In this document: positions 1-64,000 of the stretch, one piece after another
Numbering within the stretch: position 1 is the stretch's first letter
Layout of the letters: each line of letters opens with the position of its first letter
Assembly (NCBI GenBank): GCA_007751255.1
Contig: CP036296.1
Coordinates: 4,278,001 to 4,342,000, forward strand
Direction: 5' to 3'
DNA from: Engelhardtia mirabilis
GTDB taxonomy: Bacteria; Planctomycetota; UBA1135; GCA-002686595
DNA: 64,000 nucleotides
Program-made: the position numbers and the translations under genes
Notes under the pieces: generated by a model
What the model was told of the DNA's origin: nothing
Database searches by the model: none
The model's input: only the letters and a program-made list of their open reading frames with translations

Positions 1-1
1 C

Positions 2-325
2 GACTCCTCGGCCGGCTTGGTCGAAGCCCTCGTCAGCCCCTTCGAGTCCTCCTCCACCTCCTCCGGCAGCGGCGGCACCGCCGCGGGCGTCAGCTACCAA
101 CAGGACGTCCAGGCGTTCGTGTGCTCCTACCTGAGCGCGCCCTCCGAGCCCGGAGACTTCGCTCGCGGCCTGACCCAGGTGGCCCAGGCCCACGGCGTCA
201 GCGACTGGGAATCCCAGCCGGGCACCTTCGAGGTGATCGAAGCCAGCGTCAGCGATCCGGCCCTGGACTCCGAGTCCCGCGCCCGTCTCGAGCTCGAGCT
301 CGAGGCTCTCGGTCGTCGCGACTGA
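2..325 (+). CDS. C-terminal part of an unidentified protein (5' end outside window)
   Basis: The frame is open from the window edge to a TGA at 323-325, giving 107 residues of the end of a longer protein. The visible part has a Ser/Gly/Thr-rich linker (SSSTSSGSGG) followed by an acidic, helical tail containing QQDVQAFVCSYL and ending in GRRD. I recognise no family. The next gene starts 10 bp downstream on the same strand, so the two are probably co-transcribed. The TTG at 17 is not taken as the start because the frame stays open upstream of it. Confidence 0.6.
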   Translation, partial: DSSAGLVEALVSPFESSSTSSGSGGTAAGVSYQQDVQAFVCSYLSAPSEPGDFARGLTQVAQAHGVSDWESQPGTFEVIEASVSDPALDSESRARLELELEALGRRD

Positions 326-335
326 GTCGGGCGCG

Positions 336-2111
336 ATGCTCGCGGCTGCGATGGCCCTGTGGGCCCCGGGGCTGGTCCTGTGGGCACAGGCCGCGGCCGA
401 CCTCGAGGGCGCCTCATGGCAGCGCGCTCCCGAGGTCGGCTTCATTCACGTCGAAGGCAACGTGGACGCCGCCGCCGGTGGTCACGCGGGACTGCGCGTC
501 GGCCCCCACGTTTACCACTTCATGCAGACAGGCGGCGGCACCCTGCGGCTGTCGCGGGTGGAGTGGCCCGCCTTTCGCCACGTCTACGCCGGGCTCAAGA
601 ACCGCAGCCTGCACCTCTACTACCTGGACCTCGATGCCGAGGACGCAAGGCGCATCGCGGCGAGCGCCGCGGGAGTCTGGATCGAACAGGAGCTCGAGCG
701 TGAGCGCATCTCGCAGCTCGCGCAGGACGCGGCCTGGTGGCAGGCCCTGGCCACGGGGGACTCACCACCCCCGCTCGAGTGCGCTGGCCTGCTCGCCGGC
801 CCGCAGGCTCCGAGTAGCGCCGAGGGCATCGCCCTGCGGGCGACCCTGCGCGCTCGACTCGGGGAAGACTTCGCCGCCAAGCGCTTGGACTGGCTCGAGG
901 CCGTGATCGATCAAGTCTCGGGTGCCGAGCAGTCGCTGCTGAGCTTGCGCGAGCGTTGCACCGAGCGCGAGGTGGTCCTGGCACTCCAGCGCGCGGCGCC
1001 CCTGGCGGACGCGGTCCTGGTCGACGTCTCGCCCGCGCAGCCCCTCACCCCGGCCGAGCGCAGCTCGCTGGAGCTGTTCCGCGATCAACAGTCCGACCGG
1101 GTCGTCGCGCTCTGGAGTTCGTCTCGCCCGGACCGCGGTCGCGCCCTGGCCGTGGCTGCGGCCCGCCATCACGCGGCGTCGCGGTCCCTGGTCGAGGGTC
1201 GCCTGCTGACGCTCGACGGTTTCCCCGACAGCGCGCAGCTCGTGCGACCCGACGCGGACGAGGCGCGGCTCGCCTACGCGCCGCTCGAACGCCGCGCCCG
1301 TGAGGGGCTCGCGGCCATGCGCGCTGGGATCCTCGACGGCGGTCTGCCGACCGAGTTGGACTTCGGTCGTCTGGAGGAAGCGGCCACTCGCTGCCGGGAG
1401 GCCGAGCGTGGAGCCGCGGGCGAACCGGTTCGAGTCTGCGCGGGGCGCCTGTTGCCCTCCCGCGGCCGAGCGACGAGCCTGCCGATTCACGTGGATACCG
1501 AGCGTGCCCTGGCCTCCGCTGCGAGCTGTCAAGACCAGTGGGAGGCGGCCGACGCCGCCTGGCGTGGGCGCCACGGGTACGCCCTGCTGAGTCGCAACTG
1601 CGCCACGGAGCTGGTGGACCTGTTGCAGGCCGCCTTCCCCGACGGGGACCAGGCGCGCCTGGCGTTGGGCGGATCGCTCGATGCCGGGGAGGGCTTCGCC
1701 TTCGTGCCCTGGGTGCTGGCTCGCCAGATCCGCACCGAGATTCGCGTGCGTGAGGTGCAGCTCGTCCCCTCCCAGCGCCGCGCGGCGTTGGACCAGCTCG
1801 CCCGGGCCGGCGCGGGTCGCTGGGAACTGGTGCGCGAGGGCTCTCCCCTGACCTCCAAGCTCTACACGCCGCGCGCGGAGGACGGCTGGTTCCTGTTCTT
1901 CACCGACGACACCGTCTGGAACCGCCCGCTGTGCGGAGTGCTCAACCTGACCTATGGCTTGGCGCGGAGCGTCGTCGGCCTCTTCGCGCTGCCCTTCGAC
2001 GGCGGTGAAGAGGCGAGCGCGAGCCTGCACGGCGCCTTCTACAGCCTGCCCGAGTTGGTCTTCTGGAACGTACGCAAGGGGACGTACGACTCGGTCGAGG
2101 CGATGCGGTAG
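336..2111 (+). CDS. exported protein with a DUF4105 (Lnb N-terminal)-like domain
   Basis: A 591-residue protein with a hydrophobic N-terminus (residues 1-21, ending AQAAA) that looks like a signal peptide, so it probably acts outside the cytoplasm. Residues 45-75 contain GGHAGLRVGPHVYHF and about residues 413-427 contain YALLSRNCATELVDL. The spaced His (about 50) and Asn-Cys (Cys about 422) resemble the DUF4105/Lnb N-terminal periplasmic domain, a circularly permuted papain-like fold in which such residues would form a thiol active site. That is family-level inference; the substrate is unknown. It follows the upstream gene after 10 bp and converges on the FG-GAP lipoprotein gene with only 29 bp between the stop codons. 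Confidence 0.55.
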   Translation: MLAAAMALWAPGLVLWAQAAADLEGASWQRAPEVGFIHVEGNVDAAAGGHAGLRVGPHVYHFMQTGGGTLRLSRVEWPAFRHVYAGLKNRSLHLYYLDLDAEDARRIAASAAGVWIEQELERERISQLAQDAAWWQALATGDSPPPLECAGLLAGPQAPSSAEGIALRATLRARLGEDFAAKRLDWLEAVIDQVSGAEQSLLSLRERCTEREVVLALQRAAPLADAVLVDVSPAQPLTPAERSSLELFRDQQSDRVVALWSSSRPDRGRALAVAAARHHAASRSLVEGRLLTLDGFPDSAQLVRPDADEARLAYAPLERRAREGLAAMRAGILDGGLPTELDFGRLEEAATRCREAERGAAGEPVRVCAGRLLPSRGRATSLPIHVDTERALASAASCQDQWEAADAAWRGRHGYALLSRNCATELVDLLQAAFPDGDQARLALGGSLDAGEGFAFVPWVLARQIRTEIRVREVQLVPSQRRAALDQLARAGAGRWELVREGSPLTSKLYTPRAEDGWFLFFTDDTVWNRPLCGVLNLTYGLARSVVGLFALPFDGGEEASASLHGAFYSLPELVFWNVRKGTYDSVEAMR

Positions 2112-2140
2112 CGATACGGCTTCGCACAGCTTGTCATCGC

Positions 2141-4591
2141 TCAGTAGCCGGACCCGGTCGGGTTGGTCCAGAAGCGCACCACCTGGTAGGGCAGCACGCC
2201 GACCTCCTGCTCGAGGGGTTGGTTCGACGAGTCCGCCGTCAGACCGCGGTGATAGACCGCCATCCCCAGCTCGTAGCGCCAGGCTTCGAAGTCCGCCACC
2301 GTGGCGATGTCCCCGACGAGGCCAACGTAGGAACTCACCTGGCTGACCGTCACGCTGTAGGCCGAGGAGTTCGTCAGGCCGAAGCTGCCGCCGAACTCGA
2401 CGCCCCCCGAGGAGAAGCCCGCCTCCCAGGTCACGTCGAAGGTGCGCTCGTCGGTCGTCGTGCTCTGCTCCTCGAGCTCGATGCCGAGCTTGTTGCTCGA
2501 CAGGCCCTTGCCCACCGTGAGCGGCGCACCGTCGCTGGTGCGCCAGCCCACGTACTGGTCGGTCAGCGCTTGGAGCTCGGTCAAGCTCGGGTAGCTGGTC
2601 GGGTCGCCGATGGTGTGCGACAGCACGTCCGTGCCGATGCGCAGCTCGGGCTCGACCTGCGCGTTGTAGTAGTCCACGGTCCACTTGTAGACCCGCGACT
2701 CGACCGGCACGTCGAAGGTGAAGTACGCGCCGACCTGGTCCGGATCCGGAGCCGCCAGGATCTCGTACTCGTAGGACTGGAACAAAGTGCCCTGGAAGAC
2801 GACGGAATCGGTGCTGAAGTCGGTCGCGTAGCCCTGGATGAAGCTCTCCGTGAAGGACTGGGTCTCGGTCGTCGTCAGCGCCCCCGCGATAGTCTGCCGG
2901 GCCGAGACGCCGAACAGGTCGAACAGGTCGGAGACGGCGAAGCCCGTGTAGACCGATGCCGTCACGCCGGTAGTGACGCCGATCGACTGGGAGCTGCTGG
3001 TGGTCAGCGAGTAGCTGGTCTCGCAACCGTCGTAGTTCTGGCTGATCCCGGCGCGGGTCGGCACCGCGGACAGCACGACCATTGGCATGGGGTCCGAGAG
3101 GGATGTGAACTTGACTCCCGTGAAGCGGATCGCGAAGCCATCGGCATCGAAGTCCCCCGCCACCAGGACCGGCGGGTAGGGCGAGCCGCTGGACTGGGCG
3201 GTGGAGGTCCAGGAGTTCGTGATCGGGCCGCCGGGGTCGCCCCAGTCGATGCGCTGGGAGAGGCGCGACTTGGTCGATGAGCCGGAGCTGCCGGACATGC
3301 GGCAGAAGTAGAGCTCGCTCTGCCCGTCGGCATCGTCGTCGGTCTCGACCAGCGAGGCGGCGTCGTCCTCGGACAGGAACAGGCTGGTCAACTCGACGTC
3401 GGGCTGCCAGCCGCCGCCGTCCCAGCGCCACGAGACCAGCTTGGAGCTACCGAACTCCCCCGACGGAACCAGCAGCGCGACCTCGCAGATTCCGTCCGCG
3501 TCGCGGTCGAAGGCCACCGCGTCCCAGGCACGTTCGGGGTGGAAGGCGAAGAACGACGGAGCCGGGCCGAGCAGGGTCTTGGCCGGCGAGACGTCGAGGC
3601 TGCCGTCGAGCAGGTCGAAGCTACGCACCGATTGCACGCCGTCGGAGAAGATCGCGACGGTCAACTCGACCTGGACGTCGCCATCGATCTGGGAAGCGAG
3701 CAGCCGGCTCGCGGTGCGGTCGGGGTCGAGGTTGGCCTGCACCTCGAACCAGGGCTCCAGCAGGGCGAAGTCCGCTTCGGCGTCGTCGACCAGGGCGAGC
3801 TCGACGCTCGTGCTGGGAAAGTCGGAGCGCTGGGCGAGCAGCGCCAGCTCCGCGCGTCCGTCGCCGTCCAGATCCTCCACCACGGCCTGGACGTCCTGCA
3901 GGTCATTGGCGGGGAACCCCAAGAAGGTCTTGGGCAGCGGCAACGTGGCCAAGAGGCCCAGACCGTCCGAGGGGTCGTCGTAGACCCGCACCCAGACGTC
4001 GCCGGTGCCCGTGCCGATCTCGAAGCGGCGCGCGACGATCACCAACTCGTCGCGGTAGTCACCGTCCACGTCGCCGAGGGTCACGCGCGCCTCGCGGTAG
4101 GGAAAGCCGGCCGAATCGATGGTGAACTCGGAGCTGGACTCGTAGCCGACCCCGACCGAGCGCTCCAGGATCGTGACGCGCAGGGCGCCGCCGTCGATGC
4201 GCACCAGCACCAGCTCCTCGTCGGCGTCGTCGTCCAGGTTGCCCGCGGCGGCGGCGCGGTACTGGCCGGGCGCGACCAGATCCGCGACCTCCCCCAACAC
4301 TCCCGCACCGGCGCCGATGTCGTCGAACAGGGTCGCCCGCGCGGTGGCGGGGTCCTCCGGCACGTTGATCATCAGCAGCTCGTCGCGGGTGGTCAGCACC
4401 GACGCCTGGTTGCCGAGGGGGTTGAACTGCGCCGGGTGGGGATCCTCGTACTGGAAGTCGTCCTTGCCGTAGGTCGCGTCCTGGGGCGCGGGCCCGGCTC
4501 CCCCACCCGCCGGACCACCGCCACCGCCTCCACAGCCGAGCACGAGGAGCGGGAGGGAGAGGGCCGAGAGCAGCTGTCGAGTGGGTCGCAT
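2141..4591 (-). CDS. FG-GAP/VCBS-repeat lipoprotein with a beta-rich C-terminal half
   Basis: An 816-residue lipoprotein: a lipobox LVLGC places the lipidated Cys at residue 20, followed by a Gly-rich linker. Residues about 110-480 carry Asp-rich calcium-binding loops typical of FG-GAP/VCBS propeller blades, for example NLDDDADEELVLV, DVDGDYRDELVIV, DLDGDGRAELALL and DRDADGICEVALL. These folds usually mediate surface adhesion or carbohydrate/protein binding. The last 330 residues differ: they are Ser/Thr-rich with alternating polar/apolar strands (around TTSSSQSIGVTTGVTAS and the SSGGVEFGGSFGLTNSSAYS stretch). This recalls the amphipathic hairpins of beta-barrel pore-forming proteins, but the resemblance is visual only. 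The gene is monocistronic and convergent with its left neighbour. The ATG start is the only one that gives a complete lipoprotein signal. Confidence 0.75.
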   Translation of the reverse strand: MRPTRQLLSALSLPLLVLGCGGGGGGPAGGGAGPAPQDATYGKDDFQYEDPHPAQFNPLGNQASVLTTRDELLMINVPEDPATARATLFDDIGAGAGVLGEVADLVAPGQYRAAAAGNLDDDADEELVLVRIDGGALRVTILERSVGVGYESSSEFTIDSAGFPYREARVTLGDVDGDYRDELVIVARRFEIGTGTGDVWVRVYDDPSDGLGLLATLPLPKTFLGFPANDLQDVQAVVEDLDGDGRAELALLAQRSDFPSTSVELALVDDAEADFALLEPWFEVQANLDPDRTASRLLASQIDGDVQVELTVAIFSDGVQSVRSFDLLDGSLDVSPAKTLLGPAPSFFAFHPERAWDAVAFDRDADGICEVALLVPSGEFGSSKLVSWRWDGGGWQPDVELTSLFLSEDDAASLVETDDDADGQSELYFCRMSGSSGSSTKSRLSQRIDWGDPGGPITNSWTSTAQSSGSPYPPVLVAGDFDADGFAIRFTGVKFTSLSDPMPMVVLSAVPTRAGISQNYDGCETSYSLTTSSSQSIGVTTGVTASVYTGFAVSDLFDLFGVSARQTIAGALTTTETQSFTESFIQGYATDFSTDSVVFQGTLFQSYEYEILAAPDPDQVGAYFTFDVPVESRVYKWTVDYYNAQVEPELRIGTDVLSHTIGDPTSYPSLTELQALTDQYVGWRTSDGAPLTVGKGLSSNKLGIELEEQSTTTDERTFDVTWEAGFSSGGVEFGGSFGLTNSSAYSVTVSQVSSYVGLVGDIATVADFEAWRYELGMAVYHRGLTADSSNQPLEQEVGVLPYQVVRFWTNPTGSGY

Positions 4592-4790
4592 GGGGGTCTC
4601 CGAAGGGGTTCAACCTGAAAGCGACGGGTGTGCCGATCGGCTGTCAGAAAACTCCCCCATCGCCCAGGCGGTCCGGTGCAGGGCGAAATCCACGGGACCT
4701 GACAGGACCGGCCACCGGCCGTCGCTTGACCCTTGGATGCCCCCCGCCCTGCTCCTGTCTCTGCCCCCGATCGCGGGCTATTCTTCGCCC

Positions 4791-5365
4791 ATGGACCCGC
4801 TCCCCGGCCCCGAGGACGCGACCCGGCTCCTGCGGCGCGCCGCGCAGGGCGGTCAGGGGGGGGACGCGCGGCTGATCGAGCTGCTGCAACCGGAGCTGCG
4901 GCGCCTGGCCGAGCAGGCCATGGCCCGCGAGCGATCGGACCACACCCTGCAGCCCACGGCCCTGGTCAACGAGGTCTGGCTGAAGCTGTTCGAGCCCGAC
5001 CAGGTGTCCTTCGCCGATCGGCAGCACTTCCTGGCCCTCTCGGCCCAGGTCATGCGCCAGGTGCTGGTGGACCACGCGCGCGCGCGCCGCCGGTTGAAGC
5101 GCGGCGGTGGCTGGCAGCGGGTGCAGTTGCAGGACGCCCAGGGCGAGCTGCAGATCGACGAGGTCGAGCTCGACCTCTTGGCCCTCGACGCCGCTCTGGA
5201 AGACCTGCGGATCCTCGCGCCGCGCCAGGCCCAGGTCGTCGAGCTGCGCTTCTTCGGCGGCCTGTCCGTCGAGCAAACGGCCCAGGCCCTGTCGACCTCC
5301 GAGAGCAGCATCGCCCGTGAGTGGCGCTTCGCCCGGGCCTGGCTCGCGACGCGATTGGGTGGTGC

Positions 5366-5369
<4 letters not shown>
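4791..5369 (+). CDS. ECF-family RNA polymerase sigma factor
   Basis: A 192-residue sigma-70-like factor of the ECF group common in Planctomycetota (TIGR02999-like). Region 2 is seen in LIELLQPELRRLAEQAMARE and LVNEVWLKLF; region 4 (helix-turn-helix) in PRQAQVVELRFFGGLSVEQT and SESSIAREWRFARAWL. It should direct RNA polymerase to its own promoters. ATG 4791 is chosen because family homology starts right after it. Upstream codons in the same frame (from 4581) run antisense into the lipoprotein's start region. Its stop overlaps the start of the next gene (ATGA at 5366-5369), so sigma factor and kinase are translationally coupled. This arrangement suggests the kinase controls the sigma factor; known pairs of this type are activated by phosphorylation. 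Confidence 0.9.
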
Positions 5370-7996
<2,627 letters not shown>

Positions 7997-8049
7997 AGCG
8001 ATAGGCTGCTACCGTCTTCCCGGCCATCCTCCACCACGTTCAATCAACC

Positions 8050-9420
8050 ATGCGCCCTGAACTCTCCCGCCGCCAGTTCATCCAAACGACCGGGGCCGCC
8101 GGATTCGGGCTCGCCGCGACCCGCCTGGCCCGGGGCGCCAGCCTCTTCGAGCCGGGCCCCGTGCGGGTGCTGTCCATCGGCGTGATCGGCACCATCGGCG
8201 GCGCCGACCGCGAGCAGGTCGCCGCGCACCCCGAGGCCCAGATCGTGGGCCTGTGCGACGTGGACGCGAACTCCCTCGCGCGGGCGTCGGAAGACCACCC
8301 CGACGCGTTCACCTGCACGGACTACCGCGAGGCCTTCGCGCGCCACGGGGACGCCTTCGACGCGGTGATCGTGTCGACGCCGGACCACTCCCACGCGCCC
8401 ATCGCCCTGACGGCCCTGGCCCACGACAAGCACGTCTACGGGCAGAAGCCGCTCGTCCACCAGCTGGAGGAGATCGCGCTGGTCGAGCGCGCCATCGCGG
8501 CCAAGCCCGACCTGGTCACCCAGGTCGGCAACCAACGCATGGCCTATCCGGGTCGCCGCGCGGCCGTGGAGATCCTGCGCTCGGGCGTCCTGGGGCGGGC
8601 GCTCGAGGCCCACGCCTGGACCGGCGCGCCGGGCCCCGATCCGTACTTCAACTTCGAGCACCACTTGAGTGCCCCCGTGCGTCCGCCGGAGCACATCGAC
8701 TTCGACCTGTGGCTGGGCCCTTGCCAGGAGCGGCCCTACCGCGAGGACCTCTTGCCGGTGAAGTGGCGCTCCTGGTGGGACTTCGGCAGCGGCGGGCTCG
8801 GCGACTGGAGCGTGCACGTGCTCGACGTGATCTTCTTCGGCTTCGACGAGCTGACCTCGCCGATGTCCGTGGTGACCCACGCCCAGCACCCAGCCGACAC
8901 CTTCCACACGCATCACTGCCGTTCGACGATCACCTATGCGGTGGATTCGGACGCCTTCGCCGGGAAGCGCTTCGCGATCCACTACAGCGACCGCAACCAG
9001 GCGCCCTCGCGGGCGGCCCTGGGACTTCCGGGGGATCGCTGGCCGGACTCGAACATGACCGTCGTGGTCTGCGAGGGTGGCGTCCTGTCCTTGACCGCCG
9101 GGGGCGGCTTGGAGATCTGGCGCGACGGCGAGCTCACCGATGGGCTGGCGCTGCCCGGCCTGCCCGAGTTTGGCGAGCTCAACCACTGGCACGCCTGGAT
9201 CGACAACATCGTCGGTGTGCCGACCGAGCTGCGCACGCCCTTCCGCGACGGCGCGCGCATCACCGAGGCCGCGCTGCTGGCGGTCAAGGCCTCGCGCTTC
9301 CCGGGGCAGGAGCTCCTGTGGGACAAGGCCGCCCTGGCCTTCACCAACCACGCCGAGGCCACCGACACCGTCGTGCGCCGCGACTACCGCACGGGCTTCG
9401 CGCCGCCCGAGGTGGGTTGA
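8050..9420 (+). CDS. Tat-exported Gfo/Idh/MocA-family oxidoreductase
   Basis: A 456-residue protein beginning with a twin-arginine signal (SRRQFIQTTGAAGFGLAATR), so it is probably folded with its NAD(P) cofactor before export. The Rossmann region reads VIGTIGGADREQVAAHPEAQ and ends GLCDVD. The family EKP motif appears as QKP (HVYGQKPLVHQ), a variant I have seen in exported planctomycetal members. Later conserved blocks include QVGNQRM, DFDLWLGPC and GSGGLGDWSVHVLD. The family usually oxidises or epimerises sugars and inositols; the substrate here is unknown. The start ATG is 53 bp after the kinase stop. There is a 128-bp gap to the next gene, so it may stand alone. Confidence 0.85.
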   Translation: MRPELSRRQFIQTTGAAGFGLAATRLARGASLFEPGPVRVLSIGVIGTIGGADREQVAAHPEAQIVGLCDVDANSLARASEDHPDAFTCTDYREAFARHGDAFDAVIVSTPDHSHAPIALTALAHDKHVYGQKPLVHQLEEIALVERAIAAKPDLVTQVGNQRMAYPGRRAAVEILRSGVLGRALEAHAWTGAPGPDPYFNFEHHLSAPVRPPEHIDFDLWLGPCQERPYREDLLPVKWRSWWDFGSGGLGDWSVHVLDVIFFGFDELTSPMSVVTHAQHPADTFHTHHCRSTITYAVDSDAFAGKRFAIHYSDRNQAPSRAALGLPGDRWPDSNMTVVVCEGGVLSLTAGGGLEIWRDGELTDGLALPGLPEFGELNHWHAWIDNIVGVPTELRTPFRDGARITEAALLAVKASRFPGQELLWDKAALAFTNHAEATDTVVRRDYRTGFAPPEVG

Positions 9421-9548
9421 CCCGTTCGGCGGGCGCCGGTCGGGATCGACGGCGCTCGCGGCGGGCGGCGACCTACCTGACTCCGGGGAGGTCGAGCGGC
9501 GCCCGAGGCACGCCGCTCGTCGAGCAGCGCGGGTGCTAGGCTCCCTCC

Positions 9549-11171
9549 ATGTCACTCCGCCTCCTGGCCTCGCTCGCAATCGCCGCTCCCGCCTCCGCCC
9601 AGGGCCTGCACGGCTACATCGGCTACGAGGCCTCGCCGCCGCCGGACAGGTCCGAGTACGCCGCCGGGATGGGGTTCTACTCGGCGGTTTGGCCGCTGAT
9701 CGACGAGCCCCTCGACGGCTTCCAGATCGGACTGGCCGGCGCGTGGATCCTGCCCGACAACTCGGACAACAGGGATGTCCCGCTCGCACCCGAGGGCACC
9801 CTGGCGCGGCGCTGGGCCGAGCGCGGTCCGACTTGGGACAGCGTGTTCCAGACCGTCGAGGGCGGCCTCGGCTACTGGCGCGGGAACCGCTTCCGCTACG
9901 GGCCGCCCAAGTTCAGCATGAACGCCACGCCCCAGTGCTACGACTACGAGGTCGGCTCCCCGGGCTGGTCGTTCTTCTACGACACCGAGGCCCTTCCGGA
10001 CGATCGGCTCGGGATCGCCCAGCTCTCGAACCGCATCCTGATCCCGCCCGACGCCCTGCCCTTCGAGGGCAATCCGCGCGGGAAGTTCATGGGCTACACC
10101 TACATGGCGCTCCCGTTCACCGATCCCGTGCCCGCGGATGCGGACACAGGGCGCGAGCCCACGGGGGACCAGGCGTGGACCTGTTTCGTCGCCACGCAGA
10201 ACTTCAAGGGACCCATCGCCTACTACATCCCCGAGACCTGGAGCAAGATCGCGCGCCTGTTCGACGAGCCCTTCCTCCACGGCCGCGGGCTCGACGCTCG
10301 GGCCGGAGTCATGGGCGGCGGCGCGATGGAGATCAACACGGTCCCGCGCCTCGAGGCGACGGCTACGGACGGCACACGCTACGCGCGCATTCCGCGTCTG
10401 TCGTTCCCCGTCGACGCCGACGGACGCGCGGTCCTGGTCCAGGACGTGAGCTACTACTCGAAGGCCGCCCTCTACGACGACTTCCTCGCCTGGCGCCGCG
10501 GCGGCGAGCCCTGCTCGGGCAGCTTCCGGGCCGAGGGCACCTTCGTGGCGAAGCTGTCCACCCGCTCGACCCGCTACGACCAGTCCGGCAAGCCCATCGA
10601 GGGCGTGAACGAGGTCTTCGACACCCGGGTCTTCGACGACAACACCTGGGGCTTGGTCTGGAACGAAAGCGAGGTCGCCGAGCCCGGCCAGTTCCCCGAG
10701 TACTTCCGCGTCGAGGAGGAGCGCTGCGTCGCGGTGGCCGCCAAGGATGTCCCGCGCTCGACCGGACTGCGCCGGGAGACCTTCGCGCTCGCGACGCCGG
10801 GCGCGCCCTTCACCTCGCCGGACCAGCCCACGGCAGGCAGCGCCTGGTCGGAGCCGGGCCCGGCCTCGCCCGCACGCAAGGTCAAGCTCGGTGACGGCTC
10901 CCTGGTGACCTACCGCTGGTACCGCTTCGTGGACCAACCCTCGCTCCAGCAGTACCGACGACCGCCCTACTCGTGGAGTGATGCGAAGTGCGACGCCTTG
11001 CAGGCCTTCATCGAGGAGCTCCACCGCCAGTGGCCGACGGACCGCGACTACATGGCGCCGCCGACTTCGGGCGAGCTCGTACGCTTCGATCCGGCGCTGT
11101 TCGTGTCGCCGCCGAAGGGCATGGAGGTGGGCTACGTGCCGATCGTGGCACGCCAGGAGCGCGCCCGTTAG
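9549..11171 (+). CDS. secreted protein of unknown function
   Basis: A 540-residue protein with a clear signal peptide (MSLRLLASLAIAAPASAQ, cleavage about residue 18). The mature part is aromatic- and Gly-rich (for example EGGLGYWRGNRFRYGPPKF, GKFMGYTYMALPFTDP, GPIAYYIPETWSKIARLFDE) with few Cys, suggesting a beta-rich extracellular fold. The DNA-level frame is convincing: codon use is like its neighbours and there is no competing frame. I recognise no catalytic motif. It is convergent with the CobW-type gene (37 bp between stops) and follows the oxidoreductase by 128 bp. Confidence 0.7.
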   Translation: MSLRLLASLAIAAPASAQGLHGYIGYEASPPPDRSEYAAGMGFYSAVWPLIDEPLDGFQIGLAGAWILPDNSDNRDVPLAPEGTLARRWAERGPTWDSVFQTVEGGLGYWRGNRFRYGPPKFSMNATPQCYDYEVGSPGWSFFYDTEALPDDRLGIAQLSNRILIPPDALPFEGNPRGKFMGYTYMALPFTDPVPADADTGREPTGDQAWTCFVATQNFKGPIAYYIPETWSKIARLFDEPFLHGRGLDARAGVMGGGAMEINTVPRLEATATDGTRYARIPRLSFPVDADGRAVLVQDVSYYSKAALYDDFLAWRRGGEPCSGSFRAEGTFVAKLSTRSTRYDQSGKPIEGVNEVFDTRVFDDNTWGLVWNESEVAEPGQFPEYFRVEEERCVAVAAKDVPRSTGLRRETFALATPGAPFTSPDQPTAGSAWSEPGPASPARKVKLGDGSLVTYRWYRFVDQPSLQQYRRPPYSWSDAKCDALQAFIEELHRQWPTDRDYMAPPTSGELVRFDPALFVSPPKGMEVGYVPIVARQERAR

Positions 11172-11208
11172 CGGCGCACCGATCGACGCCCGTAGCCAAC
11201 CCGGCGCG

Positions 11209-12240
11209 TCAAGGGCTGCGGTCGGCGCCGGCGTGGCCCGCGAGGGCCTCGTGCAGGGACCGCAGCAGCGGCTCGATCGAACCCTCGGGCATCCCGCGCT
11301 CGATCACGACCACCTCGGCGCCGGCCAGGTCGGGGGGCGCTAGATCCAGGCGCTGGGGCGGCGACACCGAGGCGCCCGCGGACTGCAGCACGTAGGTCGC
11401 GCCGCTCGCCCGACAACGGGCCAGGGCCTTGATCCGCAGGAGCCTGGGGCCGTCGAGTTGCGTCACGAGGCGCAGCCAGAGCTGGACGGCCTCGATCTCC
11501 ACCGCGTCGTCGACGCGGATCGAGTGGGTCGTGTAGCCGATCGAGCCGTGGTCGGCTCGGCCGTCGCCGGAACTGGCAGCCGGGCCCGCGAGCGGCCCCC
11601 ACAGCCAACCCCTGGCCCCCTCGACCGAACTCGACGCCCGCAAGCCGAACCCGGGCCGGTCCAGCAGCCAGTGCCAGTCCAACCGCCCTCGGTCCGCGGC
11701 GCGCACCTCCCGACCGGGCACCTCCCGCTCGAGCCAAGCCCGCACGCCCTGCGCGCGCTGCGGCGCGAGGTCGACCTTGCTGAGCACGACTCGATCGGCG
11801 AAGTCGAGCTGGCGCCGCACCTCGGGCTGCTCCCGGGCCAACTCCTCGATGCGTTCGCAATCGACCGCGACGATGACCCCGCGCAGCTCCACGCGCGCCG
11901 CGAGCCCCGCGTCCGCGGCGATGGCGTGCAAGAGGGGCGCAGGGTCCGTCAAGCCGGTGGTCTCGAGCACCACCCGGGCCGGCCGCCGCTCGAGCAGCCG
12001 GTCGAGGGCCACCAAGAGGTCGCCACGCAACTCACAGCACACGCACCCCCCCGGCAGAAGCAGGACGTCCTCGTCCACCCGCTCCAAGAGGTGGTGGTCG
12101 AGCCCGAGCTCCCCGACCTCGTTGACGAGCACGGCCACGGGCTCGAGGGCGTCGGCCAGCAGCGCGCGCAGGATGGTGGTCTTGCCGCTGCCGAGGAACC
12201 CCGTCAGGACGTGTAGCGGCGTGGTCTTCTTCGAACTCAT
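11209..12240 (-). CDS. CobW/COG0523-family GTPase (putative metallochaperone)
   Basis: A 343-residue G3E GTPase. The P-loop is TGFLGSGKTT near the N-terminus, the CXCC metal motif is GGCVCC, and LETTGLTDPAP and VVLSKVDLAP match the family's E-T-T-G and NKxD-like (SKVD) motifs. COG0523 proteins bind and deliver zinc or cobalt to client enzymes in the cytoplasm. ATG 12240 gives MSSKKTTPLHVLTGF, the usual family length; the frame extends 28 codons further but into the divergent gene. The divergent neighbour 40 bp away is a metal-dependent amidohydrolase, a plausible but unproven client. The C-terminal CobW_C-like part is less well conserved. Confidence 0.85.
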   Translation of the reverse strand: MSSKKTTPLHVLTGFLGSGKTTILRALLADALEPVAVLVNEVGELGLDHHLLERVDEDVLLLPGGCVCCELRGDLLVALDRLLERRPARVVLETTGLTDPAPLLHAIAADAGLAARVELRGVIVAVDCERIEELAREQPEVRRQLDFADRVVLSKVDLAPQRAQGVRAWLEREVPGREVRAADRGRLDWHWLLDRPGFGLRASSSVEGARGWLWGPLAGPAASSGDGRADHGSIGYTTHSIRVDDAVEIEAVQLWLRLVTQLDGPRLLRIKALARCRASGATYVLQSAGASVSPPQRLDLAPPDLAGAEVVVIERGMPEGSIEPLLRSLHEALAGHAGADRSP

Positions 12241-12280
12241 GGGTGGCCGTCGTAGCCGAGGGCCGCAGTAGCATACGCCG

Positions 12281-13138
12281 ATGCAACCGCGTTTCCTGAT
12301 CGACGCCCACGTCCACCTGAACAACTACCACGAGGCGACTCGGCGCCCCACGGTGGAGAACGCCAACGAGCTGTTCGCCAAGATGGACGAGATCGGCATC
12401 GCCCACGCGGTCGTGATCACCTCCTACAAGGTCGACCTCGACCGCCCCAGCGTCGAGGAGCTGCTCGAGATCCTCTCCGCGGACTCGCGCGTCACCCTGG
12501 TCGAGGGTCTGCGCTGGCGCGGCGAGGTGCGTACCGACCTGTTCTCGCTGGAGGAGCGGATCCGTGACGGCGCCATCCAAGGGATCAAGCTCTACCCCGG
12601 CTACGACCACTACCCCATCAACGACCCCTCGCTGGAGACGGTCTTCCGGATCGCGGCCAAGCACGACGTGCCGGTGATGATCCACACCGGCGACACCTAC
12701 TCGAAGACCGCCAAGGTCCGCATGGCCCACCCGCTGCTGGTCGACGACGTGGCGGTCGACTACCCGGACGTGCGCTTCGTCATGTGCCACCTGGGCAACC
12801 CCTGGTTCCAGGACGCCGCCGAGGTGCTCTACAAGAACGACAACGTCTTTGCGGACATCTCGGGTTTGACCCTGGGCGACTTCACCTACGACTTCGAGCG
12901 CTACGTCGCGATGCGCCTCAAGGACATGATCACCTACATGGGCGACCCCGGCAGCCAGCTCATGTACGGCAGCGACTGGCCCCTGGTCAACATGAAGCCC
13001 TACGTGAAGCTGCTGCACGAGCTCGACTTCACCGACGAGCAGCTCGAGAACGTGGCCTGGCGCACGGCCGCGAAGCTGTTCAAGATCGACGAGGCCACCT
13101 TGGTCGCGCCGGAAGGCGGCGGAGCTCCGAGCGAGTAG
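12281..13138 (+). CDS. amidohydrolase-2 family metal-dependent hydrolase
   Basis: A 285-residue TIM-barrel amidohydrolase. Metal ligands are visible: HxH in DAHVHL (His10, His12), His in MIHTGD, His in MCHLGN and the essential Asp in YGSDWP. Members hydrolyse or decarboxylate small carboxylated substrates (ACMSD/ICDH-like), usually with zinc or manganese; the substrate here cannot be read. The ATG at 12281 leaves only 40 bp to the divergent CobW-type start, so both promoters must share or overlap this short gap. The 3' end converges on the glutamate-synthase-like gene, 55 bp away. Confidence 0.85.
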   Translation: MQPRFLIDAHVHLNNYHEATRRPTVENANELFAKMDEIGIAHAVVITSYKVDLDRPSVEELLEILSADSRVTLVEGLRWRGEVRTDLFSLEERIRDGAIQGIKLYPGYDHYPINDPSLETVFRIAAKHDVPVMIHTGDTYSKTAKVRMAHPLLVDDVAVDYPDVRFVMCHLGNPWFQDAAEVLYKNDNVFADISGLTLGDFTYDFERYVAMRLKDMITYMGDPGSQLMYGSDWPLVNMKPYVKLLHELDFTDEQLENVAWRTAAKLFKIDEATLVAPEGGGAPSE

Positions 13139-13193
13139 GCGCAAGTCGGAGAGACCCGATCCTGGCCCGCTTCGGGTGACGACGTCCTCGCCA

Positions 13194-14678
13194 TCAACCC
13201 GGGCGTGGGTTGCCGAGATCGGCCCAGCTCTCGGCGTCCAGGAAGATGTCCGTGGTCACCTGGGCCGGGTCGCTCACGCCGCAGGCCGCGATCAGGTCCA
13301 GGGTCGCTCGGACCGTGTTGCGGTGGAAGCGCTCGACGCGCAGACGCTTGTCGGCCACGGACAGCCCCTTCACGAGTTCCGGATCCTGGGTCGCTACGCC
13401 CGTCGGACAGGTGTTCTTGTCACAGCGCAGGGCCTGGATACAGCCCAGGCTCAGCATGAAGGCCCGGGCCGAGTTGCAAACGTCGGCGCCCAGGGCCAGG
13501 GCCCGCACCAGGGAGGCGGCGGTCAGGAGCTTGCCGCTGGCGATCAGGACCAGGCGCTCGCGCAGGTCGAACTCCTGCAGCGTGCGGTGGACGAGTTGCA
13601 GCGCGGGGCGCATCGGCATGCCCACCGAGTCGGTGAACTCGAGCGGCGCGGCGCCGGTTCCGCCCTCGGCTCCGTCGACGGTGATGAAGTCGGGCAACAG
13701 GTCGGTCTCGACCATGGCCTCGCACAGCGCTCGGAACTCGTCCTCGCGACCGATGCAGAGCTTGAAGCCCACCGGCTTGCCGCCCGAGAGCTCGCGCAAC
13801 GAGGCGACGAACTCGAGCAACCCCCGCGGCCCCTGGAAGGCGCTGTGCCCGGGTGGCGAGAGCACCGTGCGGTGCGGTTCCACCAGGCGCACTCGAGCGA
13901 TCTCCTCGGTGTTCTTGATCGCCGGCAGCACTCCTCCGTGGCCGGGCTTCGCGCCCTGGGAGAGCTTGATTTCGATCATCTTGACCTCGGGTCGGCGCGC
14001 GCGCTCGACGAACGCGTCCCGGTCGAAGCGACCCTGGTCGTCGCGGCAGCCGAAGTAGCCGGTCCCGATCTGCCAGACGACGTCGCACTCCCCCACCAGG
14101 TGGTGCTCGGTCAGCGACCCCTCCCCCGTGTTGAGGTAGAAGCCGCCAGCCCGCGCGCCGTGACTGAGTGCTTCGATCGCGCGGCCGCTGAGTGCGCCGT
14201 AGCTCATGGCCGAGATGTTGAGCATCGAGGCCTCGTAGGGCTGGGTACAGCGCCCGGCGCCAATGGTCACTCGCGGCTCCTGCTCGAGCGCCTGCACCGG
14301 ATACATCGAATGGCGCAGGCCTTCGTAGCCCTTGTCGTAGAGGTCGAGCTCGGTCCCGAAGGGGTGGGTCGGATCCAAGTCCTTGGCGCGCTGGTAGACC
14401 AGGGCGCGGTGGTTGCGCGAGATTGGGACACCGTCCGTGTGCCGCTCGATGAAGTACTGCTGGATCTCCGGGGAGATGGCCTCGAACAGGAAGCGCAGGT
14501 GACCGGCGAGCGGGAAGTTGCGCAGGATCGAGTGCTCCCGCTGGAGCATGTCGCGGAGCCCGACCCCGAACAACACCACCAACGGCACCAACAGCCAGGC
14601 GAAGGCCAGGTGCCACCAGGTCAGGAGGGCGGCGGCGACCACCAGGGTCGCGCCAACTGCGAGGAACAGACGTCGCAT
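13194..14678 (-). CDS. membrane-anchored FMN-binding glutamate synthase-like protein
   Basis: A 494-residue protein made of an N-terminal membrane segment (about residues 1-28, VGATLVVAAALLTWWHLAFA) and a GltB-type synthase domain. Family blocks seen: MSYGALSGRAIEALSHGARA, GGVLPAIKNTEEIARVR, GAEGGTGAAPLEF (FMN phosphate region) and a Cys-rich loop GCIQALRCDKNTCPTGV matching the 3Fe-4S site of glutamate synthase. No glutaminase domain is present, so this is the stand-alone synthase-domain group of uncertain reaction. ATG 14678 begins just before the hydrophobic segment; the upstream in-frame extension is Pro/Ser-rich and not family-like. It is 138 bp downstream of the permease gene on the same strand. 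Confidence 0.85.
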   Translation of the reverse strand: MRRLFLAVGATLVVAAALLTWWHLAFAWLLVPLVVLFGVGLRDMLQREHSILRNFPLAGHLRFLFEAISPEIQQYFIERHTDGVPISRNHRALVYQRAKDLDPTHPFGTELDLYDKGYEGLRHSMYPVQALEQEPRVTIGAGRCTQPYEASMLNISAMSYGALSGRAIEALSHGARAGGFYLNTGEGSLTEHHLVGECDVVWQIGTGYFGCRDDQGRFDRDAFVERARRPEVKMIEIKLSQGAKPGHGGVLPAIKNTEEIARVRLVEPHRTVLSPPGHSAFQGPRGLLEFVASLRELSGGKPVGFKLCIGREDEFRALCEAMVETDLLPDFITVDGAEGGTGAAPLEFTDSVGMPMRPALQLVHRTLQEFDLRERLVLIASGKLLTAASLVRALALGADVCNSARAFMLSLGCIQALRCDKNTCPTGVATQDPELVKGLSVADKRLRVERFHRNTVRATLDLIAACGVSDPAQVTTDIFLDAESWADLGNPRPG

Positions 14679-14816
14679 GGGCTCAGGTCTCGGGGGACTC
14701 GGCGGGGGCGTGCATCGAAAGAGAAACTGGACAGATAGGGCGCTATCTGAGTGGCTCAACCTTCAATCGCCTGGCCCTGAAGTGGACCGGACGGGACTCG
14801 CCCGGCCCCGCTCGGA

Positions 14817-16034
14817 TCAACGGACAAGTGACAGCAGGGCGCCGATCGAAACCCAGCCGGCCGCGATCCAAGCGATGGCGACCAGAACCCGATCGAGGCT
14901 CAGCCCCGACGATCGCTCGTCGCCTTCGTCCTCGCACTCGTCGACCGCCCCATCACCCGTCCGGCGCAACCACCACAGGCCGGCGGTGAGGGCCCCGAAG
15001 GCCAGGTTGAGATAGAAGGTGTGATCGATCGCGAAGCTCGGTCCGCGCTCGCCGCTGCTCGCCGCGACCCCGTCGGGCAGTGCGCCAAAGGCGTCGAAGA
15101 GATAGTGCAGCGTCACCGACACGGTCACGAGCGCCGCCAGGAAGATCGCCCCGATGTAGAGGGCCAGGCGCCAGCCGTTGTAGCCGATCTGGATCCGCAA
15201 CACCGGAAGCACGACCAGGTCGCTGAAGAGGAAGGCCATCACCCCGGCGAAGCTGACGCCGTTGTGGTAGAGCAGCCCCGCCAGGGGCACGTTGCCCATG
15301 GAGCCGATGAAGGGGCAGAAGGCCGCGACGGGCCCGATCAAGGCGTCGAGCAAGACTCCGCCGAAGCCGGCATCCTCGGCTCCGCCCGGGAAGAGGGCCT
15401 GGAAGAACGACCGCGGCACGAAGACGGCGATCGCGCCCGCCGCGGCGAAGCCGATCGTCACGTCCTTGACGACCATGTCCCACTCCATGAAGTAGCGCCG
15501 GGCGACGTCGCGCCAGGCGGCTTTGGAGCGCAGCCGTCGCGAGAGCGGACGGGACTCCTCCTCCGAGGCTTCGTCAGGGTCTTCACCCCGCGCCTGTTCG
15601 ACCAGTCGCGCCGGCCGGGTGAGCCGCACCAACGCCCAGGTCACGAGGATCAGCAACAGGCCGCCCAGGTACTCGCCGACCACGAACTCCCAGGACAGGA
15701 AGACCGCGATCACGAAGCCCAGCTCGATCACCAGATTGGTGGAGGCCAGCAGGAAGGCCAGGGAGGGCACCAGCCCCGCGCCCTTGCGGAACAGGGAACG
15801 GGTCGTCGACAGGGCCGCAAAGCTGCAACTGCTGGAGATGAAGCCAAAGAGGGTCCCGAGGGCGACGCTGCGCGGGCCCGCGTCGCCCATCGCGCGCTGC
15901 ATCCGTGAGCGCGTGACGAAGACCTGGATCAGGCTCGACACCGCGTAGCCGAGCACGAAGGCCCACAGGGCACTCCAGAAGAAGGACAGCGAGGTCAGGG
16001 CCGCCCGCGACCACAGATCGAGGAGCTCGGCCAC
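14817..16034 (-). CDS. permease (SO_0444/DUF318-like, possible metal or arsenical efflux)
   Basis: A 405-residue polytopic membrane protein with about ten hydrophobic segments in two related halves. Signature stretches are GFISSSCSFAALSTTRSLFR with STNLVIELG in the first half and CPFIGSMGNVPLAGLLYHNG with LVVLPVLRIQIGYNGW in the second. These match the permease family that includes ArsP-like and SO_0444 Cu/Zn-efflux-like proteins; the Cys in the SSSC and CPF motifs could bind a soft metal or metalloid. The start is a GTG (16032-16034); no ATG lies closer to the first helix. A charged cytoplasmic loop (EQARGEDPDEASEEESRP) separates the halves. Confidence 0.75.
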   Translation of the reverse strand: MAELLDLWSRAALTSLSFFWSALWAFVLGYAVSSLIQVFVTRSRMQRAMGDAGPRSVALGTLFGFISSSCSFAALSTTRSLFRKGAGLVPSLAFLLASTNLVIELGFVIAVFLSWEFVVGEYLGGLLLILVTWALVRLTRPARLVEQARGEDPDEASEEESRPLSRRLRSKAAWRDVARRYFMEWDMVVKDVTIGFAAAGAIAVFVPRSFFQALFPGGAEDAGFGGVLLDALIGPVAAFCPFIGSMGNVPLAGLLYHNGVSFAGVMAFLFSDLVVLPVLRIQIGYNGWRLALYIGAIFLAALVTVSVTLHYLFDAFGALPDGVAASSGERGPSFAIDHTFYLNLAFGALTAGLWWLRRTGDGAVDECEDEGDERSSGLSLDRVLVAIAWIAAGWVSIGALLSLVR

Positions 16035-16632
16035 GCGCCGATGGTAGCGGGGAAGCTCCGGAGTCCGAGGGCGGTCGAGGATGCGCCAGGCTCGGACCTG
16101 TCCACTCGAGGCGGCGAGGCCAGGGACCGCTCGAGGTCCACGCGTTCGGTGTGTGCCTTGCGCCCCGCCGCAACGCAGTGCGTCGGTCTCCAGACGGCCG
16201 CACTACCGACCGCGGCTCCCATCGCTCGAAGTGCCTGGATGGATGGGTCACGACGACCGTGGGCTGGCGCGGCCAGGTCGGTTCCCGGCGGGGCTTGGGC
16301 GCTGCGGTCCCCGAAGGCGACCCGGATCGGGTCGTCGGGGAGGACCGTCCTGCCATGGTCCCGCCAGGAGACGCGCGGCCGGCGAAGCCGGCCGGTTGGC
16401 CCGTTGGAGCGCGAGTCGTGCGGACGTATCCGGGCCAGACGCCCGAGGTCAGCCCGTTGGATGGCCGGCAGGCTAGCCTCGGTCGGCGGATCGCTCGCCG
16501 AATGCCGAGAGCTCAGCCCGCGCGGCGCCCCCCTGGTTCTCGGATTCCCGCGGGACGGCCGACCTCCCGGGCGGATTGGACCTCCGACGGGCGAGACCCG
16601 CTCGGTCGACCTCCCCTCAACATCCCCAGCCC
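16035..16632. other. gene-free stretch between divergent genes
   Basis: About 600 bp between the permease start and the beta-propeller start. Short open frames here have no family resemblance, and I support none. A GC hairpin lies near 16380-16400 (GGCCGGC-GAA-GCCGGCC) but has no T-run, so it is not a convincing terminator. The stretch must hold two divergent promoters. Confidence 0.5.
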
Positions 16633-18693
16633 ATGTCCAAAGTCGCACTGACCGCCGCATTCATCGCCTCCTTCGTCGCCGTCGAGTCGGGCGCCGCCCG
16701 CGCGGGCGAGCTGCTCGTGAGCAACTTCACCACCGGCGTGGTCGCGAGCTTCGATCCGATCAGTGGCACCCCCACGGGGACCTTGCAGCCGGGCGTCTCC
16801 ACGCCGGCAGGGATGGTCGTCGCGCCGAACGGGACCCTGCTCGTGGCCAGCAGCTCCGGCAACTTGATCCGCGCCTACGACGGACTGTGCGGGACCAGCC
16901 TCGGCGTCTTTGCCAGCGGCGGCGGCCTCAACCAACCCCGCGACCTTGCCTTCGGGCCGAACGGCAACCTCTTCGTCGCCAACCGCCAGGGCAACAACGT
17001 GCTCGAGTTCGACGGGACGACCGGCGTCTTCGTGAAGGTCTTCGCCAGCCAGGACCTGTCGGCCCCGATCGGCCTGGCCTTCACTTCCGACGGCAACCTG
17101 CTCGTCACCAGCCTGAACACCGACAAGCTCGTGCGCTTCGATGGGACGACGGGGGCCAAGCTCGAGGTGCTCCCGACCGGGTCCGAGCTCGACGGACCCG
17201 TGGCGATCCTGCTGCGGCCCAATGGCAACCTGTTGGTCTCCAGTTCCCTGAACGACCGGGTGTTGCAGTACACGCCCAGCGGCGGCTTCCTGGGGATCTT
17301 CGCCCAGGGCTCCGGTCTGGACAATCCGATCGGTCTGGCCTTCGACGGGGCCGGCGACCTGCTCGTGGTCAGCGCGAACTCCGGGGCGATCCTGCGCTTC
17401 GATGGTACGAGTGGCGCCTTCGAGGGCGTCCTCGCGACTCCGGGCCCACAACCCTTCGACCTGGCCTTCGGTCCCGACGCACCGCCGCTCCCGACGGCTC
17501 CTGGATACGACGTCAGCACCTACGCGCCGAACGTACCGGGTCCCTTCGTGCTCGACTTCGCCCCGGACGGGCGCCTCTTCGTCGGGCAGCAGACCCAGCC
17601 CGTGATCGGGGTAAACGCCTTCGTGACCGTGGTGGCCCCGGACGGGACCCACGCGCCCTACGGCGCGGCTCCGACCCTCGACCCCGACGTCGTGGTCTAC
17701 GACGCGGTGGGGACGGTCTCCGGTGTTCCCGGCTCGGTCATCGTGGGAGGGATCTGCGGAACGAGTGTCGGTTGCCTGCACCGTATCGGTCCGGATCAGT
17801 CGGTGACCCAGATCCTCGGTCCGACCACCGAACTCGAGAACCCCTACAACCTGGAGTTCGACAGCCAGGGTCGCTTGATCTGCACCGACGACACCCAGCC
17901 CCGACTCCTGATCGTCGGCCCAGGTGCCGGGAGCGTGGCGACCCTGGTCAACCTCCCGTCGCCGGCCACCGGCCTGGCAATCGACGCGGCGGACCGGATC
18001 TACTCCTCGAATGAGGGCGGGACCGTACTTCTGCACTCGAGCAGCGGCGCGCTGCTCGACGGAGCCTACGCCCAGGGCCTGGGACCCAACCCGCCCCTCG
18101 CGATCGGGCCGGGGGGGCCGTGCTTCGGCACCTTCCTCTACGCGATCGATCCGGCCACTGGCGAGCTCCTGCGCCTGCTCCCCGGAGGCGGCAAGCAGGT
18201 CCTGGGCACGGGCTTCGCCAACGACCAGTCCGACCTGACTTTCGGCCCCGATGGCGCCTTGTACGTGACCCAGGTCTGTGCGGACCGTGTAGTCCGCATC
18301 GCGCCGTCCTCGCCGGCAATCCAGGCCACGCGGAGCGGGATCCCGCCCAACCCCACGGCCCTGCTCCCCGGGGTGACCAGCGGCCCGGTGATCGGCGCGA
18401 CCTGGGATCCGGTGATCTCCCACGGAAGCTTCGCTCCGGGAGCGCTGATCGACGTGCTCGTGGTGACCTCCGGTCCGACCAACCTGCCCCTGCCTGGCTT
18501 CGGAACCCTGCTCTGCGACCTGGCGGTGACCTACTTCACCGCGACCACCGCCGCGGGCGCTCCCTTCGCCGTGGACATACCGCCGACCTGCCAGATCGTC
18601 GGCCTTGGCCTCTGCACCCAGGGGGTGTCGGTGGACGGCGTGGGAGGCCTGCTGTTGACCAACGCGCTCGACATCGCGGTCGGGACCTACTGA
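16633..18693 (+). CDS. secreted NHL/SMP-30-like beta-propeller protein
   Basis: A 686-residue exported protein: signal peptide about residues 1-25 (SKVALTAAFIASFVA, cleavage near GAARA). Residues 26-300 are repeats of about 42 residues with the pattern LAF-x-GNLLV-x-S-x-VLRFDGTTGA (for example NGNLFVANRQGNNVLEFDGT, DGNLLVTSLNTDKLVRFDGT), characteristic of NHL/SMP-30 propellers. A second set follows at about 310-560, and the C-terminus is an unrelated beta-rich tail. Such propellers in Planctomycetota are usually extracellular binding modules; no enzyme motif is evident. ATG 16633 is chosen because the signal peptide starts there; the frame is open upstream to 16576. It precedes the sulfatase gene by 143 bp. 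Confidence 0.8.
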   Translation: MSKVALTAAFIASFVAVESGAARAGELLVSNFTTGVVASFDPISGTPTGTLQPGVSTPAGMVVAPNGTLLVASSSGNLIRAYDGLCGTSLGVFASGGGLNQPRDLAFGPNGNLFVANRQGNNVLEFDGTTGVFVKVFASQDLSAPIGLAFTSDGNLLVTSLNTDKLVRFDGTTGAKLEVLPTGSELDGPVAILLRPNGNLLVSSSLNDRVLQYTPSGGFLGIFAQGSGLDNPIGLAFDGAGDLLVVSANSGAILRFDGTSGAFEGVLATPGPQPFDLAFGPDAPPLPTAPGYDVSTYAPNVPGPFVLDFAPDGRLFVGQQTQPVIGVNAFVTVVAPDGTHAPYGAAPTLDPDVVVYDAVGTVSGVPGSVIVGGICGTSVGCLHRIGPDQSVTQILGPTTELENPYNLEFDSQGRLICTDDTQPRLLIVGPGAGSVATLVNLPSPATGLAIDAADRIYSSNEGGTVLLHSSSGALLDGAYAQGLGPNPPLAIGPGGPCFGTFLYAIDPATGELLRLLPGGGKQVLGTGFANDQSDLTFGPDGALYVTQVCADRVVRIAPSSPAIQATRSGIPPNPTALLPGVTSGPVIGATWDPVISHGSFAPGALIDVLVVTSGPTNLPLPGFGTLLCDLAVTYFTATTAAGAPFAVDIPPTCQIVGLGLCTQGVSVDGVGGLLLTNALDIAVGTY

Positions 18694-18836
18694 ACCGACC
18701 CGGCGGCTCACGGACCGCCGCAGGTTGGCGGGCGCGCGCCGAACTCGCCGATTCCGGGGAATTGCCGTCTTGCCAGAACGGCTTGCTCCGTTGTATTTGG
18801 AGTCTTCGGTCCGCGCCCCCCCAACTACGACCATCG

Positions 18837-20594
18837 ATGAGCCAGCGTCTTCGCGTCGCCCGCACCCTCCTGGGAGTCACTTGCGTCGCCTTCGCCCTCG
18901 CCGGACTCGGCGCCGCGACCCCCGGCGGCACTCCCCCGACGAACGTCCTGCTGCTGCTCGCCGACGACGTGGGGGTCGACTCGCTGACCCTCTACGGCCT
19001 CGGCACCCTGGCCGCGAACACGCCCAATCTCGACGCCCTCGCCGCCGGCGGGATGCGCTTCGACAACGCGTTCTCGAACCCGACCTGCTCGCCGACGCGG
19101 GCGACCCTGCTGACGGGGAGGTACTCGTTCCGCACGGGCATCGGCGCGATCGTCGACACGTCGGGCGGCGGGCTGCCCCTCTCGGAGGTCACCCTGCCGG
19201 AGATGCTCGACCTGGGCGCGACCACGCCGTGGTCCCACGCCATGTTCGGCAAGTGGCACCTGGGGCACCTGAACATCGGCGGCCCCCTGGCGCCCAACCT
19301 CGCTGGCTTCAGTCACTTCGCGGGGTCCCTGCAAAACCTCGATCCGCCCGCGCAGAGCTACACCTCCTGGAACAAGATCGTCGACGGGGTGACCACCCAC
19401 GTCGACGCCTACGCCACGACCGAGGTCGTCGACGACGCCTTGGCGTGGATCGCCACGGCCCCGGAGCCCTGGTTCACCTATGTCTCGTTCCACTCGGCCC
19501 ACACGCCCTACCACGCCCCGCCGGCGAACCTGCACACGGTCGACCTGAGCGGAGCCGGCGAGCCGAACATGGACCCGGTGCCCTACTACCGGGCCATGAT
19601 CGAAGCCATGGACACCGAGATCGGGCGTCTCTTGGCCGGACTCGGTACGACCCTCGACAACACCCTGGTGGTCTTCTTCGGCGACAACGGGACGGCGACC
19701 GAGGTGACCCTGCCGCCCTTCTCGCCGGCCCAGGCCAAGGGCAAGCTCTTCCACCAGGGGACGCGGGTCCCGCTGATCGTCAGCGGCCCCCAAGTCGCCG
19801 TCGCGGGGAGCACCAGCCAAGCGCTGGTGAACACCACCGACTTCTTCGCGACCCTGGCCGAGGTCGCAGGCGTCGACTTGACCAACGTCGAGCCCGCGGG
19901 GCAGGTCCTCGATTCGATCAGCTTCCTGCCCTCGCTCGCGGATCCCGCTGCCGCAGGAGCGCGGGACCTGGTCTTCGCCGAACGCTTCTGGCCCAACCAG
20001 CCCCACACGTCGGTACCGGTGCAGCCGCTCGGGTACACGTGCCAGCCGACCCTCGATCCGGGCGGCGAGATCTCCATGTCCCTGAGCCTGTGCGGCGGCG
20101 CACTGGTCGACGGCAACACGGCGGACCTCACGCTGACGGGGGCCCCGGCCCTCGCACCGGTCTGGCTGGCGATCGGATCGAAGTACGACCCCCTGCCCCT
20201 GCCTGCCCTCGGCGGGGTCCAGGGGCCGAATCCGATCGCGTACATGATCTCGGCGCTGACGGATCCGAGCGGCAGCCTGGTGGTGCCGGGGCTCAAGGGC
20301 AACATCGGCCCCTTCGTTTTCTACTTCCAGGCCGTGGCCCAGAACCCGCTCAATCTCTACCAACTGCTGTGGTCGAACGTGGTCGAGACGCACTACCTCG
20401 GCGTGGACTCCAAGGCGGTCTTCGACGGCCGCTACAAGTTGATCGCGAGCGTGCTCGGCGGCCCCGACCTGTTCTTCGACCTGTGGAACGACCCGTTCGA
20501 GCAGGTCAACCTGCTCGACGCGCCACTGGCATCGGCGGACGCGGTCTCCTTCGACAACCTGACGCTGCGGCTCACGACTCTGATCGCACCCTGA
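18837..20594 (+). CDS. exported sulfatase (type I, formylglycine-dependent)
   Basis: A 585-residue sulfatase with a signal peptide (VARTLLGVTCVAFALAGLGA). The metal-binding start LLLLADDVGVDSLTLYG and the modification signature CSPTRATLLTGRY (Cys84, to be converted to formylglycine) are present, as are KWHLGHLN and FFGDNGT. It should cleave sulfate esters, most likely from extracellular polysaccharide or mucin-like material, after maturation by a formylglycine-generating enzyme, which is not encoded nearby. An unusual insertion of about 100 residues (from about 390, containing CQPTLDPGGEISMSLSLCGG) interrupts the C-terminal subdomain before DGRYKLI and LWNDPFEQ. ATG 18837 is chosen from the signal peptide. 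Confidence 0.88.
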   Translation: MSQRLRVARTLLGVTCVAFALAGLGAATPGGTPPTNVLLLLADDVGVDSLTLYGLGTLAANTPNLDALAAGGMRFDNAFSNPTCSPTRATLLTGRYSFRTGIGAIVDTSGGGLPLSEVTLPEMLDLGATTPWSHAMFGKWHLGHLNIGGPLAPNLAGFSHFAGSLQNLDPPAQSYTSWNKIVDGVTTHVDAYATTEVVDDALAWIATAPEPWFTYVSFHSAHTPYHAPPANLHTVDLSGAGEPNMDPVPYYRAMIEAMDTEIGRLLAGLGTTLDNTLVVFFGDNGTATEVTLPPFSPAQAKGKLFHQGTRVPLIVSGPQVAVAGSTSQALVNTTDFFATLAEVAGVDLTNVEPAGQVLDSISFLPSLADPAAAGARDLVFAERFWPNQPHTSVPVQPLGYTCQPTLDPGGEISMSLSLCGGALVDGNTADLTLTGAPALAPVWLAIGSKYDPLPLPALGGVQGPNPIAYMISALTDPSGSLVVPGLKGNIGPFVFYFQAVAQNPLNLYQLLWSNVVETHYLGVDSKAVFDGRYKLIASVLGGPDLFFDLWNDPFEQVNLLDAPLASADAVSFDNLTLRLTTLIAP

Positions 20595-20843
20595 ACCCAG
20601 GGTGCTGCTGCATTGCGCCGCGGCGTTCGAGCGGGGGACGGCGGGGCCCGCGCCCGAGATCTGCCGCCGCCGGGGTCCAGCCCCCCACCGAGCGGAGCAG
20701 TGTTTCGGGAACGACGCACCCAGACCCGTGGCCAGGATCCAAGACCCAGCAGACCGTGCGCCGGGGGGCCCGGGTTCAGGCCGATGGACTCGACTTGGTG
20801 CCTCGAGCGGTGGCACCCTGCCCGGGCCATCCGTCGGATCCCC

Positions 20844-22762
20844 ATGCAGTTGCCCCACCTTGCGCCGCTTCTCGCCCTCCTGACGATCCTGACCGGCCCC
20901 GCGCGATCGCAGGGCAGCGCTGGAGCGACAGCTCCGGGCACGGCGGGGATCGAGGCGCTGCAAGAGACCACGACCGCGGCTGCCGGACAGCAGCTCTCGG
21001 AGCCCGTTCCGCTCGTGGTCTGGAATCGCGAGATCGCCGTGCTGCGGGTCGACCTCGGAGGCGTGACCACCCAGGAGCGTGCGCGGCGCGCCGCCGAGCG
21101 CATCCTCGCCCTGCCCGACGACCCACTCGGACCGACGACCCACTCGGACCGACGATCGCGATCGAGGCCACGCGGCTCGGATCCCTACCCGGCTTCAACC
21201 TGATCGTCGGCGGAACGATCGTCTTCACGCTGTTCGAAGCGGACGTCGACCCCTCCCTCGGCGAGCCGCTCTCGGTCGCGGTCGACCGCGCGCGCGCCCG
21301 ACTGGCCGAGGTTCTGGGGGCCCGAGCCAAGCAACGCAGTCTGCCGCTGCTCCTGCGGGGAGTGGGCCTGGCCCTCGCGGCGACCATCGGCCTGGGGGCT
21401 GTGCTCTGGCTGCTCGCCCTGATCAAGCGCGTCACGATCAAGCGTGCGCGCAAGAGCGTCGCCCGCAGCGAGCGACTTCGCGTGCGCGACGCGGACCTGC
21501 GGCCCTACGCGGCCGAGGCGGTCGAGCGGCTGATCGGGATCGTCAACCTGGGTCTGATTGGCGTCTCGCTCTACATCTGGCTCGAGTTCTGCCTGACTCG
21601 CTTTCCCTACACCTCACCCTGGAGCGCCGCCCTCGGGACCCAGCTCTGGGAGCTGGCACGGTGGATCGTCGATGGGGTCCTCGAGGCCATCCCGGGGCTG
21701 ATCGTCGTAGCCCTCGCCTTCTTCGTGACGCGCGGCATCGCGCGCGCGATCAGCGTCGCGGTGGCGCGTATCGAGCGTCGCGCGGAGCGCACCGAAGGCG
21801 TCGCCCCCGAGACCGTGCGAGCGACACGCCGCCTCGCCGTCGCCGCAGTCTGGATCTTCGGCATCGTGTTCGCGTACCCCCACCTGCCCGGCGCCCAGAG
21901 CGACGCCTTCAAGGGAGTCAGCGTGGTCCTGGGACTGATGGTCACGCTCGGTTCCTCGGGGCTCGTGAATCAGATGATGAGCGGATTCGTCGTGCTGTAC
22001 TCGAAAGCGGTACGCAGCGGCGAGGTGGTCCGAATCGGCGACATCGAGGGGCAGGTCACCGATCTGGGGCTGCTCGCCACGCGCGTGCTCCTGCCCAGCG
22101 GCGAGGAGGTCTCGATCCCCAACGCAGTCGTTGTCACCCGCGAGATCACGAACTTCAGCCGCGGCCCCGGCGAGGGTCGCGCCGTGGCTTCGACCTCGGT
22201 CACGATCGGCTACGACACCCCCTGGCGCCAGGTTCGGGCGCTGCTGCTGCTCGCCGCGCAGCGCACCGATGGCGTCGCCCGTGAGCCCGCCCCGCGCGTC
22301 ACCCAGACGAACCTCTCCGATTGGTTCGCCGAGTATCGGCTGATCTTCGAGGTCGAGGACGGCAAGCGCCGCGCGGCGATCATCAACCAGGTCCACGCGG
22401 CGATTCAGGACGCGTTCAACGAGTACGGGGTGCAGATCATGTCGCCCCACTTCGTCGGACAGCCGGACAGCCCGATCGTCGTCCCACGCGGCGCGCAGGA
22501 GCCTGAGCCCGCCCCCCGCTTCCGCTTCACAAAGGAAGCGCCCCCGGCCTCGTTCGACCCCGTCGAGCAGGCCGCGCAACAGCGCGCGGAGCGCGAAGCG
22601 GAGGAGCAGGCCAAGACCGAGCGGGTCCGGCTCCGCGAGGAGCGCGGGCAGGCGGAGAAGGAGGAGAAGGCGCGGGCGAAGGAAGCGGAGCAGGCGCCGG
22701 AGGGGGACCAACCGTCCGAGGACGACCCCGAGCGCCCGAACCCTGTGGACCCGGCCTCTTAG
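20844..22762 (+). pseudogene. MscS-family mechanosensitive channel gene, frameshifted by a 17-bp tandem duplication
   Basis: Encodes a large MscS-type channel. The N-terminus (ATG 20844, signal peptide QLPHLAPLLALLTILTGPA, then PLVVWNREIAVLRVDLGG and ERARRAAERILALPDD) is in one frame. The remainder (about 21150-22762: LIVGGTIVFTLFEADVD, several membrane helices, and the pore/beta domain LGSSGLVNQMMSGFVVLYSK, RSGEVVRIGDIEGQVTDLGL, SIPNAVVVTREITN, charged C-terminal tail) is in another. The switch falls in a perfect 17-bp tandem repeat (units 21117-21133 and 21134-21150). Removing one unit gives a continuous 633-codon frame reading DDPLGPTIAIEATRLGSLPG across the join. As written it is broken. 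An assembly or sequencing error cannot be excluded, but a 17-bp duplication is not a typical one. Confidence 0.85.
21115..21155 (+). repeat. 17-bp tandem duplication (2.4 copies)
   Basis: Period-17 repeat with unit GACGACCCACTCGGACC at 21117-21133 and 21134-21150, plus five bases of a third unit. It lies inside the MscS gene. Seventeen is not a multiple of three, so gain or loss of a unit switches the reading frame. Confidence 0.95.
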
Positions 22763-23573
22763 GCGTTGCGATGGCGCCGTGCGCCGGCCGAGCATCGCGG
22801 TGCGCACGGGCGCAGCCCAACGACTGGGCGCCGACGACCAGGGAGTGTGGTTCGGTCCCTTGGGTGCCCCAGCAGGCCGCACTCGCGAGGGCCTCACGGC
22901 AACTGGCAAGTCGGTGCCTCGGCCTGGCCCCAGACCCTCTGGCTCGAGGCACCAGGTGCTGCAGTGCTCGGTCCGACAAGAGGGCCCCGAGCGCAGATAT
23001 CGACTGATCTAGCCGGACAACCATGCGGAGACAACGCGACCCACCGTCTCCCCTCTTCCGCACCACTACGAGAATCAGCATCGGGCGCGGGAGCGGTCGC
23101 CGCGGCGCACACCCCTTCCAGAACGGATCGCGACCATCGCTGCAAGGAATCCCAGTTTGCCGCCTCCAAGTCCCAAAGGAACTACGCAGCGCCCCACAAC
23201 CCACGCCCTCGGCTCGCACCCCCCAGGCCAGATTGGCTGGCCCACAGCGGTCACCAAGCGTCGCGGCCAGTGCCTCCAGCTCGTCAGCAGCCGAGGGCCG
23301 GCGCTCAGGGTTGCTGGGCGCGGGTCTTGATGAACGCTGAGGGCAAGCACCACAGCGCCTTGCACGACCTGCTCGAGATCGCGCGGACGTGCGGACACGG
23401 GGGACCCCTGCGAGCCAAGACCCCGCTCGGTCTGGTAGCTGGTTGGAAAAGCCCGGAATCGAGATCTCGGCCCGGACAAACAAGTGACTTGGTCTCCGCC
23501 TACCCTGGATCACCCCCGAGTAGCAACGCTCCACCCCGTCCCTCCGGACGGCTACGCGCGCACCGGCATCTTC
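22763..23573. other. gene-free stretch upstream of the hybrid kinase
   Basis: About 810 bp. All open frames are short or low-complexity, lack a family resemblance, and have codon use unlike neighbouring genes. A GTG in the frame of the hybrid kinase at 23484 could add 30 residues, but these (TWSPPTLDHPRVATLH) do not look like part of the protein. It presumably holds the kinase promoter; no clear -35/-10 is visible. Confidence 0.5.
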
Positions 23574-26500
23574 ATGAACAAGCGCGTGCGAGAGCGTCAG
23601 GCAGCTGCCCAGTCCTCAGAGACGGGCGAAACGATTGCGGGTCAATCGTTCTGGATCGTCGGCATCGGCGCATCGGCCGGAGGCTTGGTAGCGATCACGG
23701 AGGTCCTTCGGCCGCTTCCCGACGACCTCCAGATGGCCTTCGTCGTGATGATGCACCTGGACCCGACTCGCGCGAGTGGTCTGTCGGACCTCCTCGGGCG
23801 CGCGGCGTCGATGCCCGTCGTCCAGGCGACGGATGCGCTGGTGATGGAAGCTGGGCACGTGTACGTCCTTCCTCCCAGCACCTACATGATCGTGCAGGGT
23901 GACAGCCTGCGCCTCGTGCCGCGGGATCAGTCTCCTGAACCCCACCACCCCATCGACCTCTTCCTGCGTTCGCTGGCCCAGGAATGCGGCAGCCGCAGCA
24001 TCGGCGTGGTCCTCTCGGGAACCGGCACGGACGGCACCTGCGGCCTGGAAGCCGTGCGGGCCGCCGGCGGTATCACCTTCGCCCAGGACGCTTCGGCCGA
24101 GCACAGTGACATGCCCTGCAGCGCCGTGGCTGCTGGCTGCGTGGACGCTGTCCTCTCCACCGATGGCATCGCGCGCGACCTCGTGCAGATCAGCCGCGAC
24201 CCCTCGCAGTGGCTCGAGAGTCGCACTCTCGATGAGTTCGACGGCGACCACGCCGAGGAAGCCCAGGGCAAGGCCCTCGACGAGCTGGTGGGACGGCTGA
24301 GCCGCAGCACAGGCATCGACTTCCGCAACTACAAGCAGTCGACGATCAGGCGGCGCATCCAACGGCGGATCGTGATCCTGAAGCTGGATCGCCTCGAGGA
24401 CTACTTGAAGTTCTTCGACGAGCACCCCGATGAAGCGGAGACGCTCTGCCAGGAGATCTTGATCCACGTCACGAGCTTCTTTCGCGACCCGGAGGTCTTC
24501 GAGGCCCTCGAGCGGAAGGTCTTCCCCAAGTTGTTGGAAGGCAGGCTCCCCGACGAAGAGCTGCGCATCTGGGTCCCCGGCTGCGCGACCGGCGAGGAGG
24601 TCTACTCCCTCGCCATCGTGCTCCTGGAGTTCCTCGCTCAACGCTCCTCCAACCTGACGATCAAGCTGTTCGGGACGGACGTTTCCGAGATGGCCATCAA
24701 CCACGCGCGCGCCGGCCAGTACTCGGAGCGCATCCGCGCGGAGGTCTCGCAGGAACGGCTGCGACAGTTCTTCGTGCAGGACTCGGAGGGCTACGTCATC
24801 GCCAAGGCCGTGCGAGACCTGTGTGTCTTCGCGCGCCAGGATGCGACTCGGGATCCGCCGTTCTCCAAGATCGACTTGATCAGTTGCCGCAACCTCCTGA
24901 TCTACCTCGGTCCGGCGCTGCAGCGGCGGGTGCTCCCGATCTTCCACTACGCACTGCGCGAGGGCGGCTTCCTGTTGCTCGGGACCGCGGAGTCGGTCGG
25001 GGCGATGAAGGATCGTTTCACGGCCGTTGACGGCGCACGCAGCATCTTCTCGCGCAAGGCCGTTCCCTTCCGACTGCCATTCGATCTCGCTCGCGTGGAG
25101 CACTCGGCGCGCCGTAGCGGTCACGATCCCGCGCTGCCCTCCAGGCGCACGCCCAGCAGCGTGGACGCGCAACGCGAAGCCGATCGCGCGCTCCTGGCGA
25201 AGTACGCGCCACCAGGGGTCGTCATCGACGAGGGCCTCGAGATCCTGCAGTTCCGGGGCGATACGGGTTCCTTCTTGGTGCCGGCCCCCGGAGCGCCCAG
25301 CAACAACCTGCTGCGAATGGCGCGCGAAGGGCTCCTGACCGACCTGCGCGCGATCGTCGAGGAGGGCAAGGCCAGCACCGAGGCGATTCAACGGACGGGC
25401 CTCCGCATCCGCGGCGACGGCCGCGAGGTCCTCGCCGACATCGAGTTGATCCCGCTGCGTGTTCCAGAGTCCGTGGAGCGGTGTTTCTTGATCCTGTTCA
25501 AGGAGCGTCCGCAGCCGCCCGCGCCGACGGCGACCTCCACTCCCCAACTCGTGCCTGGGGCGGCCGAGGCAAGCCGCATTGCGGAGCTGCAACGTGAGCT
25601 CCACACGACCCGCGACTACCTGCGCGCCAACGTCGAACGCCTGGAGACCGCCAACGAGGACCTGCGCTCCTCCAACGAGGAGGTCCTCTCCAGCAACGAA
25701 GAGCTGGTCAGCACCAATGAAGAGCTGCAGACGGCCAAGGAGGAGCTCCAGGCCACGAATGAGGAGTTGCTGACGGTCAACGAGGAGCTCCAGCACAGGA
25801 ACCACGAGGTGACGCTGCTCGGCGACGACCTCGCCAACCTGCTGAACAGCGTCCAGATCCCAATGGTCATGGTCGGGCCCGATCTGCGGATCCGCAGGTT
25901 CACCCAGAGTGCTGCCAAGGCCTTCGGCCTCGTCGCCACCGACGTCAATCGAAGCATCCTGGATGCGCGCTTGGATGTTCAGGCCGTGGATCTCGCAGCT
26001 ATCCTGCACACGGTCATCGAGACATCCGCTCCGATCGAGCGGGAGGTCCAGGACCGGGAGGGGCGCTGGAGCGTCCTGACCGTCAGACCCTATCGGACGC
26101 AGGAGAAGAAGGTGGACGGGGCAGTCGTCGCCCTGACCGACATCGACGCCCGCAAGAGGATGTCCGAGGACTTCGAGCGCGCGCGGGACTACGCGCAGGC
26201 CGTGGTGATGGCCATGCGCGAACCGCTGCTGGTTCTGGACGCCGACCTGAAGGTTCAGCAGAGCAACCGAGCCTACTTCGAGGCCTTCCCGTCAACGACG
26301 CAAGACCTGCTTGGAAGCCTTCCCAGCGAGGCGGGCGGCGCACACTGGGCCACCGGCGAAGTCCTCGACGCGCTCGTCGCGTTCCGTGATCGAGGCGCGA
26401 CGATCGAGGGCCTGGCGGTTCAATGCGACGTGCCTGGTCGCAGAATGCGCTTCCTGCGACTGAACGCCCGCTCCGTGCCCGGTGACGGCGAACGTGAGGC

Positions 26501-27764
26501 GTTGACCCTGTTGGCGATCGATGACGTCACCGATCGTGAGCAGCAACGCGAGGAGCACGAGCGTTTCGCACGCGAGGTCCAGGACTCCCAGCGACTCGAG
26601 AGCCTGGGCGTCCTGGCCGGTGGTGTCGCACACGATTTCAACAACATCCTGACCGCCATCCTCGGCTTCGCGGATCTGCTCGCGATCGAGCTGCCTCCGA
26701 GCTCGAATCAAGCCAAGTTTGTGGGGCAGATCGTGGATGGTGCTCGCCGCGCGGCCGAGCTGTGCAGCCAGATGCTCGCCTACTCTGGGCGGGGTCACTT
26801 CCAGATCGAGTCATCGAACCTCAATTCGCTCGTCCGCAAGTCCACTCCGCTCTTGGAAGCCATGATCGGCAAGAAGGCTCGGCTGCGATACGAACTCTCG
26901 CCCGAGCTCCCCTCCGTCAACGTCGACGTGGTGCAGATGGGCCAGGTCATTGCAAACCTGATCCTCAACGCATCGGAGGCCCTGGGTGGCGAGGAAGGCG
27001 AGATCGTCGTCTCGACCGGCGTGATGCAGGCCAACGACGAGTTCCTCGAGGGTGCGGCGGTCTGCGGACTCCGCGCGGGTCGCTATGTCTTCCTGGAAGT
27101 AGCGGACACCGGTCAGGGCATGACCGCCGAGGTTCGCGAGCACCTCTTCGACCCGTTCTTCACCACCAAGTTCGCCGGCCGCGGCCTCGGCCTGGCTGTG
27201 GTCCTGGGCATCGCTCGAGGGCATGGTGGGACCCTCACCGTTAGATCCGAACTCGGCCGTGGCTCGGCGCTCCGACTCCTGCTCCAGGTCGGAACCATAG
27301 CCGTCCTCGATGTGGAATCGGTTGCGGCTCAGGATCAGCCCCCGTGGCGGGGATCGGGAACTGCCTTGGTCGTAGACGACGAACCGGAAGTTCGCGCGGT
27401 CCTTCGAACGATGCTGGAGCACGTGGGCATGGATGTCGTGGAGGCGGGCGACGGCCGGCGTGGGATCGCGGAACTCCGCGACCATGCCGAGACGATCCGC
27501 GTCGTGCTGCTAGATCTGACCATGCCCGTCATGGGCGGCCGGGATGCGTTCGTCACGATGCGCGAGTTGCGCCCGGATCTGCGCGTGATCCTGATGAGCG
27601 GCTACGAAGAGCAGGAGTCGGTGGAGTCCTTCCCCGATTCGAGCCTGTCGGGCTTCCTCCGCAAGCCGTTCACCTTGGGCGATCTCTCGTGCCAACTGCG
27701 CCTGGCGATTCCCGACCTGGGAGGAGCCTCCGCGCCGGAAGCGACACCGACCTCGCCCCGATGA
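23574..27764 (+). CDS. CheB-CheR-PAS hybrid histidine kinase with C-terminal receiver
   Basis: A 1396-residue multidomain signalling protein, apparently cytoplasmic (no signal peptide or membrane helix). Order: CheB methylesterase-like (GIGASAGG, Ser34; MMHLDP; SGTGTDGT); CheR methyltransferase-like (NYKQSTIRRRIQRRI, ILIHVTSFFRDPEVF, VPGCATGEEVYSLAIV); a heptad-rich coiled coil (repeated SSNEELVSTNEELQTAKEEL-type blocks, about 670-750); two PAS-like domains; a histidine kinase (GGVAHDFNNILTAILGFADL, phospho-His about 1020; N box NLILNASEALG; DTGQGM; FFTTKFAGRGLGLAVV); and a receiver domain (VVDDEP; phospho-Asp about 1314 in LLDLTMP; RKPF). Such fusions combine chemotaxis-type methylation enzymes with a phosphorelay. 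No chemoreceptor or other che gene is in the window. ATG 23574 is preferred over GTG 23484; neither has a good Shine-Dalgarno. Confidence 0.9.
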   Translation: MNKRVRERQAAAQSSETGETIAGQSFWIVGIGASAGGLVAITEVLRPLPDDLQMAFVVMMHLDPTRASGLSDLLGRAASMPVVQATDALVMEAGHVYVLPPSTYMIVQGDSLRLVPRDQSPEPHHPIDLFLRSLAQECGSRSIGVVLSGTGTDGTCGLEAVRAAGGITFAQDASAEHSDMPCSAVAAGCVDAVLSTDGIARDLVQISRDPSQWLESRTLDEFDGDHAEEAQGKALDELVGRLSRSTGIDFRNYKQSTIRRRIQRRIVILKLDRLEDYLKFFDEHPDEAETLCQEILIHVTSFFRDPEVFEALERKVFPKLLEGRLPDEELRIWVPGCATGEEVYSLAIVLLEFLAQRSSNLTIKLFGTDVSEMAINHARAGQYSERIRAEVSQERLRQFFVQDSEGYVIAKAVRDLCVFARQDATRDPPFSKIDLISCRNLLIYLGPALQRRVLPIFHYALREGGFLLLGTAESVGAMKDRFTAVDGARSIFSRKAVPFRLPFDLARVEHSARRSGHDPALPSRRTPSSVDAQREADRALLAKYAPPGVVIDEGLEILQFRGDTGSFLVPAPGAPSNNLLRMAREGLLTDLRAIVEEGKASTEAIQRTGLRIRGDGREVLADIELIPLRVPESVERCFLILFKERPQPPAPTATSTPQLVPGAAEASRIAELQRELHTTRDYLRANVERLETANEDLRSSNEEVLSSNEELVSTNEELQTAKEELQATNEELLTVNEELQHRNHEVTLLGDDLANLLNSVQIPMVMVGPDLRIRRFTQSAAKAFGLVATDVNRSILDARLDVQAVDLAAILHTVIETSAPIEREVQDREGRWSVLTVRPYRTQEKKVDGAVVALTDIDARKRMSEDFERARDYAQAVVMAMREPLLVLDADLKVQQSNRAYFEAFPSTTQDLLGSLPSEAGGAHWATGEVLDALVAFRDRGATIEGLAVQCDVPGRRMRFLRLNARSVPGDGEREALTLLAIDDVTDREQQREEHERFAREVQDSQRLESLGVLAGGVAHDFNNILTAILGFADLLAIELPPSSNQAKFVGQIVDGARRAAELCSQMLAYSGRGHFQIESSNLNSLVRKSTPLLEAMIGKKARLRYELSPELPSVNVDVVQMGQVIANLILNASEALGGEEGEIVVSTGVMQANDEFLEGAAVCGLRAGRYVFLEVADTGQGMTAEVREHLFDPFFTTKFAGRGLGLAVVLGIARGHGGTLTVRSELGRGSALRLLLQVGTIAVLDVESVAAQDQPPWRGSGTALVVDDEPEVRAVLRTMLEHVGMDVVEAGDGRRGIAELRDHAETIRVVLLDLTMPVMGGRDAFVTMRELRPDLRVILMSGYEEQESVESFPDSSLSGFLRKPFTLGDLSCQLRLAIPDLGGASAPEATPTSPR

Positions 27765-27918
27765 TCTCGGCGAGCTCCTGGTCAGCCTGCGCTGGTGGAG
27801 CTGCCGGAGCTGACTCCCGGCAGTCCCCGCGGACAAGGCTCGACCCGTGCCCAGGACTTCGGTGCCAGAAGCCTGGGCACGGCCCCCACTCGCTGCCACA
27901 ACCCCCGTACGCAAGGGA

Positions 27919-28941
27919 ATGCTCGTGATCAAGCAAGTGCTCCTGGCCCTGACCCTGGGTGCCGCGCCGTCGTGCGCCGCGCAGGAGGCCGCGCCCGTCT
28001 CTGAAGTGCCGCTGTCGGTCGTGGCCGAGATCGCGCTGCCCGGCGTCGAAGGGCGCATCGACCACCTCGCCGTAGACTTGGAGCGCGAGCGGCTCTACGT
28101 CGCTGCGCTCGGAAACGACAGTGTCGAGGTCATCGATCTGGCGCGGGGCCAGTGGCTGCGCCGGATCGATGGGCTGGACGAACCACGGGGCATTCTCTAC
28201 CTGACGGCGACCGACCGTATCGTGGTCGCGAGCGGCGGCGCCGGCACCTGCGTCGCGATCAACGCCGAGACGTTCGAGACAGCGGCGAGCGTGCCCGTCG
28301 GCCCCGACTCCGACAACCTGCGCTTCGACGACCGCCGCAGGCGCGTCCTGGTGGCGAACGGCAGCGCCCTCGGCGCGCTCGACGCGGGTACGCTCGAGGT
28401 GCTCGCGTCGACCCCCCTCGGCGGCGGCCACCCCGAGGGCTTCCAGCTCACGCCCGACGGAACACGGGCGCTCGTCAACGTGCCCCACGCGCGCCAAGTC
28501 GTCGTGGTCGACCTGGAGCGCAGCGCGGTGATCGCACGCTGGAAGCTCGAGCAGGCGGGCTCGAACTTCCCCCTCGCGATCGCCCCCGCCAGGGCAGGTT
28601 CGGGCGGGACCGACCTGTGCCTCGTCGGCTGCCGCTCGCCCGCGCGACTGCTCGTCCGCGGCCTGCCCGACGGCGCAGCGCTGCAGGACCTGGAGCTCTC
28701 CGGCGACGTGGACGACCTGTTCCTCGACGCGCGTCGCGAGCGCGTCTACGCGGCCTGCGGCGTCGGCTTCGTCGACTGCTTCCAGCGCGACGGCGACCGC
28801 CTCACCCCTGGCCTCCGCACCCCCACCGCCCCCGGTGCGCGCACCTGCCTGTGGGTCCCCGAACGCGACCGCCTCTACGTCGCCGCGCCGCGCCGCGGCG
28901 CGCAGCCCGCGCGGATCTTGGTCCTCGCGCCGACGGGGTGA
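27919..28941 (+). CDS. exported YncE-like beta-propeller protein
   Basis: A 340-residue protein with a signal peptide (LVIKQVLLALTLGAAPSCAAQ). The mature part consists of YVTN/YncE-type propeller blades, recognisable as DHLAVDLERERLYVAALGND, VEVIDLARGQWLRRI, DRIVVASGGAGTCVAINAET, GFQLTPDGTRALVNVP and VVVVDLERSAVIARWKLE. These propellers are usually periplasmic or secreted binding proteins. A Cys near the signal-peptide end (APSC) does not fit a good lipobox, so secretion rather than lipidation is favoured. The frame is open upstream to 27847, but ATG 27919 starts the signal peptide. It lies 154 bp after the hybrid kinase. Confidence 0.75.
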   Translation: MLVIKQVLLALTLGAAPSCAAQEAAPVSEVPLSVVAEIALPGVEGRIDHLAVDLERERLYVAALGNDSVEVIDLARGQWLRRIDGLDEPRGILYLTATDRIVVASGGAGTCVAINAETFETAASVPVGPDSDNLRFDDRRRRVLVANGSALGALDAGTLEVLASTPLGGGHPEGFQLTPDGTRALVNVPHARQVVVVDLERSAVIARWKLEQAGSNFPLAIAPARAGSGGTDLCLVGCRSPARLLVRGLPDGAALQDLELSGDVDDLFLDARRERVYAACGVGFVDCFQRDGDRLTPGLRTPTAPGARTCLWVPERDRLYVAAPRRGAQPARILVLAPTG

Positions 28942-29677
28942 TCGAGGTGTGTGGGAGCCACGGGGCCTGCACCAGCGGTCCGAGTTGGCGCGCCTGCCGA
29001 GATGGGGCTCGACATGGCTCGGCGGGGAGGCCCAGGGGGGCGAAGCGCGGAGGATCGGACCGCCCCGACGACCTCGCCGGATCTGCAGGCCTCCACATCG
29101 ACCGATCCCGAGGGACCGCCGCATCGGGGTCGGCCTCGGCCCAGCAAGCGTCAGCCCGGTTCGGTCACCAGGATCCGTGCCCAGTGCGTCCCCCTTCGCC
29201 ATGCCGATCTACTGGTACCGGCGGGTCTGGGCGCCTCGACCAACGCCAGCATCGAGACCGATCCAGTCAGGTCGCAGAGGCTGGGCAGTCCCCATTCGGA
29301 TCGGGGACTGCGCCCAAGCAGCCTGCGAGCCCTTGGGGTCCCGCCCTGGGTCGGGTGACCCAGGGGGGGTGCGACATGGGCGAGGTCGACCAAGTCTCTC
29401 GGTCGACCTCCTTCGGTACACCGCTCGGCCGAAGGGCAAAGTGCTGGTGGGTTGCATGGCCACAGCGATTGCGTAGGCTTCCCCCGTGCTCGATCGGCCC
29501 TCCCGGCGACTTCGGACCGCGCTCCCTGGAGCGGGCTTCACCTGAAGCCGACGCCTTCGTGGCGGCGTGTCCGTTTAGTCGCTGAGCCCTCCGCTCGTCG
29601 ACCTCCACCTCGACCCATCCGGATCACCGCCAGCTCGTTCCTGCCCACTCCACCGTGGGTCGAGGTCTCACGATTCG
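28942..29677. other. gene-free stretch upstream of the molybdoenzyme operon
   Basis: About 735 bp. Candidate frames are short and lack family features. Inverted motifs such as GGTCGACC occur at about 29385-29410 (GAGGTCGACC and CGGTCGACCTCC), a possible operator for the downstream operon; this is speculative. Confidence 0.4.
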
Positions 29678-30661
29678 ATGGCGCAAGATCCCGATGCCGA
29701 CCAGACCGGTGGCGCGCAAACCGGTGCCCAACAACGCGGCGCTGACCAACGCGGTGCCCACCAGCAGGATGCCGCAGAACAGCAGGCGCCCAGCGCGAGT
29801 TCCGTCGATCGGCGGCAGTTCCTCTCCGGCACGCTCGGAGCCGTAGCCAGCGTGGCGGGCGCCTCGGCCGCGACGTCGGGCCGCGCGAGCTCGCCCGAGG
29901 ACCTGTTCCTCCCCGAGGAGGCCTGGCGCGAGCGCATGACCGCCCCCGAGGACGGCAAGCAGTACGGCTGGGTCGTGGACACCCGCCGCTGCTTCGGCTG
30001 CCACGGCTGCGAGGTGGCCTGCAAGGCGGAGAACGACGTGCCGCTGGGCAACTACATCCGCCAGACCGTCTACCACGACCACACACGATCAAACGGTGCC
30101 GTCGCGCGCATCATGGTCCCGATGGCCTGCCAGCACTGCGAGGACGCGCCGTGCATCAAGGCCTGCCCCTGTGGCGCGCTGCACAAGGGCTCGGGGGGCA
30201 GTGTCCAGGTGAACTACGACACCTGCTCGGGGCATGGCGCTTGCAAGGAGGTCTGCCCCTACGGGGCGATCTACATCGACCCGGTCGCCAACCAGGCGGT
30301 CAAGTGCCACAACTGCACCCACCGCGTCGACGAGGGGCTGGAGCCGGCCTGCGTCGAGACCTGCCCCAGCGGAGCCCTCTTCTTCGGCGATCTGAACGAC
30401 CCGGAATCGGCGGTGTCCAAGGTAACGGCTCAGCTCGAGAAGGAGGGCGCGCTCGAGACCCTGCGCCCCGAGAAGGAGACCCGACCGCGCATGAAGTTCG
30501 CAGTGGACGAGAATCACCCGCTGGCGGCCTGGGAGCCCAAGATTCCCGGCGAGGGTCAGAGCTATCAGAACGACGCCTACAGCGTCTATTCGTGGGGCGA
30601 GCCCGGATTCGACGGCGGGGCCGGCGACGGGGAAGCGGGTGAAGAGGGAGCCGCGCGATGA
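29678..30661 (+). CDS. molybdoenzyme iron-sulfur subunit (4Fe-4S dicluster, NrfC/PsrB-like)
   Basis: A 327-residue electron-transfer subunit. A Gln/Ala-rich leader precedes a twin-arginine motif (VDRRQFLSGTLGAVASVAGA). Four Cys motifs follow: CFGCHGCEVACKAEN; CQHCEDAPCIKACP; a third block CSGHGACKEVCP; and CHNCTHRVDEGLEPACVETC. The third block normally reads CxxCxxCxxxC, but here the second ligand is His186 (C183, H186, C189, C193). The subunit should pass electrons between the catalytic subunit and a membrane or soluble partner, in the periplasm. Its stop overlaps the start of the catalytic-subunit gene (ATGA at 30658-30661). No NrfD-type membrane anchor is encoded in the operon. Confidence 0.88.
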   Translation: MAQDPDADQTGGAQTGAQQRGADQRGAHQQDAAEQQAPSASSVDRRQFLSGTLGAVASVAGASAATSGRASSPEDLFLPEEAWRERMTAPEDGKQYGWVVDTRRCFGCHGCEVACKAENDVPLGNYIRQTVYHDHTRSNGAVARIMVPMACQHCEDAPCIKACPCGALHKGSGGSVQVNYDTCSGHGACKEVCPYGAIYIDPVANQAVKCHNCTHRVDEGLEPACVETCPSGALFFGDLNDPESAVSKVTAQLEKEGALETLRPEKETRPRMKFAVDENHPLAAWEPKIPGEGQSYQNDAYSVYSWGEPGFDGGAGDGEAGEEGAAR

Positions 30662-33450
30662 GCACACAGAACCCCGACCGCCGCTCGCTGCTGCGCCTGG
30701 GCGCCGCCCTGATGGGCGGAGGTGGCCTGGCCGCCTGCGCCTCCACTCCCGAATCCGCGCAGGGTCCCACCGTCGTGCGCGGGCGATCGGCGGCGGCCTC
30801 CGAGAGCGCGCGCGTCTGGCAGGAGGGCGCGGGCAAGCCCTACTCCGAAGGTGTCCTGCACGCCCCCGGCGTCTGCCCCCTGCCCGGCCCCAACAAGAAG
30901 ACGCGCTTCCCGGATCCGGACAAGTACAAGGACACCGAGCGAGTGCCCGGGATGTGTCAGCTCTGCTCGACGGTCTGCGGCACCATCGCCCACGTCAAGG
31001 ACGGGCGGGTGATCAAGATCGACGGCAACCCCAAGGATCCCAACTCGCGCGGCAAGCTGTGCGCCCGGGGTCAGGCCGGCCTCAACCACCAGTACCACCC
31101 CGAGCGCCTGCTCTACCCGCTGAAGCGTGTCGGCGAGCGCGGCGCGGGCAAGTGGCGGCGTATCACCTGGGACGAGGCCTACGACGAGCTCGCCACGCGC
31201 CTGAACGCCTGCCGCGAGAGCGACCCGACCCAGTTCGCCTTCCACCAGGGCCGCAGCCGCTCGAAGGACCCGGTCTCGGCCTTCTTGGACGCCTTCGGCA
31301 CGAAGACGCAGCTCAACCACCGCGGGCTGTGCTCGGCCTCGCGCCGCGCGGCGAACCTGACCTACCTGTTCGAGTCGGACTGGGACCTCGGCGACTACCA
31401 GCACACGAAGTACATCTTGAACTTCGGCTCCAACATGTTCGAGGCTCACCAGGGCCACGTCGCCGGGGCCCAGCGCATCCAGCAGGGCCGCTTCGACAAC
31501 GGGGCCAAGCTGGTCACCTTCGACGTGCGCATGTCGAACACCGCCGGCAACTCCGACGAGTTCTTCATGCCGCGCCCGGGAACAGACGGCGCCATCGCCC
31601 TGGCCTTGGCCCACGTGATCGTCAAGGAAGGCCTGGCGGACGCGCAGTGGTTCAAGACCTGGGCCAATGCCAGCCTCGAGGACGTCTGGGAGCACGTGTT
31701 GAAGGACACGACCCCTGAGTGGGCCGAGGGCGTCAGCACCGTGCCCGCCGCGGACATCGCGCGCATCGCTCGCGAGTTCGCCGCCGCTGCGCCGCGCGCC
31801 ACGACGATGTGCAATCGCGGCTCCTCCGCCCACGTCAACGGCTACTACAACGACCGCAGCATCATCCTGCTGAACGGCCTGGTGGGCAGCGTCGGCAAGC
31901 ACGGCGGCTGGTGTTGGATGTGGACCGGCGGCATGGATTCGGGGCGCTTCAAGCTGCCGCCGCAGCCGGCCAAGACCAGCGCGAAGTCCGTCCTCGCCGA
32001 CCCGCCGGAGTTCGTGCTCGCCAACACCTGGAACACGATGCGCGTGGGCGAGATCGTGTATTGGTACCTGAAGCAGGAGCGGGCGCGGATCCAGGTCTAC
32101 ATGACCTACAACCTCGACTCGCCCATGACCTGGCCCGAGATGGACGTCACGCGCAGCGTCCTCTTGGACGAGGACAAGATCGGGTTCCACGTCTGCATCA
32201 ACCCCTTCTACAACGAGACGGCGCACTTCGCGGACATGGTCCTGCCCTGGACCACCTACCTCGAGCGTTGGGAGCTCGACGCGCGCGGGGCCTACAACCT
32301 GAGGCCCTACGTCAACGTCCGCTGGCCGATCGCCGAGCCCCTGGGCGAGGCCAAGGACCTGCGCGAGATCCTGCCCGAGCTCGCGCGCCGCATGGGTGGC
32401 GACATGGCCGAGCAGTGGTTCGCCCAGCACAGCCAGGAGGAGTACATGCGCGAGTGGGCGAAGGACATCCCCTTCGACGCCGAGAAGTACGCGGACCCCC
32501 TCGACTTCCTGCGCCACGAGGGGGCCTATGAGGATCCCGAACAGCGGCCCTACTTCGAGCCGCACCTCTTGCCCTTGACCGAGGCCGATCTGGCGGACTC
32601 CGTGACGGACGAAGCGACCGGGGTCATCACCAAGGACGGCAAGGGCATCGGCATCTGGATCGACGGCGAGGCGGTGCGCGGCTTCAAGACCCCCAGCCGC
32701 AAGTTCGAGGTCTACTCCGAGTTCGTGGTCAAGACCGCGCGCAACGAGGACACCAGCGATCTGACTTCGCTCGCCAACTCGAAGGGTAAGAATCGGGCCT
32801 CCCACCACCGCGGGCACGAGTACGAGCTCTCGCCCTGGCCCAAGTTCGAGCTGCCCGAAGAGCACCGGGACCTCGACGAGGACCAGCTCGTGATGACGTC
32901 CTTCAAGTGGTGCGTCCACAACCACGGTCGGACCGCCAACCTGAAGTGGTGCTCCGAGATCGTGCACTCGAACCCGGCCTGGCTGCACCCGGAGACGGCC
33001 AAGCGCTTCGGGTTGAAGAACGGCGACTGGATCGAAGTCACAGGCTATCGCTCGACAACCCTGCACCGGGCCATGCCCGGGCTCGAGCTCGGCGACGGCC
33101 CGATCGAGCGCAAGCTCGAGCTGCCGATCGTGGTGACCAAGGGGGTCCACCCCGCTGCCATCGCGATCTCGAACTCCCTCGGGCACGACCAATACACCCG
33201 CGTGGCCCAGGCCAGCAGGCAGGGTCCCGTCGGCAGTCAGTCCGCGGGGATGGACCGCGCCGGCCTGCGCGACGAAGACTGGGAGCGCAACATGTGGTGG
33301 CAGGACGACTCCGGCGGCGACCGCGCCAAGTGGCAACGCAACACCGGCAACGGCTGGGCCCAGAACCACGTGCTGCCGATCGCTCCGGACTACATCTCGG
33401 GCCAGCAGGCCTTCAACAGCACCGTCGTGCGGATCCGGAAGCTCTCGTGA
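30658..33450 (+). CDS. molybdopterin oxidoreductase catalytic subunit (DMSO reductase family), Tat lipoprotein
   Basis: A 930-residue catalytic subunit. The N-terminus combines a twin-arginine motif (DRRSLLRLG) with a lipobox-like GLAAC, so it is probably exported folded and lipid-anchored. The 4Fe-4S binding domain is CQLCSTVCGTIAHV followed by SRGKLCARGQAG. Cys225 in HRGLCSASRRA is the likely molybdenum ligand, placing it nearer the Psr/Phs/Nar-periplasmic-type enzymes than the Ser-ligated ones. Further pterin-binding blocks: ILNFGSNMFEAHQGH, LNGLVGSVGKHGG, and the C-terminal molydop-binding domain (AKRFGLKNGDWIEVTGYRS). The substrate cannot be deduced; polysulfide, thiosulfate, tetrathionate and arsenic oxyanions are all possible. 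It is coupled to both flanking genes by 4-bp overlaps. Confidence 0.88.
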   Translation: MSTQNPDRRSLLRLGAALMGGGGLAACASTPESAQGPTVVRGRSAAASESARVWQEGAGKPYSEGVLHAPGVCPLPGPNKKTRFPDPDKYKDTERVPGMCQLCSTVCGTIAHVKDGRVIKIDGNPKDPNSRGKLCARGQAGLNHQYHPERLLYPLKRVGERGAGKWRRITWDEAYDELATRLNACRESDPTQFAFHQGRSRSKDPVSAFLDAFGTKTQLNHRGLCSASRRAANLTYLFESDWDLGDYQHTKYILNFGSNMFEAHQGHVAGAQRIQQGRFDNGAKLVTFDVRMSNTAGNSDEFFMPRPGTDGAIALALAHVIVKEGLADAQWFKTWANASLEDVWEHVLKDTTPEWAEGVSTVPAADIARIAREFAAAAPRATTMCNRGSSAHVNGYYNDRSIILLNGLVGSVGKHGGWCWMWTGGMDSGRFKLPPQPAKTSAKSVLADPPEFVLANTWNTMRVGEIVYWYLKQERARIQVYMTYNLDSPMTWPEMDVTRSVLLDEDKIGFHVCINPFYNETAHFADMVLPWTTYLERWELDARGAYNLRPYVNVRWPIAEPLGEAKDLREILPELARRMGGDMAEQWFAQHSQEEYMREWAKDIPFDAEKYADPLDFLRHEGAYEDPEQRPYFEPHLLPLTEADLADSVTDEATGVITKDGKGIGIWIDGEAVRGFKTPSRKFEVYSEFVVKTARNEDTSDLTSLANSKGKNRASHHRGHEYELSPWPKFELPEEHRDLDEDQLVMTSFKWCVHNHGRTANLKWCSEIVHSNPAWLHPETAKRFGLKNGDWIEVTGYRSTTLHRAMPGLELGDGPIERKLELPIVVTKGVHPAAIAISNSLGHDQYTRVAQASRQGPVGSQSAGMDRAGLRDEDWERNMWWQDDSGGDRAKWQRNTGNGWAQNHVLPIAPDYISGQQAFNSTVVRIRKLS

Positions 33451-34046
33451 CAGGGTCGCCGAGCGCCGACGCTGCACCGGGCCACGAGGCGCCGGCGGAC
33501 CCCGAGCGAGCCCCCCTGCGGGCCGTCGCGGACCTCCTCGGACAGCTCCTACTGAGAGAGGTGGACAGCGCCCAACTCGAGCGCCTGCGCGAGCCGCCCC
33601 TCGCGGCGGCGCTGGGCGAGTGGGGCATCGAACTCCCGCCCCCCACCGAGCAGGCGAGTTGGATCGAGGCCCGCGGCGCCGACTACCACGACCTGTTCCT
33701 GCGCCCAGAGACCGGACCGCTGGTCCAGTCCCTGTGGACCCAGGGTCGCTACGAGGGCGACGCCACCGTGCGCGTGCGCAAGCTGGCCGAGGTCGCCGGC
33801 ATGGAGTTCCAACGCTCCGCCGCCCGCGGTGCGGCGGTCGACCACCTGGGCAGCCTGCTGCTCCTGTGGAGCGCGACCGACGGCCACGCCCAGGCCGTCG
33901 CCGACGAGATCGCGGCCGCGCATCTGGAGTGGGGACTCGCGGGGATGGCCCGAATCGAATCGACCGGCGGGTTCTACGGCGCCGTGGCTGCCGCGGCCGC
34001 CGACCTGGTTCGCGCGATCCTCGCGGCGTCGCCACTCACGCGTTAG
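33447..34046 (+). CDS. TorD/DmsD-like molybdoenzyme maturation chaperone
   Basis: A 199-residue, mostly helical cytoplasmic protein. The TorD-family signature is seen at about residues 75-100 (DYHDLFLRPETGPLVQSLW), with the DH-LGSLLLLW segment later. These chaperones bind the Tat leader of the catalytic subunit and hold export until the cofactor is inserted. GTG 33447 overlaps the catalytic-subunit stop (GTGA), so the three genes form one translationally coupled operon. The stop at 34046 is the last backbone gene end before the accessory region. Confidence 0.75.
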   Translation: MTGSPSADAAPGHEAPADPERAPLRAVADLLGQLLLREVDSAQLERLREPPLAAALGEWGIELPPPTEQASWIEARGADYHDLFLRPETGPLVQSLWTQGRYEGDATVRVRKLAEVAGMEFQRSAARGAAVDHLGSLLLLWSATDGHAQAVADEIAAAHLEWGLAGMARIESTGGFYGAVAAAAADLVRAILAASPLTR

Positions 34047-34147
34047 GACGCACCACGCGCCCGATCTCGACCACCCCGACGGAACGCACCCCTCCCCGGT
34101 CCCCCCGAGCTGTCCCCCTCTGCGCGCCGCCGAGACGCAAGGACGGC

Positions 34148-34590
34148 TCAGTGAGCACGGCCGCCGCCCCCCAGGCGCTTGGCGAGCTGGGGAGTCGAAC
34201 ATGTCTCCTCGGGACTCTCCGCACCCTTCTCCGTGCGGGCGGCAACGACCCTGGCACCGGGGGGCTCCGCCATCGCGCGAAGGTAGCGTTTCTCCGACGG
34301 GGTCAGGCGATCGAAGCGAACGCGGAAGAAGCTCTCGTCGAGCGAAGCAATCGCAGATGCCGAGGCAGTCTCGACATCGTGCAGGGCAATCGGCGAACTC
34401 AGCGCAACGTCCCAGACATGCTTGCCCCACTCCTGGAGGAAGTAGGGGTAGCCATGCGTTTCCTCCACGATGCGATTCAGTGCCTGCGGGTCGAACTCCA
34501 CACCTTCGACCCGCGCAGGTTTCGCGAGCGCCGAGCAAGCGTCCCCGGGAGGGAGTGTGAGCGCGGTCGATCGGATGGGTGCCGTCGGAC
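34148..34590 (-). pseudogene. C-terminal remnant of an AAA-type ATP-binding protein
   Basis: The minus-strand frame reads AKPARVEGVEF, RIVEETHGYPYFLQEWGKH and FFRVRFDRLTPSEKRYLRAM. These are the sensor/lid and following segments of the large ORC/Cdc6-like AAA ATPases common in mobile regions. The P-loop half is missing, and after RYLRAMAE the usual winged-helix continuation is lost, so both ends are truncated. The upstream break coincides with the left copy of the 84/85-bp direct repeat (34558-34641). Probably debris from an earlier insertion. Confidence 0.6.
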
Positions 34591-34641
34591 CGCTTGCCTC
34601 TGACTGCTTTCGTCGAGTGCTCCGGTTGTAGTGGTACCGAG
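34558..34641 (+). repeat. 84-bp direct repeat, left copy
   Basis: Matches 42394-42478 in the same orientation with a handful of mismatches and one-base indels. It starts TGAGCGCGGTCGA and ends GTGGTACCGAG. The two copies bracket the AbiE/primase-helicase operon. Translated, the end reads FVEC-x-GC/S-GG-like, similar to the zinc-ribbon piece of the serine-recombinase remnants, so it may be recombinase-derived debris rather than a transposon end. Confidence 0.8.
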
Positions 34642-34721
34642 CCAGTGTCCTGGATCAGCAGTTCGGCGTGACTTCCCAGGCTCCGATCGCCGCTGGCGTC
34701 GTTGCGCGTCCTCCGATCCTG

Positions 34722-34797
34722 CCCCCGCTACCACCGACCAACGCAAAGAGCCGCCCCCTTGGAGGCGGTCCTTTGCGTTGGTTGGTGGTAGCGGGGG
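34722..34797. repeat. tRNA-3'-end-like imperfect palindrome (candidate distal attachment site A)
   Basis: Left arm CCCCCGCTACCACC-(G)ACCAACGCAAAG, right arm its near-complement ending GGTGGTAGCGGGGG, with a GC-rich hairpin between (CCGCC...GGCGG). It is a diverged copy of the palindrome that follows the initiator tRNA at 58205-58300. The right arm contains TGGTAGCGGGGGC, the reverse complement of the tRNA 3' end with CCA, and continues CTC-x-TG-x-GCTCGAC as at 56702-56716. It fits the distal end of an island integrated at the tRNA. The rest of 34602-34833 has no gene. Confidence 0.65.
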
Positions 34798-34833
34798 CCT
34801 CATGTGCTCGACAGCAGAGCGCGATCGGCACCG

Positions 34834-36450
34834 TCAGCCCCTCCTTCCATGCCTCGCCGTCCCGAGGTGCTCGTCGAGCTCGCCTTGCAGCGCCGGGTAG
34901 CGGCTGTAGCGGGATCGCAGTCGGGCGATCCAGCGGCCGCCTTCCGGAGTCGCGTCGAGGTTGGCGCACGCAGCGACCAACTGGGCCGCGTGCCCGTAGT
35001 GCCGGCGCCGCTGCTCCTTGGTCACACCCTCCACACGCTTCTCGGCCGCCTTCCGCATGGCCGCGAGCATCGCAGACCTGGCCTCCGCACAGATCGGCCG
35101 CCTGACTCCAGCGGCCTCCAGGATCGCGGCCACGTCGGGCGCCCGGAGTCGCGGCTCGTCCGGATCGGCGTTCATCGGTCCCAGCTCGTCCAGGTCCATG
35201 CAGCGCACCGGCGACGGTCGGCGGCCGGACCCGGCTCCGGAATCCCCATCGCCCAACAGCTCGGCGAACAGTGGAAAGACCAGGTGACCCGGATGCTCCG
35301 GGCTCGACCAACCCAACCCCGGCGCCGCGGAGAGCCGCTTCGCCGCGGACTCCAGGTCTCCGACTACCATGTGGAGCACGGCACGCTGACGCTCGTCGCG
35401 CTTGGGACACGCCTCGAGTGCCTCCACCGTGCTGCTCCTGATTCGGGCTGCGGTCCGAGCCGCACCGAGCCAGCGCCGGAGCCGTACCAGGCTCGGTGCC
35501 TCGCGCCACACCTGCTCGAGTCGAGCAGGCAGGTCTCGGCGGCCGAGCTCCTGCGCGGCCAGCGCGGCTCCGTCCAGGAACTCGCCGCGACGGTGCGAGT
35601 CATCGCGGACGGTCTCAGCAGCTTCCTCGAACGCCGCGAGCGCGGCCTTCCAGTCCGTCACTTCGACCAGCGCACGACACCAGACGCGCAGGTCCTGGCC
35701 GCGCCGCGTAGCACGCGCATGCGCCGCGAGCCCATCCACCCCCTCGAGGCGCTGCACGACCTCACGCATCCATCGATCCTCGTCGGAGTCCCAGCCACCT
35801 CGGCTGGCGCCGCCGGCGGCTTCCTTCTCGATCAGGGCACGCCACCGAGCCAGGAATCCGCCGAGGTCCGGCAACGGCTCGACGGCGACGCTCTCCATCT
35901 CTGAGAGCGGCTCCCAAAAGAGCCCCAGGTTTCCAGCCGCACGGAGCGCAGCGTGGACGGCCTCCGCGCGCTCTCCGGGATCGACGGTCATGTAGGTCGC
36001 CACGAGGTACCGCGCGGCGCACTGCCCGATGTCGACGGTGAGCACTTCGTCCGCCATCTCGTCTTGACCGAGATCGATGTCCGCGACGGCGATCGGTGGC
36101 AGCAAGGCGTGGAAGATCCGTCGCGCGCCCTCGTAGTCCTTGCGGAGGAAGGCGCCGGTCCCGCGGCGCAGGAACCGGTCGACGGCGCGCGGATCGGCGT
36201 AGTGGCTCCGCTCGGCCGTCTTCGCGAAGGAAAGGACCTCGGCCACCGCGTCATCGTCGGGGCCCTCGGGTTCCCACCCACTCCCCTTTCTCGCAGCGCA
36301 GGCCACGAGCCGATCGACCATCATGCCGCGCGCACGCTCGTCGAGATCGGGAAGCGCCTCCCGCAGCAGCTCGCGAAGATCCTCGGCTTCCAGCGCCTCG
36401 AGGGCGCCGGCCAAGCTGATTGCGGTCATCTTTCTCCTGCGGCGCCCCAT
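34834..36450 (-). CDS. unknown helical-repeat protein, last gene of the AbiE/primase-helicase operon
   Basis: A 538-residue cytoplasmic protein, rich in Ala, Arg and Glu, made of repeated amphipathic helices (for example WRALIEKEAAG, WKAALAAFEEAAETVRDDS, VVGDLESAAKRLSA, and RRRHYGHAAQLVAACANL near the C-terminus). The last segment, with HYGHAAQLVA, WIARLRSRYSRYPAL and ELDEHL, resembles the TPR-like C-terminal regions found in SWIM-domain and similar conflict-system proteins. I do not recognise a named family. There are no Cys-pair zinc motifs, signal peptide or membrane segment. ATG 36450 is 3 bp from the preceding gene's stop; an internal Met at 36429 (TAISLAGALEALEAEDL) is an alternative start. 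Its operon place suggests a regulatory or effector role in the same conflict system. Confidence 0.7.
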   Translation of the reverse strand: MGRRRRKMTAISLAGALEALEAEDLRELLREALPDLDERARGMMVDRLVACAARKGSGWEPEGPDDDAVAEVLSFAKTAERSHYADPRAVDRFLRRGTGAFLRKDYEGARRIFHALLPPIAVADIDLGQDEMADEVLTVDIGQCAARYLVATYMTVDPGERAEAVHAALRAAGNLGLFWEPLSEMESVAVEPLPDLGGFLARWRALIEKEAAGGASRGGWDSDEDRWMREVVQRLEGVDGLAAHARATRRGQDLRVWCRALVEVTDWKAALAAFEEAAETVRDDSHRRGEFLDGAALAAQELGRRDLPARLEQVWREAPSLVRLRRWLGAARTAARIRSSTVEALEACPKRDERQRAVLHMVVGDLESAAKRLSAAPGLGWSSPEHPGHLVFPLFAELLGDGDSGAGSGRRPSPVRCMDLDELGPMNADPDEPRLRAPDVAAILEAAGVRRPICAEARSAMLAAMRKAAEKRVEGVTKEQRRRHYGHAAQLVAACANLDATPEGGRWIARLRSRYSRYPALQGELDEHLGTARHGRRG

Positions 36451-36453
36451 GGG

Positions 36454-37062
36454 CTAACCCGCGCACTCCTCGAACAGAAAGGGCCACTCGGCCGCGCACT
36501 GCTGGCGCAGTCTGGCGAGCAACGCCTCGGGGTCCCTCCCCTCCTCGTGCGTGCCGAGCGTCAGGTAGTGGTTCCTCTCCTTGTGCACCGCGTAGAGAAT
36601 CCACTCGCCGGTCAGACGCCTGCGCCACGCCCGGTCCTCGTACCCCCCCACCGTGAGCCGATGGGCCAATACACGAGTCCACATGACCGGATCCTCGCCA
36701 TGTTCTTTGGCGATGGCCGCAAGTGCTTGGTCCAAGGCCTGGTTCCCGCCGCGATTCAGGCCCCAGCGTAGGCAGATGTTGCGCGGAATGTGCCGGGCGG
36801 ACGAGTAGTGCTTGTGCCAGAACCGCTGAAGAAGTGGATGCCGAAACGGCTTGGGCTCCTTGGTCATCGACGATTTCCCGATGCCCTCCAGAAAGTCCAT
36901 CTCGTCGAGAACGGGGAAGTAGTCCCCGCGGCCCTCGCGCAGTGCAACCAAGAGGATGGCGAGCGAAGTGCTCACACGATCTGCGTACACTCGTCCACCC
37001 ACGGCCTCGACCTTCAGGCTGCGACGCTCGTCAGGTCCCAGACTAATGCGCTGCATCTCCAT
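36454..37062 (-). CDS. unknown protein of the AbiE/primase-helicase operon
   Basis: A 202-residue protein: a short N-terminal part (MQRISLGPDERRSLKVEA) resembling the start of a regulator or small binding domain, then a helical middle (RHIPRNICLRWGLNRGG) and a conserved-looking end (GEWILYAVHKERNHYLTLGT, then HEEGRDPEALLARL and WPFLF). The C-terminal pattern, NxYLTL-x-H-EE, recurs in mobile-element proteins I cannot name. It overlaps the stop of the primase-helicase gene by about 20 bp and is followed after 3 bp by the 538-residue gene, so it is part of one transcription unit. Start ATG 37062; ATG 37056 is equally possible. Confidence 0.65.
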   Translation of the reverse strand: MEMQRISLGPDERRSLKVEAVGGRVYADRVSTSLAILLVALREGRGDYFPVLDEMDFLEGIGKSSMTKEPKPFRHPLLQRFWHKHYSSARHIPRNICLRWGLNRGGNQALDQALAAIAKEHGEDPVMWTRVLAHRLTVGGYEDRAWRRRLTGEWILYAVHKERNHYLTLGTHEEGRDPEALLARLRQQCAAEWPFLFEECAG

Positions 37063-39412
37063 GGGACAGTCCGCCCTGGCCTGTGTTGTTCGTGAATCCG
37101 ATGCCCTGGAGCGTCCTCTGCCGCCGGGCCTGCATCCGAGCGAGGACGGGAACCAGCCCATCTCGGTAGTCGTAGACGGTCACGGCGTGCTTCATTGTGT
37201 GCGAACGGAGGATGCGCCCAGCGTACTGGATGACCTTCCCGCGGAAGGAGATCGGGAACGCCAGCACCAGCGTGTCGAGGCGCGGCAGGTCGAAGCCCTC
37301 CCCCACCAAGGCCCCGGTGGCGACAACGAGCACGGGATTCTCTCGGCCCGCATCGTTCAGACCGGCGACACGGGTGAGACGCTCCTTCTTCTTCACGCCC
37401 CCGTGCAGCACGACCGGAGAAGTTCCGGCCGACTGCAGGGTCTCGGCCAGGCGTTCCAGGTGGTCTCGCCATTCCGTCAGGACCAGGCAGTTCTTCCCGT
37501 CCTCCACGGCTTCCCGGACGTCTTCGCAGATCAGACGGTTCCGGCCCTCGTCCTGCACGAGTTCCCGGTAGACCTGCTGGATGGGAGCGTCGACCCCCAG
37601 ATCCGGTTCGAAGCCCGTCGCGCGAACGACGAGCCAGCGCTCCATCGCATCGGCATCCGGGTTCCCTTCGGAACGGTAGCGGACGGGGCCGCAGCGCATC
37701 GTGATCAGCTCTCCGAGCCCGTCGCGCCGGTAGGGTGTCGCGGTCAAGCCCAGGACGAACCGGGCCGCGGCCTCCCGAATGACCGCGTCGAACGAGACGG
37801 CCGGGACGTGATGGCACTCGTCGACGACGACCTGTCCGTAGTCGGCGAACACCTCACTCGCCGCGTCGGGCTGGAGACTCTGGATCATGGCCAGGTCGAT
37901 CACCCGACTGCGGCGCTTGCGCCCGCCTCCCAGCTGTCCGATCTCCCTGGAAGACAGGCCCAGGGAGCGCTGGAGCTCGAGTTTCCACTGATCGAGCAGG
38001 TGTTTGCGGTGGACCAGCACGAGCGTCGGGACGCTCCTGGCCGCAATCACCGCACATGCCACGCGCGTCTTGCCGCTTCCCGGAGGCGCGACGAGAACGC
38101 CCTCGTCGTGGCGTAGGAGTTCGCGCGCCGCCGCTTGCTGGATCGGCGACAGGGCCTCCTCGAGGCGCAACGCAATGCGGCCGGGGAGCGTTCGCGAGTC
38201 TTCGACGTCCAGCCGTGATCCGACCTCTCGAACTGTGGACTCGAGCTGGCTCAGGACTCCCCGTGGAAGGTCAAGATGCGTCAGGTCTTCTCCGTAGCAG
38301 CGCACGAAGCGTGGCGTACCGTAGACCGACAGGCGCAGCTTCTGTCGCTTGTGGAACTCGGGATTGTGCAATGAGGCGAGATGCTTGATCCGAGCCAGGA
38401 GCGACGGCGGCAGGCCCGAGCGCTCCAGCGAGAGCCTCGGGCCCTGCACACAACGGATCGACTTCGGCGGGGGCGGCTCGGGAGCAGAACGCCCCCACCG
38501 CGACGGAAAGTTCGATCCTTCGGCTCCCACGTCCATCGGCGGCAGTTCGCCCAGGAGCGCCTCGAGAGCACCCGGCGTGAGGCGCCGCACCAGGCTGAGG
38601 CCCCGCCATGGATCGGGCCACGGCCGTAGTTCGCGATCGAGAAACTCCGTGTTCCCGAGCGCACGAGTTCCCTTCTGCAACGGCAACGCGATCAGGTTGC
38701 CGAAGCCGCCCTTGGGCATGAAATCCTGGTTCGGGAACAGGCGGTCGTAGCTCGTGAGCTCCATCTCACCCCTGGCGACCATGGTCTCGCGCAAGAGCCC
38801 GGTACCCAGCCTCCGGGCCTGGACCGCCGACACCGGGCGTGTGAAGAAGATCCAGACGTGCCCCCCCTGCCCGGAGCGCGACCGCTCCAGATAGGCGGGG
38901 ACCCGCCATCGATCGGCCGCTTCCAGGAATCCGAGCGCGTCCGGTGCCCACGTCGGCCCGTCGAAGTCGCAAGCGAGCAGGCGGCACGTGTCATCGCGGA
39001 GGAGCGGGTAGAGCCCGACGGTCTCCTCACCCGCGAGGTGCCGAAAGAGAACTTCCTCGGTCAGCGGAAGGTAGTCCTTGGCGCCGCACCCCGAGCGGCC
39101 GCGCGCCGCCGGCGAGTACCCCTTCTTCCCGCTGCGCTCGTCGCACCAGTAGCGGGCATACACGTCCTCGCGACCCCGGAAGAGCACTCGGAACAGCGCG
39201 ATCCTGTCTCGGGCCGTGGAACGAGCGTCCACCTGCGGCAGCGGATCGTCCTCGGGGAAGAGACGACCTGCCTCGACGTCGGCTTCCGGCAGGACGCCCG
39301 GCGGCAGGCCGAGCATCCCCCGAAGGCGCTCGTTCTCCGCGCGGAGCCGTGCGTTCTCATCCTCGAGTCCGGCCATGCGGTCAGTCGAGGGCTCCGCAAG
39401 CTGCAAGCTCAT
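37043..39412 (-). CDS. TOTE-type archaeo-eukaryotic primase fused to an SF2 helicase
   Basis: A 789-residue fusion. Residues 14-35 are a short coiled coil (LEDENARLRAENERLRGML). Residues about 65-300 form an archaeo-eukaryotic primase (AEP) domain: metal site CDFD (Asp149, Asp151), SGQGGHVWIFF (His185) and the later FGNLIALPLQ strand; this arrangement matches the AEP domain of TOTE conflict systems. Residues about 415-760 are a DEAD/DEAH-like helicase: PPGSGKTR (Lys448), DECH (531-534), TATPYR and QYAGRILR. The protein could synthesise or sense nucleic-acid ends and unwind DNA. ATG 39412 overlaps the stop of the nucleotidyltransferase gene (ATGA); an in-frame ATG at 39427 is less likely. It sits between a toxin-antitoxin pair and two unknown genes in one operon. 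Confidence 0.85.
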   Translation of the reverse strand: MSLQLAEPSTDRMAGLEDENARLRAENERLRGMLGLPPGVLPEADVEAGRLFPEDDPLPQVDARSTARDRIALFRVLFRGREDVYARYWCDERSGKKGYSPAARGRSGCGAKDYLPLTEEVLFRHLAGEETVGLYPLLRDDTCRLLACDFDGPTWAPDALGFLEAADRWRVPAYLERSRSGQGGHVWIFFTRPVSAVQARRLGTGLLRETMVARGEMELTSYDRLFPNQDFMPKGGFGNLIALPLQKGTRALGNTEFLDRELRPWPDPWRGLSLVRRLTPGALEALLGELPPMDVGAEGSNFPSRWGRSAPEPPPPKSIRCVQGPRLSLERSGLPPSLLARIKHLASLHNPEFHKRQKLRLSVYGTPRFVRCYGEDLTHLDLPRGVLSQLESTVREVGSRLDVEDSRTLPGRIALRLEEALSPIQQAAARELLRHDEGVLVAPPGSGKTRVACAVIAARSVPTLVLVHRKHLLDQWKLELQRSLGLSSREIGQLGGGRKRRSRVIDLAMIQSLQPDAASEVFADYGQVVVDECHHVPAVSFDAVIREAAARFVLGLTATPYRRDGLGELITMRCGPVRYRSEGNPDADAMERWLVVRATGFEPDLGVDAPIQQVYRELVQDEGRNRLICEDVREAVEDGKNCLVLTEWRDHLERLAETLQSAGTSPVVLHGGVKKKERLTRVAGLNDAGRENPVLVVATGALVGEGFDLPRLDTLVLAFPISFRGKVIQYAGRILRSHTMKHAVTVYDYRDGLVPVLARMQARRQRTLQGIGFTNNTGQGGLSHGDAAH

Positions 39413-40261
39413 CGTTCGCCGTCGCATTGCCTGACCAACTCGCGCACGAAGCCGGCGACATCAGCCAGGAACGTCGCGTCCCCCTGGCGAGCCAGGAATG
39501 CTGCGACGCGCATCGCACCGACCGAGTCCGGCGTCGTGAAGTCGCCCTCGAGGATCCCGAGCGCATCGCGCGCTGCGGGATCATCGAGCAACGGACGGAA
39601 CACCTCGGCGACCGTACGTGGACCGTCGCCGTGGTTGCGGAGCACGTAGTAGAGATCGTATGCGTCCTTGTTCTCGCCTCGCGACCGGAACGCAAGCGCC
39701 TTCAGAACCCAGGTAGGCCGCCGGTCCACAGACCCACACCTCGCGCACGGCCCGTTCGCCAAGGAGCGTCTCCCCGTCCAAGGTCACCTTCGTTCGGTCG
39801 CGAAACGCGAGCGGCAGCCCGGGGGCGATCAATGCCGCGAAGTCCTCCTCGAGGTCGCGGATCGTTCCTCCGCGGTCCACCGGCGTGCTCGGCGGAATCA
39901 GGAAGTCCACCGAGACGCCGCGTGAGCCTCTCCACACCCAGCGCTGCCGAGTTCTCCGGCCGGCCTCGTTCGCGTCGGGGCCGAATCCGGCCCGACGCAG
40001 GCGTTCGCTCAGTTCCTGGTAACGACCCTCATTGAGGAGACCCAGCGCGAGACCTATGTCCACGTCCAGCGTGCCGACATGCCGCTCCGCCCCGCTCGGA
40101 AGGGGCTCTTGAGCAACGATCAGGGACGGAACCAGACCGCCGACAAGGACAATCTCATCCGTCATGTCGCCGATCACGGTCGCCACGTGGAGGCACGTCC
40201 GGCGGGCACGTTCGAGGAACTCCGGGCCGTAGCCCACCGCGGTCGTCGGCTTGTCAGGCAC
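39409..40261 (-). pseudogene. AbiEii-family nucleotidyltransferase gene with a one-base frameshift
   Basis: The first two thirds (GTG 40261) read VPDKPTTAVGYGPEFLERAR, EIVLVGGLVPSL and TLDVDIGLALGLL (the G-G plus DxD nucleotidyltransferase site), through to REVWVCGPAAYL. The remaining third, VLKALAFRSRGENKDAYDLY to the stop at 39409, is in another frame. At 39708-39710 the minus strand has GGG; with GG the protein reads AAYLVLKALAF, the expected family sequence, giving 283 residues. So the toxin-type protein is split by one extra base, either a real inactivating mutation or a sequence error. It overlaps the AbiEi stop by 8 bp and ends inside the primase-helicase start. AbiEii toxins transfer nucleotides onto tRNA or other targets. 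Confidence 0.8.
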
Positions 40262-41309
40262 GGCTACTCCAGGAGAGCAACGTCTCCTCGATGTGACGCG
40301 CAGCCTCGCCGGCTCGTTCCGGCTGACCCAAGAGGTCGAGCCAGACCTGGATGGGACTGGCGCAGGGGAGGCCGTCCATCTTCTCGACGCCGGCGAAGAC
40401 GCCCTCGTCGACGGGGAGTGCCAGCCAGAGGTTCGCGCCGCGCTCCTCCTCGTGGAAGCCGAGGCTGTCGAGGACGTCACTCGACGGAAGGTCCGCCACG
40501 AAGCAGGTCACGGTGCGGAATGCGGCGAAGTGCGTGAGCAACCAGGCGCCAGCCAGGCCGGTGGCCGCGTGCTCGATGCCGGCGCCCGACAGCGCGTTCG
40601 ACACACGAGCCAAGAGCTCGTCCCCGGACCGCGCGGCAACGTGACCGCGGAGCAGGTGATGCCGCTCGAACGCGTAGCGTTCGGCCCAAGCCTCGAGCAG
40701 AAGCTCCGGATCACGCACCCGGACGCCTCCCCGCTCGTTCCGCTCGATCAGCTCGAGTTCCTCGAGGCGCCGCACGACACGGCTCACAAACCCCGCCCCC
40801 ACGTCGATAGCCGCGGCGATCTCCTTCTGGACGTGGAACTCGCCCTGATGCAGCAGGAGCCACCGCGCGACGCGCGAGCTCTTCGGCGCGAACGGGTTCG
40901 AGGGACGCCCCCGCCGCTTGAACCGGTTCTCTTTGCCTTCGACGCGGACGTGAACTCCCGGCGCGTCGATGTGCGCGTTCCCGGAGAGGTCCAGCCAGCT
41001 CACCCCGCTTTCGCTACAGATCCGCCGTCCCGCGTCGCCCATGAAGGGCACGGCGAGGAGCGCCACGTGCTCGATTCCGCTCCCATCTCGAAAGGCGGCG
41101 AGTTGTCGAATCCCCGCCGACACGCCTGCCACGTCGCCGGAGACCTTCCACTCGACGAGGTAGGCATGATCGCCGACCCGGATCACCGCATCGGGCTGGC
41201 GTCCGACCGCAGGGCCTGCGGGCCGGGTGGCCTTTGCCGGCGTCTCGAGCAGTTCCTCGAGCCGTCGAGCGACCTTCTCGAGGGCCAGGGGTTCGGGCGG
41301 GGGTTTCAC
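40254..41309 (-). CDS. AbiEi-family antitoxin / transcriptional regulator with REase-like N-terminus
   Basis: A 351-residue protein, first gene of the operon. Residues 40-56 (DAVIRVGDHAYLVEWKV) carry a D-E-x-K arrangement (Asp40, Glu53, Lys55) like the PD-(D/E)xK fold. Then comes GVSWLDLSGNAHIDAPGV, RRGRPSNPFAPKSSR and a winged helix (EFHVQKEIAAAIDVGAGFVS, RRLEELELIER). The C-terminal half (HAATGLAGAWLLTHFAAFR, VWLDLLGQPERAGEAA) matches AbiEi-family antitoxins, which repress their own promoter and counteract the AbiEii nucleotidyltransferase. GTG 41309 lies 8 bp from an AT-rich palindrome that could be its operator. The partner gene overlaps its stop by 8 bp, as in typical AbiE pairs. Confidence 0.75.
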   Translation of the reverse strand: MKPPPEPLALEKVARRLEELLETPAKATRPAGPAVGRQPDAVIRVGDHAYLVEWKVSGDVAGVSAGIRQLAAFRDGSGIEHVALLAVPFMGDAGRRICSESGVSWLDLSGNAHIDAPGVHVRVEGKENRFKRRGRPSNPFAPKSSRVARWLLLHQGEFHVQKEIAAAIDVGAGFVSRVVRRLEELELIERNERGGVRVRDPELLLEAWAERYAFERHHLLRGHVAARSGDELLARVSNALSGAGIEHAATGLAGAWLLTHFAAFRTVTCFVADLPSSDVLDSLGFHEEERGANLWLALPVDEGVFAGVEKMDGLPCASPIQVWLDLLGQPERAGEAARHIEETLLSWSSRA

Positions 41310-41316
41310 AGTTCAC

Positions 41317-41333
41317 TAAATCTAGTTGATTTA
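41317..41333 (-). promoter_or_regulatory. palindromic operator candidate upstream of the AbiEi-type gene
   Basis: TAAATC-TAGTT-GATTTA, a perfect 6-bp inverted repeat in an AT-rich patch, unusual in this GC-rich DNA, 8 bp before the GTG start of the antitoxin gene. AbiEi proteins are known to bind inverted repeats in their own promoter, so this is a natural autoregulatory site, possibly overlapping the -10 element. Not tested. Confidence 0.5.
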
Positions 41334-41780
41334 CCCGCGGGTCTATCGAGCCATTCTCGGCCCGCGCCCAAGCTGGGCAGGCCCCGGAACCCTAACAAGG
41401 GCCGAACTTCGGGTCCACTCTGCTCCGGGGCTCACGGGCCTGCTTCTGGATCTCTCGGTCGCTTGTCAGGTTCGCCGCGGCCCGCCGCTTCACCCCGCTG
41501 GTCGCTACGGGGAGCAGGACTCCCCATCGCGGCTCCGAACGTCAAGTGAAGCCCGGCCCGGACCCCGGGGCGGCTCTCCGGCCCCCGGAATGGGCCCCTG
41601 GGGGGTCGCACAGCGCCATGGCCGGCTTGCCAGTTCGAACTTCTAGTGTTTCCTTCCCCCCGGGAAGGCCCTGATCGCCCTGGCTGCAGCGAACGACCTG
41701 AGTCTCCATGGGGGTATCCGGCAGCCCCTGCCAGGCCAAGACGACGCCCCCAGGCGCAGGGCGGCCGGTCCGGGCCCCAG
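41334..41780. other. gene-free stretch between the AbiE operon and recombinase remnant
   Basis: About 450 bp of GC-rich DNA separating the divergent AbiE operon and the recombinase remnant. No open frame has a family resemblance. A GGG/CCC-rich block (41560-41600) and a C-run followed by GGGAAGG (41655-41668) are notable only for composition. It must contain the operon promoter at its left edge. Confidence 0.4.
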
Positions 41781-42440
41781 GTGGCTGCCCGCTACCTCCG
41801 CCGCTCGACCGACCGTCAGAAGCAGTGCATCCCCGACCCGAGGAACGCCGTCCGGCGTCCGGCCTTCCAGGAGATGGTAGGGCTGGCCCAGCAGGAACGC
41901 TGGCTGTCGTCGTACGTCGTCGGCTACGACGTCAACCGCTTCGCGCGGGCTCTACAACGACGAGGCGGGGTACTGCCGGCGCAGCTTCCGCATCGACGGC
42001 GTTCAGGTGCTGTACGTCGGCGGCAACTTCTCAGGAGGTGCGGCCCGCGACCTGCGGCGGCCCGTCGAGCAGTGTCAGGGGCGCGAGGATTCCAAGGACC
42101 TCGCCAAGGTGACGATCCGGGGGATGCTCTCCCGCGTCGAGAGCGGCTACTGGAACGGCGGTTCTCCCCCGCCGACCACGCCCTCCGCTACGAGGGCCCG
42201 CGCGAGGACGGCGGGGTGGTCCTCTTCGTCCTGCGATGCCAGGCCGACGGGAGCAGGCTGGTCCTCGACGAGTCCGGCGAGGTCGTCCGCACACTCGGTC
42301 GCGGGGAGCACCTGCTGGCTTCGAAGCGGGATCCCAGCCGCCGCATCCTGAGCTCCCCGGAGCGCGTCGGCCTGGTCCGCCGCATCTTCACGATGAGCGC
42401 GGTCGACCGGATGGGTGCCGTCGGGACCGCTTGCACCTGA
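41781..42440 (+). pseudogene. serine recombinase (resolvase family), N-terminal and middle parts, two frameshifts
   Basis: Three frames together spell a large serine recombinase: VAARYLRRSTDRQKQ and RRPAFQEMVGLAQQ then VVGYDVNRFAR (first frame, to about 41945); LYNDEAGYCRRSFRIDGVQV, LYVGGNFSGG and EDSKDLAKVTIRGMLSRVES (second frame, to about 42165); LRYEGPREDGG and SSPERVGLVRRIFTM (third frame). The usual nucleophile region is recognisable as YLRRSTD, with Ser retained. It then stops at 42438-42440 after AVDRMG, just where intact proteins continue with YRAIAxxLN. That continuation is found 12.8 kb away at 55241. The gene cannot make an intact enzyme. Confidence 0.75.
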
Positions 42441-42478
42441 CTGCTTTCGTCGAGTGCGCCGGTTGTGGTGGTACCGAG
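42394..42478 (+). repeat. 85-bp direct repeat, right copy
   Basis: Second copy of the sequence at 34558-34641. Its first part overlaps the end of the serine-recombinase remnant; its last part encodes, in one frame, AFVECAGCGGTE. Together the copies enclose 7.75 kb containing the whole AbiE/primase-helicase operon. Confidence 0.8.
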
Positions 42479-42905
42479 ATTGGCGTTCGACGGGCCGAGT
42501 GAATGAGCCGCGAGGATGGCGGGCCGGTCAAGGCCTTCGGGTTGGGGGCGCCCCCCGCACTCGAGTCGATTGGCGGGGACTGGGGAAGTTCGCGGAGGCC
42601 GGGCAGGAGCAGAGACCAAGCCATGCGACGGCTGGGGCGAGCTGGCAGGAGTTTCGTTGAGCACCACACGAGACGTCCACCGCGCGCAGGCCCTACCGGA
42701 CAGGGCCGAGGGACAAGGTCGGGACGACGCCTAGGAGACGAGAGATGTCGTCACCCATGCCTGCTCGTGGGGTCCGGCCCGGCCAGGGCGTGGCCGGAAC
42801 GAGATGCGGGAGCCTTGCCGCATCGCGCGCGGCGCCCCCCGGGACCCAATCCCCGAAGAAGAATGCCCTCCCGGAACCGAAGCGCGTCCGCGAGAATCCC
42901 CGCAG
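42479..42905. other. gene-free stretch before the second sigma-factor gene
   Basis: About 430 bp. Frames in both directions are short and low in family signal. It presumably contains the promoter of the downstream sigma/kinase operon; no clear promoter elements are seen. Confidence 0.4.
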
Positions 42906-43499
42906 ATGGTCGGTTCTCGTTTCCCAGGCGACGACCAACCGGTAGCCCGGATCCTCAACGCCGTCGAGGAGGGCGTGCCGGAAGCGTCGAGCCAGCTCCT
43001 TCCCTTGGTCTACGGGGAGCTCCGCAAGCTGGCCGCGGCGCGCATGGCCCGGCTCTCGCCAGGGCAGACCCTCCAGGCGACGGCGCTGGTGCACGAGGCC
43101 TACGTCCGCCTGGTGGGCAGGACCAACCCCGGTTGGCAAGGTCGGGCGCACTCCTTCTGCGCCGCCACGCGTGCCATGCGCGGCATCCTGGCCGACCACC
43201 TGCAGAAGAAGGGCAGCCCGAAGCGGGGCGGACATCTACGCCGATTGGACATGGAGACGATGGCAGAGCTGTCCGGGGACGGTCCGAATGGCGCTGCGCT
43301 CGCGGTCGAAGAGGCGCTGCAAGCTCTCGAACAGGTGCACCAGCGAAAGGCCGAGGTCGTGACGCTCATGTTCTTCGGTGGGCTGACCGCGAAGGAGATC
43401 GGTGAAGTCCTCTCCGTCTCGTCGCGCACGGTCGAGAGTGACTGGCGCTTCGCGAAGGCCTGGCTCAACCGTTGGCTCGCGGACCGGGAGGAGGAGTGA
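42906..43499 (+). CDS. ECF-family RNA polymerase sigma factor (second copy, in accessory region)
   Basis: A 197-residue ECF sigma factor of the same planctomycetal group as the one at 4.8 kb, but only distantly similar in detail. Region 2 is LLPLVYGELRKLAAARMARL with LVHEAYVRLVG; region 4 is RKAEVVTLMFFGGLTAKEIG with SVSSRTVESDWRFAKAWLNR. ATG 42906 is used because homology begins just after it; the frame is open upstream to 42804 with non-family sequence. The stop is overlapped by the kinase start (GTGA at 43496-43499) after a GGGAGGAGG that serves as the kinase ribosome-binding site. A full sigma/kinase pair inside an island suggests the pair can move as a unit. Confidence 0.9.
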   Translation: MVGSRFPGDDQPVARILNAVEEGVPEASSQLLPLVYGELRKLAAARMARLSPGQTLQATALVHEAYVRLVGRTNPGWQGRAHSFCAATRAMRGILADHLQKKGSPKRGGHLRRLDMETMAELSGDGPNGAALAVEEALQALEQVHQRKAEVVTLMFFGGLTAKEIGEVLSVSSRTVESDWRFAKAWLNRWLADREEE

Positions 43500-46396
43500 C
43501 GCCGCGCCTTTCCCCCGCTGAACGCCAGCGGCTGGAGACGCTCTTCGAACGGCTGGCCGACCTCGCCCCCTCGGAACGCGCGGCGTTCATCGACCGGGAG
43601 TGCCCCGGCAACGACGCGCTACGGAGGGAGCTCGAGTGGCTGCTGGCGGGCCTCGAGTCCGAGGACCTCCTCGGCCGCGCGCAGGTGGCCCTGGCGTCGC
43701 GCATCGGGACCGAGGTCGGTCCCTACCGGCTGGTCGAGAAGCTCGGGGAAGGCGGGATGGGCGAGGTCTACGCCGCCGAGCAGAGCGACCCCGTCGTGCG
43801 CCGCGTGGCCCTGAAGGTCATCAAGCCCGGAATGGACAGCGCCCAGGTCATCGCCCGCTTCGAATCGGAGCGCCAGGCCCTGGCGCGCATGACGCACCCC
43901 AACATCGCCATGGTTCTCGATGCCGGCGCCACCACCGAGGGCCTGCCCTACTTCGTCATGGAGCTGGTGGAGGGACAGCCGATCAACGAGCACTGCGACC
44001 GCCAGAGGCTTTCGATGCGAGAGCGCCTGGAGCTCTTCCTCGCGATTTGCGACGGCGTCCAGCACGCGCACCAGAAGGGCATCATCCACCGCGACCTCAA
44101 GCCGTCGAACCTGCTGGTCACGCAACAGAATGGCCCCGCCGTCCCGAAGATCATCGACTTCGGCGTCGCACGCGCGACGACCGGCCGCCTGTCCGCACGC
44201 ACGCTCTTCACCACCGTGGGCCAGGTCGTCGGCACACTCGACTACATGAGCCCCGAGCAGGCCGATCCGATGGGCCTCGACGTGGACACGCGCTCGGACA
44301 TCTACTCCCTGGGGGTGGTGCTCTATCAGCTCGCCAGCGGCCTCCTGCCGTTCGATCACGCCTCGACGGCACGGCGGCTCTCCGAGGTGCAACGCACGAT
44401 CCGTGAGGTGGATCCACCCACGCCGAGCACGCGCCTACGTCGCCAGACGGAAACGGCGTCGGCGGTCGCGCGGCTCCACGGAACCGACGAGCGCGCGCTG
44501 CTCCGCGAGCTCACCGGGGACCTCGACTGGATCTGCCTCAAGGCACTCGAGAAGGACCCCGCGCGGCGCTACGCGTCCGCCGACGAGTTCGCGGGCGACG
44601 TTCGCCGCCACCTCGCCCACGAGCCCGTGCTCGCCGCACGACCCGGCACGCTCTATCGCCTGCGCAAGTTCGTGCTCCGCAACCGCACGGCCGTCGTGGC
44701 CGCCACGGTCTTGGCTGGGGCGGCTCTGACGGCCGCCTATGGCATCGCCTCGGGCAAACTCGAGGCGGAGGCCAGCGCGCGCGTCGCGGAGGCGCTCCGG
44801 CCCCAGGCGGACGCACACGAGCTGGTGCTGCTCGAGCGGGAAGCCGATCGCCTGTGGCCCCCGCACCCGGATCTGATTCCGGCCCTGGACGCGTGGTTGG
44901 AGCGAGCGCGAGCGCTGGCGTCCCGACTCGCGAACTACCGACAGGAACGCGATCAGCTACGCAGTCGCGCGAAGGGCTGGACCGAGGCGGAACAGGCAGC
45001 GGACCGTGCCACGCATCCGCGCGCGGCCGAGCTGCGGGAGAAGCGGGCTGAACTCTCGATCTGGATCAAGGAACTCGGCAGCCCGCAGCGCAACGCGGAC
45101 TGGCTGACCGACCGGCCGCGGGAGGCCCTGGCTCGCCTGGAGGAGCTCGACAGCCTCGAAGAGGAGCTGGGGAATCGGCGCACTTGGACCTTCGACTCGG
45201 ATCTGGAGCGTTCCCGACTCAAGGTGCTGAGCGACCTGGTCGTCGCCCTCGAAGAGCTGACGGACGAGGAGACCGGCCTGCTCGGCGCGCAAGCCCTCTC
45301 CGTCACACACGGCTGGAGCGTACCGCATCGACTGGAGTTCGCACGTGAGCTCGAGGCGACCTTCGCCGAGGGCGGAGAAGCTCGAGCCGCCTGGGACGCG
45401 GCACTCCCGTCGATTCGCGCGACCTACCCGGGCGTCGAACTCGAACCGCAGGTTGGACTCCTGCCCCTGCGCGCGGATCCGGAATCGGGCCTGTGGGAAT
45501 TCGCGCACCTCCAGACGGGAGAACCGCCCTTGCGTGGCGCAGACGGCGAGCTCGTCGTGGACGCGGCGACCGGGCTCGTCCTCGTGCTGCTTCCTGGCGG
45601 GAGGTTCGTGATGGGCGCACAGAGCAACGACCCGACGGGCCCGAACTTCGACAGCGACGCGCGCACGGAGGACGAAGGCCCCCCGCACCCGGTGCGGCTC
45701 TCCGCCTTCTTCCTCTCGAAGTACGAGATGACGCAGGCTCAGTGGGAGCGAACCATGGGGAAGAATCCCAGCTTCTACACCTGGTTCTCACCGACGCACC
45801 CGGTCGAGTCGGTTAGCTGGCTCGACTGTGACGACGCGCTGTTCCGGCTGGGCCTCTCGTTCCCCACGGAGGCTCAGTGGGAGTTCGGGGCACGGGGCGG
45901 CCGAGACAGCCCGTGGTGGACGGGGGCGGACGCCGAGACTCTGCGTGGGACGGCCAACCTGGGGGGTCCCGGCCTCGAAGATACGCACCAGTACCATGCG
46001 CCCGTGGGCGAGTACGCGACCAATCCGTTCGGCCTGAAAGGGGTTCACGGAAACGTCAGGGAATGGATCTTGGATGGCTGGAGCCACCGCATCCACGCCT
46101 ATGAGGAGACCACCGATCTCTTGGTCCCCCCCGCCGGCCCGACCCGCATCACCCGTGGCGGCAGCTGGAAACACGGAGCCAGCGTCGCGCGCGCGTCGTC
46201 GCTGACCACTCATTCGGCCGCCTTCACCGACAGCGACCTTGGCCTGCGACCGGCCAAGGAGATCTCGGGCCCCGCCCAAGGCCCGGCGACGGGGAGCGAC
46301 GAGCTCGCGACGAGCAACCTCCGCCGCGAACTGGAGGCGGTCCTCGGACGCGAGGGCGCGCCTACGCGCGAGCCCCCCCACTCCGGAGGTCGCTAG
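43496..46396 (+). CDS. Ser/Thr kinase with C-terminal formylglycine-generating-enzyme-like domain
   Basis: A 966-residue protein. Kinase domain: EKLGEGGMGEVYAAE, VALKVIKPGM, HRDLKPSNLL (Asp200), DFGVARA, YMSPEQ. One membrane helix follows (AVVAATVLAGAALTAAYGIA), then a long helical coiled region (about 430-650). Residues about 690-930 are a formylglycine-generating-enzyme/sulfatase-modifying-factor-like domain: GGRFVMGAQSND, YEMTQAQWERTMG, PVESVSWLD, FPTEAQWEFGARGG, GVHGNVREWILDGW, RGGSWKH. The active-site Cys pair of true formylglycine enzymes is not visible, so this is more likely a C-type-lectin-fold sensing domain outside the membrane. GTG 43496 is fixed by the overlap and strong ribosome-binding site. 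Confidence 0.9.
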   Translation: MTPRLSPAERQRLETLFERLADLAPSERAAFIDRECPGNDALRRELEWLLAGLESEDLLGRAQVALASRIGTEVGPYRLVEKLGEGGMGEVYAAEQSDPVVRRVALKVIKPGMDSAQVIARFESERQALARMTHPNIAMVLDAGATTEGLPYFVMELVEGQPINEHCDRQRLSMRERLELFLAICDGVQHAHQKGIIHRDLKPSNLLVTQQNGPAVPKIIDFGVARATTGRLSARTLFTTVGQVVGTLDYMSPEQADPMGLDVDTRSDIYSLGVVLYQLASGLLPFDHASTARRLSEVQRTIREVDPPTPSTRLRRQTETASAVARLHGTDERALLRELTGDLDWICLKALEKDPARRYASADEFAGDVRRHLAHEPVLAARPGTLYRLRKFVLRNRTAVVAATVLAGAALTAAYGIASGKLEAEASARVAEALRPQADAHELVLLEREADRLWPPHPDLIPALDAWLERARALASRLANYRQERDQLRSRAKGWTEAEQAADRATHPRAAELREKRAELSIWIKELGSPQRNADWLTDRPREALARLEELDSLEEELGNRRTWTFDSDLERSRLKVLSDLVVALEELTDEETGLLGAQALSVTHGWSVPHRLEFARELEATFAEGGEARAAWDAALPSIRATYPGVELEPQVGLLPLRADPESGLWEFAHLQTGEPPLRGADGELVVDAATGLVLVLLPGGRFVMGAQSNDPTGPNFDSDARTEDEGPPHPVRLSAFFLSKYEMTQAQWERTMGKNPSFYTWFSPTHPVESVSWLDCDDALFRLGLSFPTEAQWEFGARGGRDSPWWTGADAETLRGTANLGGPGLEDTHQYHAPVGEYATNPFGLKGVHGNVREWILDGWSHRIHAYEETTDLLVPPAGPTRITRGGSWKHGASVARASSLTTHSAAFTDSDLGLRPAKEISGPAQGPATGSDELATSNLRRELEAVLGREGAPTREPPHSGGR

Positions 46397-46504
46397 GATC
46401 GCGCGCGGGGATCGTCGAGATCGACGGGTCCTCCCACTTTGCGCCCAAGAACTCCGCTTCGGAGTGGCCGGGTCACGAAGGCCGCTTCCTGAGCCATCGA
46501 CGTG

Positions 46505-46699
46505 GGATCTCCGTGGGGCGGCGGAGGCAGGCTCCCAGAGGTCGCAGCACGGCTCTACTCGCTCGCCATGAGCTGCAAGCTCGCCGAGGTCCCTCCGGAC
46601 ACCTACATCAAGGACGTGCTCGAGCAGATCTCGACCCTCCCGGTGGACCGAATCGCCGAGCTGACACCCTGGGGCTGGAAGACGCGACGGACTGCTGAG
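46505..46699 (+). pseudogene. C-terminal fragment of an IS66-family transposase
   Basis: The plus-strand frame reads PEVAARLYSLAMSCKLAEV, PPDTYIKDVLEQISTLP and RIAELTPWGWK. This is the IS66 C-terminal domain (usual form SCK-hydrophobic-P-YLRDVL-RI-x-LLPxxW). Nothing of the catalytic DDE part remains upstream; the kinase gene ends 100 bp earlier. It lies just outside the last attC site, so an IS66 copy probably once sat at the distal end of the cassette array. Confidence 0.65.
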
Positions 46700-46817
46700 G
46701 CGGAGCCCGGCGCCGAAGATCGGCGGCTACTCGATGGCTGGGGCCTTGCCCAATCGACCCGGTCGAGCAGACCAGGCCCACAACTCCGACCGGACGAGAC
46801 CTCTCGTGACCGATGCG

Positions 46818-46877
46818 GGCTAACGCCTTGCCGATCAGCGGCGGCCGAAGGCCGTCCGCTGCATCGGCTTGTTAGCC
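46818..46877 (-). other. attC site 1 (distal end of cassette array)
   Basis: A 60-bp imperfect palindrome bounded by GGCTAAC and GTTAGCC, with inner arms (CCGATCAGCGG / CCGCTGCATCGG) and a GGCCGAAGGCC centre: the attC architecture of integron cassettes. It follows the stop of the IS21-interrupted cassette gene and is identical to attC 2. Confidence 0.85.
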
Positions 46878-47380
46878 GACCAGCAGTCACTTTCTCGGAC
46901 CCCACTTGTAGCGAAACGCGACGAGTTCGTCTTCTCGCACGTCACGCCAACTTGCCCAGATTGCCTCCGTTCCAGCACTCGCAACAGGCGGGCCGACGGA
47001 GGCCTTCTTATGATCGACACTTCCATCGGCTAGTACGCGAAAGGCGGGACGTTCTCCCGTGAGTTCTAGATCGTTCGTCGGCGACTCAATGATTATCGTT
47101 ACCACGGGAATTGTCATTCCGTGATGGTTTGGGTAGCCCCACCAAGCCTCGCCTGGCCCGAGCGTCACGATGTCACGTATCGCCCGGCGCGTATCCCCTG
47201 CCGTGAATGGCAGATCAAAAACAACCTCGGACCCGAACACGAGGGACTTGACTTCCCCGGGCTCAATGCCCCTTGGGGATCACCCAAAACCGGCCAGTAG
47301 TGATCGGGTCAAAAGCGGCCAGTTGAAGGGGTGATCCCGGGACGTTGACGCGGCAGGAGGGCGTGTGCTCTTCGTGCCGG

Positions 47381-49009
47381 ATGGGCAACGTCTTGAAGCA
47401 CGAGAAGCAAGAGCAGATCCGAGCACTGGGCCGGCTGGGCTGGTCGATGAGGCGCATCGAGGATGCGACGGGGGTGCGTCGTGAGACGGTGAGCCGTCAT
47501 CTGAAGGCGGCCGGGATCGAAGTCCGGGGGCGGCGTCAGCGGCGCCTGGAGGCCGATTCAAATGCGGCCGGTTGCCCGACCACCGACTCCGAGGCCGATT
47601 CAAATGCGGCCAGTTACCCGATCACCGACCCCGGGCCGGATCCAAGAGCGGCCAGTCAGGTGACCACCGACCTCGAGCGGGCGCCGGCTCCAGGCTGGAG
47701 TCCGATGGCGAGCCGGTGCGAGGCCTTCCGCGAGCAGATCGAAGCGGCTGTGGCGAGGGGCCGTAATGCGAAATCGATCTGGCAGGAGCTGGTGGACGAG
47801 CACGGCTTCGAGGCCGGCTACCAGAGCGTACGGCGCTTCGTGCACAAGCTACGGGGCAGCGTCGCTCGCGAAGCCCACCCCACGATCGTGACCGCGGCGG
47901 GCGAGGAAGCACAGGTGGACTACGGCACGGGCCCGATGGTGCGTCACCCCGAGACGGGCAAGTACCGCCGGACACGGCTCTTCGCGCTGACGCTCGGGTG
48001 CAGCCGCAAGGCGGTTTGGCTCTTGTGCTTCAAGTCGAGCTCGCAGACGTGGTGCGAGCTGCACGAAGACGCCTTCCGCCGTCTCGGCGGCACGACGAGG
48101 ACGGTCGTGCTCGACAACCTGAAGGAAGGCGTGCTGAAGCCCGACGTGTACGACCCCGATCTGAACCCGCTATACCGCGACATGCTCGCGCACTACGGCG
48201 TCGTCGCGCTGCCTGCGCGCGTGCGGCATCCCGATCGCAAGGGCAAGGTCGAGCGCTCAGTCGGCTACGCCCAGGACACGGCGCTCAAGGGGATGCGCTT
48301 CGAGAGCTTGAAGGACGCTCAGGCTCATCTCGATCGCTGGACGGAACGCTGGGCCGACACGCGCATCCACGGTACGACCAAGCGTCAGGTCGCCGCGATG
48401 TTTGCCGAGGAGCAGCCGACGCTGCAAGCACTGCCAGTCGAGCCCTTTGGCTACTTCCAGTACGGCGCACGCACGGTCCACCTGGACGGCTGCGTCGAAG
48501 TCGATGCCGCTTACTACGGAGCGCCGCCCGGCTGGATCGGTCGCGAGGTCGCGGTGCAGTGGAGCGGTAACTGGGTGCGTCTGCTCGACCTCGGGACCGG
48601 CGAGCTCCTGCGCGAGCATCGCAAGAAGCCTCGAGGATGGCGCTCGGTCCATCCGTCGGATCGTCCGGCGAAGACGCCTGTCACGACGCTGCAACTGCTT
48701 GCCAGGTCTCGCGGCGCGGGTGCGTCCGTGGGCGCGCTGTGCGAGGAGATCCACAAGAGGCGCGAGCAGGGCGGCGTGCGCCAGATCCAGGGCGTGCTGT
48801 CCCTCGTAAAGAAGTACGGCGACGCACCGATCGAGAAGGCGTGCGCCGTCGCCCTCGAGGTCGGCGCTCCCAACTACCGCTTCGTCAAGAAGTGGATCGA
48901 CCGCAAGCCACCGGCGCCGCTCTCGCTGCGGCAGGTGGATCCGCTGATCCGCGAACTCTCGCTGTACCGCGACCTGATCGACTCCAGAACCGAAACCGGA
49001 ACCCAATGA
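47381..49009 (+). CDS. istA: IS21 transposase IstA
   Basis: About 542 residues. The N-terminal helix-turn-helix is IRALGRLGWSMRRIEDATGV with RETVSRHLKAAG. The DDE catalytic core is seen as EEAQVDYGTGPMV, VVLDNLKEGV and RKGKVERSVGYAQD. C-terminal beta-barrel: YGAPPGWIGREVAVQWSG. It catalyses cleavage and strand transfer of the element. A repetitive linker after the HTH (EADSNAA repeated, then PDPRAAS) is encoded by copies of the element's terminal-repeat motif. ATG 47381 (GNVLKHEKQEQI) is favoured; a TTG at 47345 or a GTG at 47363 behind GGAGG are alternatives. Its stop overlaps the istB start. Confidence 0.92.
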   Translation: MGNVLKHEKQEQIRALGRLGWSMRRIEDATGVRRETVSRHLKAAGIEVRGRRQRRLEADSNAAGCPTTDSEADSNAASYPITDPGPDPRAASQVTTDLERAPAPGWSPMASRCEAFREQIEAAVARGRNAKSIWQELVDEHGFEAGYQSVRRFVHKLRGSVAREAHPTIVTAAGEEAQVDYGTGPMVRHPETGKYRRTRLFALTLGCSRKAVWLLCFKSSSQTWCELHEDAFRRLGGTTRTVVLDNLKEGVLKPDVYDPDLNPLYRDMLAHYGVVALPARVRHPDRKGKVERSVGYAQDTALKGMRFESLKDAQAHLDRWTERWADTRIHGTTKRQVAAMFAEEQPTLQALPVEPFGYFQYGARTVHLDGCVEVDAAYYGAPPGWIGREVAVQWSGNWVRLLDLGTGELLREHRKKPRGWRSVHPSDRPAKTPVTTLQLLARSRGAGASVGALCEEIHKRREQGGVRQIQGVLSLVKKYGDAPIEKACAVALEVGAPNYRFVKKWIDRKPPAPLSLRQVDPLIRELSLYRDLIDSRTETGTQ

Positions 49010-49779
49010 ACAGGATCGAGATCGACAAGGCCCTGAGGAAGCTGCGGCTCTCGGGCATGGCTAACACCCTGGAGACACGACTGCTCGAAGCCCAGACCGA
49101 GCGCATGCCTCCGATCGACTTCCTCTCCCAGCTCGTCTCGGACGAGCTCGAGCGGCGAGGGGATCGACTGATCGAGCGCCGCATCAAGTACGCCCGCTTC
49201 CGAGATGCGGATCGAAGGCTCGACGACTTCGACTTCGACTTCAACAAGAAGATGAATCGCCGGCTGGTCTTCGACCTCGCGACCGCTCGCTTCGTCTCGA
49301 AGGCTGAGGACGCTCTCTTCCTGGGCCCCCCCGGCACCGGCAAGAGCCATCTCGCCCAGGCGATCGGGCAGGCTGCGATCTTGCAAGGCTGGGCCGTCGC
49401 CTACCGCGAGGCCCACGTCCTGATCGAGGAGATGGCCGACGCGACGCTCGACGGCGCCCGCAGCGAGTACCTGGCCAAGATGGAGAAGGTCCCACTGCTC
49501 ATCGTCGACGACCTGGGCATGCGCAAGCTGCCGCATACCGCGGCCGAGGATCTGCTCGAGCTCATCATCCGGCGCTACGAGCGGACCAGCACCATCCTGA
49601 CCTCGAACCGGCCTGTCGACGACTGGGGCAAGCTCCTCGGAGACACCGCGGCTGTCACAGCACTGCTCGATCGGCTGCTGCACCACGCGCACGTCCTGAA
49701 GTGTGGACCCAAGAGCTGGCGCACTCAGAAGCGGGCCAGCGCAAGAACGGATCAACCCGTGCTTGCCTTGAACGACTGA
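49006..49779 (+). CDS. istB: IS21 helper ATPase IstB
   Basis: A 257-residue DnaC/DnaA-like AAA+ ATPase that assists IstA in target capture. Motifs: KLRLSGMANTLETRL at the N-terminus, Walker A LGPPGTGKSHLAQAIG, Walker B LLIVDDLGMRKL, sensor TILTSNRPVDDWGKLLG. ATG 49006 overlaps the istA stop (ATGA). Full length for the family and no disruption seen. Confidence 0.93.
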   Translation: MNRIEIDKALRKLRLSGMANTLETRLLEAQTERMPPIDFLSQLVSDELERRGDRLIERRIKYARFRDADRRLDDFDFDFNKKMNRRLVFDLATARFVSKAEDALFLGPPGTGKSHLAQAIGQAAILQGWAVAYREAHVLIEEMADATLDGARSEYLAKMEKVPLLIVDDLGMRKLPHTAAEDLLELIIRRYERTSTILTSNRPVDDWGKLLGDTAAVTALLDRLLHHAHVLKCGPKSWRTQKRASARTDQPVLALND

Positions 49780-50356
49780 AATCCGCTAAACCGACACCCG
49801 TCCCGGTCGCTCCAACTGGCCGCATTTGACCCGATCACAACTGGCCGGTTTTGACCCGATCCCCGAGGCAATGCCAAACCGGGCTATCGTCTCTCGATTT
49901 GTCGGACCGACGCTCTTCACGGCCTCCTCAACGGTGCCGCGCCATGGCCGCACTTCCCGTGCGTCAGACTTCGTGTAGCGCTTCGTCATTGCGTCGGAGG
50001 TAGCCGAAAGGCCCTGGACTCCACGTATGGTGTAAAGGGTTCGGACATCGAGATGTCGCTCCTCTTGACCATCGAAGATGCCATCAGATTGGCGCAGCGA
50101 GATGGTGACCGACAGGAGTTCGAACGGCCTTTCTATCTCAACCCGACCTGACCCAAAGCCGAGCGTTTGGCCGATCCCCTCCCAACCCACAACCTTGACG
50201 CAAACGTAAGCCGCAGCCAACGCGATCGCGCACACTGTCACGACTTTCGGATGCCGAGCAAAGAAACGCCAAAGGAGTGCAGGCCAGGACTCGGGGTCTT
50301 GGCCCGGGCCAGGTTTTGGTTTTTTAGCAGCCTTCGCCATCGGTATTGACTCGTTC

Positions 50357-50416
50357 GGCTAACGCCTTGCCGATCAGCGGCGGCCGAAGGCCGTCCGCTG
50401 CATCGGCTTGTTAGCC
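50357..50416 (-). other. attC site 2
   Basis: Same 60-bp sequence as attC 1: GGCTAAC...GTTAGCC with GGCCGAAGGCC centre. It follows the stop of cassette 4 (50426) by 9 bp on the minus strand, the expected gene-then-attC order. Confidence 0.88.
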
Positions 50417-50425
50417 GACCAGCAG

Positions 50426-51274
50426 TCACTTTCTCGGACCCCACTTGTAGCGAAACGCGACGAGTTCGTCTTCTCGCACGTCACGCCAACTTGCCCAGAT
50501 TGCCTCCGTTCCAGCACTCGCAACAGGCGGGCCGACGGAGGCCTTCTTATGATCGACACTTCCATCGGCTAGTACGCGAAAGGCGGGACGTTCTCCCGTG
50601 AGTTCTAGATCGTTCGTCGGCGACTCAATGATTATCGTTACCACGGGAATTGTCATTCCGTGATGGTTTGGGTAGCCCCACCAAGCCTCGCCTGGCCCGA
50701 GCGTCACGATGTCACGTATCGCCCGGCGCGTATCCCCTGCCGTGAATGGCAGATCAAAAACAACCTCGGACCCGAACACGAGGGACTTGACTTCCCCGGG
50801 CTCAATGCCAAACCGGGCTATCGTCTCTCGATTTGTCGGACCGACGCTCTTCACGGCCTCCTCAACGGTGCCGCGCCATGGCCGCACTTCCCGTGCGTCA
50901 GACTTCGTGTAGCGCTTCGTCATTGCGTCGGAGGTAGCCGAAAGGCCCTGGACTCCACGTATGGTGTAAAGGGTTCGGACATCGAGATGTCGCTCCTCTT
51001 GACCATCGAAGATGCCATCAGATTGGCGCAGCGAGATGGTGACCGACAGGAGTTCGAACGGCCTTTCTATCTCAACCCGACCTGACCCAAAGCCGAGCGT
51101 TTGGCCGATCCCCTCCCAACCCACAACCTTGACGCAAACGTAAGCCGCAGCCAACGCGATCGCGCACACTGTCACGACTTTCGGATGCCGAGCAAAGAAA
51201 CGCCAAAGGAGTGCAGGCCAGGACTCGGGGTCTTGGCCCGGGCCAGGTTTTGGTTTTTTAGCAGCCTTCGCCAT
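50426..51274 (-). CDS. cassette 4: unknown single-pass membrane protein
   Basis: A 282-residue protein: short basic N-terminus (MAKAAKKPKPGPG), one membrane helix (VVTVCAIALAAAYVCVKVVG, about 33-52), then an extracytoplasmic or cytoplasmic domain with mixed strands (RVEIERPFELLSVTISLRQS, FGSEVVFDLPFTAGDTRRAI, MTIPVVTIIIESPTNDLELT). No family recognised. It is the only gene of its integron cassette, lies between attC 3 and attC 2, and is less GC-rich than the backbone. A second, IS-interrupted copy follows. A weak purine-rich stretch precedes the ATG; transcription probably depends on an upstream promoter in the integron. Confidence 0.75.
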   Translation of the reverse strand: MAKAAKKPKPGPGQDPESWPALLWRFFARHPKVVTVCAIALAAAYVCVKVVGWEGIGQTLGFGSGRVEIERPFELLSVTISLRQSDGIFDGQEERHLDVRTLYTIRGVQGLSATSDAMTKRYTKSDAREVRPWRGTVEEAVKSVGPTNRETIARFGIEPGEVKSLVFGSEVVFDLPFTAGDTRRAIRDIVTLGPGEAWWGYPNHHGMTIPVVTIIIESPTNDLELTGERPAFRVLADGSVDHKKASVGPPVASAGTEAIWASWRDVREDELVAFRYKWGPRK

Positions 51275-51290
51275 CGGTATTGACTCGTTC

Positions 51291-51352
51291 GGCTAACGTT
51301 TTGGCGATCACCTGCGGCGCGAAGCGCCGTCAGGTGCATCGCCTTGTTAGGC
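51291..51352 (-). other. attC site 3
   Basis: A 62-bp palindrome GGCTAAC...GTTAGGC with inner arms GGCGATCACCTG / CAGGTGCATCGCC around GCGGCGCGAAGCGCCG. Sequence differs from attC 1, 2 and 4, consistent with a cassette of different origin. Confidence 0.88.
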
Positions 51353-51356
51353 GCCA

Positions 51357-52322
51357 TCACTCACCTTGGTAGGCCTCGGGTAGTAACGATATCTCGAGCA
51401 TGACGACGAATCGAACGTTCCATACGTGTACGTTGAAGTCTCCACGGGGCCCTTCAAGCCCGCCAACACGATGCTGATCGGCGATCGATGCTAGCTGTTC
51501 GAACTGTCGGTTCCACTCGCCGATGCGACACCCCACAAACTGATTCACCAATAGGTCCGTTAGCGATGTCGAGTGGCGTACTGCGGATGGGCGGCAGATC
51601 TCCGATGTCTTCCCACCGGCCACCAAGCCCTTGACTGTGAGCGCCTGGATGCACGGCAGCGTCATGTGAGGGAGGGGATGATCGTAGAACAGGTAGTATG
51701 AACTCGCGATCTGGAGCAGCTCGTCCAGCTGCTTCTGGTCGATCGGAAAATCGCCGAGGGGAGTGTCTTCGCCAAAGGCGAAACCCAAGCCGGGCCAGAA
51801 GAGCCAGGGGAATCGGGATCTCCGCAGGCGGGGCGGCCGAAACGGCCCCGGGAGAAAGTGGGCCATCCCCTCGAGTTCCTCAGCTGACACTCCGAAACGG
51901 CGTTCTACTTCGCGGTTCAGGCGCCGAACGGTCCGGACGGAGAGAGGGCCGAGTCTCTTGGCCTGTACGAGAATTCCCCTCTCGCTCACGAATTCGTGGT
52001 CCCATCGCACCCGGAAGATGAATGCGAAGTCAGCTCCCAGGGCATCACCCTTCGGATCCCGCATGTCGCAGATCGAGAAGTCGAACTTGGAGACCGCAGG
52101 TTGATTGGGTCGGGACGCGGACAGATCTCGCAGGGACCCGTTCACCGTGTCAAGACGAGATTGAAGCGTCTCGATCAAGATCGTCGTGAGTATGTCTTCG
52201 GAGCGGTCAATCTCGCCTCTCCGATCGAGTCTATCGGCGAGGAGTTTCTCGGTCCCCTCGATGGCCTCCGAAAAGAGAGGCAGGAAACTCGTTCCACCGA
52301 GCCAGTGCTTGTCTTGGGTCAT
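51357..52322 (-). CDS. cassette 3: unknown protein with a possible PD-(D/E)xK-like core
   Basis: A 321-residue protein. An N-terminal helical part (SFLPLFSEAIEGTEKLLADR, ILTTILIETLQSRL) leads into GADFAFIFRVRWDHEF and SERGILVQAKRLGPL. The D-x(n)-(Q/E)xK arrangement (GADF...VQAK) recalls restriction-endonuclease-like folds that recognise damaged or foreign nucleic acid; Gln in place of Glu is tolerated in some families. The rest is not recognised. It has no signal peptide or membrane helix. It is the sole gene of its cassette, ending 4 bp before attC 3. Confidence 0.7.
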   Translation of the reverse strand: MTQDKHWLGGTSFLPLFSEAIEGTEKLLADRLDRRGEIDRSEDILTTILIETLQSRLDTVNGSLRDLSASRPNQPAVSKFDFSICDMRDPKGDALGADFAFIFRVRWDHEFVSERGILVQAKRLGPLSVRTVRRLNREVERRFGVSAEELEGMAHFLPGPFRPPRLRRSRFPWLFWPGLGFAFGEDTPLGDFPIDQKQLDELLQIASSYYLFYDHPLPHMTLPCIQALTVKGLVAGGKTSEICRPSAVRHSTSLTDLLVNQFVGCRIGEWNRQFEQLASIADQHRVGGLEGPRGDFNVHVWNVRFVVMLEISLLPEAYQGE

Positions 52323-52338
52323 ACGGTTTCCTCTGTGC

Positions 52339-52400
52339 GCCTAACGCCTTGCCGATCAGCGGCCGGCCGAAGGCCGGTCCGCTGCATCGGCATGTTAGCC
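52339..52400 (-). other. attC site 4
   Basis: A 62-bp site bounded by GCCTAAC and GTTAGCC, close to attC 1/2 but with the centre extended to GGCCGGCCGAAGGCCGG. The TAA stop of cassette 2 lies inside its GTTAGCC end. Confidence 0.88.
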
Positions 52401-52916
52401 GGTGTCTCCCGGTTCTTGCCGCCGCTTCACGTCGGCGACAAGTCGATCGATCTCCACGTCATCCTCACCGAGGTAGAGATGCCTCGCCTTACCTGGGAGC
52501 GGCTCACCAGCCTCGGCCGGTCTCGCCACCTCCCAAACAGGCTCTTCTGCCGAGAGAACCTCGACGACGTCGTCTTCAGTCGCGATCACGAAGTGGCGGA
52601 TTCCTGGCACTACTTCATGCAGATACACCGTGCCCCAAGAGGCGAGAGGAGGCGACTCCTCGACTGTGAACGTGAACCCGAGGCGCTGACCGGAGCTGTC
52701 GATCCAGCTCCACAGATCGGTTCGGTACGCTTCGTCGATGTTGCGGTAGGCGGGGTACTGCTTGAACCGAACGCGCCAGCGCGGCCTATCAGAACCGCGA
52801 CCTGACTCGAGCAACAGCACGAGCTCCCGATCGACATCAGCGAGGGAGACCATCAGCAGTCGATCCTCATCGACGACCGGGGTCTCCCACCGACAGATGC
52901 TCCAACCATCGTACAT
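52395..52916 (-). CDS. cassette 2: unknown 173-residue protein
   Basis: A soluble, acidic/aromatic protein (SICRWETPVVDEDRLLMVSL, RWRVRFKQYPAYRNIDEAYR, GIRHFVIATEDDVVEVLSAE). The alternation of strands and the many Trp/Tyr suggest a small alpha/beta ligand-binding or immunity-type fold; no family recognised. ATG at 52916; the stop codon falls within attC 4, as is common in tightly packed cassettes. Confidence 0.65.
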   Translation of the reverse strand: MYDGWSICRWETPVVDEDRLLMVSLADVDRELVLLLESGRGSDRPRWRVRFKQYPAYRNIDEAYRTDLWSWIDSSGQRLGFTFTVEESPPLASWGTVYLHEVVPGIRHFVIATEDDVVEVLSAEEPVWEVARPAEAGEPLPGKARHLYLGEDDVEIDRLVADVKRRQEPGDTG

Positions 52917-52926
52917 GCTTACGTCC

Positions 52927-52988
52927 GGCTAACGGCTCAGTCATCAGCGGCGGCGCGCAGCGCCGTCCGCTGCATGCCGTTGTTAGCC
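52927..52988 (-). other. attC site 5 (proximal)
   Basis: A 62-bp site GGCTAAC...GTTAGCC with arms CATCAGCGG / CCGCTGCATG and a CGGCGCGCAGCGCCG centre. It follows the stop of cassette 1 by 13 bp. Confidence 0.87.
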
Positions 52989-53001
52989 AGCCAAGGTCGC
53001 T

Positions 53002-53862
53002 TCATGGCTGGCCCTCAATGCGGTCGAGGAGGCGATCGGTCCAGTCGCAGTCCTCGAGCTGCTGACGAAGCGCACCGACATAGTGCGCGGCCTTCCGCCG
53101 TGCATCCGTGTTACCGGCATCGACGGCCGCCTGCACGGCGGCAATCACTCGGTGCAGCAACGCACGCACGTTGGCATTCGCTGCGCGCTCTCGAGCTGCG
53201 TCGAATCTGTGCCCCATGTAGTCTCCAATAATGAAGGAATGGGATAGCGACTTGAAGGGAAACAAGGCCGTCAACTCGCCATCACAGTGGACCATCCGAG
53301 AGAACATCTCCCGAACACATTGGTCCCCGCAGGCGTCCACATAAGATGAGACTCTACTGTCGACCTCTACGAACGGAGTGCCGCTCCTGTCAGCCACCGT
53401 CCGGAAGATGGACACCTTCTTCTCTCGGGTGACTGCCTCGTGAAAACCGGACCCGATGAAGTGGGAGTCTGTGTGATAGATCGAGCCTCTCGTGACGTAT
53501 CCGCGGCACATGAGCCCCTCATTCAAGAGACGGAGCACTACGCCGTGGCAATGGGCTAACAGGTTAGCAATGCCGGCGGGAGATACCTCACATGACACCA
53601 CGACGCAGTCGGATTCTTGGGTGATGCGGAAGTCGAGGTTTGTCGCAAGCCGTGGCGCTTCGGGGCAGACGGTTGGACCATGTTCGTCAAACTGCTTGCG
53701 CTGATCGGAGGAGCCCAGGAGCGCGCACAGCCGGATCAGCTCTGGAAGCGGGCGGCCGCTTCCGGCCTCGGATTCGGCGACAAGAGCCTTGAATCCAAGA
53801 ATATCGACGAAGGCAATAAACTTGTCGTCGAATTGTTGGCCTCGGGTCGATCGCTGTGCCAT
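53002..53862 (-). CDS. cassette 1: nucleotide-cyclase-like protein of unknown role
   Basis: A 286-residue protein. Residues 12-24 (DDKFIAFVDILGF) and the later ESDCVVVSCEVS, LLNEGLMCRGYVTRG and FIGSGFHEAVTREKK follow the layout of a class III adenylate/guanylate cyclase-like domain (beta-alpha strand with FVDILGF, metal strand, dimerisation region, and the G-x-G-x-H/A-x-x-A helix). Key metal Asp is seen in FVDI; the second appears as ESD. Activity is uncertain. This group occurs in mobile and defence loci. The frame is open to a GTG at 53874, but ATG 53862 (MAQRSTRGQQ) is preferred. It is the cassette next to attI, so it should be the best expressed. Confidence 0.65.
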   Translation of the reverse strand: MAQRSTRGQQFDDKFIAFVDILGFKALVAESEAGSGRPLPELIRLCALLGSSDQRKQFDEHGPTVCPEAPRLATNLDFRITQESDCVVVSCEVSPAGIANLLAHCHGVVLRLLNEGLMCRGYVTRGSIYHTDSHFIGSGFHEAVTREKKVSIFRTVADRSGTPFVEVDSRVSSYVDACGDQCVREMFSRMVHCDGELTALFPFKSLSHSFIIGDYMGHRFDAARERAANANVRALLHRVIAAVQAAVDAGNTDARRKAAHYVGALRQQLEDCDWTDRLLDRIEGQP

Positions 53863-53899
53863 CACACTGTTCACGCGACGTGGCGGGGAGGTGCTGCCT

Positions 53900-53990
53900 G
53901 GCTAACGCGAATTCGACAGACCTGCGTAGCAAAGCCAGGTGCCGTTGGACAGGTCCGTGTAGCGCGCCGCGGACCTGCCGAATGGCGCGT
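53900..53990 (-). other. candidate attI recombination site
   Basis: A lone core site GGCTAAC/GTTAGCC (53900-53906) marks the start of the first cassette. Next to it, on the integrase side, lie two related 16-mers 33 bp apart: GACAGACCTGCGTAGC (53915-53930) and GACAGGTCCGTGTAGC (53948-53963), 12 of 16 identical, which resemble the direct repeats that bind the integrase in attI sites. The site sits beside the 3' end of intI, not the 5' end as in classical integrons. The interval 53863-54103 has no gene. Confidence 0.6.
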
Positions 53991-54103
53991 CCTCGAGCCT
54001 CACGACCGATTCTCGAGCGTGCTCCGGGGTGGTCGCTCTCTCCATGGACTGGTCGGTATAGCACTGCGCCCCATTGCGGGCAAGCCGCCGGCCGGGCCGC
54101 CGC

Positions 54104-55117
54104 TCAGGGTCCGTCGAGCCGGTCCAGGGGGCTGCGCACGCCGAGCGGGCCGCGGTTCAGGACGTGCGTGTAGATCATCGTCGTCGACACGTCCTTGTGG
54201 CCCAGGAGCTCTTGGATCGTGCGGATGTCCTGGCCGTCCTCGAGTAAGTGCGTTGCGAAGGAGTGCCGTAGGGTGTGACAGGTCGCTCTCTTGCGGATGC
54301 CGGCGCGGAGGACGGCCTCCCGCACCGCACGCTGGATGACGGTCTCGTGCAGGTGGTGGCGGCGGATCTCGCCGGTCTCGCGATGGCGGTAGGTCCGGGT
54401 CGCCGGGAAGACCCACTGCCAGGGCACGGAGCGCGCGGCAGCGGCGTACTTCTTCGCCAACGCCTGAGGGAGTTCGACCCAGCCCGCGCCGCGCTCGAGA
54501 TCCCGAGCGTGCTGGGCCACGGCAGCCTCGATCGCGACGGCGAGGTCCGGACGGGTGGACTCGGGGCACAGCGCGCGCCGGTCGCGGTCGCCCTTGCCCG
54601 AGCGAATCGTCAGCATGCGCGCATCCAGATCGACGTCCTTGATGCGGAGCTGGAGCGCCTCGAGGAGCCGCAGGCCGGCGCCGTAGAGCAGGGTGGCGAC
54701 GAGGCGTGGCGGTCCGTCCATGTGGCCGAGCAGGGCGCGGACCTCGGCCCGGGTGAGGACGACCGGCACGCGCTGCGGTCGCTTGGCGCGCACGATCTCG
54801 TCGAGCCAGGGGAGCTCTTGCTCGAGCACGGCGCCGTAGAGGAACAGGATCGCGGCGAGGGCCTGGTTCTGGGTCGAAGCGCTGACGCGCCCACGCGTCG
54901 CGAGATCGGAGAGGAAGCCTGTGACCTCCGTGCGGCCGAGCTCGAGCGGGTGACGCCAGTCGTGGGCCGCCAAGTAGCGACGGACCCAGCCCCGATAGGC
55001 CTTCTCCGTTCGCGGGCTCTGGTGCCGCAGCCGCGAGGCTTGATGGAACGCGCGGCCGAGCGCAGCCCCCCAGACCGACGCTGGCTGCCCGGGCGTCTTC
55101 CAATCCTGGGTTTCCAT
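54104..55117 (-). CDS. intI: integron integrase
   Basis: A 337-residue tyrosine recombinase. Catalytic residues: Arg150 ([13 protein letters not shown]), His281-x-x-Arg284 ([13 protein letters not shown]), His307 ([10 protein letters not shown]) and Tyr316 (TTMIYTHVL). The extra IntI-specific domain is present (about 205-258: [20 protein letters not shown] and [18 protein letters not shown], ending RRHHLHE), which distinguishes it from XerC/D; it folds against extrahelical bases of single-stranded attC. ATG 55117 gives the usual IntI length. The gene appears intact, so the array is potentially mobile. It is transcribed toward attI and in the same direction as the cassettes, the reverse of class 1 integrons. 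Confidence 0.95.
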
Positions 55118-55237
55118 CTGCGACTCGCACCTGGGGACGTTCCGCACCGGCCCGGCCCTGGGCGTGCAGCTCCCACGAGGAGAGACGCTTCTCACCCGCG
55201 GAGGTTACGCCCCGGATCCGGCTTCTTTCGCCCGCAG

Positions 55238-55560
55238 CGGATGGACTACCGGGCCATCGCCAGCGCACTGAACGACGAGGGAGTCCCCTCCCCGCGGAAC
55301 GCCGAGTGGGCGCACATCGACCCGGGCGCGTGGGCGGCCTCGGCCATCCGGTCCATCCTCACCAACCCGATGGACGTCGGCGACCTGGTCTGGAACCGGC
55401 GGACCGACGAGCGCTTCGTCGAGGTGTCGCATGGGCGGGCGACCCAGCGGAGATCCGTCGTCGCGCCCGAGGATGTTGCGACCCGCGTGGCCGGTGGCTT
55501 GGCAGGCCGCAGAGACCGGTGGCTCGGGACAGACCTCGTTGAGTGCGCCGGTCGCGGTGG
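55238..55560 (+). pseudogene. serine recombinase, C-terminal fragment
   Basis: Reads MDYRAIASALNDEGVPSPRN, AWAASAIRSILTNPMDVGDL and VWNRRTDERFVEV, the RAGNYA-type recombinase domain of large serine recombinases, followed by degenerate sequence with DLVECAG where the zinc ribbon should be. The catalytic N-terminal domain is absent. The fragment begins exactly where the remnant at 41.8-42.4 kb leaves off. The surrounding frame runs on into low-complexity Gly/Ser sequence up to 55684. Confidence 0.7.
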
Positions 55561-55844
55561 GGTCGGCGAAGGGTCTCGGAGAGGCAGTCGGCTGAGCCGC
55601 GGGGAGGGGAGGTCGGGCGGGGGCGGTGATACGGGGCAGGCGTCGTCGTGCGGGGGGCCGCTGGGCTCGGCTGGAGAGAGCTGAGATTTATTGTTTTTCG
55701 ATATTGCCGCTTGTCGATACGCACCCACCCCCTTATCGTTCCTCGATATCATCGACGCCCGTGCCCCCTCCAAACCTCGCCGCCGCCGGGCCGCGTCGCG
55801 GATCGGCAGCGTCACCGCCCAAACCCAACCCGGAGAGGACTTCG
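55561..55844. promoter_or_regulatory. AT-rich promoter region with two TATnG-N5-CGATA operator-like sites
   Basis: Upstream of the DUF2975/HTH pair. Two 15-bp inverted sites occur: TATTG-TTTTT-CGATA (55689-55703) and TATCG-TTCCT-CGATA (55734-55748); a further CGATA lies at 55715-55719. These are natural binding sites for the small HTH protein encoded second in the operon, allowing autoregulation. The 5' half of the stretch (to 55680) holds no gene. Confidence 0.5.
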
Positions 55845-56369
55845 ATGTCACGAAAGACCAACGACCCGCTGCTGACCACGGCCGCCCTCCTGCTGGGCCT
55901 CTTCATCGGACTCCTCTTCTTCGCGATGATCATGGTCGCGATCGGCCTGGGGGCCGTCCTGACGGTTCAGCGCAGCGAGATCGTGTCGGACATCGCAGCC
56001 GAAGGGCTGGCTGCGGGAACCTACTGGGGAATCGTTGCCGGCCTGGTCGCGGTTGTCGCGATGCTGTTCCTGGGGCTGCGCTTCACGCTCGAGCTGAGGA
56101 GCATCGTCGCCTCGGTCAAGGACGGCGACCCGTTTGTCGCCGGGAACGCAGCGCACCTTGCCCGCATGGGTTGGCTGGCGCTGGCGATCCAGTTGATCGC
56201 CATCCCGGTCGGGATCGCCGCTGCGGCTGCGGGCGAGCTGACCGATGGCGTCCCCGCCGACGTCGGCACTTCCGGCGGCGGCGTCGTGCTGGTGCTGACC
56301 CTGTTCATCCTCGCCCGTGTCTTCCGTAGGGGGACCGAGATGCGTGAGGAGCTGGAAGGGACCGTCTGA
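55845..56369 (+). CDS. DUF2975-family membrane protein
   Basis: A 174-residue protein with four predicted membrane helices (LLTTAALLLGLFIGLLFFAM, GIVAGLVAVVAMLFLGLR, WLALAIQLIAIPVGIAAAAA, GVVLVLTLFILARVFRRG) and the family's SVKDGDPFVAGNAAHLARMG segment between helices 2 and 3. DUF2975 proteins are of unknown function and are typically paired with a short YozG-like HTH protein, as here. ATG 55845 has a GGAGAGGA ribosome-binding site. The stop overlaps the next start (TGATG). Confidence 0.85.
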   Translation: MSRKTNDPLLTTAALLLGLFIGLLFFAMIMVAIGLGAVLTVQRSEIVSDIAAEGLAAGTYWGIVAGLVAVVAMLFLGLRFTLELRSIVASVKDGDPFVAGNAAHLARMGWLALAIQLIAIPVGIAAAAAGELTDGVPADVGTSGGGVVLVLTLFILARVFRRGTEMREELEGTV

Positions 56370-56578
56370 TGCCGATCCTCGTGAAACTCGACGACCGGCT
56401 CCAGGAACGCGGCATGACGCTGACCGAGCTGGCCGAACGCGTCGGCATCACCCTCGCCAACCTGTCGATCCTCAAGACCGGCAAGGCCAAGGCGATCCGC
56501 TTCTCGACGCTCGAAGCCATCTGCCGCGAGCTGGAGTGCCAGCCGGGCGACCTGCTGGGCTACGACCGCGCTGACTGA
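56369..56578 (+). CDS. small Cro/CI-type HTH regulator (YozG-like)
   Basis: A 69-residue protein that is almost entirely a helix-turn-helix domain: LDDRLQERGMTLTELAERVG, ITLANLSILKTGKAKAIRFS and TLEAICRELECQPGDLL. This is the standard partner of DUF2975 membrane proteins and probably represses the operon through the upstream CGATA sites. Its start overlaps the DUF2975 stop by 1 bp. Confidence 0.88.
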   Translation: MPILVKLDDRLQERGMTLTELAERVGITLANLSILKTGKAKAIRFSTLEAICRELECQPGDLLGYDRAD

Positions 56579-56644
56579 GCGATCTTCCCAGCCGTTCCCG
56601 GGTCACTCCTTGCCGGCGTCCCGCCCCATCTTCTGCCCCAACGA

Positions 56645-56701
56645 GAAAAGAGGATCCGGCCGGGGAGGGCCAGACCCTCTCTTGGAAGTGGTAGCGGGGG
56701 C
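56645..56701 (-). repeat. tRNA-3'-end plus terminator repeat (site B)
   Basis: On the minus strand this is the last 13 nt of the initiator tRNA (GCCCCCGCTACCA) followed by a hairpin (AGAGGGTCTGGCC / GGCCGGATCCTCT) and a T-run, a terminator-like unit. The 57 bp match 58095-58151 with about three mismatches. The tRNA-like part is cut off at the T-arm; beyond it the sequence matches the flank of site A (CTC-x-TG-x-GCTCGAC). Candidate attachment-site scar. Confidence 0.75.
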
Positions 56702-56718
56702 CTCCTGAGCTCGACTGG

Positions 56719-56907
56719 ATGTGGCCGGTGGCGATCGGCAACTGCGGCGCGCGCTGTATCGAGGAGGCCCTGGACAACCCCGGCGCGAAGTTCTGCGCCT
56801 CGCGCACGCGCGACGGTCGGTACCTGCTCGACTCCTGGAACCTGGACCTGGACTGGGTCAGCGCCGGGGTCCTCCAGGACGCCGGGCCCCCGGGCAGCCC
56901 CCGCTGA
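56719..56907 (+). CDS. short hypothetical protein (doubtful)
   Basis: 62 codons from ATG 56719 with plausible amino-acid composition (CASRTRDGRYLLDSWNLDLD). There is no ribosome-binding site and no family I recognise; it could be a C-terminal scrap of a larger gene cut at site B. Its GC-rich tail (56908-57000) is low-complexity. Confidence 0.3.
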   Translation: MWPVAIGNCGARCIEEALDNPGAKFCASRTRDGRYLLDSWNLDLDWVSAGVLQDAGPPGSPR

Positions 56908-57058
56908 GGACTCGTCGAGGGGGTGGAGGCCGGCCTGGGGCCCCTCCGGGGCCCAAGGGGCGGCCCGGAGGGGCCCGGAAGGCCTCCAGGAGCGGATTTT
57001 TGGTTGGCCATGCAATATAGTCTGCGCTACAGAGTAGTTGGACTTGCAAGGAGGTCCC

Positions 57059-57655
57059 ATGAGCACCACCACCACCCTCGCGTCGACCGAGTCCCGTCTC
57101 TTCCGTGCCTACTGGCAGGACGGCGTGCTGGACCTGCTCGCGGGGGCCGCACTCTCGGCCATCGGGCTAGGCTGGATCGCCGGCTACCCGCTGGCCGGCG
57201 TGGTCGTGCCGCCCGTGGCGATCGCGACGTGGCCCATCCTCCGGCAGCGCATCACTCGCCCGCGGCTGGGGCAGGTGCGGTTCAACGCCCGGCGCCGCTT
57301 CGACATGAGCCTCGGCATGATCGCGGTGCTCTCGCTCGGCGTCCTGCTGTGCGGCCTGTTCGTGTCCCGGAGCAAGGAGGGCGCGAGCTACGAAGCGCTG
57401 CGCTCGCTCGCGCCGGGGATCCCGGCGCTGCTCGTGGCCGCGCTCGGGCTCTCGGCGGCCGCCGCGCTGCGCCTGGCGCGTCTCGCTGCGTACTCCGCGG
57501 TCTTCGTCGCGGCGGCGCTCGTCGTCGCGACGCTCGACGCGGAGCCGGGCTGGGCCCTGCTCGCGGGCGGGCTGGTCATGCTCGCGAGCGGGGCGCGGCT
57601 GCTCGCCGCCTTCGTGCGCGGACACCCGCGCCTTGCGGCGGCGATGGATCCGTGA
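57059..57655 (+). CDS. multi-pass membrane protein paired with a winged-helix regulator
   Basis: A 198-residue protein with five or six hydrophobic segments (GVLDLLAGAALSAIGLGWIA, VVVPPVAIATWPIL, MSLGMIAVLSLGVLLCGLFV, IPALLVAALGLSAAAALRLA, VFVAAALVVATL, WALLAGGLVMLASGARLLAA). The start is fixed by an excellent ribosome-binding site (AAGGAGG, 5 bp before ATG 57059). An AT-richer promoter with CAATATAGT and a CTACAGAGTAG inverted motif lies at 57010-57040. The stop overlaps the regulator start (GTGA). Function unknown; pairs of this type often respond to membrane stress or small hydrophobic ligands. Confidence 0.8.
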   Translation: MSTTTTLASTESRLFRAYWQDGVLDLLAGAALSAIGLGWIAGYPLAGVVVPPVAIATWPILRQRITRPRLGQVRFNARRRFDMSLGMIAVLSLGVLLCGLFVSRSKEGASYEALRSLAPGIPALLVAALGLSAAAALRLARLAAYSAVFVAAALVVATLDAEPGWALLAGGLVMLASGARLLAAFVRGHPRLAAAMDP

Positions 57656-57981
57656 GCGCGCGGGCCGAGGCGCTCGACGCGGCCGCGATCGCGTCGCTCG
57701 ACCGCACGCTGCACGAGCCCGCGCGTCTGGGCGTGGTGGCGTGCCTGTACGTCGTCGACGAGGCCGACTTCGTCTTCCTGCAGAGCCAGACGGGCATCAC
57801 CGGCGGCAACCTGTCCTCGCACCTCAAGCGCCTGGCGGCCGAGGGCTACGTGCAGGTGCGCAAGGAGTTCGAGGGCTCCAAGCCGCGCACCGTGCTCGCC
57901 CTGACCGAGGCCGGGCGCAGCCGCTTCGAGAGCTACCTGGCCGCGCTTGACGGCATGCTGGCGGCGCTGCGTCCGAAGTGA
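57652..57981 (+). CDS. winged-helix transcriptional regulator (ArsR/MarR-like)
   Basis: A 109-residue regulator: LDRTLHEPARLGVVACLYVV, then the recognition helix region FLQSQTGITGGNLSSHLKRL and the wing GYVQVRKEFEGSKPRTVLAL. This matches the short transcriptional regulators (MarR_2/HTH_27) encoded beside membrane proteins. GTG 57652 overlaps the preceding stop. It probably represses its own operon, perhaps through the CTACAGAGTAG motif before 57059. Confidence 0.82.
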   Translation: MSARAEALDAAAIASLDRTLHEPARLGVVACLYVVDEADFVFLQSQTGITGGNLSSHLKRLAAEGYVQVRKEFEGSKPRTVLALTEAGRSRFESYLAALDGMLAALRPK

Positions 57982-58094
57982 CGCGTGGCGCGCCGCATGT
58001 GACCTGCCCCCGAAACCGGTACCAGAGTCCATTTGAGTCACCGCGGTGCCGCCAGGACGTCAGGATGCGCCGGCGAGCTCGCCCACGGACCAAA

Positions 58095-58160
58095 GAAAAG
58101 AGGACCCGGCCGGGAAGGGCCAGATCCTCTCTTGGAAGTGGTAGCGGGGGCAGGATTCGA
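58095..58160 (-). repeat. tRNA-3'-end plus terminator repeat (site C)
   Basis: The minus strand has the last 22 nt of the initiator tRNA (through CCCCCGCTACCA) followed by the same hairpin and T-run as site B. With site B it forms a 57-bp direct repeat flanking a 1.45-kb module (the membrane protein/regulator pair). The tRNA-like part runs a little further into the T-arm than at site B. Confidence 0.8.
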
Positions 58161-58204
58161 ATCCGCTCCAACCGCGTCAGCGGTTGGGCCGATAGCAGGC
58201 AGGC

Positions 58205-58300
58205 TCGAATCCTGCCCCCGCTACCACCAACCAACGAAAAGAGCCGCCCCCAAGGGGGCGGCTCTTTTCGTTGGTTGGTGGTAGCGGGGGCAGGATTCGA
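58205..58300. repeat. perfect 47-bp inverted repeat including the initiator-tRNA 3' end
   Basis: Arms 58205-58251 and 58254-58300 are perfect complements with a 2-bp centre (AA). The right arm contains the 3' 22 nt of the tRNA gene and its terminator; the left arm is an inverted copy. Together with site C there are three alternating copies of the tRNA end within 165 bp. The interval 58161-58204 between inverted tRNA ends can itself form a hairpin (CCAACCGC-GTCA-GCGGTTGG). Confidence 0.92.
58237..58268. terminator. bidirectional Rho-independent terminator after the initiator tRNA
   Basis: AAAAGAGCCGCCCCC-AA-GGGGGCGGCTCTTTT: a 13-bp GC-rich stem with a T-run on either strand. It ends the minus-strand tRNA transcript and would also stop plus-strand transcription coming out of the accessory region. 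Confidence 0.85.
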
Positions 58301-58355
58301 ACCTGCGACCTCCGGGTTATGAGCCCGACGAGCTGCCAGACTGCTCCACCCCGCG
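58279..58355 (-). tRNA. initiator tRNA-fMet (anticodon CAT)
   Basis: A 77-nt cloverleaf: acceptor GCGGGG pairs CCCCGC (positions 2-7 with 66-71), D-arm GAGCAGTCTGGCAGCTC, anticodon stem with the three consecutive G-C pairs typical of initiators (CGGG-CTCATAA-CCCG; anticodon CAT at 58319-58321), T-arm GCAGG-TTCGAAT-CCTGC, and an encoded CCA. Position 1 is C and 72 is U, so the first pair is unpaired as required for an initiator tRNA (C1-A72 in E. coli). Its 3' end is the target copied at sites A-C. Confidence 0.95.
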
Positions 58356-58444
58356 ACCGGGTTCCGACACGTTTCCGCGTCGAGGCGAGGAGTATAGGGC
58401 GCCCGGTTGAGGGGATGCAACACCCCCATCCGATCCCAGGCGAA

Positions 58445-61168
58445 TCAGTCTCGATCGGCGTCGACTTCGCTCGAGCGCTCGGCGGGCGCTTCCACCGGCG
58501 GGGTCGGGCTCGGGTCTCTCGACTGGGCCGTGGAGAGTAGCTCCTGTCGTAGGGCGAGGGCGTGACCGATGACGGGGCTCGCTGCGCGCGGCCCGGTGAG
58601 GTCGCCAGTGCCAGGCGGGCCTTCACCGTCGAAGCCCGTCGCCTGCGTCAGGTTGTCCAGCGCCAACGCCGCTCGCAGCAGCACTGCTGGACCCTTTGAT
58701 GCGAGCGCGGCGCGGCCGAGACGGTCGAGGTCCGCGATCCGCACCTCGTCCGGCAGGGGGCTCCAGTCCGCGCGACCCAGGAGGTCCACGCCGATGTCGA
58801 CGGCCAGGACCGCCGCCGCGTGCACTGCGTCGCCGCGGGCGGGTTCGACGTCGGACGATCCCTCGGCTCCGGAAGCGCCGGTCGCCGCGTTCGCGTCTCC
58901 GGCGCGGGGCCCATCGCCCCCACCGTCCAGGACGACCAGCAGGTCGGCCAAGGCCGCGCGAGCGTCCGTCAGCTCGAGCCGTTCGAGGTTGGCGCCGCCG
59001 TCGCTGCCGGCGACCACCTCGAGCCAATCCTGCGCCGCTTCGATCGCGCGATCGGCATCGGAGCGCAGTCGCGCCCGGTCCCGGCGCAGCCGCCAACGCT
59101 CCGCATCGGCGGCGAGTTCCTCGAGGCTCGCGGCCAACTGTGCCTCGACCAGCTCCTGGGCTCGGCCTGCGGCCGCACCGAGCAGGGCCGTGGCGCGCGC
59201 GCGCTCGAGGGGCGTCAAGCCCGTAGCGCGGGGAAGGTGCCGCTCGAGCAGGACCCCGGCCGCGCGCAGGCTCGCGCCAGCATCGACCAACTCCAAGCCC
59301 CAGCGGATCGCCTCGTCCGAGTCGGTCGAGGTGTAGTTCGCCGCCGTGGCGTCGTCGGCCGAGGTGAGCAGCTCGAGGGCCAGGGTGCGCGCGCGCAGGC
59401 TGCCGATGGCCGCGATGCGCCGCGCGCCGCGGGCTCGCAGGTCGGCGCGCTCCGGCGAGCGGACTTCGATCAAGGCGGCGATGGCCTCGCCCATGGCGTC
59501 GTCGAGGGGCAGGTTCGACAGGCCCAGCACTTGGTCCACCTGCTCCGGCCCGCCGATGTGCGCGATCAGATCCAGGAGCCCGAGTCGCAGGTCGGCGATC
59601 GGCTCGATGCCCAAGCGGGCCACGAGCTGCCCGCGGCCCTGGTCGTCGATGGCCGGTTCGATCGAGGCCAGGCCCAGCAGGGTGATCGCCCGACGGCGCA
59701 GGTCGAGGGAGGGATCCCCCAGGGTCGCTAGGGCGCCGCGCGCTGCCAGGTCGAGGCCAGGGCTGCCCGCTTCGAGGGTCGCCGCCAGGCTCGTGAGCAC
59801 TTCGAGGGTCTCCACGTCGATGGGCTGGCCCGGACGCACCAGGGCGCGGGCCACCTGGGCCAGATCGGCCGGCGCCGCCAGGTCGATCAGGGCGGCCGCG
59901 GCCGCGCGCGTGACCGACAGGGCGCGACCGGAGGACGCGGCCAGTTGCAGCACCGGCTCGACCAGGGCATCGGCCCCCACCAGGGCCACCAAGCGATCAC
60001 GGCCGACGTCGCGGGTGACCCGTCGCAGGGCCGCGAGCAGGGCCACGGTCGCGTCGGGATCGCGCACAGGCATCGGCCCGACGCAGCGCGCGACCCCGTC
60101 CATCAGCGCTCCGGCGACCATCGCCACCGGCGAGTCCGCGTCGGCCTCGCCCATCGCGAGGGGCAGGGACGCGATGCTGTGGGCCGCACAGGGCAGGATC
60201 GCCACGGGTCCGCCACGCAGGCCGCGCTCCAGCAGGTCGCGCGCCGCCGCCACCCGCGCGTCGGTCGGGTCGGCGTCGCGCAGCAACTCGATCAACAGCT
60301 CGAGCTGGGAGCACAGGGCGATCGCGTCGACCTCGCGCACGAGCCTGCCGGTCAGGGTCTCCGCCAGCGCCTCGGGCTCGAGGCCCGCGCCGCCGCCCTT
60401 GCGCACGAGGTCCCGCAGAGCCGCGGCCGCCGCACGTCGCACATCCGGGTTGTCGGCGTCGAGGTCGCCCACCGCGCGCGAGGGCTCGACCTGCCAACGG
60501 AAGCGGCGCAGCTCGAGCTCGCGCCGCTCGCCGTCGAGCAGCGTGTCGCGGTAGCCGGCCAGGGTCGGTCCCGCCTCCAACTCCGCGAAGGGCATGAACT
60601 CCGTCGCGCTCTGGAACCAGACGCCATAGACCGCGTGCAGAGCGCGGCGCGCGACGGCGCGGCGCCGCGAGGTCTCGGGATCGTCGAGCACCTCGGCCAG
60701 GGAGGGCGCGAGCCCGACGAGCTGCAGCTCCCCCACCGCGGCGGCCGTGGCGGTCCAACGCTCCGGATCGAGTTCGGGCGACAGCAGCCAGCCCTCGAGG
60801 ATGTGCCTGCGGGATCGTCCCGCGGCGCCCACCACCAGCTCGGACAGCTCGGCCAGACGTTCACTGCGCTCCGCGTCGCGCTCCGCCCGGCGCGAGGGCG
60901 TCAGCCCCGGGGGCGCGGGTGCCGCGGCGAGGACCAGGGCCTCGAGCTGCGCGACCACGGGCACGACCGTCGAACCGTCGATCTGCCCGTCGATGGCTGC
61001 CCGCTCGACGCGCACCGCCCGGCCGCCGGCGAGCAGCGCGGAGGCTCCGGCGGGCGCGATGGGCTCTTCCTGGACCCAGGCTCCGACGAGCAGGGCCAGC
61101 GAAAGGGCGACGCGCGCGAGTGCTCGACTCCCGCCGTCCGTGCCCTTCGACCTGCTGAAGTGATTCAT
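58445..61168 (-). CDS. exported HEAT-like repeat protein
   Basis: A 907-residue protein with a signal peptide (ALARVALSLALLVGAWVQ). The rest is repeated helix pairs rich in Ala/Leu (for example DNPDVRRAAAAALRDLVRKG, SVTRAAAAALIDLA, DPSLDLRRRAITLLGLASIE, RARGARRIAAIGSLRARTLA), consistent with HEAT/ARM-type solenoids that bind proteins. An Ala/Asp/Gly linker near residue 770 interrupts the helices. No enzyme motif is seen. It is 58 bp downstream of the shikimate kinase gene on the same strand, so it may belong to that operon. ATG 61168 gives the signal peptide a basic N-region (NHFSRSKGTDGGSR). Confidence 0.75.
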   Translation of the reverse strand: MNHFSRSKGTDGGSRALARVALSLALLVGAWVQEEPIAPAGASALLAGGRAVRVERAAIDGQIDGSTVVPVVAQLEALVLAAAPAPPGLTPSRRAERDAERSERLAELSELVVGAAGRSRRHILEGWLLSPELDPERWTATAAAVGELQLVGLAPSLAEVLDDPETSRRRAVARRALHAVYGVWFQSATEFMPFAELEAGPTLAGYRDTLLDGERRELELRRFRWQVEPSRAVGDLDADNPDVRRAAAAALRDLVRKGGGAGLEPEALAETLTGRLVREVDAIALCSQLELLIELLRDADPTDARVAAARDLLERGLRGGPVAILPCAAHSIASLPLAMGEADADSPVAMVAGALMDGVARCVGPMPVRDPDATVALLAALRRVTRDVGRDRLVALVGADALVEPVLQLAASSGRALSVTRAAAAALIDLAAPADLAQVARALVRPGQPIDVETLEVLTSLAATLEAGSPGLDLAARGALATLGDPSLDLRRRAITLLGLASIEPAIDDQGRGQLVARLGIEPIADLRLGLLDLIAHIGGPEQVDQVLGLSNLPLDDAMGEAIAALIEVRSPERADLRARGARRIAAIGSLRARTLALELLTSADDATAANYTSTDSDEAIRWGLELVDAGASLRAAGVLLERHLPRATGLTPLERARATALLGAAAGRAQELVEAQLAASLEELAADAERWRLRRDRARLRSDADRAIEAAQDWLEVVAGSDGGANLERLELTDARAALADLLVVLDGGGDGPRAGDANAATGASGAEGSSDVEPARGDAVHAAAVLAVDIGVDLLGRADWSPLPDEVRIADLDRLGRAALASKGPAVLLRAALALDNLTQATGFDGEGPPGTGDLTGPRAASPVIGHALALRQELLSTAQSRDPSPTPPVEAPAERSSEVDADRD

Positions 61169-61226
61169 CCGCCGCCGCGTCCGATCCTACTCCCTGTTCG
61201 ACCGATCGCGCGCGCGGGGTCGAGGG

Positions 61227-61796
61227 TCAGTTGGAGTCGCGCGCCAGGTACGGCTCGAGCGCCTCGACGATGGCGCGGACGGTCGATTCCGGATCGAGCT
61301 TCCCCACCCGCAACCGCAGGCGCGACACCTCGGCGAACCATGTGGCCCGCCGGGCCGCGAGCTGGGGCAGCTCCGCGATCGGGTCACCGCCGAATAGCGC
61401 CGGTCGGTCGGTCGCGTCCACGCGCATGCGCTGGGCCAAGACCTCGATCGGGGCGTCGAGCCACACGGCGACAGCCTGGTGGCGAAGGATCGCGCGCGCC
61501 GCCTCGCGCTCCACGGCGCCCCCACCGGTGGCGATCACGAGCGCGGGCCGGCGCGCACAGGCGTCGGCGAGGACCTCGCCCTCGAGGTCTCGAAAGGCCT
61601 CCTGCCCCAGGGCGCGAAACACCGCGCCGGTGTCGGAGGTGCCCGGCACCAGTCCCCGGTCGACGGCCAGTCGCACGATCTCCGCGTCCGTGTCCAGGGC
61701 GGCGCGACCCAGCCGACGGGCCACACCTGCGACCAGGGTCGACTTGCCGACGGCGCGCAGACCGATCAGGGCGATGGGAAGGGTGGCTTCGGGCAC
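61227..61796 (-). CDS. aroK: shikimate kinase
   Basis: A 189-residue enzyme that phosphorylates shikimate with ATP in aromatic amino-acid synthesis. Walker A: LIGLRAVGKSTL; shikimate-binding DTDAEI (Asp) and the GGGAV motif in IATGGGAVEREAAR; lid region RMRVDATDRPALFGGD with the conserved Arg-Pro. GTG 61796 gives the normal length; the frame is open to 61913, but the extra residues lie within the coding region of the AroD-AroE fusion and are Pro/Arg-rich. It overlaps that gene's end by 31 bp, so the two are coupled. Confidence 0.9.
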   Translation of the reverse strand: MPEATLPIALIGLRAVGKSTLVAGVARRLGRAALDTDAEIVRLAVDRGLVPGTSDTGAVFRALGQEAFRDLEGEVLADACARRPALVIATGGGAVEREAARAILRHQAVAVWLDAPIEVLAQRMRVDATDRPALFGGDPIAELPQLAARRATWFAEVSRLRLRVGKLDPESTVRAIVEALEPYLARDSN

Positions 61797-63322
61797 GGGG
61801 GCGTTCGGTCGGGGGCGGGGGTCGCGGGCTCGAAGGCCCGCTCCCAACTCATAGGAGTCGTCCGGAGCCCGTGGAAGTACTCGAACTGGGCTCTGGCCTG
61901 GGTCAGGAACCAATCGCGTCCGTCGGCGACCGCGCCGCCCGCCGCGCGCGCCCGCCGGGCGAGGGGCGTGGGACCCGCGGCGTAGTTGGCCTCGATCAGC
62001 GCCGAACCGGCTCTCCAGGGGCCGAGGGGCGGCTCGCCGTCGGGCGCCTGGGGTCCGCCGAGGGGCGTGGTCTGGACCACGAGCGAGGCCTCGACCGAGT
62101 CCAGCGCTCCCCAGTCGACGGTCTCGCCACCGAACTCGATGGCCAATCCCTGGGCGACGTCCGAGCGCCGGGCCGACAGGATCAACCGCAGCCCGGATTC
62201 GGTGAGCGCCGCGCAGGCCGCCCGTGCGGCGCCGCCCGCCCCCAGCACCAGCGCCGTGCGGGCGGTCGGTGCGACGCGCCGCGCCAGGGTCGCGATGGCG
62301 CTGGCGTCGGTGTTCGTGGCGCGCCAGGTCGTGCCGACTCGCACCAGGGTGTTGGCGGCCCCCGCGCGCTCGGCCAGGTCCTCGCGGGTCGCGGCTCCGC
62401 GCAGGGCGTCGAGCTTGAACGGCGCGGTGACCGCCAGGCCGTGCAGGGGCGCGAAGCGCGTCGCGAGCTCCAGGAATCGCGCGAAGTCGGACGGCTCCAC
62501 CGCGGCGAACACGGCGTCGACCTCGCAGGCGCGTTGGACCGCGGCGTGGGTCCTCGGCGACAGGGAGTGCGCCACCGGGCGCCCCACCACGGCCAGGGCG
62601 CGGGTGACGGGGCCCGGTCCACCGGCGGGCCAGGCGGCGCGCAGGGCGTCCAGGTCCAGCTGCCCCGGCGCGGTGGCGACGCCAGCCGAGGCGTAGGTCG
62701 CGAGGCTACCGACCAGGGGTGCGAAGAGGCGGGTGAACGTGCCCGCCGCACCCGAGCAGAAGAAGGACCGGGGACCCGTGACCGATGAGCCCGCGAGCAA
62801 GAGGCGCAGCCCGTCCTCGGCGCAGGCGGCCTGGGTCACGAGCTTGATGCGGCCGGCAGGTCCCGCACGGGCGCGCAGGCGCGCGAAGCGGCGCTCGAGT
62901 TCCCCGTCGTCGGGGGTGCCCGCGACCAGGTGCTCGGAGACGATCAGGCGCGTGCCCGGCACGGGCTCACCAAAGCGGTCCGCCAGGTCCACGTGCACGT
63001 CGACGAGGGCCGCGCCCCGCTCCGCCGCCGCGCGCAGCAGCGCGACGCGAGCGCGCCCATCGCCCTCGAACCGGCCGAAGGCCTCGGCGCCGTGGCAGGC
63101 GACCACGAGCCTCGGCCCGAACTCGCGCGCCAGGTCCCGCATTGGATCGAGCCGGCGCGGATCTCGCGCAGCCTCGGTCAACCAGGCCCCCGGCAACAGG
63201 TCCAGCCGCAGCTCGACCACGTCCGGCCGCGCGGGGTGGGCCGCGACCTCGCGCGCCCGTTGCAACAGCGCCGGGAAGTCCGTCGCCGAGAGCGACGCGA
63301 TCACCTCGTGGGCGTCGCTCAC
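61766..63322 (-). CDS. aroDE: bifunctional 3-dehydroquinate dehydratase (type I) / shikimate dehydrogenase
   Basis: A 518-residue fusion performing two consecutive shikimate-pathway steps. Residues about 1-235 are a type I dehydroquinase: VVELRLDLLPG, LIVSEHLV (catalytic His), RIKLVTQA (Schiff-base Lys) and SFFCSGAAGTFTRLFAPLVG. Residues about 240-500 are a shikimate dehydrogenase: VGRPVAHSLSPRTHAAVQ (substrate), LAVTAPFKLDAL (catalytic Lys), TNTDASAI, the NADP-binding LVLGAGGAARAACAAL, and a C-terminal QFEYFHG where family members have Q-x-x-F. The fusion is common in Planctomycetota and plants. GTG 63322 overlaps the upstream gene's stop (GTGA). Domain order lets 3-dehydroshikimate pass between sites. 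Confidence 0.92.
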   Translation of the reverse strand: MSDAHEVIASLSATDFPALLQRAREVAAHPARPDVVELRLDLLPGAWLTEAARDPRRLDPMRDLAREFGPRLVVACHGAEAFGRFEGDGRARVALLRAAAERGAALVDVHVDLADRFGEPVPGTRLIVSEHLVAGTPDDGELERRFARLRARAGPAGRIKLVTQAACAEDGLRLLLAGSSVTGPRSFFCSGAAGTFTRLFAPLVGSLATYASAGVATAPGQLDLDALRAAWPAGGPGPVTRALAVVGRPVAHSLSPRTHAAVQRACEVDAVFAAVEPSDFARFLELATRFAPLHGLAVTAPFKLDALRGAATREDLAERAGAANTLVRVGTTWRATNTDASAIATLARRVAPTARTALVLGAGGAARAACAALTESGLRLILSARRSDVAQGLAIEFGGETVDWGALDSVEASLVVQTTPLGGPQAPDGEPPLGPWRAGSALIEANYAAGPTPLARRARAAGGAVADGRDWFLTQARAQFEYFHGLRTTPMSWERAFEPATPAPDRTPPCPKPPFPSP

Positions 63323-64000
63323 TGCCCGTCCAGAAGTCGCCGCAGCGCGTCGATCCGCGCGGGCTCCAGGTCCTCGCTGACCAGCGCGAGCAGGCGCCGC
63401 GAGAGGGCGCGATAGGTCACGGCCACCTCGGGGTCGAGGGCCGCCAGGTGCGACTCGATCCGCGCCGCCTCGCCCCGGCGCAGGGGCCCGGTCAGGGCGA
63501 CCGCGGGCGCCAAGCGCGCGAGGTTGTCGGTGGTACGCAGCAGGAGCGACCGCGCCGCGGTGCGCGCACCCTCGGGGCTCGCGCCGCAGCGTTCGAACTC
63601 GTCCGTGGCCTGGGCGAAGAGCCCGACCAGGCCGTTCGAGAGCAGGGCCGCCGCCGCGTGGTAGCGCGCCTGGGCCACCCCGTCGCCGTCGAGCTCGATG
63701 CCTTCGCCGCCCAGGGCGCGGACCAGCTCCCCGCCGGCCGCCTTGGCCGCGGCGCTGCCGAAGAGCCCGAAGGCCGCGCCCTCGAAGGTGCGCTCCTCGT
63801 CGACCACGATCGAGAGCAGGGGGTGGGCGACGCCCACCTCCCAGCCGACCTCGGACAGGGGCGACAGGACCGACGGCGGCTCGGCTCCGGCGGTGTGGAG
63901 CGCGACGCGACCGCGTCCCGCGCCGGCGGTGGCGCAGCGGCCGGCGACCTCGGCCAGGGCGGCGTCGGTGACGCAGAACAGCAAGAGGTCGGCCTCGCGC
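63319..64000 (-). CDS. Rossmann/DUF2520-domain protein (5' end outside window)
   Basis: The visible 227 residues begin READLLLFCVTDAALAEVA, the end of an NADP-binding Rossmann fold like that of F420-dependent or pyrroline-5-carboxylate-type reductases. HPLLSIVVDEERTFEGAAFG and the helical HAAAALLSNGLVGLFAQATD then match the DUF2520 domain. Function in the family is unclear. It is the first visible gene of an operon with the AroD-AroE fusion and shikimate kinase, coupled by a GTGA overlap. Confidence 0.8.
   Translation of the reverse strand, partial: READLLLFCVTDAALAEVAGRCATAGAGRGRVALHTAGAEPPSVLSPLSEVGWEVGVAHPLLSIVVDEERTFEGAAFGLFGSAAAKAAGGELVRALGGEGIELDGDGVAQARYHAAAALLSNGLVGLFAQATDEFERCGASPEGARTAARSLLLRTTDNLARLAPAVALTGPLRRGEAARIESHLAALDPEVAVTYRALSRRLLALVSEDLEPARIDALRRLLDGQ

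Follow-up and report, generated by a model that had tools for sequence, protein, structure and literature searches.

Recurrent occurrence of AbiE toxin-antitoxin genes directly upstream of an AEP-SF2 primase-helicase gene, as seen at a locus of Engelhardtia mirabilis

Five closely packed genes on the minus strand of the Engelhardtia mirabilis genome (assembly GCA_007751255.1) raise the question of which of them form a functional unit. The window analyzed here is the 64,000-nucleotide stretch of contig CP036296.1 from position 4,278,001 to 4,342,000, and all positions below are counted within it. The layout was re-derived from the sequence, which bore out the coordinates, the strand and all four tight junctions proposed in the initial annotation. 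The genes follow one another in the order AbiEi, AbiEii, primase-helicase, p202, and p538, with an 8-bp overlap between AbiEi and AbiEii, an ATGA junction between AbiEii and the primase-helicase, a 20-bp overlap between the primase-helicase and p202, and a 3-bp gap between p202 and p538. Directly 3' of p538 lies a 38-nt inverted repeat with a 2-nt loop (34721..34798), which is a possible terminator of the operon; an Rfam search of positions 30000-46000 gave no match.

The two accessory genes

The apparent transcription unit shared by all five genes favors the original proposal of a composite defense system in which p202 and p538 would serve as sensor or scaffold. The neighborhoods of their relatives led us to reject this five-gene system, which is now largely refuted and very improbable. 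Among 100 other primase-helicase loci (L054-L153, with the duplicates L136 and L096 included), examined with a home-made gene-calling script that short or broken genes can escape, the five-gene set did not recur: relatives of p202 were present in none and a relative of p538 in only one (L124). None of the other four genes accompanies the p202 relatives located in seven plasmid, phage, and genome loci and in 27 viral contigs, and a p538 relative in another genome (G079) adjoins restriction-type genes as judged by eye, so that relatives of both genes lack a primase-helicase or AbiE neighbor in every neighborhood examined but one.

The p202 gene (36454..37062, minus strand) matches phrog_33791 (2e-9), carries WHKH and TGEW..NYYL motifs, and represents a phage/plasmid cargo family. 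An initial search with its sequence alone gave no match in the genome contigs or viral contigs. The idea that p202 is a toxin of known fold was rejected, since it matches no PDB profile and nothing convincingly in Pfam or NCBIfam. Some p202 relatives lie near toxin-antitoxin genes, namely RelB/YafQ in Polaromonas and, as judged by eye, HigB/HigA/SecB-like genes at a second locus (L009), a proximity that is suggestive only.

The p538 gene (34834..36450, minus strand) is weakly TPR-like in family searches, with a TPR_2 match in Pfam at an E value of 0.076 (13.6 bits versus a cut-off of 27) and a best value of 0.0048, to TPR_16, among six aligned relatives. Residues 84-174 weakly resemble a small gene adjoining other primase-helicases (hhalign probability 61%), and this resemblance, together with the relative beside the primase-helicase in L124, is the remaining point in favor of the five-gene system. 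Kinship of p538 with the DUF6880-type neighbors was rejected (hhalign probability 0.7%). Both accessory genes are probably later cargo, added to the operon transcript next to what is left of decayed mobile elements.

The AbiE pair and the primase-helicase

The AbiEi-type antitoxin (40254..41309, minus strand; 351 aa) matches AbiEi_2 (5.5e-6, 27.2 bits) and HTH_Crp_2 (3.5e-7, 30.5 bits), both above the Pfam cut-offs, and its alignment with five relatives delineates an N-terminal domain in which an ExK motif is conserved, a winged HTH, and an AbiEi_2 C-terminal domain. The ExK segment looks PD-(D/E)xK-like by eye. Nearly all matches in a solved-structure search with the alignment were HTH regulators aligned at the HTH, and this reading therefore remains a by-eye proposal.

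The initial annotation had described an AbiE pair with the nucleotidyltransferase as effector. The overlapping AbiEi and AbiEii genes are indeed present, but AbiEii is not a single intact frame, so the effector proposed for the window copy is encoded by a frame-broken gene. The frame starting from GTG at 40261 ends at a stop at 39581 (39581..40261, minus strand; 226 aa) and encodes the N-terminal part, with GG...DxD and VDF motifs, which we take to be those of a nucleotidyltransferase. This part alone has no Pfam match; a relative from Planctomycetota matches it at 58% across 153 aa. The C-terminal part occupies a different frame (39409..39762, minus strand) and matches PF08843 just short of the cut-off (E 1.7e-4, 22.0 bits versus 22.5); among window-type relatives, the match to this family is weak for L125 (20 bits) and moderate for L147 of G411 (31.5 bits). 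The frame change is located near 39700-39740, where it may be either a mutation or an assembly error in this one genome, and no slippery motif for a programmed frameshift was noticed by eye in the AbiEii sequence. Unless it is an assembly error, the window toxin is probably inactive. Frame-broken or truncated AbiEii genes also occur at five other AbiE/primase-helicase loci (L059, L064, L084, L091, L117), at four of which the helicase frame is open, the exception being L064.

The primase-helicase gene (37043..39412, minus strand; 789 aa from its ATGA start) encodes the claimed fusion of an AEP domain with an SF2 helicase, as confirmed by Pfam matches to AEP-TOTE (PF22548; 7e-79, 265 bits), ResIII (6e-23), and Helicase_C (8e-9), and two PADLOC PrimPol models match the protein at 8e-82 and 9e-23. 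The motifs of both domains are intact: D149, D151, and H185, presumably the AEP DxD + H catalytic motifs, and the helicase residues GKT 447-449, D531, E532, and H534 are invariant in an 11-row alignment. The AEP catalytic motifs are common to the CRISPR-associated and mobile-element AEP PrimPols, from which the window protein differs by its fusion to the ResIII-type SF2 helicase.

Compared with AbiE type IV toxin-antitoxin systems, the locus shares the overlapping antitoxin and toxin genes, the combination of AbiEi_2 with a winged HTH, the nucleotidyltransferase motifs, and the near-cut-off PF08843 match. In contrast to the known operons, which are bicistronic according to one report (PMC3985639), the window operon has a primase-helicase as its third gene, its AbiEi contains the extra N-terminal ExK segment, and its AbiEii is frame-broken. 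The label of a TOTE-type primase-helicase holds for the AEP-TOTE domain and the SF2 helicase. TOTE conflict systems comprise TPR, OB, TBP, and Effector components (PMC12458937), and p538 has a weak TPR similarity that stays below the Pfam cut-off; unlike those systems, the five genes include no OB/cold-shock or TATA-binding protein family in Pfam, PADLOC, NCBIfam, or PHROGs.

Recurrence of the AbiE-primase-helicase arrangement

The survey of recurrence covered the 80 genomes whose primase-helicases are the closest, with 94 AEP matches in total; these loci are the most similar 80 of 577 and not a random sample. In 12 of the 80 genomes the AEP domain is immediately preceded, on its own strand, by an AbiEii domain (PF08843), when 0.04 would be expected within 1 kb upstream from the genome-wide density (287 PF08843 matches in 349 Mb), an excess with P of about 2e-26 under uniform placement. 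The coupling of AbiE genes to a TOTE-type AEP-SF2 primase-helicase, a supported part of the initial interpretation, thus recurs far above genome-wide chance. In counts uncorrected for contig ends, the single upstream strand-kb contains 12 PF08843 matches and the remaining 39 strand-kb of the 10-kb surroundings contain 8, and island clustering alone is therefore insufficient to account for the pattern. The association is not obligatory, since in 62 of the 80 genomes the 10 kb on either side of the AEP domain contain no PF08843 match, with many contigs ending nearby.

The exact window order with a window-type AbiEi is found in L125 and L147, where AbiEi and AbiEii overlap by 4 bp, and abutting or overlapping genes are found in L090, L093, L097, and L105. 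PF08843 occurs within 10 kb in four (G087, G215, G245, G273) of the 18 other Planctomycetota genomes with a primase-helicase. The adjacent AbiE pairs belong to at least two unrelated AbiE lineages and are spread over several phyla; because L082, L084, L090, L093, L094, and L105, which make up six of the 12 cases, all come from one related lineage, independent upstream events are fewer than 12. On a FastTree phylogeny of 92 primase-helicases, upstream AbiE (14 rows, scattered) requires seven changes and AbiE at any position (20 rows) requires 11. This tree omitted L136 and L096, which share their contigs with L059 and L056, as well as loci whose primase-helicase is shorter than 450 aa, including L064; G380:C620 was outside its set, L106 was scored as upstream on AbiEi alone, and L091, with its broken AbiEii, was recognized as AbiE-adjacent only after the tree had been made. 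A literature search did not find the AbiE and primase-helicase pairing described.

These observations make it very probable that AbiEi, AbiEii, and the AEP-SF2 primase-helicase constitute a real recurring three-gene module, which may be a defense or stability operon. Alternatively, AbiE might merely stabilize mobile elements, sharing a transcript of no regulatory meaning with an element-borne primase-helicase that serves the replication, repair, or counter-defense of the element. This is consistent with the recombinase remnants flanking the window copy, with plasmid primase-helicases that lack AbiE and adjoin transposases, recombinases, or satellite-type genes, and with the published contribution of AbiE to the stabilization of an integrative element (PMC11062541). 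However, random cargo would not keep AbiEii to one strand and to a distance of at most about 0.6 kb upstream, and the constant order and orientation, the abutting or overlapping genes, and the unrelated AbiE lineages also make this alternative unlikely. A point against the module is that searches with AbiE sequences of the window type and of two other lineages gave no match at seven plasmid primase-helicase loci, a subset of 109 plasmid records, or at 13 viral ones. Window-type AbiEi matches were found on 25 plasmid records, 11 of which are annotated with AbiEi and AbiEii, and in the two records shared with the helicase, among 40 of the 109 helicase records listed, the two genes are more than 100 kb apart.

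The three-gene module, taken without a detailed trigger, is the explanation that we moderately favor. AbiE systems are widespread, and we know of no clear answer as to what activates them during infection. In a tentative mechanism, AbiEi would bind and repress its own promoter and neutralize AbiEii, the primase-helicase would act on foreign or stalled replicating DNA by unwinding and priming, and its engagement or failure could set when the AbiEii nucleotidyltransferase is freed to halt growth. It is conceivable, if rather speculative, that type IV toxin-antitoxin operons include a widespread class in which the primase-helicase is a genuine third partner that senses invading or replicating DNA, sets the activity of AbiEii, and has repeatedly been joined by AbiE pairs from different lineages. 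If true, this would tie toxin release to DNA replication through a concrete, testable trigger and would give a role to some, at least, of the common AEP-SF2 fusions.

State of the window copy

The operon lies between two direct repeats of about 85 bp on the plus strand (34558..34641 and 42394..42478; 93% identity), the right copy being at the end of a serine-recombinase-like gene remnant in several frames (41770..42440, plus strand). The window copy of the operon may be inactive, and the chances are about even that it is a decaying relic, imported by an element whose recombinase and toxin later broke, and that it has ceased to function as a toxin-antitoxin system. The AbiEii frame break, the recombinase remnant and a truncated ORF at 34148-34501 (both named by eye), and the single arm of an insertion repeat point in that direction, whereas the open frames of the other four genes, the conserved primase and helicase motifs, and the chance of an assembly error behind the frame break speak against it. 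The relic reading concerns the window copy only and is compatible with the three-gene module explanation.

Gene layout, AbiEii and the mobile-element setting

Five genes run along the minus strand of the window with 8-bp, ATGA, 20-bp and 3-bp junctions, in order, as the initial annotation had described: AbiEi (40254–41309; AbiEi_2 and HTH in Pfam), AbiEii (from GTG 40261), an AEP and SF2 helicase fusion (37043–39412), p202 (36454–37062) and p538 (34834–36450). The reading of the third gene as a primase-helicase was borne out, with AEP-TOTE (7e-79), ResIII and Helicase_C all found in one protein by Pfam; the same search gave nothing convincing for p202 or p538, and p202 resembles phrog_33791, an unnamed phage family (2e-9). 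Of the AbiEi/AbiEii pair, AbiEi was confirmed, and AbiEii is split over two frames rather than one gene. The frame from the GTG start stops at 39581; only a different frame (39762–39409) stays open through the conserved C-terminal part, and this part alone matches the AbiEii profile PF08843 in Pfam with a score slightly below the cut-off. The N-terminal part retains GG, DxD and VDF, which we take to be the nucleotidyltransferase motifs of AbiEii, and in two compared loci (L125 and L147) the same region is crossed in a single frame. The window example of the operon is thus damaged, and the frame break, read from a single genome sequence, may be an assembly error.

Next to the primase-helicase, the window, L059, L064, L084, L091 and L117 carry a broken or truncated AbiEii; the gene lies in one frame in L055, L057, L065, L082, L090, L093, L094, L097, L100, L105, L125, L139 and L147, and is cut by the locus ends in L077 and L104. 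Apart from L064, all the broken cases still have an open helicase frame, so loss of the toxin need not entail loss of the helicase; there is perhaps a tendency in this direction across several genomes, a comparison to be taken with caution because these genomes are mostly metagenome-assembled.

A direct repeat of about 85 bp (93% alike) brackets 34558–42478. Its left copy (34558–34641) lies beside a truncated ATPase-like ORF, and its right copy (42394–42478) at the end of a remnant resembling a serine recombinase, both neighbours named by eye; the repeats are possibly element ends or a partial duplication. The left copy is adjoined by a 38-nt hairpin and by one arm (34641–34718) of a dispersed palindromic repeat; this stretch has 79 matches in its own genome, and the similarity between arms reaches 93%. 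Complete copies of the repeat are about 165 bp long with terminal inverted repeats of about 30 bp (six loci aligned) and resemble a small non-autonomous insertion element, our guess by eye being an IS630-like one. With its flanking direct repeats and recombinase remnant, the operon looks to have arrived on a mobile element, now decayed.

Recurrence of AbiE beside the primase-helicase

A close primase-helicase is present in 19 of 294 Planctomycetota genomes, the window's own included, and four of the 18 others have a PF08843 gene no more than 10 kb from it. With AbiEi named by eye in each, the order is AbiEi-AbiEii-SIR2-like-helicase in genome G215 (SIR2 also by eye), helicase-AbiEi-AbiEii in G273, and helicase, two genes and AbiEi-AbiEii in G245; in G116, a window-type AbiEii N-terminal part (58% over 153 aa) lies about 4 kb away on the opposite strand. 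Among named genomes at least 577 relatives were confirmed, and the best 80 of these held 287 PF08843 and 94 PF22548 (AEP-TOTE) matches in 349 Mb. AbiEii lies directly upstream on the same strand in 12 of the 80 (G341, G346, G348, G354, G357, G358, G361, G368, G369, G380, G389 and G411), with at most 0.6 kb between domain matches, whereas uniform placement predicts 0.04 such cases. Eleven of the twelve score above the PF08843 threshold, G348 only together with its neighbours in the frame, and G389 is below it, yet similar to the window's AbiEii. Six of the 80 (G364, G381, G398, G400, G410 and G415) have PF08843 matches at other positions up to 10 kb away, on one strand or the other, and the other 62 gave no match within that distance; window-type AbiEi near the helicase in L139 and L106 was missed by this profile.

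The window order AbiEi-AbiEii-helicase is repeated in L125 and L147, and in L090, L093, L097 and L105 the genes abut or overlap, and the AbiE genes there belong to another sequence cluster. Beyond Planctomycetota, the cases extend to Gammaproteobacteria, Deltaproteobacteria, Acidobacteria, Nitrospira and Verrucomicrobiota-type genomes according to record titles, some perhaps wrong, of what are mostly metagenome bins. In a FastTree phylogeny of 92 primase-helicases, the raw count of changes was seven for AbiE upstream (14 rows) and 11 for AbiE at any position (20 rows); six of the twelve upstream cases form one related lineage (L082, L084, L090, L093, L094 and L105). The window protein clusters with L074, L075, L076, L107 and L108. 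None of these five showed an AbiE, although two of the stretches start at or just before the helicase, and the AbiE pairing of the window protein therefore looks separately made.

Plasmid and viral loci argue against a strict partnership, as do the loci named above in which the helicase frame is open beside a broken AbiEii. In seven plasmid neighbourhoods of the primase-helicase (from 109 records), the annotated genes include transposases, recombinases, a PDDEXK nuclease or HipA but not AbiE, and AbiE queries from three lineages found no match in these seven or in 13 viral helicase loci. Of 25 plasmid records with window-type AbiEi, 11 are annotated with AbiEii adjoining; in both records shared with the 40 of 109 helicase records listed, AbiEi and the helicase are more than 100 kb apart. 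Taken together, the AbiE-primase-helicase operon is with high confidence real and recurrent. Among the papers listed on TOTE, AEP/PrimPol, AbiEi/AbiEii and nucleotidyltransferase toxins, no title or abstract opening describes the pairing; the term passages of PMC5862659 mention 'toxin' twice and AbiE not at all, and a passage of PMC12458937 spells out the TOTE acronym. No earlier description of the operon was found in a search lying mostly outside subscription papers.

Proposed mode of action

Passages of PMC3985639 and PMC7319586 describe AbiE systems in which AbiEi represses the operon and neutralises AbiEii. By analogy, AbiEi should repress its own operon and neutralise AbiEii here, and the AEP-SF2 enzyme probably acts on replicating or invading DNA. 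The overlapping gene ends suggest coupled translation, and engagement of, or damage to, the helicase could set when AbiEii is freed. An N-terminal segment shared by the AbiEi relatives has one invariant E and, in five of six alignment rows, an ExK; judged from these residues it is possibly a candidate PD-(D/E)xK fold, for which library searches gave no support.

p202, p538 and other neighbours

The initial annotation had proposed all five genes as one composite anti-phage or anti-plasmid system, which fails: among 100 primase-helicase loci (L054–L153, two duplicates), p202 was not found in any and p538 in one, L124, where it is convergent. Apart from that locus, relatives of either gene stood without AbiE or the primase-helicase in the neighbourhoods examined. 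Among 60 further genomes from the same family and order, one holds a p202 relative, and others are present in two phage records, seven plasmid records and 27 viral contigs. A tblastn comparison of the window genes with six of the nine phage and plasmid records, the G004 element and the 27 viral loci gave no match to AbiE, p538 or the primase-helicase. p538 gave no plasmid match and matched four of 293 other genomes of the phylum, on short contigs with no p202, AbiE or primase-helicase alongside. p202 and p538 do not belong to a conserved set with the other genes. Residues 84–174 of p538 show weak similarity to a small gene that adjoins the primase-helicase in L055 and L058 (hhalign with a two-sequence profile, probability 61%), and a loose link to the primase-helicase is thus possible.

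The closest p202 relative (L009:7973–10301) lies behind an apparent HigB/HigA/SecB-like toxin-antitoxin-chaperone set in an integrative element, judged by eye. In a Planctomycetota genome (L065:1193–5297), an AbiEi-AbiEii-SIR2-like-primase-helicase operon follows an integrase (SIR2 and integrase by eye), and on an Escherichia albertii plasmid (L183:4376–10313) the primase-helicase gene is flanked by a recombinase and a Tn3-family transposase. A family of about 380 aa starting MSEYQYYEF, a candidate second partner of the primase-helicase, is found nearby in 11 of 99 loci (nine distinct contigs: L055, L056, L059, L092, L114, L116, L131, L141 and L145); nine of the family's 12 members follow the primase-helicase downstream in the same orientation. 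A DUF6880-type protein also lies nearby in six loci (four distinct contigs), DUF6880 being shown for L059 alone.
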